A stretch of 64,000 nucleotides of DNA from assembly GCA_963555705.1 (NCBI GenBank), contig OY743190.1:17181491-17245490 (forward strand), given 5' to 3'. Below the pieces are notes generated by a model. That model ran no database searches and was not told the DNA's origin. It saw only the letters and a list, made by a program, of their open reading frames with translations. Position 1 is the first letter of the stretch, and each line of letters begins with the position of its first letter. The stretch is from Ligustrum vulgare. Its lineage: Eukaryota > Streptophyta > Magnoliopsida > Lamiales > Oleaceae. The position numbers and the translations under genes were made by a program. This document shows, in pieces, positions 1 through 64,000 of this stretch.

Positions 1-133
1 CATCCAGAACTATGGAACCTTCATCAATATAGTTGTTAATCCCTAGGTCAAATGATGGCGCTGCAAAGTCTTCAGGATAAAATTCGCATGAGTTTTTACC
101 AATCATATTCACACTATGCTTGGACATGCTTCC
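1..133 (-). pseudogene. Host coding-like fragment, possibly Ulp1-associated gene
   Basis: The minus strand is open through all 133 bases up to the solo-LTR insertion point. The translation contains the string FAAPSFDLGI. Similar PSFDLGI strings occur in plant Ulp1-protease genes that travel with Mutator-like elements, the same general family as the DUF1985 remnant at 48-53 kb. The fragment is too short to assign firmly. Beyond the insertion, the same frame meets a stop within a few codons, so it is either an exon end or a decayed piece. The link to the DUF1985 region, which lies upstream on the same strand, is inference. Confidence 0.3.
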
Positions 134-944
134 TGATAAGTGTATTTTATACACTTATTTCTATCTTAAAAGTAGGATCTTATATGCTCATTTGAGAATA
201 TTTGCTATTGATTTTTTTATTATTTGTTTATATTTCAGAAATACTCTCAAAGTCGAGAAAACAAAGGACATGAGCAAAATTGAGTTAATTGGATGATAAA
301 AGAGCTAAAGTGTGAAAATTAAGAGTTGATGAAGTAATTAAATCAACGGGCCAATTGGAAGAAAAAATGAAGAAGATATCAAATTTGGAAGATATTAGAA
401 GTTCAGGGACTCAATTGTATCAATTGGAAGATGAGGGGACCTGCTGCACAATAAAAGATCAATGGCCAACTTAAACTAAATCAAAAGCTAAATATTCCTT
501 TAACCGTAGGCACACGCAGTTACATGGCCTGTTCTGCAGAAAATTGAAGCTAAACTTTGTAAACCGTCGCACGATCAATTTCTGGTCTATCCGGTGGACT
601 TTTTGCGTGATTTTCAACTTTCTTTTCTTCCAAGTAACCTAAGTTTTGTGCACATATATAAATACTAGACTTGGGGCACGAAATTAAGGGTTCCCAATCA
701 TCGTAATTCATGCGAACATGCTGTCCAATTGCTAGGGGATCCATGCCACGCCAAGATCAAAATTGAAAATACAATTGCAAGAAGATGAATAGGATTATAT
801 TTTCATGCCTCTTGTTATTTATTTTCTATCATGTATATAGGCTAGGTTCGTAGTATTAGAATTGTGATGAAGTTTTGACTTATTGAATCCATGTTTTAAT
901 CTATTATTTATTTCATACAATTTATGATTTTGATGCAATTAACA

Positions 945-1731
945 TGATGCGATCCCGGGAGGGGGTCACGACGAACACGTGGAATAAACGCCAGGAAAGT
1001 TCCGAATTCAGGCTGGAACTGACGGTAACACTACAACCCGAGCCTCACGACGCAAGAACCAGGGGTATATTAAACCCGAAACCCGTGACGATGAGGAAAC
1101 AAGAACCACTGAGAGGTGAACGCCACAAGGAATGTCCAGATCCTTGATAAGTTCGATTTGGTGAATGCAACAAATATCTCACAATATTTGATAAGTTCGA
1201 AGGTGTTCAATCAAGAACAATATTTGGGAGGGAAACCACTCAACACAATTTTCATTAATCAAAAGTCTCTCTTACAATCAATAGAAAAAGTGTATAAATA
1301 AACAAAATAAACCTAGCCGCTAATTGAGCTCAAAATAGAGTCCTAATGGACCTAAAATACTAAAAACGGAAAAGGAAATAAAAATCTGCGAAATCTGTCC
1401 CGATGAGCAGTTACGGCCGTAAAGATGACACTTACGACCGTAAGTGTGTTTCTGTTTAAAGTTACGGCCGTGATACTTAGACTTATGGCCGTAAATTTGA
1501 AAATCTTGGAATCCTGCGTTTTCACTCGAGAGGAGGTTACGGCCGTGACATATGTTGGTTACGGCCGTGAAAGCCCTTCTGGTCCTCAAACTTTGATCTT
1601 TCGACTCGACTTGATCCGTTCGTCTTCTCGGCTCGACTCCAACATGGAAATTGTTCATTTCCGTATGTAGAATGTTGTTGCATCACCCGTGACTTGACTT
1701 CTCCTTTGAGCTCCTATCCCGGATCACATCA
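945..1731 (-). repeat. 3' LTR of element C
   Basis: 787-bp LTR related to 12970-13740 and, inverted, to 14595-15359. It starts TGATGTGATC on the minus strand at 1731 and ends GATCGCATCA at 945, preceded by TAACA (940-944). It holds six near-palindromes of the type TTACGGCCGTRA (about 1409-1570) upstream of a TATA-like TTTATACAC around 1290. Confidence 0.85.
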
Positions 1732-1897
1732 TCCCCCCTCTCTTGACAAGGATTCGACCTCGAATCAAATTTGGGCCTACTTTTTAAACAAACACTTCAT
1801 GCTCTTGGGACCTTGATGTAGAACTGCTCCACCTGGATTGAATGGAAAATTATTGCTTCCCTGTAATAGGATCAACCAGCAGTGCTTTGTAACTTTT

Positions 1898-4800
1898 TGT
1901 AGCGCCCCGAGTTCCGTATACCCGATTCACTACGTTATTTTCTGTCTAAATTTTTCGAATAATATTTTTGCGGAAGAAATAATTGAAATTCATTTTTGGC
2001 AACGTTAAATAAACTGTAATGGCCGCTAAAATTGAAAACATTTATGAAACCATTTGAAATAGTAAATCGAACCATTAATATTGTAAAGAAATTGCCAATA
2101 TCATAATTTCTCAAATAAATGAACTTCTCTAAATTATTCGATTATTTGGAAAATACGGAAATCATTAACGTCAAACTTTCAACCGTTCAACGATTATTGC
2201 CACCATCATTCATCGCTCGCCACCGTCTCCGAAATCTGCAAAACTGTTAAAAAGTAGGGTGAGTATTTCATGGGGGAAATACTCAGTAGACTCATCGCAA
2301 ATTAATTTAATTTATAAGATGATTAAACACATAAATCCCGGCTCTTTATAAAACGGGCATTGATAGAGCTTCTTTATAAAACTGCTCTTGATAAAACTCA
2401 TATTGTGCATTACAGCACGGGACATATTTTACAAATCATAGGCTCTTTGAAAATAGCTCTTTGAAAACAGCTCTTTGAAAACCATATACTTATAAAAACA
2501 TTTTAATTATGTCAAGCATAATTTCTTTTGAAAGCATAACATAAGATAGGATTTAAATCCTCATAAACATAAATAGACACAAGAACTTTACCGAACTTAG
2601 GTGGCAAGAATTCTTATGCAGTAAAATCATAATAACAGTAAGTTTTCATCATAACATAGGATAATATCGAAATCCTCATAAACATAAGAATTTTACCGAA
2701 CTTAGGTGGCAAGAATTCTTATGTAGTAAGTCATAATAACAGTAAGATCATAATAACAGTAAGTATACCAAAACATAATTCATGAAATTCATAGGGATCA
2801 TTTCCATCATAACATAAGATAGGATCGAAATCCTCATAAACATACGCGACAGGAATTTTACCGAACTTAGGTGGTAAATCCTCATAAACATATGGAAAGA
2901 CAGGAATTTTACCGAACTTAGGTGGTAAATCCTCATAAACTTATGGAGACACAGAATTCTACCGAACTTAGGTGGTAAGAATTCTTATGCGTAGCAATGA
3001 TCCAAAACATATAAAACATTATCGTAAAAACATAGGGTATACTTACTTTTCATAAAACATACTTAATTTTCTTGAAAATTGACTTTCACAAGTCACATGA
3101 CATTCATATGAAATCATAATTTAAATCAATTAATAAGTGCGAGTCTACCTCAAATCCGACGAGTGCAAAGTTGAGCGGGAATGACTTCAATTTCTTTAAA
3201 TTCTCCGTACGCTTCGTCTTAGCCAATAAGTCACTTTAGTATATCGAATATATAGTTCAAAATGATAAATTATAATTTGAGGACTAAAATTGATGTTTTG
3301 AAAGTTGAGGGACTAAAATGAATACTTTTAAAAGTTGAGGGACTTAAATGAATATTTTCAAAAGTTGGGTCGAAGCTCAAATAAATATTATTATAGGGCT
3401 GAAATAATATATTTTGAAAATGAAAGGGCTGAAATGATCATTTTAAAACTAACAGGACTGAATTGAAACAAATTAAAACTTCAGGGACTGATTTGAAACA
3501 TTTCAAAACTTTAGGGACCAAACTGAAATTTTCGAAAGTTAAAATATAATATCAGACTTTATCTTTTCTTTACTCCTCTCTCTCTCATTCTTCGCTAATC
3601 AGGGCATTAGAGAGAGACAGGCGAAAGAGGTTCGTGAGCTGAGGAAGAGAGGGAAATCCGGTTTCTAACCGGCGATTCGCCGGCGCTAGGTGAGGCGAAG
3701 GACGGGCAAAGTGTGGGAGTTCTGATTTGGGGTTCATATGCGAGGTTGGGTGCAAAACCGTGGTTAAAAACGAAACTGGGTTCGCGATGATACTCCGGTC
3801 GGAGAAACGGCGTTCGAAGGTAAGTCTTGGGCTTGGTTTATTTCTTGGTTTTTGGTTTGATTTGAGGTTCGATTGATGGGGATTTTGAGATTGGCAGTGG
3901 AAGTGGCTCCGGTGGTTGGCGATTGTGGGCTGTGGTGGTGTTCATTTGGTGATTTAGAGTTGAGTAGTGGTGGTCGGAGGTGGTGATGTCGTCTATGGCT
4001 GTGGTGTTTGGTGATGATGAAGATGATTAAATTGATGTCTAAGTTTGATTAGAATAGGGCAGTGGTGGTGTTTGTTGGAATTTGCAGCTTGTTTCGATCG
4101 GGTTGGATCGGCAGTGATTCATTGGTGGTGGATTGATTTGATTGTGGTGATTGCTTCCGGTGGAGGTTCTGGTATTGGGGGGAAATTCTTGGTTGTGATG
4201 ATGATTGGTGATGATGAAATGTGGTGATGCAGTGACAGTGTGAATTGTGATGAAGGAGGGCTGAAGCAGATAGTGGAATTTGGCAGCTTGGTGGCCGTGA
4301 CTGTGGAGCTGAAATGGTTGCAGATTGGGATTTGAGTTGGGTTGGCTGCAGTGAAGTAATATGATTCAGGTTGTTATGGTGATTGCAAAAATTGGGGATT
4401 GAAGTATTGTTGCTTGACATTAGAGCTGCTGGTGGTGGAGGAGGACTGATGATGCTTGGTTGTCTAGCTGCAGAAAAGGAACTGCAGTTGGAATGAGGTG
4501 ATGATGCTGATGATTCATAAGTTTCGTGGTTATGGTTTGGGGCTGCAACTGATAATTGTGGTAGTGATGATGATGATGTTTATATATATTGAATTGTGGA
4601 AATCTGAAAATGGATGGGTCCGAAATTGTGGTATGTGGAGTTGGTGATAAAGGAGAAGAAAGCATTTTACCTTGCTGGAAAGAGTAGTGTAAGTGATGAT
4701 AATGATGATGCTTTGAGGTGTTCCAATTGTTCATGTGTGGAGATGCTTGTTGATTGTACACAATGAGATGGAAAGAATAATTAAGAAGGAAACAAGGTGG

Positions 4801-5186
4801 GGAACGTGAGTTGTGATGGGGAAGAATATGTATTGAGTTGGTACTATAGAATATGATAGTGTAGAATTAGGTGTAATATTTATTTGTATAAAAATGATGA
4901 TGTTTTTGTATAAAGAATTGTTGTCTTGGTGTAAAGAAGAAGACATGTGGGAAAAATTTGGATTTTAGAAAGATTTTTGAAAATAATACTTTGAATAAAT
5001 AATTAAAATAATATAATTTTAGAAATTCGAATATTAAATTTAAAATCGAACAAATTCGATATTTCTTGACTTGGCTAGACGAATCCGTCGCGGCATTAAT
5101 TTCAAAATAATAAATGAAATAGTAGCGACACAATTTTCTAAATATTAAAATAATTATTTATTGCATAAAAATTCTGGGTCGCTATA
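1898..5186 (-). repeat. 3' LTR of element A
   Basis: 3289 bp, starting TGTAGCGCCC on the plus strand and ending GGTCGCTATA. It is one base shorter than its partner (a G run near 4797). Contents on the plus strand: tandem GCTCTTTGAAAA units (about 2390-2490), a five-unit hairpin array (2566-2996), degenerate GGGACTNAA repeats (3255-3535), a CT-rich then GC-rich leader-like stretch (3560-3819) ending in a strong splice-donor consensus AAG|GTAAGT at 3819/3820, and a GGTGGTGG-rich tract (3900-4760). Open frames here are low-complexity by-products and are not called as genes. Confidence 0.95.
2566..2996. repeat. Five-unit hairpin repeat array in LTR (second copy 9139-9569)
   Basis: Five imperfect units share ACCGAACTTAGGTGG, flanked in the best units by CATAAGAATT and AATTCTTATG, which are inverted complements and would fold into a stem of about 10 bp around the core. 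Units lie near 2590, 2698, 2860, 2910 and 2960. The same array is in the other LTR of element A. No comparable array was seen in the LTR of element B. Confidence 0.8.
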
Positions 5187-5199
5187 ATCTTACCTCCTT
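5187..5199 (-). other. Polypurine tract of element A
   Basis: The minus strand reads AAGGAGGTAAGAT immediately before the 3' LTR. It overlaps the stop of a residual pol C-terminus ([10 protein letters not shown] then stop), which matches the same site in element B. Confidence 0.8.
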
Positions 5200-5727
5200 A
5201 AAATAATTTCGTCCTCGAAATTAAACTTACTTAATCTTAAAATTTCTGAATACTTAATCAGAATCTCTTCTTCTTATCATCGAAAATTCCAAAAATAATC
5301 AAAGAATTACCTGAATATCTTCTCTACGTAATATACCCAAACATATCAACATAATATCATCAACTTATCTTTCCAATATTTGTAACCCAAAATTCAGTAA
5401 ACAAATATCTCCCAAAACTAAGATTCTATACTTAAATGTCACCACATTTCCTGCAAAGTATTTCTTTCACTTGTATATACGTATGAATTCTGATTCAATA
5501 CGGTACTCATTTTACTTTCCACGTATCATCACACTATACCAAGATTATCATTATTAAAACAAAATATCAGTACCCATAATCCAAGAAAATATTCCAAATC
5601 TCCAATCAAATCTCCTTTATCGATAAAATTTAACAGCGCATTACTTCTTGTCTCCTCTTTTCATTAAAATAATCCTGCGCTTTCTTGCTGGTCACAACAT
5701 CACGCGGATTCACTCAGATCCTTTGCG
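5200..5727. other. Pol 3' remnant and unassigned AT-rich stretch in element A
   Basis: The first ~70 bases on the minus strand encode the end of a chromovirus pol protein (EEEIL.KY...FNFEDEIIL), homologous to element B at 32956-33030. From about 5270 to 5727 there is no match to B and no clear ORF; this is the start of the acquired block and upstream sequence of the first plus-strand ORF. It is AT-rich, with no feature I can name. Confidence 0.6.
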
Positions 5728-5729
5728 CT

Positions 5730-5738
5730 TTTAAATAG
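5730..5738 (+). promoter_or_regulatory. TTTAAATAG box upstream of CRP-like ORF
   Basis: GCTTTTAAATAGTT lies about 40 bases before the ATG at 5771. A near-identical box (GGCTTTAAATAGTC) precedes the LOG ORF. It could be a TATA box for separate transcripts; if the block derives from viral RNA, it could be a relic of a subgenomic promoter. Sequence alone cannot decide. Confidence 0.4.
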
Positions 5739-5770
5739 TTCATGCTGGGAAGAGGTTGAATCATCAAACA

Positions 5771-6322
5771 ATGGATATCATCCTTACAAACATTCGCAAG
5801 TATTATTCCAATCTTCCTATGAATGATCTGAAAAAGATCTATAGAATAAGGCTCGAAAGATTGAGGTTGCTGATGGCTCATGATCTTCCAGAAGATGTTC
5901 GTTGGTTGATAGAAGCAAAGGTTCGACTATCTGGTGAATTACCATCAACATTTCCTAAACACATGCCTGGTTTAGGCAAAAGCACGTTTGCAAAGAAACG
6001 AAGAGCAAAAAGACTGGGTGGTTGCTACAAATGTGCTCGTTGGAACTGTAATACTCGTTGCAAATCAGTAGGATATTCTTCTACTAATCGGGATGATAAA
6101 ATCGAATTCATAAAGGGTGGACTGAGTAAGGAGTCTTTGGATGATATTCGACTGACTCTTGAGACGCACCCAAGTGGTTATGTACAACGTGAACTTCTCT
6201 CCTTATACGCTCAGTTTAACGAGGACAAAAATCGTTATAGTCTCCAAAATATAATATCGAAAGATCCTGTTTGCCAGTCTGTTTTACAAAATGAGGCTTC
6301 TGGCAGTTCAGCAATGATATAA
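5771..6322 (+). CDS. Cysteine-rich, basic protein resembling nucleic-acid-binding proteins of flexuous plant RNA viruses
   Basis: Intact 183-aa ORF, antisense to element A. The start chosen is the ATG at 5771; the frame opens slightly earlier with no other ATG. Residues 69-81 (GKSTFAKKRRAKR) form a nuclear-localisation-like basic patch directly before a zinc-finger-like cluster: C85, C88, C93 and C97. A conserved-looking segment follows (residues 98-118), then a charged, probably helical C-terminus. The order 'small-residue turn, basic arginine patch, four-cysteine finger' matches the cysteine-rich proteins of carlaviruses and relatives (Betaflexiviridae, viral NABP family). Those proteins bind nucleic acid, and some are known as silencing suppressors or as host transcription modulators. 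At 183 aa it is longer than most of that family. There are no stops or frameshifts. Family assignment is by motif memory, not by search; a plant protein with a convergent finger is the alternative. Confidence 0.55.
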   Translation: MDIILTNIRKYYSNLPMNDLKKIYRIRLERLRLLMAHDLPEDVRWLIEAKVRLSGELPSTFPKHMPGLGKSTFAKKRRAKRLGGCYKCARWNCNTRCKSVGYSSTNRDDKIEFIKGGLSKESLDDIRLTLETHPSGYVQRELLSLYAQFNEDKNRYSLQNIISKDPVCQSVLQNEASGSSAMI

Positions 6323-6538
6323 GGTAAATCTTTTAAAATATTTTGCTGCTTTCTTTCACGCGTTTTGGAAATAAAATATATTTTCCTTTCTCGAGGTTTG
6401 ATAAAGCTGGAAATAAAATATTTAATCGCCGAAAGATGACAGCCTCGATACGATAAAAATATTCAAAAGTGGGCTGATTTTGTCAAAAGTAAATCTTTAC
6501 TTTTTCAGAATCAATCAAAAACAGTAAATTTTTCCGGC
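6323..6538 (+). other. Spacer between the two cargo ORFs
   Basis: About 216 bases with no ORF. They contain a good 3' splice-site consensus (CTTTTTCAG ending at 6508), which could pair with the GTAAGT donor in the left LTR at 3820. Otherwise the stretch is AT-rich and unremarkable. Confidence 0.4.
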
Positions 6539-6547
6539 TTTAAATAG
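6539..6547 (+). promoter_or_regulatory. TTTAAATAG box upstream of LOG ORF
   Basis: GGCTTTAAATAGTC lies about 75 bases before the LOG ATG and is followed by a CT-rich leader (tcttcttcg...tctcttct), typical of plant core promoters and 5' leaders. It is the sister of the box at 5730-5738. Confidence 0.45.
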
Positions 6548-6621
6548 TCAAACATATTTCATAGTTCAGGCATCCCAAAATCACATCTTCTTCGTAAGTT
6601 TTCTCTTCTATACTATCAAAG

Positions 6622-7275
6622 ATGGAAGCACCAAAACTTCGACAAATCAAAACTATTTGTGTATTTTGTGGATCAAAAGTAGGGAAAGGCTTCGGTTATC
6701 TAGAAGCGGCTGTAGATCTTGGAAAGAAACTGGGGGAAAAAGGTATCACTCTTGTATATGGGGGTGGTAGCAGTGGTCTAATGGGTTGTGTTTCCCAATC
6801 TGCTCTTGCAGAGAAATCAAAAGTAATCGGTGTTATACCTGTCCCTTTGGTAGATGTTGCAGGCAAAACACGAGGGCATGAAGTTCAAACCTTATCCATC
6901 CATGAACGCATAACTTGTATGCTATATGGTTCTGATGCCTTTATAGCCCTGCCCGGAGGTTTTGGTACCTTAGAAGAAATCTTTAACATTACCTCGTGGG
7001 CTCAACTAGATCTCCATACTAAGCCTATTGGGCTTCTGAATGTTAACAATTTCTTTGATGGTTTGTTAACCTTTCTTGATTATGCTGTGGAACAGGGATT
7101 CATCTCTCCATTTTCCAGAAGGCTTCTTATTTCTGCTCCTACTATTGATGAACTACTGGATAAGTTGCAGTCATATATCTCAATACAAGATCCAGCAGGA
7201 GTTAAGATAGATTGGTCGCAAGGAAGGGGAATCAAGCGAAAATGGAGTCCGGTTAATGTAAACTTAACTCTTTGA
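6622..7275 (+). CDS. LOG-like: LOG-family cytokinin riboside 5'-monophosphate phosphoribohydrolase carried by retrotransposon A
   Basis: Intact 217-aa ORF, the usual length for a plant LOG. LOG enzymes release active cytokinin bases from their riboside 5'-monophosphates in one step, in the cytosol. Visible motifs are ICVFCGSK at the N-terminus, the nucleotide-binding loop VYGGGSSGLMG (45-55), IGVIP (69-73), HER (94-96, with the conserved catalytic Arg96) and the signature PGGFGTLEE (111-119, Glu119), then WAQLDLHTKPIGLLN. The residue after the catalytic Arg, normally Lys in canonical LOGs, is Ile97, so this is a divergent subgroup and activity needs testing. Plant LOG genes normally have several introns; this one has none, which suggests capture as RNA/cDNA. 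The start context (aagATGG) is good. It lies 299 bases after the CRP-like ORF on the same strand. Confidence 0.92.
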   Translation: MEAPKLRQIKTICVFCGSKVGKGFGYLEAAVDLGKKLGEKGITLVYGGGSSGLMGCVSQSALAEKSKVIGVIPVPLVDVAGKTRGHEVQTLSIHERITCMLYGSDAFIALPGGFGTLEEIFNITSWAQLDLHTKPIGLLNVNNFFDGLLTFLDYAVEQGFISPFSRRLLISAPTIDELLDKLQSYISIQDPAGVKIDWSQGRGIKRKWSPVNVNLTL

Positions 7276-7285
7276 ATCTTAGAAT

Positions 7286-7495
7286 AGGTGGGGGTAGAGT
7301 ACGGAGTATTCTCATTCTCGAGACACCCCTCCATTTACTAGGATTTCCTTAATGTTTAAATCTTGTGTGTACCTCAAAGGTTCCAGGTGGTAGATTACGG
7401 AGTATTCTTACTCTCGAAACACACCTCTTTGAAGGTTTCTTTATTTCCTCAAAAGATCAGAGGTGGTAGGATACGGCTACTCCGGAAACACATCT
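7286..7495 (+). repeat. Three imperfect hairpin repeats downstream of LOG
   Basis: Cores at 7286-7330, 7385-7426 and 7461-7495 share AGGTGG...TACGG...CTC.(A/G)AAACAC..CT. In each, the outer AGGTG/CACCT-type ends are complementary. Copy 2 also has a perfect inner stem GAGTA/TACTC around TTCT. They lie just after the LOG stop codon, so they would be structured 3'-UTR elements of the plus-strand transcript. Confidence 0.7.
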
Positions 7496-7595
7496 CTCAT
7501 TTTGAGGATTATCCCATGCTTCTCTCGTTTGCTTTCGTGTGTTTCATGTATTTCCTTTCCAGTGTGACTCTTGTGTGTTCTCCTTATGAGAAAAT

Positions 7596-7601
7596 AATAA
7601 A
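7596..7601 (+). terminator. Candidate polyadenylation signal for the cargo transcript
   Basis: AATAAA on the plus strand, followed within 40 bases by a GT-rich stretch (tttgtgatgtaaatg). It lies 320 bases after the LOG stop, downstream of the hairpin repeats, and could end a LOG transcript. Confidence 0.4.
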
Positions 7602-7639
7602 ATCTCTGCTATCAGCTACTAAATCTCGTTTGTGATGTA

Positions 7640-8435
7640 AATGAACTTGCATGTCTAAACTTAATTCCTTTAGTAGATGCTTATCATATTATGCTCTTAA
7701 TTCCAAATGATAAAATTCTGGACAGAGTCTCCCTTGTAATTTGGACTTATTCCAAACCATAAGCATACTTCATAACTCACAATAATAAATAACTCCACAT
7801 TTGATCACAACGATCTAAAAATATTGAAAATAATTCCAACACTTCAATATCATCAAAAATATCCCATAATTCAATTCATAATTCCTCAACATAGAAATTT
7901 CAAATCATATTTTTCAATATCACAATATTACTTCCTTCCATACCTTAATTGGCTCAAAAGTTACACATACTTATAAATATATGCCATAAATCATATTCCC
8001 AAAATTTATTCACAAAGCCAAACTTCATAATAAATTTCTCTTCAACATAGAGGCATAATAAATTAACTCAACATAATATCCATTACTTAATTCTCAATAA
8101 AATCATATTATTCCCATTATGCTCAACACTCGTTTTCTTTAAAAAAAAATTCTCATAATCATACATTAAAGCATATAAGTTATGACAAAGCATAACAACA
8201 TCATTATTTTCGAAGAAATACATTCTTATTTCTCATAAATCATAAGTATTCGAAATACTCTTCATTCTTTCTCATAAATTAGTAAAATGAGTATTCGAAA
8301 TACTGAAATAACTTTAAACATCATAAACTTCTTTACCTCGGAGTTGGTGGAACGAATGATGGCAGTGGCAATCTTCATCAATAAAATTTTATAATGGAAA
8401 ATATTTCTTGAAAATTCTTTTTGAAAATTTTTCCA
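7640..8435 (-). other. Leader region of element A, no ORF
   Basis: From about 8100 to 8435 the sequence is recognisably related to the 5' leader of element B (38260-38550), including 'cccattatgctc' and 'ttacctcggagttgg', so it belongs to the original retrotransposon. From 7640 to about 8100 it is AT-rich and unassigned. No protein-coding frame is supported. Confidence 0.6.
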
Positions 8436-8467
8436 GTCTACAGAAACGCAGACTAGCTCTGATACCA
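8436..8467 (-). other. Hairpin and primer-binding site of element A (tRNA-iMet)
   Basis: The minus strand reads TGGTATCAGAGC (8467-8456), complementary to the 3' end of plant initiator Met-tRNA and three bases from the LTR. Just downstream in element sense is a short stem-loop GTCTGC/GTCTAC-type (8453-8436) that also occurs in element B at 38551-38568. Confidence 0.9.
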
Positions 8468-8470
8468 ACT

Positions 8471-11400
8471 TGTAGCGCCCCGAGTTCCGTATACCCGATT
8501 CACTACGTTATTTTCTGTCTAAATTTTTCGAATAATATTTTTGCGGAAGAAATAATTGAAATTCATTTTTGGCAACGTTAAATAAACTGTAATGGCCGCT
8601 AAAATTGAAAACATTTATGAAACCATTTGAAATAGTAAATCGAACCATTAATATTGTAAAGAAATTGCCAATATCATAATTTCTCAAATAAATGAACTTC
8701 TCTAAATTATTCGATTATTTGGAAAATACGGAAATCATTAACGTCAAACTTTCAACCGTTCAACGATTATTGCCACCATCATTCATCGCTCGCCACCGTC
8801 TCCGAAATCTGCAAAACTGTTAAAAAGTAGGGTGAGTATTTCATGGGGGAAATACTCAGTAGACTCATCGCAAATTAATTTAATTTATAAGATGATTAAA
8901 CACATAAATCCCGGCTCTTTATAAAACGGGCATTGATAGAGCTTCTTTATAAAACTGCTCTTGATAAAACTCATATTGTGCATTACAGCACGGGACATAT
9001 TTTACAAATCATAGGCTCTTTGAAAATAGCTCTTTGAAAACAGCTCTTTGAAAACCATATACTTATAAAAACATTTTAATTATGTCAAGCATAATTTCTT
9101 TTGAAAGCATAACATAAGATATGATTTAAATCCTCATAAACATAAATAGACACAAGAACTTTACCGAACTTAGGTGGCAAGAATTCTTATGCAGTAAAAT
9201 CATAATAACAGTAAGTTTTCATCATAACATAGGATAATATCGAAATCCTCATAAACATAAGAATTTTACCGAACTTAGGTGGCAAGAATTCTTATGTAGT
9301 AAGTCATAATAACAGTAAGATCATAATAACAGTAAGTATACCAAAACATAATTCATGAAATTCATAGGGATCATTTCCATCATAACATAAGATAGGATCG
9401 AAATCCTCATAAACATACGCGACAGGAATTTTACCGAACTTAGGTGGTAAATCCTCATAAACATATGGAAAGACAGGAATTTTACCGAACTTAGGTGGTA
9501 AATCCTCATAAACTTATGGAGACACAGAATTCTACCGAACTTAGGTGGTAAGAATTCTTATGCGTAGCAATGATCCAAAACATATAAAACATTATCGTAA
9601 AAACATAGGGTATACTTACTTTTCATAAAACATACTTAATTTTCTTGAAAATTGACTTTCACAAGTTACATGACATTCATATGAAATCATAATTTAAATC
9701 AATTAATAAGTGCGAGTCTACCTCAAATCCGACGAGTGCAAAGTTGAGCGGGAATGACTTCAATTTCTTTAAATTCTCCGTACGCTTCGTCTTAGCCAAT
9801 AAGTCACTTTAGTATATCGAATATATAGTTCAAAATGATAAATTATAATTTGAGGACTAAAATTGATGTTTTGAAAGTTGAGGGACTAAAATGAATACTT
9901 TTAAAAGTTGAGGGACTTAAATGAATATTTTCAAAAGTTGGGTCGAAGCTCAAATAAATATTATTATAGGGCTGAAATAATATATTTTGAAAATGAAAGG
10001 GCTGAAATGATCATTTTAAAACTAACAGGACTGAATTGAAACAAATTAAAACTTCAGGGACTGATTTGAAACATTTCAAAACTTTAGGGACCAAACTGAA
10101 ATTTTCGAAAGTTAAAATATAATATCAGACTTTATCTTTTCTTTACTCCTCTCTCTCTCATTCTTCGCTAATCAGGGCATTAGAGAGAGACAGGCGAAAG
10201 AGGTTCGTGAGCTGAGGAAGAGAGGGAAATCCGGTTTCTAACCGGAGATTCGCCGGCGCTAGGTGAGGCGAAGGACGGGCAAAGTGTGGGAGTTCTGATT
10301 TGGGGTTCATATGCGAGGTTGGGTGCAAAACCGTGGTTAAAAACGAAACTGGGTTCGCGATGATACTCCGGTCGGAGAAACGGCGTTCGAAGGTAAGTCT
10401 TGGGCTTGGTTTATTTCTTGGTTTTTGGTTTGATTTGAGGTTCGATTGATGGGGATTTTGAGATTGGCAGTGGAAGTGGCTCCGGTGGTTGGCGATTGTG
10501 GGCTGTGGTGGTGTTCATTTGGTGATTTAGAGTTGAGTAGTGGTGGTCGGAGGTGGTGATGTCGTCTATGGCTGTGGTGTTTGGTGATGATGAAGATGAT
10601 TAAATTGATGTCTAAGTTTGATTAGAATAGGGCAGTGGTGGTGTTTGTTGGAATTTGCAGCTTGTTTCGATCGGGTTGGATCGGCAGTGATTCATTGGTG
10701 GTGGATTGATTTGATTGTGGTGATTGCTTCCGGTGGAGGTTCTGGTATTGGGGGGAAATTCTTGGTTGTGATGATGATTGGTGATGATGAAATGTGGTGA
10801 TGCAGTGACAGTGTGAATTGTGATGAAGGAGGGCTGAAGCAGATAGTGGAATTTGGCAGCTTGGTGGCCGTGACTGTGGAGCTGAAATGGTTGCAGATTG
10901 GGATTTGAGTTGGGTTGGCTGCAGTGAAGTAATATGATTCAGGTTGTTATGGTGATTGCAAAAATTGGGGATTGAAGTATTGTTGCTTGACATTAGAGCT
11001 GCTGGTGGTGGAGGAGGACTGATGATGCTTGGTTGTCTAGCTGCAGAAAAGGAACTGCAGTTGGAATGAGGTGATGATGCTGATGATTCATAAGTTTCGT
11101 GGTTATGGTTTGGGGCTGCAACTGATAATTGTGGTAGTGATGATGATGATGTTTATATATATTGAATTGTGGAAATCTGAAAATGGATGGGTCCGAAATT
11201 GTGGTATGTGGAGTTGGTGATAAAGGAGAAGAAAGCATTTTACCTTGCTGGAAAGAGTAGTGTAAGTGATGATAATGATGATGCTTTGAGGTGTTCCAAT
11301 TGTTCATGTGTGGAGATGCTTGTTGATTGTACACAATGAGATGGAAAGAATAATTAAGAAGGAAACAAGGTGGGGGAACGTGAGTTGTGATGGGGAAGAA

Positions 11401-11760
11401 TATGTATTGAGTTGGTACTATAGAATATGATAGTGTAGAATTAGGTGTAATATTTATTTGTATAAAAATGATGATGTTTTTGTATAAAGAATTGTTGTCT
11501 TGGTGTAAAGAAGAAGACATGTGGGAAAAATTTGGATTTTAGAAAGATTTTTGAAAATAATACTTTGAATAAATAATTAAAATAATATAATTTTAGAAAT
11601 TCGAATATTAAATTTAAAATCGAACAAATTCGATATTTCTTGACTTGGCTAGACGAATCCGTCGCGGCATTAATTTCAAAATAATAAATGAAATAGTAGC
11701 GACACAATTTTCTAAATATTAAAATAATTATTTATTGCATAAAAATTCTGGGTCGCTATA
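8471..11760 (-). repeat. 5' LTR of element A
   Basis: 3290 bp, starts TGTAGCGCCC and ends GGTCGCTATA; near-identical to 1898-5186. By eye the differences are near 9124 (T for G), 9666 (T for C), 10246 (A for C) and one extra G near 11371. It contains the same hairpin array and the same plus-strand splice donor consensus (10392/10393). Confidence 0.95.
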
Positions 11761-12541
11761 CTTTTATACGGATGGATGAAATCATAATCTCCGTTGGGCG
11801 TATGTGATGTTGCCCAAATTCCCAAGTGCAATTATCCTGCCAGAAAGAATTAAATAAAATAGGGCGAGGAATGTTAGTTTCTCCATGTACAAGGTATGGA
11901 TCCTTGTACTCATGACACAACTCTTCCACTTCTTCTTTTCGCACCACGAGGCCCTTCTCTTCGCCTCCAACAGTCATTTCACTTTCTGGCTCATTCTCTT
12001 CTATTTCTTTTCTCTCGTGCACCTCTTCTAAATTTTCACACTTAACCACCTCTCCCAGATTATCAGTTTTCTTCTCATGTACCTCATAAATAATTTTATC
12101 CCCGTGCCCATTCACTTCGTTACTACCCAAGTTCTCACCCTCTGCCTCAATTTTTGGAATTTGATCAACTAATTCAAATTTCAATTCCTCAGTTTCAATC
12201 TCAACAATCCTATCCCGAGGCTCCAATGGTAAGTCCACAACATTCTTACTTTCATTCTCCTTTTGTAATTTATCATCAGCCTCTCCTTCACTCTCCCTCT
12301 CTTGCAACTTAGCCAATTTTTTTGTCGCTCTTTTTGCAATCATCTCTTCCTTTAACTGCTTTAATATCATTCTCACCTCTTCAAATTCATCCCTCATTTC
12401 CTAGACACCATCTCCTATTTTTGAAGCACCATCTTCCAATACTTTCAGCTCATCCCCAATTCCAACTCTAGGTTTATGATCAATCCTATTCGCCCTCCTA
12501 ACTCTAGGAACTGTTTGATGTTTTTCCCTGAATTTAGACAT
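11761..12541 (-). pseudogene. Coiled-coil gag-like ORF of element C, interrupted
   Basis: Reading from ATG at 12541 (MSKFREKHQTV), the frame is open for 46 codons, meets a TAG at 12403-12401, then stays open to the insertion of element A at 11761; in C it would continue about 30 codons into 1897-1790. The middle is a Glu/Lys-rich, coiled-coil-like region. The tail has YKDPYLVHGETN, matching the tail of the element D protein (YKDPYLALNESN), so this looks like a gag N-terminus fused to a polyprotein C-terminus by internal deletion. No enzymatic domain is present. It is dead, from the TAG and the insertion. Confidence 0.7.
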
Positions 12542-12955
12542 TGTGAAATTTATGTGGAAGGACACAGAAAAAGAATAATGAAAACAAAGGATCAAGAAAT
12601 TCAAGAAAGTGGTTCTTGAATGGATTTTTTTTTTGAATAATGAATTTTCGGAATTAAATAATAATAATAAAAAAAATAATTTTTTTAAAAAATAAACCCG
12701 AAAATTCGATAAGAACACAACAAAACAAACGGAAGGATTTGGATAAGAATCTAATAAAACAAACACTTTTTGAATTTTTGTTGAATTTTTATACGGATCA
12801 AACTAGGAAAATTATGACTGGCACGAAGAACAAGAAAAACTGAAAAACAAGACTCAACAACAAGATATGGATAATTCTTATGGCAGACTCGATGATAAAC
12901 ATAAGAATTAAACTGGATAGAATTAGAAAAATAAAAAACCTGAATTCAGAGTCCA

Positions 12956-12967
12956 GCTCTGATACCA
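12956..12967 (-). other. Primer-binding site of element C (tRNA-iMet)
   Basis: Minus strand TGGTATCAGAGC, two bases from the 5' LTR end GATCACATCA. Confidence 0.9.
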
Positions 12968-12969
12968 AA

Positions 12970-13740
12970 TGATGTGATCCCGGGAGGGGTCACGACGAAC
13001 ACACGGAATAAACGCCGGAAAAGTTCCGAATTCAGGCTGGAATGGACGGCAACACTAGACCCGAGCCTCACGACGCAAGAACCAGGGGTATATTAAACCC
13101 GAGACCTGTTATGATGCCGAAACAAGAACCGTAATTGTTTGAATGCCACAAAGGATGCCCACGCCTTTGATAAGTTCGATTTGTTGAACGCCACAAAGAT
13201 ATAATAATCTTTGATAAGTTTGAAAGTTCAATCAAGAACAATATTTGGGAGAGAAATAACTCAACACAATTTTCATTAATCAAAAGTCTCTCTTACAATC
13301 AATAGAAAAAGTGTATAAATAAACAAAATAAACCTAGCCGTTAACTGGGCTCAAAATAGAGTCCTAATTGACCTAAAATACTAAAAACGGAAAAGGAAAT
13401 AAAAAATCTGCAAAATCTGTCCCGCTGAGCATTTACAGCCGTAAAGATGACACTTACGGCCGTAAGTGTGTTTCTGTTTAAAGTTACGGCAGTGACACTT
13501 ATACTTACGGCCGTAAATTTGAAAATCTTGGAATCCTGCGTTTTCACCCGAGAGGAGGTTATGGCCGTGACATATGTTGGTTACGGCCGTGAAAGCCCTT
13601 CTGGTCCTCAAACTTTGATTTTTCAACTCGGCTTGATCCCTTAGTCTTCTCGGCTCGACTCCAACATGGAAATTGTTCATTTCCCTATGTAGAATGTTGT
13701 TGCGTCGCCCGTGACTTGACTTCTCCTTTGAGCTCTTATC
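12970..13740 (-). repeat. 5' LTR of element C (outer end truncated)
   Basis: Related to 945-1731. The outer end stops at GAGCTCTTATC and switches, with about two bases of microhomology, into plus-strand internal sequence of copy G; the expected terminal GGATCACATCA is missing. Six TTACGGCCGTRA-type palindromes start at 13433, 13454, 13484, 13505, 13559 and 13581. A minus-strand TATA (TTTATACAC) lies near 13312. Confidence 0.85.
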
Positions 13741-13856
13741 ATGAGTACAAGGATCCATACCTTGTACATGGAGAAACTAACATTCCCACCCTATTTTATT
13801 TAATTATTTCTGGTAGGATAATTGTACTTGGGAATTCGGGCAACATCACATACGCC

Positions 13857-14395
13857 TAGGGGTGGGCGTGGGTTGGGTTGGGTCGATTTTTTGCCCAATC
13901 CGAACCCAACCCACTATGGTCGGGTTGATAAAAAATCAACCCAACCCAACCCAAATATGAGTTCAAACCCAACCCAATCAAGTTTCGGTCGGGTTGGGTG
14001 GTTTGGACTTTGGTCCAATTAAGTAAAAATCTTAGAAAATAAAAAAAATTATGCCCATAATCAACTATTAACTCAAATAAATTATGTACAATACAATAAG
14101 ATCAAATATAATAAATTGAATACTTGCTAATAAAACTAAAATATGTTCAAATCATATTTGAGTTTCATCCAAATTAAAAATTGACTTAAGATTCTTGAAA
14201 TTTAAATAGTCTTATATTTTTAAAATTTTGATTGGGTTGGGTTGGGTCGAGTTGAGTTGGGTTTGTCACCCAACCCACAACCCAACCCAACCCAAACAAT
14301 TTTTTTTTTTAGAACCCAACTCAACCCAATTGTCATCAAAACCCAACCCAAACCGATCGGCTTGGGAGGTTTTGGTGGGTTAATGCCCACCCCTA
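13857..14395. mobile_element. hAT-type MITE with G-rich ends
   Basis: 539 bp with terminal inverted repeats TAGGGGTGGGC/GCCCACCCCTA and a perfect 8-bp TSD CATACGCC (13849-13856, 14396-14403), diagnostic of hAT-superfamily insertion. It has no coding capacity. Both subterminal regions are arrays of GGGTTGGG/CCCAACCC around an AT-rich core. It lies inside element G, where the C-family sequence continues cleanly on either side. Confidence 0.9.
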
Positions 14396-14594
14396 CATAC
14401 GCCCAATGGAGATTATGATTTCATCCATCCGTATAAAAGTTACAAAGCACTGCTGGTTGATCCTATTACAGGGAAGCAATAATTTTCTATTCGATTCAGG
14501 TGGAACAGTTCTACATCAAGGTCCCAAAGCATGAAGTGTTTAAAAAACAGGCCCAAATTTGATTCGAGGTCGAATCCTTGTCAAAAGAGGGGGA

Positions 14595-15359
14595 TGATGT
14601 GATCCGGGATAGGAACTCAAAGGAGAAGTCAAGTCACGGACGACGCAACAACATTCTACATAGGGAAATGAACAATTTCCATGTTGGAGTCGAGCCGAGA
14701 AGACGAACAGATCAAGCCGAGTCGAAAGATCAAAGTTTGAGGACCAGAAGGGCTTTCACGGCCGTAACCAACATATGTCACGGCCTAACCTCCTCTCGGG
14801 TGAAAACGCAGGATTCCAATATTTTCAAATTTACGGCCGTAAGTCTAAGTGTCACGGCCGTAACTTTAAACAGAAACACACTTACGGCCGTAAGTGTGAT
14901 CTTTACGACCGTAACTGCTCAGCGGGACAGATTTCACAGATTTTTATTTCCTTTTCCGTTTTTAGTATTTTAGGTCAATTAGGACTCTATTTTGAGCTCA
15001 GTTAGCGGCTAGGTTTATTTTGTTTATTTATATGCTTTTTCTATTGATTGTAAGAGAGACTTTTGATTAATGAAAATTGTGTTGAGTGGTTTTCCCTCCA
15101 AATATTGTTTTTGATTGAACTTTCGAACTTATCAAAGATTAGAATATCTTTGTGGCGTTCAACAAATCGAACTTATCAAAGGCGTGGGCATCTTTTGTGG
15201 CGTTCAAACCATTACGGTTTTTGTTTTCGCATCGTAACGGGTCTTGGGTTTAATATACCTATGGTTTTTACGTCGTGAGGCTCGGGTTGTAGTGTTCTCG
15301 TCCGTTCCAACCTGGATTCGGAACTTTCCGGCGTTTCTTTCGCGCTTCGATTCTCATCA
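14595..15359 (+). repeat. 3' LTR of element G
   Basis: 765 bp, starting TGATGTGATCC after the polypurine tract CAAAAGAGGGGGA. It contains the same six-palindrome block (about 14758-14925) and a TATA-like TTTATATGC near 15029. The U5 end differs from C's LTRs (shorter, ending TTCTCATCA), marking a subfamily or a rearranged terminus. Confidence 0.8.
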
Positions 15360-16322
15360 TAACACGTGCTTTAAATTATCATGCAATTCTCTGGCCAATT
15401 ATTGTTTGATTGTGGTGATAGTTTTCTATGTTTAAAAGAGTAGAAAATTATTACACTTGTGTTAATTGCCGCAAAGTCCGATAGGGGATAGAAATATACC
15501 CATATGCTTTGTATTATCCTTGAAAGTGTTCATATATCGCTTAATGCTTTTCTATATGTTTAATTGTCATAGATATATAGTCAATTTGCATTTAGAAAAA
15601 TGTTTTTATGCATCGTTAAAAGGGAACTTAAATAACTTTATGAACACGAATTTTCAAAACCCATGAATTGTGTTTAAATGATTTGGCTAAAATATAGATG
15701 ATATAGTCAAAATTGATTCATAATTCTAATGCGCTTGTTTTCATAAGCTTTAAAGCCATATTTTCATTTTTTCTTTAGTTAAATCTCTAGTTTAGTTTTC
15801 CAAACAAAATTCTCAAATTCAAAGTTTTTTAAATTTCGATTAAGGATTCGTAATCTAAAATACAATTTGCTCAATCCATGTGAGTACGATATTTAGACTT
15901 AAATCCATTTTATTACTTGCGCGATCCATTCACTTTCGATTATCGGACACTTCCCACTTATGCCTGATTCAAAAGTTAACGTTCATTAACAAATACCGCA
16001 CATCGATCGGACCAGTGTACATGACAATAGACATTATATTTATCGGTATTTTGGCACTAATAAAAAACAACAGATAATGATGAATTATAGACAAACCTTA
16101 TTAATGGAAGGGGAGGTACAGTACTTGGGGGTGATGACATTAACATTGGTGGAAGAAACGTAATGTGTTTGTTTCCCCCATCAAAATCTGATTAGAATGG
16201 ATTTGCCATATAGTGTACAATGAGAACACGTCACTTCTGCAACTATTAGCCAACAATTGTCCCAATTTAGTTTCAAATAATACATGGCAAAATTGAACAA
16301 GATCAGTTCTGGACTACATTAG

Positions 16323-17108
16323 TGACGCGATCCCAATTCGAAATCTCGATGAAAACGCGCAATAACTAAAATAAATATCTAGGAAAGATCTAAATCAAAT
16401 TAAAATTAGAAACAATAAATAAATTAGACAATAGGATTCCAACCCAAACCTCACGACGCAAGAAATTGACGATGCGAAGGAAAGAACTGGAATTGTTGAA
16501 CGCTACAAGGATTGCCTAATTCCTTGATAAGTTCGGGGTGAACGCCACAAAGATTCGATCTTTGATAAGTTCGAAATTAAATGGACTCCTCAACCTTTAA
16601 CAAGAGAAAACTCTCTCACAATTTAATTTAATAATCAACCAAAACTGTTTTTACAATGAATGATAATGATAATATAAAGAGAATTTGACCTAAAACTAGG
16701 TTTAACCGCTAATTGGCCCAAAAATATGAAAATAATAATTAAAAATGGAAAATAAATAAAATGTGCGAAAATATGAAAAATTGAAGTTACGGCCGTGAAG
16801 AACTCATTTACGGCCGTAAGTGGTCTTCTGTTCTTGATTTACGACCGTGAGACTCAAAGTTACGGTCGTAAGTAATTTTTTGCTGGAATTCTTCATTTTC
16901 ACCCGATAGAGTCTTACGGCCGTGAGATGCATGGTTTACGGTCGTAAATATGCTTCTGGACTTCAAACTTCGACCCTTTGATTCTGCTTGATCCATTCGC
17001 CTTCCCGGTTCGACTCCAACACGAAACTTGCTCTGTTTCTCGCGTAGATAACTGTCGTATTGTCGGTAACTTGACTTCTCCTTTAGTCTCCTACTCTGGA
17101 TCACATCA
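16323..17108 (-). repeat. 3' LTR of element D
   Basis: 786 bp. Minus-strand start TGATCCAG-type at 17108, end GATCGCGTCA at 16323. Six palindromes start at 16787, 16808, 16839, 16860, 16914 and 16936. Confidence 0.85.
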
Positions 17109-17530
17109 TCCCCCCTCTCTTGGAAAGGATTTAACCTCAAATCAAAGTTTTTCTTGCTTTTCAAACTCTTCCTGTTTTTGTAGGTTTTCCGATCATACTT
17201 ATGCCTTGTGCGATCCTTTAAACTTTTGGGTTGCTCATTTTTGTCAATGAATTTATTTCCTGCCTTAAGATCATGGGTTGATTTAGGTACCTGCAAAACA
17301 TATTTAATAGAACTTGGGAGGGGTCGGTTAGATTCGTTAAGTGCAAGGTATGGATCCTTGTACATCAACCTTTGTGCAAAAAAACTGATTTTAGTGGTGG
17401 ACTCTCTTTTCTTTCTCTTTTTGCTCTCCTTTTTATGAGGCCGTGGCCTCAACACTCTTATTTTTTTTTTCTCGAACTCACTTTTTATTTTTAATTGATC
17501 ATCTCGGACCTCTTTAGGAGATAAAGGCAA
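16975..17530 (-). pseudogene. Polyprotein tail of element D
   Basis: A frame begins PLSPKEVRDDQ, the region that normally links protease to reverse transcriptase in this family. It then runs through a Lys/Arg-rich segment with YKDPYLALNESN and ends in a motif resembling the pol C-terminus (LRLNPFQERGDDVIQ) that spans the polypurine tract and LTR start. No reverse transcriptase or integrase motif is present: the two ends of pol are fused. It is out of frame with the protease because of the C12 run at 17542-17553. The same tail motif appears in element C. Confidence 0.7.
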
Positions 17531-18180
17531 AAGAGTAATTTCCCCCCCCCCCCACCATTTACAAACGAATATTGGTTCTTAAAATCATCGTGCACCACCC
17601 TCTTATCATGTTTCCATGATCTTCCGAACAAAATATGGCCAACATGCATAGGCATTACATCGCAAACGACCTTATCCTTGTAACCCTCAATGCTAAACTT
17701 GACCTCTACCTTCACCTTGATTTCTCTAGACTCAGTCAACCACTGTAATTTATAAGGGTTCAGATGTTTTAACTTTGACAACCCCAATTTCTCAACCAAC
17801 AGCGTACTAACCACATTAGTACAACTACCACCATCAATCACCATTCCACATACCTTTTCGCCCACTAAGCACCTAGTGTGAAACAGATTATCCCGTTGCT
17901 CATCAATTTCACCTATTTTAACCCGAGAACTAAGGACACGTCTATTGACTAGTGTCCCCTTCACCGCATAAGTTAGCCCCTCTTCATCGCTACTACTAGC
18001 CCTAGCATCCTGTAATCTAAGCATTCCTTTAAACTCATCCCCCGAACTAATATTTTCATTTTCACGCAAAATCATAACACGTTTATTGGGACAATTTGAA
18101 GCAATGTGCCCAGAACCTAAGCATTTAAAACACTTGATATTTCTATCCTTAGTAGGTTGGGGTTAAGCAATATTTTTACC
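17531..18180 (-). pseudogene. Zinc knuckle and aspartic protease of element D
   Basis: The minus strand encodes a CCHC knuckle CFKCLGSGHIASNC (about 18140-18100) followed by a retroviral-type protease with VIDGGSCTNVVS at the active site (DGG rather than DSG or DTG, common in this plant subgroup) and the flap/C-terminal motif HVGHILFGRSW. The frame then enters a run of 12 Cs on the plus strand (poly-G in sense) and loses register with the downstream tail. The protease itself has no stop. Confidence 0.75.
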
Positions 18181-19210
18181 TTTCGTTGTTGGCTCCTCCT
18201 TTGCCTTGGGACATGATCATCATTGACTTCCCGTTTTGGATACGAACCCGAAGGTTGCCTTGCTACTCCCTTCCGCCTCAGCTGTCTTTCCATTTTCATG
18301 GCCATGTGTACCATTTCATCTTGTTCCACATAGTGTTGCAGCTCGATGATGTTGGCAATGTTCCTGTTCAACCCGCCCAGAAACCTCGCCATTGTAGCCT
18401 CCCGGTCTTCCACCACGTTGGACCTAATCATTGCCACTTCCATGTCCTTGTGATAATCTTCCACACTTCTTGTCCCTTGAGTCAAACCTTGCAGCCTCTG
18501 ATATATATACCCCTATAATAATGAGTTGGCACAAACCGCTTCCTCATTATAGTTTTTAGTTCACCCCAAGTCTCCACTGGATCCTCAAGATTCCTCCTCC
18601 TAATCGTCACCAATTTGTCCCACCAAATGATTGCATAATTGTGAATTCAACCACCGCCAATTTCACCTCTTCTTTTCGGAATAATGATGACAATCGAAAA
18701 GTAGTTCCACTTTATCTCCCAGTCCAAATAGGCTTTCGGATCACTCCTACCTTGGAACACAGGTATTTTCATTTTGATGTTCCCGAGGTCTCCATCCTCA
18801 ACATCTCTATCCCCATGCCTCCTTCTATGCCCCCTTTCATGCCTATCACCTCGCTCTCTTCTCCTACCTAAGCTGGCGGTAGACACATTCCGCTATCACC
18901 ATCACTATCAACCCTTCCGACATCAAATCCATATCCGACCCGATGATTATCTTCCCTCCTATGCTCCCTCTCTTCGCCCCTCATTTCCCTATGAGTTTGC
19001 TCCCTATGCAATTGGTTAATAGTCTCCTCCTGCCTATCCATTCTAGTCATCAACTTTTCAAAGTGCTCATTTAAAGTAGCCATTACTCCCACATCATGCT
19101 CACCCACCTTATTCATACCTCTGAGTTGTTTGTTGTGGCTCATTGTTGAAGCTGCTGGCTCCCTCCATTCCCTTCCCTTGTTGTCTCCAACAGATGAAGA
19201 AAATGATCCT
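18181..19210 (-). pseudogene. Gag of element D, broken into several frames
   Basis: Pieces in order on the minus strand: an N-terminal region beginning MSGCRGSFSSS (near 19225) with a helical HFEKLMTRMDRQEETINQL stretch; a charged Arg-rich linker; the gag core NIKMKIPVFQGRSDPKAYLDW (about 18775); WWDKLVTIRRRN and KTIMRKRFVPTHYY (18640-18520); then TQGTRSVEDYHKDME to VARFLGG-type sequence (18485-18290). At least three frame changes or stops separate them. These are standard retrotransposon gag motifs. Confidence 0.75.
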
Positions 19211-19219
19211 CGACAGCCA

Positions 19220-19615
19220 GACATTGTTAGGGATAAAAGACTCAAACCGAATAACCTCATGTGTTTAATTTCGCTCATGTATGTCACTCGATTCCCTTTT
19301 CAATATCACACAAGAACTAATCAAGGAACAATAAATAAGGAATTTACGGAAGATATGAAGAAAACTGAGATTAAGAATTTTCTAGAAATTTTGTCGAATT
19401 TTTCCAGCAATTTGTTTTTTTAATCTACCAGAAAATTCGACTACAAGTATGGTAGAAAAATGGAATTGGATTTGGAAGAAAATCGAACAAGAAAAACACT
19501 TTTGAATTTTCAGTAGGATTTTTATGGATCAAATAATGAATTTTTTTTACTGGCACGAAGAACAAAAAAAACAAGAAAAGACAAGAATTTGAAATAGATC
19601 GAAGATCTGATATCA
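19220..19615 (-). other. Leader of element D with decayed primer site
   Basis: Non-coding leader between the 5' LTR and gag. The minus strand at the LTR border reads TGATATCAGATC, a mutated version of the initiator-Met-tRNA site TGGTATCAGAGC. The 5' LTR lacks about 24 terminal bases present in the other LTR, so a small deletion removed the LTR/primer border. Confidence 0.6.
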
Positions 19616-20369
19616 GATGAAAACGCGGAATAACTAAAATAAAAATCTAGGAAAGATCTAAATCAGATTAAAACTAGAAACAATAAATAAATTAGACGAT
19701 AGGACTCCAACCCAAACCTCACGATGCAAGAAATTGATGATGCGAAGGAAAGAACTGGAATTGTTGAACGCCACAAGGATTGCCTAATTCCTTGATAAGT
19801 TCGGGATGAACGCCACAAAGATTTCAATCTTTGATAATTTCGAAATTAAAGGGACTCCTCAACCATTAACAAGCGAAAACTCTCTCACAATTTAATTTAA
19901 TAATCAACCAAAACTGTCTTTACAATGAATGATAATTATAATATAAAGAGAATTTGACCTAAAACTAGGTTTAGCCGCTAATGGGTCCAAAAATATGGAA
20001 ATAATAATTAAAAGCGGAATAAAATTTTCGAAAATACGAAAAATTGAAGTTACGGCCGTGAAGAATTCATTTACGGCTGTAAGTGGTCTTCTGTTCTTGA
20101 TTATGGCCTTGAGACTCAAAGTTACGACCGTAAGTATATTTTTGCTGGAATTCTTCATTTTCACCCGAGAGAGTCTTACGGCCGTGAGATGCATGGTTTA
20201 TGGCCGTAATATGCTTCTGGACTTCAAACTTCGACCCTTTGATTCGGCTTGATCAATTCGCCTTCCCAGTTCGACTCCAACACGAAACTTGCTCCGTTTC
20301 TCACGTAGATCACTCTCGTATTTTCGGTAACTTGACTCCTCCTTTAGTCTCCTACTTTGGATCACATCA
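19616..20369 (-). repeat. 5' LTR of element D
   Basis: 754 bp, matching 16348-17108 with scattered substitutions. Six palindromes (some with C-to-T or G-to-A changes) lie between about 20048 and 20210. Confidence 0.85.
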
Positions 20370-21075
20370 ATTAGCAGATATCAACGCGAGTTTGAGTTTT
20401 GGAGTGATACTCATCTAATTCAAAATACTGGCACTTTTCATATGTGACACATGAGTATCCAAATGCATAAAGAAGTTAGGCATATGAGATGGTTGGGTAG
20501 GACAACTATGTCAATAATTTGCTGGCTGGCCCATAATTTGATCCTTCGAAAAAGTAGTAACCAAGCACCCTCGGCAAGCTTAGGGACCTTTCTTTTCTGG
20601 GCCTTAATATTTATTGATTCTATATTGAAATCATAACAGAGATCTAGGTGAGTTGATCTCCTTAGTTCATTGACAGATACCTTACATTGATTGGATCAGT
20701 GAACATGATAATAAGCATTATAGTTAATGATATTGACAAACCCCAAAAACATCAAATAATGATGCAATATAGACAAACCTAGCTTGTTAATATTGGAAGG
20801 GGAGCTAATGGTGACCTTAGCATTTGTGGAAGAACCATTGTATAGTTATTTCCCCATCAAAACCACATTGGAATGGATCTTCCATGCATCATTACAATGA
20901 GAGCGTGTCACTTATGGAAATATATATAATTCAAAAATTGATCCAATTCAGTTTCAAATTATACATGTCACCAGTCTAAATAGCCATTAAAAAGTGAACA
21001 CTATCAATCCTGGACTGTGTAATCAGGTATCATGCGATTTTGAGTTAGGATTGATACTTATCTAAGCCCTGCAAA

Positions 21076-21521
21076 TGTACAGATGTTTCTGTTACTTGTA
21101 TGTTTAATGCAGGCACCACTGACTATTTACATGGAAATCATTGAACTCATCAAGCACCATTTCAATGGCCAGTCAAAATTCTAAGGGCAATTTTTTTCAA
21201 TATAGGGTTAGGGTGGTGTACTCCAGATAAATATCTATACATCTCTACAAATTAAATTTACATCTTCTTGAACATGTGCGTGGATTCTCTCCAGTTTACA
21301 AAATTGAGACACAAAAATTACCTATCTAACCGCATCAACCATGGAGTATATAAAATCTAAACAATATTGGATAAGGAGATTCAATTATGGCACAAACCAA
21401 CAGATTTGTGGATATTCATATGACCAAAAACACATTAAATTATGAAAAATATAAACGAACCTTGCTGCACGATGGTGAGCTGCTTGTCCTCGAGGAGATG
21501 AAATTAGCATTTGCGGAAGGA
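21076..21521. other. Host stretch left of element E
   Basis: AT-rich host sequence. The final ~85 bases are open on the plus strand (KRTLLHDGELLVLEEMKLAF) up to the insertion, and that frame continues after E for about 25 codons (30174 onward) before a stop. It may be an old exon, but I do not recognise it. Confidence 0.3.
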
Positions 21522-21526
21522 ACATT

Positions 21527-22941
21527 TGTTGGAATTATATATGTCCATAGAGTATAATTCACGACATTTAAAAGTAAAATATTAATTGATTGTATTAATA
21601 TGATGTTGTGTTTGTCCACGGGTCGATTTAATATTACAAATTGAGTGTTTAAGTTGTTAAACACAGAAAGATTCAATTCGTGATTCGATCTAAAATTAAC
21701 GTTCACGATCAGTAAATAAATATGGACGATTTATTTTGATAAGATCGTCTCGATTTTATTAAAGTCTGTCTTTGATTTTGGTAATAAAATTGAGAGTACG
21801 TTTGGAACGTATCGGACGGGACCACGTGAAATTAATTTGTGACATTGACCATACAAATTTAATTTCACTTGATTATTGTACGTGGGACCTTAATCCTAAT
21901 AGGATAATGGACTTCGATTACTAACTTGAAGTTCTTTGAGGTATCAATGGGTGAGATCAAATTGCTGATCAATATCTCGGTACTTTGGGAATTAAAGTGA
22001 ACTAACGAGGAACATATATTCGTATTATGGAATCCGTCACCTTTTAGGTATGATCATAATCTCACTGGTTCTTCTAGTGGACAGTTGAATCTGAGCTCAA
22101 TAATTCGACAGTAACTATTGAATTCTATGATGTGATGGGATCACATCGAACTGTCAGACAGAAGATGAGAGTTGAGAATTTATGAATATTCGAAGAAGGG
22201 CATTTTGGTCATTTTAACTTGCTCCGAATATTCGAGTTGATCGACGGGGGTAACATGTAAGAACGATAAGTCAGAGGATATAATTATTGATTAATTGTTT
22301 CAGTAATTTCAATTTTACTAAGAGTGCAGTCTCGTTCTTTTAGTGGAATAGAACGTGATTAATAAATTAATTTTGACTGATCAAGAGTTGATCGGGTCAT
22401 AATTAATTTATTGGAGCTTAGTTTAATTGGGTCCGATCAGGTTCCCTCGGTGGCTTCACTATAATGGGTTTATACATGCTTATTACCTGTATTGGGTTGT
22501 GCAGAAATGGGCCTGGGTTATGGTACTAGGCCTGGTAGGGTTTTGGAGTGTAAAGAGGTTACAAATAGTCTCCCAAGACTATTTTTTTTAACCTAATTGG
22601 GAAAGTGGCGAAACACACACTAAAGTGTGTAGTGTGTGTTTCCTCTTTACAAAGAAACCCTAAACCTAGTTTAACATAGGTCTTGAGAAAGGTGACCACG
22701 CACCTGCACAGCTGCCATTGGAGAACACCGAGGAAAGCTTGAGGGTTTGAAGTTTTGGTGAAATCAAGAAGCAGCGAAAAGATATTATTGTAAAGCACGC
22801 TACAAGGGTAATATCTCTTTCTCCTTTTGTGTGCAAAAATTATTTATTCCAAGTTGAATACATAGAACAGAAAATCCTGTAACGGGATGATCTATCACAA
22901 GAAATCAATTTTTGTGAGTAGAGCAACCCGGGTTCCCAACA
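21527..22941 (+). repeat. 5' LTR of element E
   Basis: 1415 bp, TGTTGGAATT...TTCCCAACA. No coding potential was accepted within it. Confidence 0.95.
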
Positions 22942-22943
22942 AT

Positions 22944-22955
22944 TGGTATCAGAGC
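22944..22955 (+). other. Primer-binding site of element E (tRNA-iMet)
   Basis: TGGTATCAGAGC two bases after the LTR end. Confidence 0.95.
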
Positions 22956-25900
22956 GTCAGGTTTTTGATACTGTTTTGTGTATTTAGGAATAAATAATTT
23001 TGTTTATGCATGTGTTAGTTGAGCGGTGTTAGGTTTTATGTGATTTGATTGTTATTGGATGAATGATATTTTGATGAACAAATTTATGGCCTTAGATTTT
23101 TGTTGTAAAATCTTGTATTTGTTTTATCGAGTAATGTAACAAAGGGGGTGGATTACGTATCCATGTTTTCCCCTTTGATTTTTATTTTTGCAATAGAATT
23201 AGCAAATTAGGTTTTGTGTAATTCCAATTGTGATTGTAAATTTCGAGGCCTAAATCTGCAACTTCAATCAAAGGACCAGATCTGCATTTTTTAATTTAAG
23301 GGACTGATGACGCAATTTCGAAACAAGGACCACTCTTCATCTTCTTCAAAAGCGCAAGGGTTGGCAATGCAATTTTGCTGAAAATTTGAAAAATCAGAGG
23401 GACTCATTGGTGATGCCACTGCTGTCGACGACCGACAGCGCTGATTTCCACTCTCGACTGCAGTGGCGGCGGCACCGCATGTGAAGCAGCAAAGGAGGAG
23501 CGCGACGTACTACAGTGCAGCTGCTGCCATGTGCGTCATGCAACGGTGCTCAAAGCACTGTCATCGCGCGATCGTGGTGGCTTTGTTGAGTCCAGAAGAT
23601 GCCACTGATTCTCCTACCTCCATTTCCGGCAGATTGGTGCAGAAGGAATATGGCGACACAGTTGTTTAGCAGCCTTCGTTCCAAGCGATGCGGAGGTGTT
23701 TTGGCCGCTGGCGTCGCACGGTATTGATGGCAACGATGGTACCCAGTTGCCGGCTTCCGGTTTCTCCGGTGAATAATTATGAAGGCTCCATTTCCGGTGA
23801 TGGTAAGGTGGAAAGAATAGCGGCTGCATTTCCTTCATCTTGATGGCAGTCTGAATACAAGCAGGGTTTTCAGACTTGGGCTCATAATTCAATTGGGCCA
23901 AATTTTGCTTTTGGGCCAGAATTAAAGATTGGGCACTTGGACCGGTTTTATATCAGTTGGACCAGATTTTGGTGAAATTAAATATGGCCCTAAAATTATA
24001 AAATTGGTCTATTTTTTAATTGCAATGTGGGCTAAATCGTTTAGCTGGGCCAATGTAATGTGGACTAAATTTTACAATGGGCTGCAATATTTAATTGGAT
24101 CACTGCATTTGGAATTTGGCATTTGGGCTGAAGATTATAACTTTGCAGATTGGACCAGTTTAATGATGGGCTGAGAAATATTATTTGAAGAGTTCAAGTA
24201 ATGGGCTGGACACTTGCAAATGGGAATTGAAGAATTGGGTCGGCTTATGGCTCAATTGAATCTTTAATTAATTTGTAATTTTTGTGTCTAGGTTTGGCCA
24301 TAAATTATGTTCATATTTATTTTATTATCGCATTTATTTTATGCTTTAATTAAATTGTGAATGAATGTCATTAGATAACATGTCATGTAGATCGCATAAA
24401 CACCGCTCTAGGTACTATACTGTCATCCATTGTTTTATATTTTATTTTATTTTCTAAATGTTAGATCAGAAAATAAATATATTTATTAATAATTAAATTG
24501 ATTTTAAGAGTTAAAATTGATTGGGTAATTATTAATTAAAACCCAAGAGTTCAAAATATTAAGTGAGCGAGGGTGCAATTTTTGAACCCACGGCCTCCCC
24601 TATTAGCCCATTAGTAAAAAATTTGTGTATGCCTCGTGCTAATCTAATTAGTCTCCCTATAGGAGGGCTACACTGTTTTGGTTACTGGATTGGGCCCAAT
24701 TAGGTGATGATTTTTTAAGTGTGAATTAATCATGATTACCCTATAGGTGACATAATTAATTTGGTATTTGAAATATTATTAATATAGGGGTTAGACACTT
24801 AAATTAATGACATCGTGGGGACTTCCTATAGAATATCCAAACGATGTCAATGATGGCCAAATTTTAACGACTATAAATTAAATATTGCATGAGATGCTAG
24901 ATATATTTAATTTAGTGGGAGGGTCCCAACCTAGCCATAAATCACATTTATTTCTCCTATAGAGAAATGTGTTTAAGATTTTGGGGTTTTAGGTTGTCGT
25001 CATATTATAGTAGTTTTGGGTCTACTTGTGCATAATTTTTATTCATGCATCATATATGAAAGTATTCATCATTTATACAACTCGTTTTTAATACATTTAT
25101 TTTATTTGAATGTCGTATTTCCACAACTAGTTATATATTTAGACATCACCAACTAATTTGCGAAAATTGTAACATGTCTCGTTATAATTCTTTCCACTTA
25201 TGACATTTGTTCGTGCTAGAAGATCCTTGTTCAAAATAATTATAAATCTTCCAATGAAAATGGTTTTATTTTGATGAGATGATTTATTGCATAGTTTTGA
25301 TTCTCATATCAAGTACTTCGCAATAAAAATATCAAAATGGGATACCATATTTATTTTCTCGATGGAAGGGTATTTATGATAATTTGAACATTTTAATTAT
25401 ACAAAATATGCTATCAAGCTATATTATATCTCTACTTATGAACCGATCACATTTTTATAAGAGACCATTTGGTAAAACATGATTGGTCACTTTAACGTGG
25501 TGGAGGTTCCACTTGCAAACATTGATTCATGTGACATAATGCTTGAGAAATCTTTTAAGATGATCTCTTGCGGTTCAGTGTGGACTATATTCACCAGGAT
25601 GAACGTGTCCCTGAAAGGTTCAATGTAAGCTATTCATAGAGAAGAGATTATTTTAAAGCAACGGATAGTATGGTAGGCCCTCTAACCTTTTTGCTTTTGA
25701 GCAAAGATAGGATTAATGAGGAAGTAGCCTTTCTTGGAAACTCTATAATGGAGTAAGACTCTATTCATTGTGTTATGGTTAGTAATTGAGTCTATCTTGA
25801 TTATAGATTCTAGAGTAACTAATCGCTATTGCAAGTTGTTGCAATATGGTCCTAGGTGACCAAATGACACAATGAGATAGAGTATACTATAAGGATAAGC

Positions 25901-26200
25901 ACGGGTATGGTAATATGGAAAGAGCCGTTGGGCTTTTATGTTTACGAAACAATTTGATTGTTATTTTGTCTCTTTATTATTTGAGCGGAATTATTTAGCG
26001 CTTAATCTCCAGTCATTAGTTGGAATTAAGTTAAATAATGCTCTTATTGTTGCGAGACAAATGGTTAACAATCTCAAAGCCTTGTAAATGGTTCTAAGTG
26101 TAATATTACTACAAGTGATAAGGGATAGATGACTCCTTGTATTAATGAACTCTTTGATAAGATCTTAAGATAATCATATTTATCTAAATAAGATTGAAAG
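22956..26200 (+). other. Long non-coding leader of element E
   Basis: About 3.2 kb without a supportable ORF. It includes a GC-rich island (about 23400-23780) in an AT-rich setting, GGGCTGG/TTGGACC-type repeats (23880-24240), and AT-rich stretches with 'ccctatag' motifs (24590-24960). No gag protein motif is recognisable, so gag has been lost or has decayed beyond recognition. Confidence 0.5.
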
Positions 26201-28740
26201 ACTAGTAAAGATAACCTCTAAGTATTTTGGAGGTGGAATCTATGTGGGCTTTTGAATTTTATTTAGAGGGTAAAATGATTAAGATTTTAGGCTTGGTTAC
26301 ACTTATCCAAAACTCGATTCTAATACTAGTAAGGGATGGACCTCAAAAGGATCTGAGGTGGAATCTATACTATTTTTCTGAATCTTGTTTAGAGGATTAT
26401 ATAACCAAGAGTCCTTATACATTATATGGACTTAAGAGTTTGAGGATTAATACACTTCGATATGAATGGATTCTTTTGTGCTCAAGATACGAGAGAGTAC
26501 GAGTAATTCATCACTTTTATTGATGATCACTCCAGATCTCGATTATATACTTAATATCTCATTAATCCGAAATGTTGAAGAAATTCTAGAATTTTGGATA
26601 GAAGTTGAGAAGTAATTAAGAGAATCGAAATACTTCGATTTGATCGAGGTTTTTGTATCTCTCATATGAGTTTAGGAACCATTTATCGGAAAAGGAGAAC
26701 AAGGTAATACCAAATCAATGATGAGTTATCCTCGTTACTAGTTTCATTTGGGAATGTATACCGGAGATAGTCAGGTTCCTTCATAGCCTAGTACCATTGA
26801 TTCGTTTCCTGAAATACCCCTAGAGTTGTGGCATGGGTGCAAGCTCAGTTTACACCACATTCAGATTTGGGGACTTTTGGCACACAAGTTGAAAGCCAGG
26901 ATTGACGAGATGGAGGCAACAATGAAGGTTTGATTATAAGGTATGCAGCGAAACTAGAAATTATTTCTTCTATAGTCCTTTGGTCAAGAAAGTATTTGTT
27001 CAGTACAAATGTAACTTTCTTAGAGGATAAGGCATATAGAAGAATACAAATCCACAAGTAAAATTCTATTGGATAAGATGTTAGAACGTGGTTCAAACAA
27101 TTTGATTCCAGGTTTCCGCATAGAATTAATCTTGATGATTTGGGACTTCCTACGGAACCGATGGTTGCTGATCCTAGTGGGAGAAATAGGCAAGTGGTTC
27201 AACCACTAATCTTGCCTGGTGAACCCAATGGACTGGGAAAAATCAAAGGTTGTAGTCGAAGTTGTTCTCACTGTTCTGCCTCTTCTTTATGTTCATAAAG
27301 AGGTAGTGAAGAGGTTGATCCCAATTAGGGATATAACCAAGTAGTGGGAGAAGAGGAAGGGACTCTGTTTGGACATAATGGAAATACACTTCCAGCGACT
27401 AATTGGAGTGGGAGGGTTGTAAGACCACCTTCTTGACTCTTATTCTACGGAGAGTCTTTTTAGACAGTCTCTGCTGAAATAAGAGAAGAACTCCTCATTT
27501 AGGGAAGTGGTAGAAGTTATAGACTTGAAATCATGGAAGGTGAATGTGAACTCGGAATTAGATTCCTAGTAATCCAACAAGTTTGGATATTTGTAGACGC
27601 ACCCAATGGGGTCAAACCTATAGGGTGTGATGATTTTTAAGATGATAAAAGAATGGTAAATGGAAAGGTTGATACCTTTAGTGCAAGGCTTATGGTTGTG
27701 GGTTTGTGAAACCCTTCTCGCCAATAGCCATGCAAAAGTTTACCTGGATCTTTTATCCATTGTCGTTCATTGTGAAAATGAGGTACGACAAATTGATATC
27801 AAGATGTTGTTTCTTGAATGCATCTTGAGGAAATCATTTACAAAGTGTAATCTAATGAGTTCATATTAAAGACCATGAAAGTAAAATTCATGACTTACAA
27901 GTTTCCAACTTTGGATTTGGGTATTTGTTCAACATATGGAATACAGAATTTGATCGAATGATTGTGATACATGTTCTTGATCAAAATCTTGATATATCTT
28001 AAGTATACTCGAGTATACAGAAAGATGAGTCAGTTTTCGCAACTATTTATTTGAATGACACTCTACTAATGTGTGAGAGTATTTTCATTAAATAGTAATT
28101 GGCACCAGCAATTAGACTTGAAGGACTTGTAGATGACTGTCTATTTTTTCTAGACATCCGTACTTTTCGGAGTGGGAGAAAAATGAAATAGAAAGTCTCA
28201 AGCTTCATGTAATAATAAGATACTATCTACATTTGCAATATTGAAGTCTTGAAAGGAATAATGTTCTTTGTGGACTTTATCTATCTTATGAGTATTCTCC
28301 TAAGACTCATGGTAAGATAGAGAAGGTTCCTTATGCTCCGGCTATAGGAAGCCTTACTTTGCACTAGATAGGTCATATCTTATGCTGGGGATATTGTTGG
28401 TGATTATTAGTTTGATCCAGGATCAGATCATTGAATAGAGGTAAAGCACGTACTGAAGCGTTTTTGGAAAACGAGTAAATATTTGCTTATCTATTCAGTT
28501 GGTGATCTGATGGATTAAAACTAATTAAGATCTGATTTGACTAGGATTCTCGAGAGTCGTCAAAATTGGAATATAACTGGGAGATAATGTGGTTAATTGG
28601 TTGGGAATAACACAATCTTGGATTGTTTGTTGTACAACCGTGACTTACATCGAAAGGAGTTATCATATTTGTTGAGAACATAATCATTAATGTAATGATG
28701 ATGTTGACAAAATGAATGATTCGATGTTTCATGTATACTC
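26200..28740 (+). pseudogene. Decayed copia pol of element E
   Basis: Scattered in all three plus frames are copia pol relics in the right order: integrase-like LEGKMIK (26265) and a FIDDHSR-type region (about 26490-26640); the RT entry VWIFVDAPNGVKPIGC (27580-27630); RQIDIKMLFLECIL (27788-27830), equivalent to the QMDVKTAFLNG block; YAPAIGSL (about 28333); and HWIEVKHVLKRFWKTSKYLL (28428-28487) from the RNase H side. Stops and frameshifts are dense. No functional enzyme can be made from it. Confidence 0.75.
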
Positions 28741-28758
28741 TAAGGGCAAGTGGGAGAT

Positions 28759-30173
28759 TGTTGGAATTATATATGCCCATAGAGTATAATTCACGACATT
28801 TAAAAGTAAAATATTAATTGATTGTATTAATATGATGTTGTGTTTGTCCACGGGTCGATTTGATATTACAAATTGAGTGTTTAAGTTGTTAAACACAGAA
28901 AGATTCAATTCGTGATTCGATCTAAAATTAACGTTCACGATCAGTAAATAAATATGGACGATTTATTTTGATAAGATCGTCTCGATTTTATTAAAGTCTG
29001 TCTTTGACTTTGGTAATAAAATTGAGAGTACGTTTGGAACGTATTGGACGGGACCACGTGAAATTAATTTGTGACATTGACCATACAAATTTAATTTTAC
29101 TTGATTATTTTACGTGGGACCTTAATCCTAATAGGATAATGTACTTCGATTACTAACTTGAAGTTCTTTGAGGTATCAATGGGTGAGATCAAATTGCTGA
29201 TCAATATCTCGGTACTTTGGGAATTAAAGTGAACTAACGAGGAACATATATTCGTATTATGGAATCCGTCACCTTTTAGGTATGATCATAATCTCACTGG
29301 TTCTTCTAGTGGACAGTTGAATCTGAGCTCAGTAATTCGACAGTAACTGTTGAATTCTATGATGTGATGGGATCACATCGAACATTCAGACAGAAGATGA
29401 GAGTTGAGAATTTATGAATATTCGAAGAAGGGCATTTTGGTCATTTTAACTTGCTCCGAATATTCGAGTTGATCGACGGAGGTAACATGTAAGAACGATA
29501 AGTCAGAGGATATAATTATTGATTAATTGTTTCAGTAATTTCAATTTTACTAAGAGTGCAGTCTCGTTCTTTTAGTGGAATAGAACGTGATTAATAAATT
29601 AATTTTGACTGATCAAGAGTTGATCGGGTCATAATTAATTTATTGGAGCTTAGTTTAATTGGGTCCGATCAGGTTCCCTCGGTGGCTTCACTATAATGGG
29701 TTTATACAGGCTTATTACCTGTATTGGGTTGTGCAGAAATGGGCCTGGGTTATGGTACTAGGCCTGGTACGGTTTTGGAGTGTAAAGAGGTTACAAATAG
29801 TCTCCCAAGACTATTTTTTTTAACCTAATTGGGAAAGTGGCGAAACACACACTAAAGTGTGTAGTGTGTGTTTCCTCTTTACAAAGAAACCCTAAACCTA
29901 GTTTAACATAGGTCTTGAGAAAGGTGACCACGCACCTGCACAGCTGCCATTGGAGAACACCGAGGAAAGCTTGAGGGTTTGAAGCTTTGGTGAAATCAAG
30001 AAGCAGCGAAAAGATATTATTGTAAAGCACGCTACAAGGGTAATATCTCTTTCTCCTTTCGTGTGCAAAAATTATTTATTTCAAGTTGAATACATAGAAT
30101 AGAAAATCCTGTAACGGGATGATCTATCACAAGAAATCAATTTTTGTGAGTTGAGCAACCCGGGTTCCCAACA
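28759..30173 (+). repeat. 3' LTR of element E
   Basis: 1415 bp partner of 21527-22941, directly preceded by the polypurine tract and followed by TSD ACATT. Confidence 0.95.
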
Positions 30174-30178
30174 ACATT

Positions 30179-30419
30179 ACATGTCAGTTTCTTCCTCGAA
30201 GATTCATTAGTATGCATATTCCATGATCAGGAATCTCCTGAGCAAAGTTCTTGTTGAACTGGTAAACATCAGCAGGAATAATTTCCACGTGACAAGAATT
30301 TCTCATCCCATTTTTTGACATGATTATAATTGCAAAGCAATTCGGAAAATTTCAGGTGACGACTCTACAAAATCTGGAAGCTATGTCAGAACTGCATTTT
30401 TTTACTTGTTTTGATGGTT
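30179..30419. other. Host stretch between elements E and F
   Basis: About 240 bases of non-repeat host sequence. The minus strand has a ~50-codon open stretch (EIIPADVYQFNKNFAQEIPD...) and the plus strand a short one after an acceptor-like TTTCAG (30354). Neither is recognised. Confidence 0.3.
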
Positions 30420-30424
30420 GAGAT

Positions 30425-30750
30425 TGTTGGATAAAATTCAATAATGTGGGGCCAAACATGTATAAAATAAAATGTGTGGTGCTATCTTAAGGATTTAGTC
30501 AATAAAGTGATCCACTAAAGATTATTCGGGACTAATGGGTATTAAGTGTCGTGAGGTTAAAGTGTAGAGACGGATTCAATGTTTTAAATTGATGAGGGGC
30601 CAATTTAATAACATTGAAACATGATAGTTGCCCTACAACTATTTATACAGGTCATGGTCCCCAATTGAGCGTGGCTTTTCATAATTCTCTGTATCCCCGT
30701 CAACAGAGAAGAAACATAAGGAGAAAATCACGAATCAGTTGGAAGGCCAT
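30425..30750 (+). repeat. 5' LTR of element F, left part
   Basis: First 326 bp of the 454-bp LTR, ending with the GCCAT target (30746-30750) where element B inserted; continues at 40793. Confidence 0.95.
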
Positions 30751-32952
30751 TGTAACGCCCCGAGTTCCGAGAAACGCGGGAGCGTCACTTTTCTAAATTC
30801 TGGAATAAACTTTATTGCGGAAAATGACTAAATATTAAATATCACATTTAATAAATCAAAGTTTAGCGATAATTCCAAATTAAATAGAATAATTCTTACA
30901 AACTTATTAAAAATAAGAATTCTTGATAAAATGAAATTGTTTATTTAGAAATCCACGACTTTCAAAAATAATATCCAAATTATATTCTTCGCCATTGCCC
31001 ATCACTCGCCTCCGTCACCGAAATCTGCAAATTTGTTAAAACAACGGGGTGAGCATTTCAAAATGAAATACTCAGTAGACTCAACTCCAATAATTAATCT
31101 ACAAGATAATTGGACAAGTAATCATGCAAATAATGTAGTGATATTCTTTTCTTATTCATAGGCATCACATAGTGACACAAATGAACCATTCTTTTCTTAA
31201 ATCATGCTAGCAGATAAGTTATGACGTGCATAACATAAATTCTCAAATTTATCTCATACGAGATATTCTTTTCTTTTCTCATGCAATAAAGCATATAAAA
31301 TCACACAAATCCACATAATCACATGCAATTATAATATAAATCAATTAGTGGGGGCGAGTCTACCTTTAACGTTACGAGTTCTCAAAAATTGGAGCGGGAA
31401 GTACGTCAATCTCTTAATTCTTCAAATGATTCGTCTAGCCAAGAAAATTAATTAAATTAGTATTTTCGAAACTTGAATTTAAAGTAATTAACATAAATAA
31501 GATATAAGGATCTAATGGAATTTTAAGAGAATTGAGTTTAAAATTTAGGGACTGAAGTAGACTTTTTACAAAAAGATAAGGGCTGATTGAAATAGTTAAG
31601 AACTGCAGGGACCAAATTGTTACATACTGAAACTGAACAAAAATATTTTTGAATTACAAGGGGCTGAAATAACATCCCTTTAAAAGTGAGGACCCGAAAC
31701 CCACGAATATGAAAAATGGGGACTGAAACGGATGTATTTCGAAACTTGGGGCTGAGTGGGCAAAATTTTGAAAACTAAATAAATTACAAAATATTTATTC
31801 TTTTCTTTCCCATTCTCAGACTCGGACAAAAGAGAGAGACAGGGAGGTCGCGGCGAGCGAGCGACGGGAAAGGAGGATGCTCGGACTCCGGCTACTGACT
31901 TCATAGCCGGCGACATCGCCACCGTCTCGTGGTGGCGTCGGTGCGTGGGAGGGGCGGCTTTGGGCAGATTTGGGGTGCGAAGGGAAGGATTAACCGAGGC
32001 TGGATTGGGTTTTGGAGTGTGATTTCCGGCCAACAATCAAGTCGAATATTGAGGTAGGTGTTTGGATTTGTCTATTTCTTGTGTTTGGGTTTGATTTTTG
32101 GGGGTTTGGCTCAGATTTGGGAGTTGGGCAGGGGGCGGTTTGTGGTGGTGATGAGGTCGCGACAGTGGTTGGCCGTGTGTGGTTGGGGCGTTTGGTTGTG
32201 GCGACTGGTGGTGGTGATCTTGTTTCTGGCTCGTGGTGTTGGATTGGTGGTGGTGTGGAGGTTCGACATTGCGGTGATGTTACAGGGGGCGGTGTGCGAA
32301 TTTGGTGTGGGTGCAGACGGTGGTTGGGTGGTTTGGCAACGGCTGTGGTGTTGCTCAGGGTTCTAGGCTGGTTGTTGGAGTTGGTTGCTCCGGTGATGGG
32401 TGATGCAGATAGCGAACTTTGTCTACGGTGGAAATTGAGAGAAATATACCTTTGCTGGAGGCGGCTGCGTAGGTTTCGATAATGAAGTTGGGGGATTAAA
32501 TTAATAGTTGATTTAGGTGTTAAACATGGTAGCTTAGGTTAAAATCTTGGTTTATGGAAATCTTGTAAAAATTTTGGAAACGAGTATCGATTGCGTAAGG
32601 AAAACTTGGGGAGGAAGAAGCTGGTGAATAGGTTGGGTCAAAAGATGACTTATTGGGTTTTTAAATGGGCCTGAATGATTGGTAGCAAAAAAAACATTTG
32701 GACTCGATAAATTGGATTGGACTAAAATATTTCAAATTGGGACTTAATAAAATTAATACTTGGACTTTTGAAAATAAACTGTGATATTAAAATATTTTTG
32801 ATAAAATTGAAATTAGACTAAGTCTTTAAATAAGTTTAATTTCACTTAATTGGCTAGACGAATACTCCTTTAAATTAAATGGAAAAGCCGTAGTGACGCG
32901 CACTTAGAGTTCTAAATATTTTATAAAGAATTTAAAATTCCCGGTCGCTACA
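30751..32952 (-). repeat. 3' LTR of element B
   Basis: 2202 bp, TGTAACGCCCC...GGTCGCTACA on the plus strand. It contains degenerate GGGACT repeats (31540-31760) and a GC-rich, G(T)GG-rich block (31830-32480). Open frames here are shadows of that composition. Confidence 0.95.
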
Positions 32953-32955
32953 ACC

Positions 32956-34176
32956 CTACCACCTTAAAATAATTTCGTCCTCGAAATTTAAACTTACTTG
33001 GTCTAAAATATCTGGATACTTGGCCAGAATTTCTTCTTCTTTCTCCCATGTAGCCTCATCGCTACCATGTCTACCCCACTGGACTTTGACTAGTGAAATT
33101 TCTTTATTTCTTAGGACATGGACTTTTCTATCGATGATGCACGTGGGTGCCTCTTCATAATATAGATTCTTCTGAATTGGGATTGACTGAAAGTTCACCA
33201 CGTGACTGGGATCGTGAACATACTTCCTCAATAAAGAGATGTGAAAAACATTGTGTATAGCCGATAGCTCGGGTGGCAATGCTAGACGGTAAGCCACATT
33301 ACCTACTTTCTCCAATATTTCAAAAGGTCCGATAAATCGAGGCCTTAATTTCCCTTTCTTGCCAAAACGAATAGTGCCCTTCATAGGAGAGATTTTCAAA
33401 AACACTTTCTCTCCAATCTCGAACTCCAAGTCTTTCCTCCTCTGATCGGCATAGCTTTTCTGTCTGTCCTGGGCAGCTTTAATTCGCAATCTTATTTTCT
33501 CGATAGCCTCTACGGTCTTTTCAATTAATTCGGGGCCCAATAGCTTCCTCTCGCCAACCTCATCCCAATATACCGGCGATCGACATCTTCGCCCATACAG
33601 TGCTTCAAACGGTGCCATACCAATGGTAGCCTGGAAACTGTTATTGTAAGCAAACTCCACCAATGGCAAGTGAGCTTCCCAATTGCCTCTTAGGTCCAAC
33701 ACACAGGCTCTAAGCATATCCTCTAAAGTCTGAATTGTGCGTTCAGACTGCCCGTCTGTCTGCGGGTGGTAAGCGGTACTAAAATTTAATTTAGTCCCCA
33801 TAGCCGTGTGTAGGCTCTTCCAAAATCTCGAAGTGAATCTCGGATCCCTATCTGAAACAATAGACGCTGGAACCCCGTGAAGTCGAACTATCTCCCTGAT
33901 GTAAATATGGGCCAAGTGATCTATACTGAGAGTCATCCGCACTGGAAGAAAATGGGATGACTTTGTAAGTCGGTCTACAATAACCCAGATGGCGTCATGT
34001 CCCCTCACTGTTCTTGGTAAACCTGTTACGAAATCCATGGAAATCTTCTCCCATTTCCATTCCGGAATATCTAAAGGATTTAGTAGTCCTGATGGTCTCT
34101 GATGTTCAGCCTTGACCTGCTGGCAGGTCATGCATCGTGAGACAAACTTGGCAATGCACCCTTTCATATTCCTCCA
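32956..34176 (-). pseudogene. Integrase with chromodomain of element B (3' segment of pol)
   Basis: About 400 codons open after a TAG at 34179-34177. The second half of the zinc finger (CMTCQQ) is followed by the catalytic triad: D in MDFVTGLP, D in VSDRDPRF and E in QSERTIQT, spaced 60 and 35 residues as expected. A chromodomain follows near the C-terminus ([10 protein letters not shown]...[16 protein letters not shown]), which in this clade steers integration to heterochromatin. The stop codon TAG lies within the polypurine tract. The TAG interrupting the zinc finger replaces an expected Trp codon (TGG), a C-to-T type change on the plus strand. Confidence 0.9.
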
Positions 34177-35375
34177 CTAGAATGTGGTACGCAAATCTCG
34201 GTACATCTTTGTTCCTCCTGGGTGAGCTGCATACGGAGCTGAGTGGGCTTCCCTCAATATTTCATTCCTGATCTGATCATCTTTCGGCACACATAGGCGA
34301 CCCTTAAATAATAGTGCCTTGTCAATTTCGATTTCAAAATCTGCTCTCTTGCCGGTTCCAACTTCGGATTTGATCTTCTCCAAAAACTTATCACTTTCTT
34401 GAGCCATCACGATTCTGCTTCTCAAATCTGGTTTAACTGTCAAATTTGTCAATCTGCTAGAACTTTGTATTCCTGGGTTTCTTACTTAAATTCTCAAGTT
34501 CTGAAAATCCCGAATCAACTGTTCTTGTACTGTTCCCAAAGCTGATAATTGACCCACGTCCTTCCTGCTTAGTGCATCTGCAACCTTATTAGCCTTACCC
34601 GAGTGGTAAAGAATAGTACAATCATAATCCTTCACCAGTTCCAACCATCGACGCTGTCTCATGTTCAATTCCTTCTGAGTGAAGAAATATTTGAGACTCT
34701 TATGGTCGGTGTAAATCTCGCACTTACTCCCATATAGGTAATGTCGCCAAATCTTAAGAGCGTGCACAACAGCTGCCAGTTCTAGATCATGCGTCGGATA
34801 GTTTTTCTCGTATGGCTTCAACTGTCTCGAAGCATAGGCAATCACTTTACCTTTTTGCATCAACACACATCCCAAACCATGTTTCGAGGCATCACTGTAT
34901 ATCACAAAATCCTCGGATCCATCCGGCACGGTTAACACTGGTGCTGAAACCAGTCTATTCTTCAATTCCTGGAAGCTTCGTTCACACTGCTCTGTCCACT
35001 GGAATTTTACACCTTTTCGTGTCAACTGAGTCATGGGACCCGCTATCTTGGAGAAACCCTCTATAAATCGCCGGTAATATCCAGCTAGTCCCAAAAAGCT
35101 TCTTACATCACCGGCATTCGCTGGCGTAGTCCAATTACTCACTGTCTCCACTTTTGACGGATCAACTTCGATGCCATTGATTGTAACAATATGACCCAGA
35201 AAGCCTATCTTCTCCAGCCAAAATTCACATTTCTTAAATTTGGCGAATAGCTTTTCTGCCCGTAGTGTCTCCAACACGATTCTCAGATGTTCTGTATGCT
35301 GTTGTGAATCTTTAGAATAGACCAGAATATCGTCAATGAAGACAATGACGAACTTATCCAAGTACTGATGGAAAA
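34177..35375 (-). pseudogene. RT C-terminal half, RNase H and integrase N-terminus of element B
   Basis: The frame resumes after a one-base deletion near 35376. It holds the RT active site FIDDILVYS, the RNase H signature [13 protein letters not shown], the RNase H tail [15 protein letters not shown] and the first half of the integrase HHCC finger. A TAA at 34488-34486 (after NLRI) and a TAG at 34179-34177 break it into three. The sequence on both sides of each stop stays in one frame, so these are single point mutations. Confidence 0.9.
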
Positions 35376-36385
35376 CCGGTTCATCAAGTCCATAAATACT
35401 GCAGGCGCGTTCGTAAGACCGAATGGCATCACCGTGAACTCATAGTGTCCATATCGAGTCCTAAACGCTGTTTTTTGTATATCCGAAGACTTGATCTTCA
35501 ATTGATGGTAATCGGACCTTAAGTCCATCTTTGAAAATACCGCAGCTCCTTTCAGTTGATCGAATAAATCTTCGATTCTGGGCAAGGGGTACTTGTTCTT
35601 TATTGTCAACTTGTTCAATTCCCGATAGTCTATGCACATTCTCATACTGCCATCCTTCTTCTTCACAAATAGCACAGGTGCTCCCCACGGGGACACACTT
35701 GGCCTAATAAAGCCCTTCTCTAGTAATTCTTCCAGTTGGACCTTCAGTTCTTGCAATTCTTTCGGTACCATACGATACGGGGCTTTCGAAACAGGGGCAG
35801 CTCCTGGCACCAAGTCAATAGCGAATTCCACCTGTCTATCCGGCGGGGTGCCCGGTAGGTCTTCTGGAAAAACATCTTGAAAGTCACACACAACTGGCAC
35901 TGACTCCAATTTGATTTCCTCGGCAGGCTTTCCTTGGAGGTTAACCAGGTAACTCTGACAGTTTCCCTTGGCAATCATCTTTTCGGCTTGCATAGCTGAG
36001 ATAAGGCGAGGAAGCACTTTAACCTTCGAACCGTAAAATCTGAACACCTCATCCCCATTCTTCCGAAATACTACTTCTTTCTCATGGCACATGATCGCGG
36101 CACGGTTAGAGCTCAGCCAATCCATTCCTAGGATAATGTCGAAATCCTTCATTGGAATAATATTCAGGTCTGCCTCAAGTACTATCCCGTCAAAATCTAT
36201 TCGTATAGACTTGACTATCCTATTAGTATCAAGAATCTCTCCTGACGGTAAGCTTACTTCAAGCATGCTACCAGTCGTTTCACCCACTAAATTCAATCTA
36301 GTTAAGCATGAGTCGGAAATAAATGAATGTGTGGCACCCGAATCTATTAGGACGTATACGGGAATACCAGAAACGGATAAAATTC
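35376..36385 (-). pseudogene. Protease and RT N-terminal half of element B
   Basis: Begins at the 3' side of the candidate intron (GGA ATT TTA TCC frame). It encodes protease with [11 protein letters not shown], the linker, then RT motifs [31 protein letters not shown] and MPFGLTNAP. In the RT motif usually read as DLRSGYHQ, Gly is replaced by Asp (DLRSDYHQ). Register is lost near 35376 at a missing G in the ...MNR/VF... region. There is no ATG start of its own; it depends on joining to gag. Confidence 0.9.
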
Positions 36386-36471
36386 CTGTTATCGTCGTTC
36401 ATATTATTAATTCGAGCATGATATATGAAATTAAGTAATATGAGTATATGAATGCTGAAATAATGGTATAC
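36386..36471 (-). other. Candidate spliceosomal intron between gag and protease of element B
   Basis: On the minus strand, exon end TTGCAG|GTATACC (donor at 36471) and ATAACAG|GAATTT (acceptor at 36386) enclose 86 AT-rich bases with several stop codons and branch-point-like TTAAT strings. Reading without splicing ends gag 13 codons later. Removing the 86 bases joins the phase-1 codon G|GA and puts gag exactly in frame with protease, as in the unbroken gag-pol of typical Tekay elements. No TSD or element-like ends mark it as an ordinary small insertion. Confidence 0.7.
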
Positions 36472-37501
36472 CTGCAATCACGTCGGAGTTCTCAACGGCG
36501 TCCATGGCAAATACCCTAGCCTTCCCCTTCCTGTTCTGGTCAATGTTCTTCTTCTGGTCTGAGCCTTGAGCAGGTGCTGCGTTGCAATCTCGAGCAAAGT
36601 GGCCCGATTGGCCACATCGGTAACAAACAACCTTGTTGCCAAAGAGGCATTCTCCTTTGTGTGTCTTCTGGCACTTCGGACATGGTGGAAGGAAACTAGT
36701 CACCTGACCTCTGTTAGGTCCTGTATTTTGTCTCTTATTGAAATTCTGGTTCCTGTTCTGATGGTGGCCATGCCATTTCCGTTTACCTTGATGCCCTTGA
36801 TTGTTCCGATTGCCTTGAGTGCCAATCTTTGCACCAGCAAAAGCTACAGCCTGAGCCTTCTTCACAACTTCTCTATAAGTGGGCAGTTCATGTGAGCCAA
36901 CAATCTGCCTGATATCCGATCGAAGACCCTTCTCAAATCGGCGTGCCTTCTTAACTTCGGTTTCCACTAGATGTGGAGCATATCGTGACAGTTCTTCGAA
37001 CTTCCGTTCATAGTCAGTGATGTCCATCTCGCCCTGAACTAGCTGTAAAAATTCGGTCTCCTTATGGTCTCGGAGGGCTTGTGGGAAGAACTTGTCTTTG
37101 ATCTCTTCCTCAAACTCTTCCCATGTCAACGCTGCCTGTTCCTCTGCGGTCCTAGTCCGTGATGCGGACTCCCACCAAAAGCCAGCCCTACCGATAAGCA
37201 TAAACTTCGCGCAAGTAACCTTCTTGTCCTCAGGGCAAGAGATATGCTTGAAAATCCTCTCGATTCCCTGTAACCACTCCTCCACGGCCAACGGATTGTC
37301 CCCGTCATCAAAAGTGGACGGACGATACCTCCTGAATTGTTCGATAATTGGCACTGAGGAACCTGTTGGGGCCTGCCTCAAATCTTGCACGGCCAGAAGT
37401 AAGTCCTTGATGATACTGGATTGGGCCGTGGGGCCCTGTCCTGGGTTCTCTAGTTCAGATGTAGCACGATCCGTTAAACTCCTGTTAATGCGTCTAGCCA
37501 T
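36431..37501 (-). CDS. Gag of element B
   Basis: 356-aa frame from the ATG at 37501. Retrotransposon gag core: RYRPSTFDDGDNPLAVEEW, then WWESASRTR, FPQALRDHKETEFLQL and YAPHLVETEVKKARRFEKGL. A basic Asn/Gln/Arg-rich linker and a single CCHC zinc knuckle CYRCGQSGHFARDC follow. It forms the capsid that packages element RNA in the cytoplasm. The last 13 codons after the knuckle region come from reading into the candidate intron; the spliced form would continue into protease. No stops or frameshifts. Confidence 0.9.
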   Translation of the reverse strand: MARRINRSLTDRATSELENPGQGPTAQSSIIKDLLLAVQDLRQAPTGSSVPIIEQFRRYRPSTFDDGDNPLAVEEWLQGIERIFKHISCPEDKKVTCAKFMLIGRAGFWWESASRTRTAEEQAALTWEEFEEEIKDKFFPQALRDHKETEFLQLVQGEMDITDYERKFEELSRYAPHLVETEVKKARRFEKGLRSDIRQIVGSHELPTYREVVKKAQAVAFAGAKIGTQGNRNNQGHQGKRKWHGHHQNRNQNFNKRQNTGPNRGQVTSFLPPCPKCQKTHKGECLFGNKVVCYRCGQSGHFARDCNAAPAQGSDQKKNIDQNRKGKARVFAMDAVENSDVIAGIPLFQHSYTHIT

Positions 37502-37713
37502 TCCCTTTAAAATGAAAACAAGGAACGTGTTGGTAACTTCTGATAAAAATTTGTACCAAATATTGCAATTAATTCAACTCCAATATGAACGAAAATGAAA
37601 ATATTCTCATTAATATTTTAAAATTCCTTCAATTGAGGGTACAAAATATAGAATTGCCAATACGGGGAATGGAATAATGCTAGGCAAAAATTTTAAGATA
37701 ACTCTCATATATT

Positions 37714-38163
37714 CTACATCTTCGACGGTGACATGGGAGATATCGATCCTGGTGTGCCGGGGGTATAATCTGGTGCGCCCGGGGTCATAGTTGGTGAGTC
37801 AAAGGTATACCCTGGTGAGCCAGGAGTATAGTCATATATGCCTGACTCGGCGTCGGGTATCTCCGCTGGTTCTTCCTCGTCATCTGATAGAATAATTATC
37901 TCCTGTGCTGGAGCACGGGTTAGGTAGCGGTCCCACCGCATTACAAATTCGTCACAGACAGTCTGGAAGTTCACGTCTTCTCCTAGACGTCTCTTCACGT
38001 CATTATAAAACTTGATCGCTAATTCACGCTGACATTCTGGGAATGTTGACAAGAGGCGGCTAATAGATTGAGCGTCAGTCAGCCTAAGTCCACTAGCTAT
38101 AGCGTCATGACGTATGACACAATAACGAAGGATATGGTTTGATATCCCGTCAATTGGTTCCAT
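37714..38163 (-). CDS. Extra ORF between 5' LTR and gag of element B
   Basis: 149-aa intact ORF in element sense, ATG at 38163, 212 bases before gag. The N-terminal ~90 residues look globular and helical. A classic SUMO-interaction-like motif EIIILSDDEEE (hydrophobic core plus acidic tail) follows. The C-terminus is a Pro/Thr/Ser-rich repeat based on YTPGSPG/YTPGTPG, loosely like a polymerase II C-terminal-domain repeat. I do not recognise a family. Extra ORFs are known in some plant LTR elements, usually with unknown roles. It is not visible in element A's leader. Confidence 0.65.
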   Translation of the reverse strand: MEPIDGISNHILRYCVIRHDAIASGLRLTDAQSISRLLSTFPECQRELAIKFYNDVKRRLGEDVNFQTVCDEFVMRWDRYLTRAPAQEIIILSDDEEEPAEIPDAESGIYDYTPGSPGYTFDSPTMTPGAPDYTPGTPGSISPMSPSKM

Positions 38164-38550
38164 GCCTAGAATCCATTATGCAAAGTCCAGTTAGGGTTTT
38201 ATTATTTATTTAAATCTAGGGACGAAATATTTTATGAAAAATTTTCTTCAACCGTACTAATTCCCATTATGCTCCAAAACTCGTTTCTTTCTTTCTTTCT
38301 CATTATTTCGGATACTATTTTTCTAATTATTTCTCGTCTTTTCTTTTCTTTCTTTTCTCGTCAATTTCTCAAAACATTTATTCCCAAGTATCCGAAATAA
38401 ATAAATAAAACAAACATGCTAAACTTCGTTACCTTCGGAGTCGGCGGAAAATGATGGCAATGGCAAAAAGTCGTCAAAACATTATTTTCTATTATTTTTT
38501 TTTTCTTACTTTTAGAAAAATTAATTTCTTATTTTATAAAAAATTTGCAA
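38164..38550 (-). other. 5' leader of element B
   Basis: Non-coding, AT- and T-rich leader between the primer-site hairpin and the extra ORF, related to element A at 8100-8435. Confidence 0.6.
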
Positions 38551-38582
38551 GTCTACAGAAACGTAGACCCGCTCTGATACCA
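38551..38582 (-). other. Primer-binding site and adjacent stem-loop of element B
   Basis: Minus strand TGGTATCAGAGC (38582-38571), for initiator Met-tRNA, three bases from the 5' LTR, followed by a perfect 6-bp stem-loop GTCTAC/GTAGAC at 38568-38551. Confidence 0.9.
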
Positions 38583-38585
38583 CGC

Positions 38586-40787
38586 TGTAACGCCCCGAGT
38601 TCCGAGAAACGCGGGAGCGTCACTTTTCTAAATTCTGGAATAAACTTTATTGCGGAAAATGACTAAATATTAAATATCACATTTAATAAATCAAAGTTTA
38701 GCGATAATTCCAAATTAAATAGAATAATTCTTACAAACTTATTAAAAATAAGAATTCTTGATAAAATGAAATTGTTTATTTAGAAATCCACGACTTTCAA
38801 AAATAATATCCAAATTATATTCTTCGCCATTGCCCATCACTCGCCTCCGTCACCGAAATCTGCAAATTTGTTAAAACAACGGGGTGAGCATTTCAAAATG
38901 AAATACTCAGTAGACTCAACTCCAATAATTAATCTACAAGATAATTGGACAAGTAATCATGCAAATAATGTAGTGATATTCTTTTCTTATTCATAGGCAT
39001 CACATAGTGACACAAATGAACCATTCTTTTCTTAAATCATGCTAGCAGATAAGTTATGACGTGCATAACATAAATTCTCAAATTTATCTCATACGAGATA
39101 TTCTTTTCTTTTCTCATGCAATAAAGCATATAAAATCACACAAATCCACATAATCACATGCAATTATAATATAAATCAATTAGTGGGGGCGAATCTACCT
39201 TTAACGTTACGAGTTCTCAAAAATTGGAGCGGGAAGTACGTCAATCTCTTAATTCTTCAAATGATTCGTCTAGCCAAGAAAATTAATTAAATTAGTATTT
39301 TCGAAACTTGAATTTAAAGTAATTAACATAAATAAGATATAAGGATCTAATGGAATTTTAAGAGAATTGAGTTTAAAATTTAGGGACTGAAGTAGACTTT
39401 TTACAAAAAGATAAGGGCTGATTGAAATAGTTAAGAACTGCAGGGACCAAATTGTTACATACTGAAACTGAACAAAAATATTTTTGAATTACAAGGGGCT
39501 GAAATAACATCCCTTTAAAAGTGAGGACCCGAAACCCACGAATATGAAAAATGGGGACTGAAACGGATGTATTTCGAAACTTGGGGCTGAGTGGGCAAAA
39601 TTTTGAAAACTAAATAAATTACAAAATATTTATTCTTTTCTTTCCCATTCTCAGACTCGGACAAAAGAGAGAGACAGGGAGGTCGCGGCGAGCGAGCGAC
39701 GGGAAAGGAGGATGCTCGGACTCCGGCTACTGACTTCATAGCCGGCGACATCGCCACCGTCTCGTGGTGGCGTCGGTGCGTGGGAGGGGCGGCTTTGGGC
39801 AGATTTGGGGTGCGAAGGGAAGGATTAACCGAGGCTGGATTGGGTTTTGGAGTGTGATTTCCGGCCAACAATCAAGTCGAATATTGAGGTAGGTGTTTGG
39901 ATTTGTCTATTTCTTGTGTTTGGGTTTGATTTTTGGGGGTTTGGCTCAGATTTGGGAGTTGGGCAGGGGGCGGTTTGTGGTGGTGATGAGGTCGCGACAG
40001 TGGTTGGCCGTGTGTAGTTGGGGCGTTTGGTTGTGGCGACTGGTGGTGGTGATCTTGTTTCTGGCTCGTGGTGTTGGATTGGTGGTGGTGTGGAGGTTCG
40101 ACATTGCGGTGATGTTACAGGGGGCGGTGTGCGAATTTGGTGTGGGTGCAGACGGTGGTTGGGTGGTTTGGCAACGGCTGTGGTGTTGCTCAGGGTTCTA
40201 GGCTGGTTGTTGGAGTTGGTTGCTCCGGTGATGGGTGATGCAGATAGCGAACTTTGTCTACGGTGGAAATTGAGAGAAATATACCTTTGCTGGAGGCGGC
40301 TGCGTAGGTTTCGATAATGAAGTTGGGGGATTAAATTAATAGTTGATTTAGGTGTTAAACATGGTAGCTTAGGTTAAAATCTTGGTTTATGGAAATCTTG
40401 TAAAAATTTTGGAAACGAGTATCGATTGCGTAAGGAAAACTTGGGGAGGAAGAAGCTGGTGAATAGGTTGGGTCAAAAGATGACTTATTGGGTTTTTAAA
40501 TGGGCCTGAATGATTGGTAGCAAAAAAAACATTTGGACTCGATAAATTGGATTGGACTAAAATATTTCAAATTGGGACTTAATAAAATTAATACTTGGAC
40601 TTTTGAAAATAAACTGTGATATTAAAATATTTTTGATAAAATTGAAATTAGACTAAGTCTTTAAATAAGTTTAATTTCACTTAATTGGCTAGACGAATAC
40701 TCCTTTAAATTAAATGGAAAAGCCGTAGCGACGCGCACTTAGAGTTCTAAATATTTTATAAAGAATTTAAAATTCCCGGTCGGTACA
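38586..40787 (-). repeat. 5' LTR of element B
   Basis: 2202 bp, partner of 30751-32952. The terminal GGTCGGTACA has one change from GGTCGCTACA. Followed by TSD GCCAT. Confidence 0.95.
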
Positions 40788-40792
40788 GCCAT

Positions 40793-40920
40793 AACCCCGT
40801 TCAATCAAACACAACAATGGATTCAGGTACGCTTCCGCTTCAGTTTGGATCTTGATAATTACAGCATGATGTTTGTGGATTTTAGATGAACATTCATCTA
40901 TATTAAATTTAATTTTAACA
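40793..40920 (+). repeat. 5' LTR of element F, right part
   Basis: Remaining 128 bp of F's left LTR, ending TTTTAACA, followed by AG and the primer site TGGTATCAGAGC at 40923-40934. Confidence 0.95.
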
Positions 40921-40934
40921 AGTGGTATCAGAGC

Positions 40935-42440
40935 CAACATCGTGTTGAATTATCAGATCAATTTTGTACGTGTATATGTAAAACCTAATTGTATGTATAT
41001 GCGCATAAGTCTGATTTCGAAACCATATTCAGCGAGATTTCATAAATTGAGAAATATACACACTGCAAAATTCGAAATTTTGGAAACCTGCATCAATATT
41101 TTTTTGGGATTCAGCCATTACTGTGTATGTATATATGCGAAAATAATTTTGGCTTAATAAAATTGGATTCAGTTATGGGTTTTGTATATTTCGAATTTGG
41201 GATTCAATATGAATTGTGGTTGAGTTGTAGTGTATGGATTTATGTTGGTTATGTGGTTGTTGATGGCGAATGGAGGTCGGAATTGGGTAGCCGCGCGCTG
41301 GGCGCGGTGGAATACATGGTCGCCGCGCGCGACGGGGTTGCAGTGGTACACCGCATTGCGCGCAGCGACGCCGGTGATGGCGCTGCAGCGCCGGTGCAGG
41401 CGGTGTGCGGCACTGCGCTCTTGTGCCTGGTGCGAGGCAGCGCGGCGGGGCTAGGGTTTGGCAAACCCTAGTTCTTTTCTTTTTTTTTGGGCAGAGGGGC
41501 CTTGATTGTAAATTTGAAGTCTTGAGGGACTTTTCTGCAATTACGAAATTGGCCTTATTTGACATTAAGTTCTCATGGTTTGTTTTAAATATTAATAAAA
41601 CCCTAAGTTTATAAAACATTTAAGTTGGCCCTCCAAACTTCTGAATTTACAAAATTAGGTCCCTAAAAGTAAGAAATCATTTAAGTTGGGTTTTAAGAAT
41701 TCTGAATTTTACGATTCAGTCCCTAAAGTTTCTGATTTTAATTAATTGGCCACTAAAGTTTGGGAAAGTTGTAATTTAGTCCTTCAAGTTTAAAAATAAT
41801 TCATAATTGGCCAATCAAGTTTAATTAAATTGCAATTTAACCATCCAACTTAATGATTACTTAATCCTAAAGTATTGAATTTCATAATTCAAATCCTAAA
41901 TCCTTAAATATATGCAAAACAATCAATTCAAGTTCAAATTTTGGTATAACGGACTCTTTTGAGAAATATAATATTTCGAAGTGAATTAACTGAAGCAACA
42001 TGTTGCCAAAGCAACATCTCTTGTGGAAATTAATTAACTTAGAATATTAGAAGGTTTCGTGTGTGTGTTGTTCATGCGGATATTGATCGGCCCAAAGGAA
42101 GGTCAATGTTTGGCTGGAATTTCACATGCACCTGTGGTGATAAACACGTAACGATTATTTTGTTTAACGTGTGATCAATAAATCGGTTCAAAGAAAGGTT
42201 TATTGGTTGACATGTCTTATTGTCAGTGTTTGATTACTACATCGAGGTACCACTTACAAGTTAATATTTCTGTCCAAAGACTAAATATTGATGTTGTGCT
42301 GGGTATCTTGTGATGGGCCTTACCATTATTTGAAATTATTATTTGCATAATAAAGTACTAATGTAAGCTATTTCCATCTTCTTCTCTATACAGTTAATTC
42401 ATCTGCTACCACAATATCTGCAAATCTTAATTCAATTCCC
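40935..42440 (+). other. Leader of element F
   Basis: 1.5 kb of transcribed non-coding leader. It contains a GC-rich island (about 41285-41470) and a run of degenerate TAGTCCCTNAA-type repeats (41620-41860). A pyrimidine-rich acceptor-like stretch ending TATACAG lies at about 42393, directly before a frame that stays open into gag, so a leader intron is possible. Confidence 0.6.
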
Positions 42441-43073
42441 ATGCTTGATGGGTCAAACTTCAAGGATTGGAAAGAGAACGCACTAATTGTTCTCGGCTGC
42501 ATAGATCTTGACCTTGCTCTCAGGGTTGAGCAACCGGCTTCTCTTACGGATGCAAGTTCGCCTGATGACAGGAGGAACTTTGAGAAGTGGGAACGCTCAA
42601 ATCGCACGAGTCTAATGATCATTAAGCGCGGAATTCCGGAAGCCTTTAAGGGCGCAGTATCTAAAGAGGTAACTAATGCCAAGCAATTCCTTGCCGAACT
42701 TGAAAAGTGTTTTGCTAAAAACGATAAGGCTGAAACAAGCACGCTTCTGCAAAGCTTGATTTCAATGAAGTATAGAGGCAAGGGGAACATAAGGGAGTAC
42801 ATCATGAAGATGTCTCATACTGTTTCAAAACTTAAGGCACTAAAGCTCGACTTGTCTGATGACTTGCTCGTGCATTTAGTATTAATATCGCTTCCTGCAC
42901 ATTTTAGTCAGTTTAAGGTCAGTTACAAATGTCAAGGGGAGAAATGGACTCTAAATGAGCTCATTTCATATTGTGTGCAAGAGGAAGAAAGGCTGAAGCA
43001 GGATAGAACTGAAATTGCTAACTTGGCAAGTACCTCTAAGGATAAGGGCAAGAAAAGAAAAAACAGAATATGA
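42441..43073 (+). CDS. Copia Gag of element F
   Basis: 210-aa frame starting [19 protein letters not shown], the usual start region of plant copia gag (UBN2/retrotransposon gag family), with [15 protein letters not shown] and [14 protein letters not shown] blocks. It forms the capsid. The frame is open some codons upstream without another ATG, so the true start may lie upstream across a leader intron. It ends at TGA after a run of As (GAAAAAAC, near 43060); the zinc knuckle is in the +1 frame just downstream, so one extra A probably split gag from pol. Confidence 0.85.
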
Positions 43074-45357
43074 AGCTGCTAAGGGTCCAGATCAAAAGAA
43101 ACCACATAAGGACAAAGAGGGTTGTTTCTTTTGCCTGAAACCTGGACATTTAAAGAAGGATTGTACCAAATACAACGCTTGGCGTGCAAAGAAAGGTACA
43201 TTTCTTAATTTGGTCTGTTCTGAGGTTAATTTAGCTTCAGTACCTAGAAACACTTGGTGGTTAGATTCTGGTGCTACTACTCACATAAGTGTTTCTATGC
43301 AGGATTGCCTGTTCTGCCGAAAGCCAAATGATGCTGACAGATTCATCTTTGTGGGCGATGGAAAATCGGTGGAAGTTGAAGCAATAGGCACTTTTAGGTT
43401 ATTATTGGGAATTGGTTTTTATTTGGATTTGAAAGACACTTTTGTTGTGCCGTCATTTAGACGGAATTTGATTTCTATTTCCTTATTGGACAAATCAGGA
43501 TATTATTGTTCTTTTGGAAATTGTCAGTTTAGTCTTTCTTTAAATTCAAATATTGTTGGTACTGGTTCATTATGTTCATACGATAACCTATATTTGCTTG
43601 ATACTATTGCATCATATAATGAAACCTTGTATGTGGAATCATGTGGTACTAAGCGAAAATTAAATAAAGAAAATTCGGCAAAACTATGGCACAAGCGCTC
43701 AGGTCACATCTCAAAAACTAGAGTTGAACGACTTGTGTCAGATGGTATTTTGGATTCCCTCGACTTTACGAACTTTGATGTTTGTATTGATTGTATCAAG
43801 GGAAAACAGACCAAAATGAGAAGGTTAGGTGCTAATAGAACTTCGGACGTCTTAGAATTGATACACACGGATATTTGTGGACCATTCCCTACGGCTTCCT
43901 GGAATGGTCAACAATACTTTATGTCATTCATAGACGATTACTCACGTTATGGGCATCTATATCTTATTCATGAAAAAACTGAGTCACTGGACATGTTCAA
44001 AGCTTTCAAAGCTGAAGTTGAGAATCAACTCAACAAGAAAATTAAAAGCGTTAGATCTGATCGTGGTGTTGAGTACTACGGTAGATATGACGGTTCAGGT
44101 GAACAACGTCCAGGACCATTTGCTAGATTCCTAGAGGAATGTGGAATCGTCCCACAGTACACCATGCCAGGTTCTCCTAGCATGAATGGTGTAGCTGAAA
44201 GACGAAACAGGACTCTTAAGGATATGGTAAGGAGTATGATTAGTCATTCTACTTTACCAAAATCACTCTGGGGAGAAGCATTAAAGACTGCAGCTTATAT
44301 TCTGAATAGAGTACCAACTAAAGCTGCTGCTAAAACACCTTATGAGCTTTGGACAGGCAGAAAGCCCAGTCTAAAGCATTTCCACATTTGGGGATGTCCA
44401 GCTGAGGCAAGGCCTTATAGGCCGCATGAGGATAAATTGGACTCCAAAACAGTTAGCAGCTACTTTATTGGTTATTCTGAGCGATCAAGGGGCTACAAAT
44501 TTTACAATCCCACGCTTAAGTCAATTTTTGAAACGGGAACTGCAACATTTTTTGAGGATGTTGAGTTTGGGGGGAGAAATAAGGTTAGAGACATTATCTT
44601 TGAGGACGAAGCTGAGGAAGGATCTATTTCGATTCCTACTGTTACTTTTGACAATGTGCAGGTTTCTTTACCTGTCATTGATCAAGAAGTACATCCGGAA
44701 ACTCAGCATGATAATGTTGAAGAAACTCCCATCCAAAATCCAGAAATACAAACTCAACAACCTCAACAAACAATACCATTAAGGCGATCCACTCGAGAAA
44801 GGAAAAATGCTATTTCGGATGACTATATAGTATTTCTCCAAGAACATGAGGAAAATAATAGAATGATGGAAAATGATCCAATCAATTTTCATCAGGCCAT
44901 GAAGGGTTCTGACTCTCAAAAGTGGATTGATGCCATGAATGAGGAGTATAAGTCTATGCAAGACAATAAAGTTTGGGATCTTGTCCCATTACCAGAAGGT
45001 GTGAAACCCATTGGTTGTAAATGGATTTTTAAAACCAAAAGGGATTCGAAAGGTAATGTGGAAAGATATAAGGCTCGTCTTGTAGGTAAAGGCTTTACAC
45101 AAAAGGAAGGTATTGACTTCAAAGAGACTTTCTCTCCTGTTTCAATGAAAGATTCTTTCAGGACAGTCATGGCACTTGTTGCACATTTTGACCTTGAGTT
45201 ACATCAGATGGATGTAAAGACGGTGTTTCTCAATGGAGACATTGATGAGATGATTTATATGGTGCAACCAGAAAACTTCGTGTCAGAAGACTCGAAGAAT
45301 ATGGTTTGCAAATTAAAGAAATCCATCTATGGACTCAAGCAAGCTTCCCGTCAGTAG
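43074..45357 (+). pseudogene. Copia zinc knuckle, protease, integrase and RT start of element F
   Basis: In order: zinc knuckle [14 protein letters not shown], protease [12 protein letters not shown], integrase finger [13 protein letters not shown]...CIDCIKGK, integrase core [22 protein letters not shown] and [13 protein letters not shown], the glycine/proline-rich spacer, then [28 protein letters not shown] and [16 protein letters not shown] at 45355-45357 replaces the Trp codon normally found next. The frame upstream overlaps gag in +1 register (see gag). This is otherwise a well-preserved copia pol. Confidence 0.9.
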
Positions 45358-46458
45358 TACCACAAATTTCATCAAGTGATCATCTCGTTTGGTTTTGAGA
45401 TAAATGTTGTTGATGATTGTGTGTATCACAAGTTCAGTGGGAGTAAGCATATTTTCCTGGTTTTGTATGTCGATGACATACTGCTTGCCACTAATGATAT
45501 AGGCATGTTGCACGAAACCAAGAGTTTTTTGTCAAAGAATTTTGAGATGAAAGATCTTGGGGACGCCTCTTTCGTATTAGGAATTCAGATACACCGGGAC
45601 CGCTCTCGGGGTATTCTTGGATTATCACAAAAGAGCTATATCGATAAAGTTCTTGTAAGGTTTCGCATGCAGGATAGTAAACCAGGGGACACCCCTGTTG
45701 CTAAGGGAGACAAATTTAGTCTCAATCAGTGCTCGAAAAATAATCTTGAAGTTAAGGAAATGCAAAAGATTCCCTATGCATCAGCTGTTGGGAGTCTGAT
45801 GTATGCTCAAGTTTGTACACGTCCAGACATAGCGTTCATTGTTGGAATGCTAGGCAGATATTTAAGTAACCCTGGGATGGATCATTGGAAAGCAGCAAAG
45901 AGGGTTATGAGGTACTTGAAGAGAACAAGAGATTGCATGCTTACATACAGCAGATCGGATAAGTTAGAGATCGTAGGATACTCCGATTCTGATTCTGCGG
46001 GATGCCAAGATAGTAGAAGATCCACATCAGGCTACATATACCCGCTAGCTGGAGGAGCCATTTCCTGGAGGAGTGCTAAGCAGACACTCGTAGCTTCTTC
46101 CACTATGGCAGCAGAATTTGTAGCTTGTTATGAGGCATCTAATCATGGGATATGGCTGCGAAATTTTGTCACTGGGCTGCGCATTCTGAATGGAATTGAA
46201 AGACCATTAAAGTTATATTGTGACAATAACTCTGCAGTTCTATATTCCAATAACAACAGGAGTTCAACTAAGTCAAAGCACATTGACATTAAGTTCCTGG
46301 TTGATAAGGAAAGGGTACAGAGTAGACAGATTTCCATAGAGCATATTGGGACAAACTCCATGATTGCGGATCCGCTTACTAAGGGATTAGCACCCAAGGT
46401 CTTTCACGAGCACACTGCTCGTATGGGTGTAATATTTCTTGAGGATATCATGATTTAG
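45358..46458 (+). pseudogene. Copia RT C-terminal half and RNase H of element F
   Basis: Same frame as the preceding segment, continuing after the TAG. RT catalytic motif LYVDDILLA, MKDLGDASFVLG, VGSLMYAQVCTRPDI, then RNase H GYSDSDSAGCQDSRRSTSGY, SSTMAAEFVA and the C-terminal HIDIKFL and IADPLTKGL. Complete to a natural stop at 46456. Apart from the TAG and the gag-end frameshift the protein is intact, consistent with the low LTR divergence. Confidence 0.9.
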
Positions 46459-46872
46459 TGGGAGTTTGTATTTTGGTTGCTTTATGTTTTGGTTTTGAAC
46501 ACATTTGTGTATTTGGATAATTTTCTGTACAGAAATAAAGTATTCAGTTCATTCTACTCTGTTACATTATGTTTGGTATTGATCTCACCTAAGTAATAAA
46601 GTCGGACCAATTGAAAATAGGCATGTTTGGATCACATAACATGTAATTTTCATACTACACTCTCATGATTGATCTATGTCATTTGGTTGTATTGGTATAC
46701 GTGACCATTGATGGATTTAGTTACGATTAATGTAACGAAAGTCGCTTTGATCCTATATTGATATGATTGATGGATAAGATTGTTTGGAAATACCCTTAAT
46801 AATGATAGCACATTTTTGAGCTCATAAGGTTGTACACATTTGTAAGGATACATGTATGGCCTAGTGGGAGAT
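46459..46872 (+). other. 3' UTR and polypurine tract of element F
   Basis: Non-coding; ends in CTAGTGGGAGAT directly before the right LTR. Confidence 0.8.
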
Positions 46873-47326
46873 TGTTGGATAAAATTCAATAATGTGGGGC
46901 CAAACATGTATAAAATAAAATGTGTGGTGCTATCTTAAGGATTTAGTCAATAAAGTGATCCACTAAAGATTATTCGGGACTAATGGGTATTAAGTGTCGT
47001 GAGGTTAAAGTGTAGAGACGGATTCAATGTTTTAAATTGATGAGGGGCCAATTTAATAACATTGAAACATGATAGTTGCCCTACAACTATTTATACAGGT
47101 CATGGTCCCCAATTGAGCGTGGCTTTTCATAATTCTCTGCATCCCCATCAACAGAGAAGAAACATAAGGAGAAAACCATGAATCAGTTGGAAGGCCATAA
47201 CCCCGTTCAATCAAACACAACAATGGATTCAGGTACGCTTCCGCTTCAGTTTGGATCTTGATAATTACAGCATGATGTTTGTGGATTTTAGATGAACATT
47301 CATCTATATTAAATTTAATTTTAACA
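46873..47326 (+). repeat. 3' LTR of element F
   Basis: 454 bp, TGTTGGATAAA...TTTTAACA. Four differences from the split left LTR by eye. Followed by TSD GAGAT. Confidence 0.95.
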
Positions 47327-47331
47327 GAGAT

Positions 47332-47716
47332 TACCATTCTTGGAATGGGAAAATTTTGAAATTATGTATTAAATTTCATATCAAAAAAATTGCTAGTCCA
47401 ATATCAGCATCTACACCTACTGAGGCTATTTTTAAAGAAATCATGAAGTAATACCAGTATGCAATTGTTTCTGATGTTCTTTTCTTTCCCCTATCACAAA
47501 TTCTCTTCAACACAAGGATTTAATACATAAAATTATTTATCATAGGTGCACCAGGAACTAAATTTTCTTTGGCATCCCAACTATTACAAATTTAGATGAA
47601 GGTTTATGTCTACATTTTTCACAAAAAATTTATTCATTTATATAACTATGTGTGACAGTATTTGGATTAGGTTGTAGCAAGGATGTCAGTGTATGACATC
47701 CCATAATTTAAGCTAG

Positions 47717-47769
<53 letters not shown>

Positions 47770-47932
47770 TGCGTTTTTTGACTGTGGTAATTGAGTGTGG
47801 GAATGGATTGGCGACTCGAATGATCTTGACTGACAAGGGTTGTCATATGGAGTTACAGGAGAACGGGGTGTGGATTTCCATCCTTCAAAAAAAACTCAAT
47901 GAAATACACGTTAATGGTTTCAGCTGGCTAAC
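47332..47932. other. Host stretch right of element F, with AT microsatellite
   Basis: AT-rich host DNA without a supportable gene. A (TA)n microsatellite of about 24 units lies at 47718-47767. Confidence 0.7.
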
Positions 47933-47940
47933 ATAACCAC

Positions 47941-48281
47941 CTAAGTTGCACGGACACCAACACGCGACACGGATACAACATGACACGGACACGTCGACAC
48001 AAAGTTAGGACACAACACGTTGGGGATACACAAATTAATTTTTTTAATTTATTATTATTTTAGTCTTATTAAAAACAATACATTGTATATTTATTGAATC
48101 AAAATGAGGATATCAAATAAAAATAAACTTGTAAGTTAAATTTATTATTTTTTTAATTGCATGCATTTCGCCCCTTCCCCCTTTTCATTTTGATGTATAT
48201 GGTGTTGCTCCGACACGGGTCGGAGAGTGTCGGTGTCGGACAGGACACGCTGACTAACGACAGAGTGTCGGTGCAACCTAG
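47941..48281. mobile_element. MITE with CTAAGTTGCAC termini
   Basis: 341 bp. Terminal inverted repeats CTAAGTTGCACGGACAC (left) and GTGTCGGTGCAACCTAG (right). The flanks ATAACCAC (47933-47940) and ATGACCAC (48282-48289) match at 7 of 8 positions, consistent with an old 8-bp (hAT-type) TSD. Subterminal GACACGG repeats; no coding capacity. Confidence 0.75.
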
Positions 48282-48289
48282 ATGACCAC

Positions 48290-51200
48290 TTATCTGATTG
48301 AACAGGACAAAAGAAAAAACAGATTGCACCTCTGTGTAAGTGTTGCTCACGGTTGAGCTTTTTTTGTCCTGCTCTTTGAATGTCTCTGATAGGCTAATGG
48401 TAGCTCAGAAATGTACACCTTATATACACTCTCTGATATGCTTATTGACATACTTTTCCAATGCATCGACTTGCCTTCGCAACATATTATTCTCCTCAGC
48501 GAACTTTGCATATTCATTAGCAATTGATTCAAGTCTTTCCATGCACTTCGAATTGGTTCAATTTGTAACCTATATGACAACATCATTTTGTTAAATTATG
48601 AAATGAACAAATCATTCCATATGAACAAACATAAATGTTTAAATCATTTGCATACCTTATGTCTATTGCAGGGCATTTCCTCTGCAAGAAAATCTAGAGA
48701 TCCTTCAGGTAAAGGAATGGAAGTAGGTTGTACATCTCTATAGCTATTATAAGGCGATGATAAATTAGCAGATTTTGAATAACCAGATATGACATGGTAG
48801 TATGTTTTGGAAGTTTCTCCAGGGTACTGTTGTAAGTTCACCATATGGTTGTCCTCCTTCATGATTCAATTTCATCTTCAATGTCTTCAACATTGTAAGC
48901 TATCTCTTTTACCTTGCATAACCTTATATCACTCTTAGTAGTATCAAGTTGATTATGTATGTTGTAATGTTTGATGCAGAAAACTGATTGACTGCAAGAT
49001 TATTGCATGACCTCGAATCGGCCATATTATGATTAGGTTGAGTCTATTTTATTAGAACTATTGATACACACTCCTTGTCGATGGACATATTGTTTTGAGG
49101 AATATGTTACTCACTTTAGACGAACTGAGGAACATGTGACACTCCATTCTCGATGAGCACTAGGCATCTATGCAGATTAAGGGAGGTATTTTTGGTGGGA
49201 CCTTGGCAACTTGAACTAGTTATTTCACAAAGTCATCATAGTCATTGATGATGATGCACGGGGTAACTATCTTTTCGGCACGATCTAATTGGCCAACCTT
49301 TTGCTTCATTGCTACGCAAAGAGGATCTAGGGCTTCTGCCACCTGAGGGATCATCTTCAACACTTGCACCTGCGTTCATGCATAAATTTTAATAATGCAA
49401 CCTAGGTCCAAAAAATATCAATTTTGGAGATATAAAAAAAGAATATTTGACAAGGACGAAAATAATGACTCACGTCGGGGTGGTTAAAAATATCAGTGCC
49501 CATGTTAAGGGATGGTTAGTAACCTGCAAGTTCTGATGACCAATTCAGAATCCTCGGCCACTTGCTTGCAACTTTATAGCATATTTTGCTCTCCAAGACT
49601 GGAAGGATCTTGTAAATCCATGACTGGAAAGCAACGTCAAAACCCTTAAGTCTATAACTTATTGTAGGTCTGCCCTCGCCTATTACAGTAACCTTCTTGT
49701 TCCTTAGTGCTCACTGAAGTGATGAAAGGATTAGCTTAAAAGTGTCATGTCCACATGGATACAGTTTCATGTCGATTGAATCGACTAGGACAAGAAGCGA
49801 TTTGTCCACAAATCTCTTAAAAGCGGTGTAAAACATCAGTGTGTGAGAAGGAAAATTACCTCCATTATAACGACATCACCGTTGTTGCGATCTGACATTT
49901 TGTAAAACACATCAAAAACATTGTCATTGGTGATATTGAACACATGGATAAAATACTCAGACCTTATCCTAAAATACTTCAAAATATGTTTTCCATGATC
50001 ATTGTCATTGAAACATTGAAGCCCTTTTATGAAGTAAAATTCATCAATGCCGAATCTGGCATTGTCATGGCGAATATGAAACCAAATCTCATTTAAGTTT
50101 AGCTGATTTACCTCCCTCAATAGAACTCGATGAATCAATTGATGGTTCATTACAATTTCTCCCATGTTAAGGAAATATCAAAAACATGTTGATCTAAACA
50201 TCCTTTTCTACTCATTCATGAGTTGTTACTTAAGAGTAGCGACAATAACATTCAATGACTTTGCATTCACCTTCCCCTAAAACCATCATCTAGGTTCACC
50301 TTCAATTTCCATTGCTGCACTTATCGAAGAGTATTAGAATTTTTATTAGATTGCAACACATTATTTAGAACCATTAAAATATAACAACAAGTAACAGTTC
50401 GATGATGATCGCAATTCAATATAATCAAAATTATAATTTGGAAATTTGATTACCGAAAACATAATCCTGTTCGTAGTGGCACTTCTCTCGAAATTTTCTT
50501 CCTTCGTGCTGTACGAACCCCTTTTAAATGTTTACACAGTATGTTAGGACATGCTCTAGGTTGCCCTCTTAATTTTGACCCAGACGATTTTTCTCCAACC
50601 GACTATTACCCATTGACGCAAAATCTAAACGAAATATAACCACATTATACAATAGTCATGTTATTCACTACTAAAAATGGAATGCAGTGCAACCCTGTGA
50701 TAATTTTTTCGGACCTTGAGATGGTGAATAATTTATCCACATAGCATACTTCTGATAATAGTTTAAAAAAAAACCTGGTTCAATACCACATTACTCCTAA
50801 TTCAGACTTCATCATTACATTAAATAATGGAATGCTATGCTACCTAGTTAAGTAGCATATAAATGAAATCTATCATATTGAACTACTGATAATCCACATG
50901 ATACAAAATTGTAGATGTTTCATTGGATAGACATATTAATATCAATCCATGACCATGAACAGATAATTACCAATTTTACAAGGAATTAATCGGCAATGGG
51001 GAAACGAAATATCATCAGTTGTATAATTGCATCCTTCATATTTTGAATTAACACCAATTTCATAATTCAGTATCCATACTCTACGATATACTAAAATAAG
51101 ATACCATCAACTAACCTTCAATAAACGTAACCAGTTATGTTATTCTTTGAGCTCTGGATTTTTTTGTCTGTCAGTAAAGCCTCTTTCTATGAATTACGTT

Positions 51201-51327
51201 TCCCATTGAATATATTGAAGTTTGTGAATGCATATACAACCTATACGTTATTCATATCGCATTTTCTTTCGATATCATATATTTTGATTTCAGGGATTAA
51301 TCTCATATTATTGGGGAAATATCGTAA
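48290..51327 (-). pseudogene. Decayed DUF1985 (Ulp1-associated) gene, copy 1
   Basis: The minus strand holds relics of a plant DUF1985-domain gene, a type usually found with Ulp1 protease in Mutator-related elements. The best stretch is 50165-49836 (EIWFHIRHDNARFGIDEFYFIKGLQCF...VFDVFYKMSDRNNGDVV), followed by YRLKGFDVAFQSWIYKILP and PRILNWSSEL (49720-49540). Further weak coding remnants lie to 48347. Stops interrupt it throughout. The part 49318-51327 is duplicated at 51328-53325. No Ulp1 catalytic motif was found. Confidence 0.6.
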
Positions 51328-53325
51328 AGAGGGTCTAGGGCTTCTGCTACCTAAGGGACCATCTTCACAACTCGCACTTGTGTTCAGCCATAAATTTTAA
51401 TGACGCAACCTGGGTCCAAAAAATATCAATTTTGGATCTATAAAAAAGAATAGTTGAAAAGGACGAAACTAATGACTCACGTCGGGGTGGTTAAAAATAT
51501 CAATGGCCCTGTTAAGGGATGGTTCATTGTTTGCAAGTTATGATGACCAATTCAGAATTCTCGATCTCCTACTTGCCACTTTATAGCATATTTTACTCTC
51601 CAAGACTAGAAGGGTCTCGTAAATCCATAACTGGAAAGCAATGAAAAAACCATTTAGTCTATAACTCATTGTAGGTCTACCCTCCCCCGTCATGGTAACC
51701 TGTTTGTTCCTTAGTACTTGCTAAAGTGATGAAATGGTTAGCATAAAAATGTCCTGTCCCTAGGGATACTGTTTCACGTAGATTGAATCGACTTGGATAA
51801 TAAGCGATTCATCCACAAATCTCTCATAAGCGGTGTTAAACATTAGGTGGGTGCAAGGAAAAGTACGCCCATTATAATGACATCACAATTGTCGCAGTCT
51901 GACATTTTGGAAAACATATTAAAAACATCATCATTGGTGATATTGGACACATGTCTAAAATACTTAGACCTTATCCTATAGCACTTCGAAATATATTTTC
52001 CACGATCTTTGTCGCCGAAACATCGAAGCCCCATTATGAAGTAAAATTCATCAATGCTGAATCTCATATTTTCATGGCCAACAAGAAACCAAAACTCATT
52101 TAAGTTTGGCTAATTTACCTCCCTCAACAGAACTTAATGAATCAATTAAGGGGTTCATTGCAATTTCCCCCATGTCAAAGAAATATCCAAACAAGTGGAT
52201 CTAAACATTATTTTCTGCTCATCAGTGAGTCGTTGCTTAAGAGTAGCGACAATAAGATCAGATTACTTTACATTCACCTTCCCCTGAAACCAATCATCTA
52301 GGTTTACGTTCAATATTGCTGCATTTATCGAAGAGTATTAAAATTTGTATTAGATTGCAACATATTATTTAGAACTATTAAAATGTAGCGAAAAGTAACA
52401 GATCGGTGATGATTATAATTCAACATAATCAAAATTATAATTAGGAAATCTGATTGCCGAAAACAAACTTAGGTTAGTAGCGGCACTTCTCTCGAAATCT
52501 TCTTCATTCTGGCTGTATGAACCCCTTCGGAATATTTACGTGGTACGCCGTAACTTGCTCCAGGTCATCCTCTGAATTTTGACCCAGACGATTTCTTTCC
52601 AACCGACTATTACCAATTAACACAGAATCTAAATGAAATATAACCACATTACTCAATACTCATGTTATTCGGTACTGAAAATGGAATGCAATGCAACCCT
52701 GCGAAATCGGTTTAATATGGTCGGACATTGAGATGGTGAATACTTTATCTACATAGCATACTATTGATAATAGTTCAAAAAACTAGTTCAATACCACATC
52801 ACTCCTAATTCAGACTTCATCATTACATTAAAGAATAGAATGCTATGCAACCTGGTTAAGTGGTATATAAATGAAATATATCATATTGAACGATTAATAA
52901 TCCAAAACATGCAAAAATGTAGATGCTTTGTTGGATAGACAGATACGAACGACTAATTACCAATTTTACACGGAATTAATCAGCAACGGGGAAACAAAAT
53001 ATCACCAGCAATATCATTGCATCTTTCGTATTTTGAATTAAAACCAATTTCATAATTCAGTACCCATACTCTACGATACACTATAATATGATACCATCAA
53101 CTAACTTTCAATAAACGTAACTAGTTAGGTTATTCTTTGAGCTCTGGATTTTTTCGTTTGTCAGTAAAACCTCTTTTTGTTAATTGCGTTTCCAATTGAA
53201 TATATTGAAGATTGTGATTGCATATACAACATAAACGAGATTCATATCGCAGTTGCTTCTGATATCATATTTCCTGATTTAAGGGATTAATCTCAGATTA
53301 TTCGGGGAATATTGGTTCCAAAGCT
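51328..53325 (-). pseudogene. Decayed DUF1985 gene, copy 2 (tandem duplicate)
   Basis: Diverged tandem copy of 49318-51327. The best coding match is 52067-51843 (MRFSIDEFYFIMGLRCFGDKDRG...VFNMFSKMSDCDNCDV). More stops than copy 1. Non-coding flanks are duplicated too, so this is a segmental duplication. Confidence 0.6.
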
Positions 53326-55319
53326 AGTTCTTTCTCAGCTAGCAAAAAAAAAAAATTTGAGTTCATGTTGATTATATGGTATGAATGATGAATATATCAT
53401 CATTAACGACCTGAAGGAGAATTAGGGACCATTTCGCACGTGATATTTGGAATGCAGTTATTAATTCAAAATTCTAGAATTTATTTATTATTTTTTCTTT
53501 TTAAATCATTCGATATTTTCCTGATTTGTATAGGTGCAAGTGGGAAATTTCCAAATTATACTTACAGGATGACATTGTTCAAATATTAGGAAATGAAGGT
53601 GGGTTAGTGGCTAGTTTCCACTTTTTTTAATCGAATCAGGTTAGAGGTTTTTGGTAGCAATTTAAATTCAGTTTAAGAAATTGTTCAATATATCCCTGCA
53701 ATTAAATAAATGAAATTATTAGTAAATAAAATCAATTTAGAGTTTGAGAATTAGAATGGAATATTTTATAATTTTTACTCTAAATAACATAATTTATATA
53801 TAAAATTGCATTTTTCGTTTATTTACCTATCTAAAATAAGAGAAATTGGACAATAATCAACAACTTAAAATGCTTTATAAAAAATTCTACACTATTTTAC
53901 AATGTCATCTTAAAAAGAGGATTTACATAAGGTACTCAAAACATCATCTTTTCCCATTTACAAAGTTACTACTATTATCACTATACCCTCACGAATCTCT
54001 TGGAAAGTTGTTGTAGTACAAATATTTCATAGTCATGACATCATGAAAGTCAATGTAGAAGTGGGACCGGAGGACCCACTGTAATGCTGAATACTCACGG
54101 TACGTCTTTCAGGTGTATACTTCGACCATAAACATATAAAACCTCTCATTGGCTGACTTAATCCACTCCAGATAGATCACTTTGAACATATCAATGTGCA
54201 ACATCTACACTTCTAAAATATGAAACTATGAATAATAATTCAACAAGTAATTTATACACATGCATGTTTCCTTGAAAATAATGACTAAGGGCTCGATTAT
54301 AGATTATCTCATCTACACTAAGCGCTTAACAATTCCACATATACGATATTGATAAAATGGGCATAATTCACATGACTTCATCATTTCACTTTTTACCCGA
54401 ACTGACCCCATTAGGGTTACCAAAACAAAATATAGTTTGTCGTAGGCTTCGAGATCACATGGTGGCTCTGACATATAAAATTGATATTGAGAACATAATA
54501 ATAACAAGGGGCTAGAGTTTGAGTCTATAACTCAATATATAAATGTTTCTTCATGATCTATAATCAATTGAGTAATGCCATATTAAAATCATGTTATGTT
54601 AATTATAAAGGGTGTATAGAATACTCACGATAAATTGATAGAATGTGATCAACCTTTAAAATCAACAAAAAAAGGTAATTAGAACCCAAAGAAATGTACC
54701 TAGCACTTTGCATCTCCAGGTTTCAACATAGACACCTGGCGATTTTTCAAAAACTGAAAAAAATAATTTTTTTATTACTTTTTTTTTTTTTTTACTTTCA
54801 TTTGATAGAAAATTGTCCCTTTTGGGTACATACTTCGTAAAAACATTTCCCCGACCAAAATAAATTCTTGTATAAATTTAAAAAAATGACATAGTTTTTC
54901 GCCTAGGGTTTCTTGAAGACGAAGCTTCTTGCATCTTGGTTTCTTGGCTTTTAAGTAATATTATTTAGTTCAAATCTCCATCTATTTATAGTCTTACCTT
55001 GCATGATTTTGAAGCCAAAATTCATTCCAACTCATCATGACATGTATTGGATAAAATTTATTAACTAAATGATTGGAAACTAGGTGGTGGCCAAAGGATT
55101 CACTTAAGCTAATAGCATGATTCATGGAAGTTAAATAAGTGATTCATCTAGGCTATAAAATGTATAGTGCTTTGTCATGCTTAAATTCCCACTTTGGAAA
55201 GGTAAGTTTGGATATGATTTTGAGGTATCAAATCAATAGTAGTCTCATCAGCAAACGGGTTTATCGTCAACAAAATAGTCAATCAAGCTCCTAGAATTGA
55301 TAGATAAAGCTCACCCCAT
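53326..55319. other. Unassigned AT-rich stretch
   Basis: Two kilobases with no supportable gene. A minus-strand TATA-like CTATAAATAGATGG (about 54990) is followed by a leader-like stretch ending in AAACCCTAGG (about 54905), so an old LTR or promoter may lie here, but I could not find its ends. It may include the degraded 5' part of the Athila-like element. Confidence 0.35.
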
Positions 55320-56285
55320 GTTACAAGAGAGAAAATGTAGTAACTACAAATGCTCAGATAGCTGCACTAATGAAATATGTTGAACATTTTGTTAAAGCAC
55401 AAACAAAAGGTGTAAAAACCATTCATCAACGTCTAGTATGTCAAAATTGGGGGGCAAATCATCCTACCGAGGAGTGTATGTTGTTGGCCACTGCTGAAGA
55501 ACAAATTATTTTTGTTAAAAATACCAATAGAAAATAGTACAATTCATATTCTCATACCTACAATATGGGTTGGATAAAACTTCTAAATTCTAGATGGTCA
55601 AACAATCAGAACAATGCCAAAAATTCACAATAGGAAAAGAGACGCACTGGGGGAGATGTTTCTGTAGTATATGGAAAAGATGGACAAGATGTTTGAGAGG
55701 CAAAAAACTAGTTATTAGGACCAACATGCATCCATAAAAAATCTAGGAAATCAAATAGGCCAGATGACTTAACAACTCTCATAAAGTCACCTAGAACACT
55801 TTCTATCAACATAGTTAAAAATACTATGGAGCACGTTCAAGCCATGACAATAAGAAGTGGAGTTCAGTTGCTAGATATTCATGTGAAGAGGCTTGAAAAA
55901 TTTATAAGCAAGTTCACAACATCTTCAACAGAAGCATCTAACGGCAAGATTGAAAATTCAGAAGAGAAAGCACCAGCTCTAGTCTAAGCTTATGTTCCAC
56001 CAATTCTCTTTCATCAACGATTGAAGAAACACAAATTTGATAAGCAATATGCAAAATCCTATACATCAACATCCCTTTTGCTTAGAAAGTTGCACATCAA
56101 CATCCGTTTTGCAGATGTAATTGCACAATTTCCTAGCTATGCAAAATTCATGAAGAAAAATCTATGAAACAAAAGGAAGGTTGAAGACTACAAGACAGTT
56201 TGATTAACAGAAGAATGTATTTCCATTAAACAAAAGAAACTCCCAAAAAAATTGAAAGACCTTGCACTACTGGTTCTCACACTTT
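55320..56285 (+). pseudogene. Athila-like gypsy gag remnant
   Basis: The plus strand encodes, with stops and frame changes: QIAALMKYVEHFVKAQ, CQNWGANHPTEEC (a knuckle-like region), YNSYSHTYNMGW, IRSGVQLLD, then LKKHKFDKQYAKSY, LHINIRFADVIAQFPSYAKF and KLPKKLKDLAL. This order is the gag C-terminus of Athila-type Ty3/gypsy elements. At least five stops are present. Downstream protease sequence continues at 59697 after a hAT insertion, with a gap. Confidence 0.75.
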
Positions 56286-56289
56286 TAAT

Positions 56290-59200
56290 CAAGTCTTATG
56301 TGAGGCTTGATCCCGAGCTCGTGGTGCTTTGCTCGTCTAACGGATGAGCCTAGCCACGAGCTAGTGGTTAGTGGGCGTAGCCGAGCTTTGTCTCGTGACT
56401 TGCCCATTTTTTTTAGTTAAATACATGAATATAAATTAATTATATAATGATATATTATGTATAAATTTATAATTAGTTATGTAATAAATTAATAAGTAAT
56501 GTAAAAGTAATGAATGAATGAATTACAAGTTCAAATCTCCAATTATAATTAAAAAAGAAAAAAAAAACTAGAATTGAGTAAAGAAATTAAAGTTTAAAAA
56601 TTAAAACTCTCCTCCTTTTTTTTGGGCTTGGGACCGGAACTAACTTGAATAATTGAATTTTTTAGTATACGGAGTTAAAATTGCACACGAACAACTTGTT
56701 ACGTATACATTTTTTTTTTTTTTGAAATCAAAATAGTATTTATGTAAAGAAATTAAAAGTTTAAAGCTAAGCGTGTGTTTGGTATTGTTTAAAATGAGTT
56801 TTCTTGAAATGAATAGTTTTTAAGAGAATTGATGGTTGAAAAGTCAAGTATTGTGGGCTTGACTTTTAATGGATGGTTGAGATTGAGTACTATTGAGAAA
56901 ATTTTAAAGAAAACCAAACAAGGGCTAAATATCCTTTATTCGACTGCATGCAATTTAGGCATACTTATTTTGCATACGAAAATAAGTATCCTCCCAATCT
57001 TTGACACACATTAATGCTTCCAAAATACCTTCTTTAAGTTAGTTCCTTACTTCTGAAAAAACCTTTTACCTGCACTAAAAGCAGACTTCGAAGCTACCTG
57101 TTAAGTGGAGGTGTTAGTAGATCTTTTGCGGTAGAAACAATTGGATATCTCCATTTGTTAGTTCGTCAAAATCCAAGTATATCAAATTCTAAAGAATCAG
57201 CAGGCTCTACATTCCTAAGTAATTCTTGCTTAAAATAATTTTTCAATTCTTCAAGTATTACAAGTAGACTAGATTCGTTATGACAACTAGGGGACATACT
57301 TTAAGAAGAAGTTCCTTGTGTATCCCTAATTTCTTCCATTAGATCTAATAATTCTACTTCGTTTTCTTTAAGTGTAAAGGCACGTGATGGTGTAGATGGT
57401 GTATGACTAACATTAGTTTCAAATCGTGCTGCATATGAGTCATACATGCTTACAAACGTTCTTTCTAAATTATTGTAAGTGATAGGGGTTTCCAAATCAA
57501 TACGATACTTATTTTTGAAACAAGAAGTTTGGTACCCTTAAAATTGTAATGAGGGTACATTACGTATGCTAAGAGAAATAAAATAGGTAAATCTTCCCAA
57601 TATTATCAATATTTTATCTCCATAGAAATTATCATATTAACAAAAAATGAATCATCTCTATATCTATAAAAAGTTCTTGCAATAATATAAAGACGTTCAA
57701 GAATTCTTGAACTAGTTAGGTAATATACCCCAGATAATATATTGGTTGAATTGTAAAAACTTGTCAAAAATCTTTTGATTTTAAAAACAATTTCCCAATC
57801 CTCTTCTATTAATACAGATTCTTTTTCATTTCTACGTATTCTACTATTATAATACTCAATTATTATGTGTTCATAACCTTCACATGATTTAATTAACACA
57901 TATGTAGAGTTCCACCTATGTCCTACGTCAATGATAGCTTTTTAGCATCTTTACTATACTGTGAACATAACTCTTCAAAGTATTGCTTTCTACTCGGTGA
58001 TATAGTCATGTACACTAATGCATCTCTAATTCTATACATTTGGTCATTAATATGTTTCATTTCATCTTGAACAATTAAATTTAAAATATGATGAACACAT
58101 CTAACATGGAATAAAAATCTACCAAATTTAGGATTGAGAATTCGACATAATTTATTTATAATGGGCTTAATAACAATAACATTATCGAACATAAATGATC
58201 GAATTTTCTTTCGCAACCATATTCTCTAACAATTTGTAGTATAACATTAAATATGTTGGTTGCATTATGAGAAAACTCTATAATTTTAAAGGAAATAATT
58301 TTTTTATGCATAACCGAAAATGGATCAATGTAGTGTGCAGGTACAACTATATAACCTTTTTTTTAGGACTTTCCCAAAGATCGAAAGTAAAAGAAATAAC
58401 ATCACCATAATTACGTAAATCGGCTAATAGTTAATTCTTAGTTTTAAGAAAATATTCTATAGTGTCAGAACGAAGAATGTTTATACTAATACCAACATAT
58501 CTAGGTAGAAGATAACATTTGATATAGGTAACAAAGTGTTCATTGTCCACTATGCTTAGTGGCAACTGCGCCCCCGCAATGAATTGAACAATTTCAGTTC
58601 GATTCTCTTCTTTAAAATGCATCCATGTTGTACGTGTAGATGCAAAACCACTAGCAGATGAACCAAATTGAAGTTGACTTTGATTGGAGTTGACAAACCC
58701 ATGTTTGATCACACACTTGCGAAAGTGACGGTTGAGGTGTGTAGTACCTATGCCCTTTTGTCAAGCTAACTATTATGCACAATATTTGCATACTGCTTTG
58801 AACTTCTATTTTTTGTCAATTGTACGCCTAGTTGAGATCAGTTTAAGATGTTCCCAATACTTTGCAGCTTTCTTACCTTTTCCTCCGGGTTTTCTCTTTC
58901 CTCTTCCGTCGGGAATATCGACCAGATCATTTTCTAAGACTTGAACATCAGCATCTTCTTCAACATCATATAAATCTATTCACTGATCACCGGCATCATC
59001 AATGTTTTCTGGAATTGGAATGTCATTGAGACTGACAAATTCATCGTCGAAGTGAGATTGTGGTGTTGTGTCATGCCCCAACTCAAGTTCACCATCGAAC
59101 AATTATTCAACAAATCTTCGTATGGGATCCATTCTTTTATATGTTGAAATAGAAAGAAACTTGGATAGTTGTTATGAGAATTGAAATGTAGTGTAGGTGA

Positions 59201-59688
59201 TAAGAATATTGAAAATGAAATGTGTATAAACTATAAATGGTTAGAATGAATTCTAAAATTGGGAAATATAATGAAAAATTGAGAGATTGAAATGAAATGT
59301 AAATTTAGGTAATGGAAATTGGAGAGATTGAAGTATTGAAGTATAATTGTAGAGTAAGAGTATAGAGAGTAGAAGAGTTGATAGATTTTGGTGAATTGAA
59401 GTTGAATTAGGTAGTATTCATAGGCAGAAAATAAAAAATTGTTATGATTTTTGTGGACCATTCAAAAAGGCTCACAAAACTTTAAATGTGACCATTGGAA
59501 CCCCCAATGGTCACTTTTCTACTTTTTTATTTTTTTTATTTGTGAAACAATGAGCTGAGCCCATGCTAAGCTTGTGGTTTCACACCCATGGATCGTGAAA
59601 TCACTTGCTTATTTGGTGGCCGAGCCGCCCCCGGCTCTTGTTTTCACGAGCCGAGTCGATGAGCGGCTCGGCCCGTTTGCCACGTCTA
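56290..59688 (-). mobile_element. Dead hAT transposon inserted in the Athila remnant
   Basis: The right end reads GGCCCGTTTGCCACGTCTA, the complement of a hAT-type terminus (TAGACGTGGCAAACGGGCC). GAGC/GGCTCG-rich subterminal repeats occur at both sides (56310-56400, 59580-59670). The left terminal repeat is eroded and no clear 8-bp TSD was found, so the left border is approximate. The interior encodes a broken transposase on the minus strand. Confidence 0.7.
57040..59130 (-). pseudogene. hAT transposase pseudogene
   Basis: In order on the minus strand: an acidic N-terminus (to 59130); a BED-type zinc finger relic CKYCA...GTTHLNRHFRKC (about 58800-58700); GAQLPLSIVDNEHFV (58590-58540); FHVRCVHHILNLIVQDEMK (about 58120-58060); a region with TNILSGVYYLTSSRILERLY (57770-57690); and a C-terminal hATC dimerisation relic WRYPIVSTAKDLL (about 57150-57110). 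Multiple stops and frameshifts make it non-functional, so it would need transposase from elsewhere. Confidence 0.8.
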
Positions 59689-59696
59689 CTACTACT

Positions 59697-59852
59697 TGTT
59701 GATCGATCAATAAGCATCATCCCAGGATCACTTTGAAGATATCTTAGTCAAGGTTAATAAATTCATATTCTAGGTGATTTTACTATCCTTGACATGTAAG
59801 AAGATAGGGATATAACAATCAGTCTTGGGAGACCGTTCTTGGAAACTGGAAG
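59697..59852 (+). pseudogene. Athila-like protease remnant
   Basis: LVDRSISIIPGSL, FIFxxDFTILDM and ISLGRPFLETGS match the region after the protease active site of Athila-type elements. The active-site part expected between 56285 and here is missing, so a deletion accompanied or followed the hAT insertion. Cut at 59852 by the Tekay LTR. Confidence 0.65.
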
Positions 59853-60700
59853 TGTAGCGATCGAGAAAGTTTCAAATTTAAAATTAGTTTTAACGAAATT
59901 GTCCCTACGATCTCCAAATCTTAACGGTCACTATTTTCAAAAGTTAATGCACTCATCTAGCCATGGTAATTATTTTTAAATTCAACTAGATAAATTTAAA
60001 TTCATTTAAACCTTAGCCTAAATTCCAGTTCTAAAAGTTGTCCAAATTCATTATTTAACTTAAGTCCATATTTTAGTTATTTTGGATCTAATTTATTTTT
60101 CTAGTTCAAAATTCCAATTTTATTACTTTTTTCCAATTTAAACCAATTAAACTTTCCTTAATCCAACTTTGGAAAAACCCAATAATTTTGAAATCTTCCC
60201 TCTACGTTCCCCACGTTTTCCCCCAATAATCTATATTCCACAATCAATCCTCAAATTCTCTCAATCAAAGGTTTAACCTATCTTACCAAAAATTAAATCA
60301 CAATGAAAGCATAAATTATACCTCATGTTCCTCACATTCACGAACACATTCCCCAAAAACATTCCTGCAACTCAAATACTCTCTGGTATGAAGTCTTCTA
60401 CTCTCTAGTTTTTCAATCTCAATTTAGACATGGTATTCATACATTGAATTCACACACAAACTGACCGCACATCACACACTATGAACAGGAATCGTCAACC
60501 ACCTACCAAACCACTACCGAAACTACAGACCACCAAAATCGAAATTCACAATAATCAACCACAACCACCGAAACACCATCGCACCACCACCACCAAAAAT
60601 CATGGCCTTCAATCCCACCTTTCCTCCAACAAATCAACACCCAAAGCAAAAGCAAAAGCAAAAGTAAAACCAAAACCAAAACCAAAAAGGAAAAAAAAAA
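59853..60700 (+). mobile_element. Truncated Tekay-type LTR
   Basis: Starts TGTAGCGATCGAGAAAG, the sense start of the A/B-type LTR family, and follows the same plan: GTCCCTACG, CTCATCTAGCC (matching the conserved TCGTCTAGCC of A and B), then a CACCACCA-rich tract and an A-rich end. The right border is fuzzy; no interior or second LTR follows, so it is truncated. It lies in the opposite orientation to A and B. Confidence 0.65.
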
Positions 60701-60809
60701 AATTAAGACTCTATCGAAGACTCAATTGGACAGTCAGCTTGCTGTTGTCAGATCTTTATTGAAAAAATCACAGCCTCAAGTATGAACTCCAAGCATTAGC
60801 TTTCACATC

Positions 60810-61407
60810 TGATGAAAATCAAAACATGCTGACCCAAACATGATCAATGTCGTCACCCTGATCACTCCCAAAACACAAACTAAGAAGTCCATCCCCGAGT
60901 AACAGAGTTACCCCGGACATTATTTATCCCTGAGGAATAAAGTTTGCATGTTATATGCACATTATGCTCGGGTCTTAGGGTGCTCGAGGTTAAACCTCTT
61001 AACTGGTTAGGTGTTCCTTGATCTTGCGCACCGAGAATACAATCTCCTAATCATGATAGGACTAGTTTTCCATGAAACCCTATCTTAGACTTACAACCTT
61101 ATCCCTAATAAATAGGAAGATGATTCCCAATAGGACTTGTGCCTAGATTCAAGTACCTTAATCCTATCAGGATTCAACCTCGCACCTCTATAAATACTCG
61201 GCTCTTAATCATAATTTAGGTACACGATTATTATTCTTCCAGTTCATAGCCTCTTGCATAATTTTCTCTATCTCTTTACTAACTTAAGCATCGAAGGGGC
61301 GACGAGGTCACACCTCACAACCTTTGTTTCAGGTATTCGGAGATCCAGTTCATGCTTCTTTGCTACTCAAGCTCGAGATATTTTAGGTGCAATTTTTAGC
61401 ATCATCA
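60810..61407 (+). repeat. 5' LTR of Tat/Retand-like element
   Basis: Putative 598-bp LTR, TGATGA...TCATCA ends, with a TATA box CTCTATAAATACTCGG at about 61187-61202. The right border is fixed by the adjacent primer site; the left border is inferred from the short inverted repeat. Confidence 0.55.
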
Positions 61408-61427
61408 TTGGCGCCGTCTATGGGAAA
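61408..61427 (+). other. Primer-binding region of Tat/Retand-like element
   Basis: TTGGCGCCGTCTATGGGAAA directly after the LTR. It is the form typical of Tat-lineage elements and is not complementary to initiator Met-tRNA. Confidence 0.75.
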
Positions 61428-61889
61428 CATTATTAGAAGCCATAATTAATTCATGTTCTGAACTTCCTAAAGTAAAATTACCTGCTCATGATCATCCCAT
61501 TAGGGAGGAGCAGGTGCCTTCATCACTACCAGTAAATCAGCCAACATTACCAGGAAATCAGACATCATAGCCCCAATCTGTTGTCGTTACTTAGGAAAAT
61601 ATGGAAGAACTTCGCTAGCAAGTCGTTGCATTGACTCAATTACTTGCTCAGTAGAACTAGTGTGCATCACTAACACTATAGGAGGGGAATGCTTCACTGG
61701 CCCAACCATAGAACCATGCACACAACGGTTCTAGGGCAAGTACCTTGGGACTATGCCATCACCACCGAACATGATGAGTTCAAGAACAGTCGCCATGCCT
61801 CCTGCTGTGCTTGCAAGAGTTGTTCGGGAGGGAATAGCAATAGGTATATGACAAAACACTCAGGCCCCAGTAGGTTTCACACCGAACAC

Positions 61890-62780
61890 CCCGTTAACAC
61901 CAGAGGTTTTAGCCTTTCCTCTACTAGACAAGTTTAAGTATCCGAGGATAAAGGAATATGATGGTACAACTGATCCTTTGAATCATCTAAATGTGTACAC
62001 TGATGTCATGAACTCACAAGTCGCCCACAATCAGGTTATGTGCAAGGCGTTTCCTCAAACCTTGACTAGTGCTACTAGGGATTGGTTCTCAACTCTTGAA
62101 CCGAATTCTATTCCAACATTCGCAGATCTTGCCAACAAATTCTCCACTTTCTTTGCAAGTATTAAACGCTTAAGGAAGAAAGTTGCTTCGCTCATGAGAC
62201 TTAACCAATGGAAAAATGAGAAACTGCATGAATTCATGACAGGTTCAATGCTGAAAGACTATAGCACCCTGATCTCTGTGTCTTTGTTGCTGTATTCGCT
62301 CTTACTCATGCTGTGAAGTGCGAGTCTTTCAAAATGTCCCTATCAAAAATATCGTCAAAATCAATCAATGAGCTTCTTACTCTGGGTGAGAAGTACATAA
62401 ATATGGAAGAAGGTTTGTATCCAAGGGAGAGCAACATTGCTTCCAAAAATAATCGAGCACAGGGGCCATAGGACCGATCGTAAGAGACAACGTGATGATA
62501 ACCAAAGGTAGAAGCGTGGTCATGGTAAAACGAGGTCAGAACAGGCGTCATCATTCACTACTCTAAACACACCTCGGGCCAACATTCTTATGGAGATCAA
62601 GGATATGAAAGAGTTAAAATGGCCAACCAGGATCAAGTCTCCTCCAGACGCTCGCAACAAGGGCAAGTACTATGATTTTCACCGTGATCATGGGCACACT
62701 ACAGAGACTTGCTATGCATTGCAGCGAGAAATAGAGGCCTCTATCAAGAGAAGTTTTTTTAAAATCTTACATCAGTAATG
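61890..62780 (+). pseudogene. Gag of Tat/Retand-like element
   Basis: Frame pieces: FPLLDKFKYPRIKEYDGTTD, LNVYTDVMNSQ, CKAFPQTLTSATRDWFSTL (retrotransposon gag core), then after frame changes YYDFHRDHGHTTETC (a Cys/His knuckle typical of the lineage) and ALQREIEASIKR. Several stops. Upstream, 61440-61890 is a low-conservation N-terminus with stops. Confidence 0.75.
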
Positions 62781-62859
62781 ACAAACAAAAAAAGCATGAT
62801 CATTAGTAGGATCAATCATCGAGGAATAATAAACCAACAGAAGGTACAACCAATGTCAT

Positions 62860-63530
62860 CATTGGTGGAATAGTTGCTGCTGGAGACTCTCAAAATGGGC
62901 GCAAAGTGTATGATAAGCAATCCGAGGGGGCCGAACCTACTACTCATCAAGAAATCACATTTAGTTTGGATGAAATAAAAGGAGTGATTACTCCTCTCGA
63001 TGATGCTATGGTAGTCACAGCAATCATAGCTAATTATGAGGTAAAAAGCATCTTGGTTGACAATGGGAGTACAACCAATGTGTTATCGCATGAAGCCTTC
63101 ACCAAAATGGGGATATTAGCAAACAATTTGAGGCCTACCAGGACTCTCTTGTAGGGCTGCAGAGGGAGTGTCATCATGCCCGAAGGTACCATCGAGCTTT
63201 CCTTAACATCGGAGACAAACCCTAAGCAAGTGACAAAAATGACCATGTTCCATGTTGTGCGAGCTCCAATGACATACAAAACAATCATAGGCAGGCCACT
63301 TCCAAACAGGATAAGAGCTATTGTGTCAACGTTCCACCTCGCCCTAAAATTTCCAATAGTAGAAGGCATAGGAGTCGTTCGTAGAGATCAAATAGTAGCA
63401 AGGCAATGTTATGTTACCAGTGTTAAGAATCTCCCACTAAAGTTGCAGTTGTCTCAACGCTGGAGCCCAGTTTCGAGCACTGTGGCAGGCTCTTACCAGT
63501 TGAGGAACTTTTAGAGGTCAAGCTCAAGGT
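62860..63530 (+). pseudogene. Protease of Tat/Retand-like element
   Basis: IGGIVAAGDSQNGRK (from about 62858), ITFSLDEIKGVITPLDDAMVV, the active-site motif ILVDNGSTTNVL (DNG form, usual in this lineage), a stop near 63154, then VVRAPMTYKTIIGRPLPNRI, VSTFHLALKFP and RDQIVARQCYV. One stop and a frameshift after 63490 break it. Confidence 0.8.
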
Positions 63531-63559
63531 CGGGAGGAAGGTCACCATTGGTCGGGATC

Positions 63560-64000
63560 TTGATGAAGATCTAAAATCTACACTCACATAGTGTTTGAAG
63601 CACAATATTGATGTGTTTGCTTGGAAGGTACAGGACATGCATGGGATTGACCCAGAGGTCACCGTGCATAGGATGAATGTAAACTCAGATGCACGACCAG
63701 TCAAATAGAGGAAGAGGCAATGTGCTCCTGATCGACGAACTGTAATTCAAGAAGAGTAGGCAAGCTCACAAAGACAGGATTCATCAAAGAATTTCAATAC
63801 CAAGATTGGCTTGTAAATGTGGTCTTGGTAAATAAAAGCAATGGTAAGTGGCGATTTTTCATGGACTATACATAGGATGACAAGGAAAAAACATCTTTCA
63901 TGGAAAATTCAGCAATATATTGCTATAAGATCATACCTTTCGGTTTGAAGAATGCAGGAGCAAAGTACCAAAGGCTAATTAATAAAGTATCTACAAGCTT
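63560..64000 (+). pseudogene. RT start of Tat/Retand-like element, internally deleted
   Basis: CLKHNIDVFAWKVQDMHGID, HRMNVNSDARPVK, EFQYQDWLVNVVLVNKSNGKW and FMDYT are followed at about 63875 directly by DDKEKTSFM and CYKIIPFGLKNAGAKYQRLI. The block between (LPRIDQLVD and the first catalytic Asp region) is missing, roughly 50 codons. Stops are also present, so it is dead. Confidence 0.8.

Follow-up and report, generated by a model that had tools for sequence, protein, structure and literature searches.

A retrotransposon with two antisense genes

The stretch of Ligustrum vulgare DNA analysed here, 64,000 nucleotides long and referred to below as the window (C23:17181491-17245490 in a searched genome of 1.38 Gb), contains at 1898-11760 an LTR retrotransposon that carries two intact genes, one encoding a LOG-type protein and the other a homologue of a viral nucleic-acid-binding protein (NABP; Table 1). 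The two LTRs are 99.88% identical, with three substitutions and one indel between them, and the 5-bp target site duplication CTTTT is present on both flanks. The primer site lies beside the LTR that begins at 8471, and the polypurine tract beside the one ending at 5186; since both read on the minus strand, this is the retrotransposon sense, and the plus-strand LOG gene is antisense to it. The primer site, GTTGGTATCAGAGC, is complementary to initiator tRNA-Met. These features agree with the original prediction of a young element with near-identical LTRs, a perfect target site duplication, a primer site and a polypurine tract; its overall limits stand as well, the left LTR end being corrected to 5186. 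Assuming a yearly substitution rate of about 1.3e-8 at each site, the three LTR substitutions would mean an age of some tens of thousands of years for the window copy.

Table 1. Features of the retrotransposon and its cargo (window positions; LTRs named in the retrotransposon sense)
Feature	Position	Strand	Basis or conservation
Target site duplication CTTTT, left copy	1893..1897	.	sequence
3' LTR, 3289 bp	1898..5186	-	99.88% identity with the other LTR
Polypurine tract AAGGAGGTAAGA	5188..5199	-	LTR/polypurine tract junction is the basis of the genome count and sampling
Captured block (NABP, spacer, LOG, 3' repeats), limits approximate	5665..7640	+	cargo-less copies L050 and L052
NABP ORF, 183 aa, Viral_NABP/Carla_C4, C85-C88-C93-C97	5771..6322	+	open in 39/39 block-bearing copies
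NABP-LOG spacer or predicted intron; donor G/GTAAAT, acceptor TTTTTCAG	6324..6508	+	each site kept in 38/39
LOG ORF, 217 aa, predicted cytokinin riboside 5'-monophosphate phosphoribohydrolase	6622..7275	+	open in 39/39 block-bearing copies
Repeats of type TACGGAGT...CTCGAGAC	7293..7423	+	also after LOG in 5/6 second-family loci
Primer binding site GTTGGTATCAGAGC (minus strand)	8456..8469	-	exact in 40/40 sampled sites
5' LTR, 3290 bp	8471..11760	-	99.88% identity with the other LTR
Target site duplication CTTTT, right copy	11761..11765	.	sequence

Apart from the plus-strand NABP and LOG genes, the internal region (5187-8470) has no stop-free frame of at least 120 aa, and at this frame length the element lacks a gag-pol with chromodomain integrase of its own, as had been predicted. 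We class it as Tekay-like and non-autonomous. The window also contains another young LTR retrotransposon, at first sight unrelated (30751-40793; LTRs 99.73% identical over 2208 bp), which encodes gag, protease, RT and integrase and has a weak chromodomain match. The two elements have in common the polypurine tract side (87% of 86 bp), the primer binding site side (70% of 199 bp) and, in the LTR, two stretches (79% and 74%), and these common parts show kinship with a chromodomain-bearing Ty3 element as parent; by features typical of that lineage, we regard both as Tekay-like. LARDs are elements with long LTRs and no coding capacity; the long LTRs at 1898-11760 fit that class, the two conserved ORFs do not.

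The element lies between direct repeats (955-1661 and 12979-13683; 80-96% identical) separated by about 12,022 bp, and a related frame lies at 14563-14970, so that the element appears to be nested in another repeat. Elsewhere in the window, 42354-46455 holds polyprotein frames of Ty1/copia type (gag-pre-integrase, integrase, RVT_2). The middle of the LTR (3600-5060) is unalignable between copies even though their internal regions agree at about 98%: of the 20 LTR pieces compared, 10 alone match the window there, and part of the mismatches may come from differences in LTR length, while the sampled copies retain the final 125 bp of the LTR. A TATA-like and pyrimidine-rich stretch at 3530-3590 in the aligned copies was considered as an antisense promoter and dropped for want of support, its direction being ambiguous and the match again confined to 10 of 20 LTR pieces.

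The LOG protein matches Pfam Lysine_decarbox (PF03641) with 116 bits against a cut-off of 27 and combines this domain with the PGGxGTxxE signature, as PGGFGTLEE at residues 111-119, with R96 upstream; we take R96 and the signature residues to be catalytic. Arabidopsis At2g37210 is the closest solved structure by sequence, and the AlphaFold model (pLDDT 82) superposes on 2a33 in Foldseek with a TM-score of 0.95 (target length) and an rmsd of 1.5. The intact antisense LOG of the original prediction is thereby upheld, and the protein is predicted, from its sequence, to release cytokinin from its nucleotide. The neighbouring NABP ORF had been overlooked, and the observation was to that extent understated. 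It scores 32.5 with Viral_NABP (cut-off 23) and 26.8 with Carla_C4 (cut-off 20.9), and is a homologue of the carlavirus cysteine-rich nucleic-acid-binding protein, with nucleic acid binding predicted; its structure model (pLDDT 56) was left out of the fold comparison. Unlike the carlavirus gene it is not the 3'-terminal gene of a flexivirus genome, as the ORF sits inside an LTR retrotransposon. The kept splice-like sites of the spacer hint at splicing between NABP and LOG.

Copies in the host genome

The junction of LTR and polypurine tract occurs at 2,309 sites in the genome at no more than two mismatches, and the reversed junction pattern, used as control, at none genome-wide. Of 9,447 first-look candidates in a LOG protein search, 150 were scored, and all are 100% identical, full length and free of stops, in a best-first list and hence one biased to identity. 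A sample chosen blind to LOG was therefore taken on contig C1, where 48 exact junction sites were listed and the first 40 of them used; being drawn from a single contig and from exact junctions, it leans to younger copies. At 38 of these 40 sites both LOG and NABP are full length, without stop or frameshift, at 99.5-100% (LOG) and 95-100% (NABP) identity. The other two (L050 and L052) have neither gene; their match to the element breaks off near 5665 and resumes near 7640, which sets the limits of the inserted block. The original prediction had called for a search for other copies and their LOG integrity, and a lone or decaying copy is refuted; an assembly chimera, the other concern, is ruled out by the 2,309 junctions together with the presence of both ORFs at 38 of 40 sites.

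Head-to-tail NABP arrays of up to five copies, spaced by about 6.7 kb, are found at G000:C23:10311325-10338630 and elsewhere. This spacing is roughly the combined length of an LTR and an internal region, and such arrays recur among the LOG and NABP matches listed.

Selection on the cargo

The 38 block-bearing sampled copies and the window copy, 39 sequences in all with L050 and L052 left out, were used to estimate constraint. In LOG, pS is 0.0320 and pN 0.0007, a ratio of 0.023; in NABP the values are 0.0381 and 0.0081 (ratio 0.21), and the NABP-LOG spacer diverges by 4.9%. Only 6 of 36 LOG variants are nonsynonymous, against about 74% expected under the noncoding mutation spectrum (P about 1e-12), and this falls to 1 of 17 among variants seen in at least two copies; for NABP the count is 25 of 53 (P 9e-6). 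Two copies identical to others (L038 to L037, L058 to L030) were kept in the main counts, and dropping them in a repeat analysis left the outcome of the variant tests unchanged. The LOG proteins of 32 of the 39 copies are identical. Nucleotide diversity is lowest in LOG (0.0085), followed by NABP and the 144 bp before LOG (0.015 each), the right flank (0.017), the left flank (0.037) and the first half of the spacer (0.051).

Relative to the majority, no copy (0/39) has an indel in either ORF, whereas right-flank stretches of the same lengths as the ORFs carry one in 35/39 and 38/39 copies. The four NABP cysteines, as well as R96 and PGGFGTLEE of LOG, are kept in 39/39. Gene conversion or homogenisation is not behind the identity of LOG, because its synonymous sites differ by 3.2% and vary as much as the noncoding parts. 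With intact ORFs and low pN/pS amid indel-rich noncoding sequence, the NABP-LOG cargo is under purifying selection and is no mere passenger. The original prediction had left recent capture or selection as alternatives: selection is supported, and the capture from a host gene that it implied is not, as described below.

A second NABP-LOG family and the origin of the block

In plant data the NABP has 345 homologues at E <=0.001, 120 of them listed; the named ones among the matches listed are proteins of Orobanche, Striga, Populus, Acer and Xanthoceras, and three of the Orobanche gene models there fuse NABP and LOG domains. Contigs of 8723, 4511 and 2128 bases occur in both the NABP and the LOG match lists, and this agreement in length suggests that some contigs may carry both genes. 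A scan of viral contigs returned no relatives of NABP and a single LOG match (29%), which was not used in the analysis. One homologue lies on a 3.3-kb plant-like contig (L002, DAIEQH010000041.1), on which an integrase ORF is followed by NABP in the same sense and by a tract resembling a polypurine tract, with no LOG. This contig, a plant-type retrotransposon piece, is filed under a Candidatus Nomurabacteria MAG, where its placement is probably contamination.

A search of the window's own genome with the L002 NABP (P0007) returned, at the top ranks, NABPs distinct from those of the window family. At all six loci examined of this second family (L093-L098) a LOG gene lies 60-190 bp downstream of the divergent NABP, in the same sense. 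An integrase fragment was found upstream at one of them within the 1.5 kb examined (L098, with the integrase end about 1.2 kb upstream of NABP-LOG), and NABP has a stop at three. After LOG, five of the six loci have a tract AACATTGAGGACA...AAGTTTGGGGGAA, as L002 does, and five have the repeat TACGGAGT...CTCGAGAC that also follows the window LOG. Among the integrases of the window's genome, the ten most closely related to that of L002 have neither NABP nor LOG behind them (0/10).

The window LOG joins the six LOGs of the second family and four others in one group of the LOG tree (11 rows, support 100/99), and in the unrooted tree the tested LOGs of the window kind form a group distinct from the LOG1/3/4 proteins of other host plants (100/100). 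A direct copy of a host LOG1/3/4 is contradicted by this separation and by the grouping with a second NABP-LOG family, and a host gene was probably not the immediate source of the cargo. We infer that a Tekay-like element captured, back to front, the 3' part of an Athila-type element, a putative donor with a non-chromodomain Ty3 integrase.

The LOG proteins of the two families differ in their active sites. At 6/6 second-family loci a Ser stands in place of the window R96 and PGD...Q in place of PGG...E, and by these changes the second-family LOGs, whose frames are mostly open, are predicted to be inactive and are possible pseudo-enzymes; LOG can thus persist in such a module without its usual active site. 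Five of the six end in LDLELRL. An LxLxL sequence, which we regard as an EAR-like motif, lies within the last 12 residues of 92 of the 120 listed LOGs of the window kind and of 0/120 host LOG1/3/4-type proteins, in a comparison whose host side is confined to LOG1/3/4 types and in which residence in an element is established for part of the 120 LOGs. The window family itself ends in VNVNLTL, a degenerate form of the motif that is the same in 39/39 copies.

Proposed mechanism and alternative explanations

The reading that we favour, and that on balance is probably correct, is that of a young non-autonomous Tekay-like retrotransposon whose antisense NABP-LOG cargo is under purifying selection, and which likely owes its spread to a benefit that the two proteins bring to their encoding copy. 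The 3' part of a second, integrase-bearing NABP-LOG element would have been the donor, its NABP-LOG block having entered, in reversed orientation, a Tekay-like element already devoid of gag-pol, for which other elements would provide these functions. The block would be transcribed antisense to the element. In the cell that expresses the source copy, LOG would increase active cytokinin and favour meristem divisions, and NABP would bind element RNA and shield it from silencing, as the CRPs of the carlaviruses PVH and PVM do. The proteins would have to act for the copy they come from or for the lineage of its cell, for example by increasing the number of divisions in germline-forming meristem cells, because a benefit shared equally among copies would leave broken ones unweeded. 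This benefit to the own copy is a matter of reasoning, deduced from the selection acting across thousands of elements devoid of gag-pol: strong constraint on LOG in such elements means that the copies that founded new copies had a working LOG. More tentatively, and with a chance somewhat short of probable, NABP and LOG, a virus-type RNA-binding protein and a hormone-activating enzyme, may form a portable manipulation module that has passed between retrotransposon lineages, was flipped, and drives the spread of elements without gag-pol by altering both division and silencing in germline-founding cells. Against the favoured reading stand the 2 of 40 sites at which the element has multiplied without the block, the loss of the LOG motif residues at 6/6 second-family loci, the NABP stops at 3/6, and the carlavirus protein CVB p12, a member of the NABP family that did not suppress silencing (PMC3689765); against the capture model stand the integrase relatives, 0/10 of which have NABP or LOG behind them, and the detection of an integrase at only one of six loci within 1.5 kb.

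A recently captured LOG that is intact merely from the youth of its copies would suit the 99.88% identity of the window LTRs and the well-known propensity of LTR retrotransposons to capture genes, but the copies have diverged enough for a test (pS 0.032 against pN 0.0007 in LOG), only 1 of 17 shared LOG variants is nonsynonymous, and both ORFs are free of indels in every copy while the flanks have them in 35-38 of 39, all of which makes this account very improbable. Just as improbable is a benefit to the host, with copies kept as dispersed cytokinin genes: there are many copies with intact ORFs, yet 2,309 junction sites, tandem arrays and a spread like that of a transposable element fit poorly with host-level selection on each copy.

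Two further explanations accept selection and place its target elsewhere. The function for which LOG is maintained could be something else than cytokinin release; it might, for example, partner NABP in the nucleus, or recruit a co-repressor through its C-terminal basic stretch and LxLxL tail. The frequency of the LxLxL end (92/120 listed LOGs against 0/120) and its retention as LDLELRL in 5/6 second-family proteins with a changed active site (6/6) speak for such a role, which stays a serious rival but which we nevertheless consider unlikely, since the tail is degenerate in 39/39 window-family copies that all keep R96 and PGGFGTLEE, and since the comparison concerned host LOG1/3/4 types and LOGs of which a part are established as element residents. 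Selection might instead act on an RNA-binding or anti-silencing role of NABP, with LOG retained mainly through a shared transcript or complex. NABP is constrained too (ratio 0.21) and occurs without LOG in L002, and, according to PMC3689765, suppression of local silencing is a property of the related carlavirus CRPs of PVH and PVM and was not seen with CVB p12; LOG is, however, about tenfold more constrained in pN/pS than NABP, and we judge this reading decidedly improbable.

Relation to known systems

Cargo genes of retrotransposons have mostly been dismissed as passengers; here the protein of a hormone gene stays nearly unchanged while its element multiplies. This makes it testable whether plant transposons manipulate host development or silencing for their own inheritance, and the case is a tractable one, with small proteins, many copies and, in one plant, a pair of lineages whose LOG active sites differ. 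The carlavirus CRP gene family is, moreover, linked to retrotransposons across several plant families. In the literature searched, which included few subscription papers, no report was found of the NABP partner, of the NABP-LOG module, of its transfer from one lineage to another or of selection acting on it.

The presence of LOG inside LTR retrotransposons is already published. Steinbauerova et al. 2011 reportedly described two Athila-like elements with similarity to LOGL4. That work is cited in PMC9289625, where LOG/YgdH domains are described in Ty3/gypsy LTR retrotransposons of Citrus and Populus. These share with the present element a LOG-type ORF inside a plant retrotransposon of Ty3 type; the element described here differs in its antisense LOG, its Tekay-like structure without gag-pol, the NABP neighbour, the 2,309 junction sites and the measured selection. 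The same source reports an AlkB-type m6A demethylase in Ty3/gypsy elements of orchids, likewise an enzyme of host or virus type gained by a plant retrotransposon; the enzyme is another one, and the orchid carrier is an autonomous, Ogre-type element.

With the carlavirus CRP/NABP proteins (PF01623, PF05515) the window NABP shares domain matches above the cut-off and a basic stretch followed by four cysteines, but it is encoded by a retrotransposon rather than an RNA virus genome, is longer (183 aa) and is known here from sequence. Antisense extra ORFs, located like the present genes between the position of pol and the 3' LTR and antisense to gag-pol, occur in Grande, Retand, RIRE2 and others, for which, according to the review PMC7264820, clear similarity to any protein was not known; here both ORFs have clear relatives and gag-pol is missing. 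In Tekay elements of sunflower, rice, maize and sorghum, additional ORFs lie at the 5' side, and a conserved extra protein has been suggested to modulate RNA silencing (PMC11728184); the cargo described here differs from these in protein, position and orientation.
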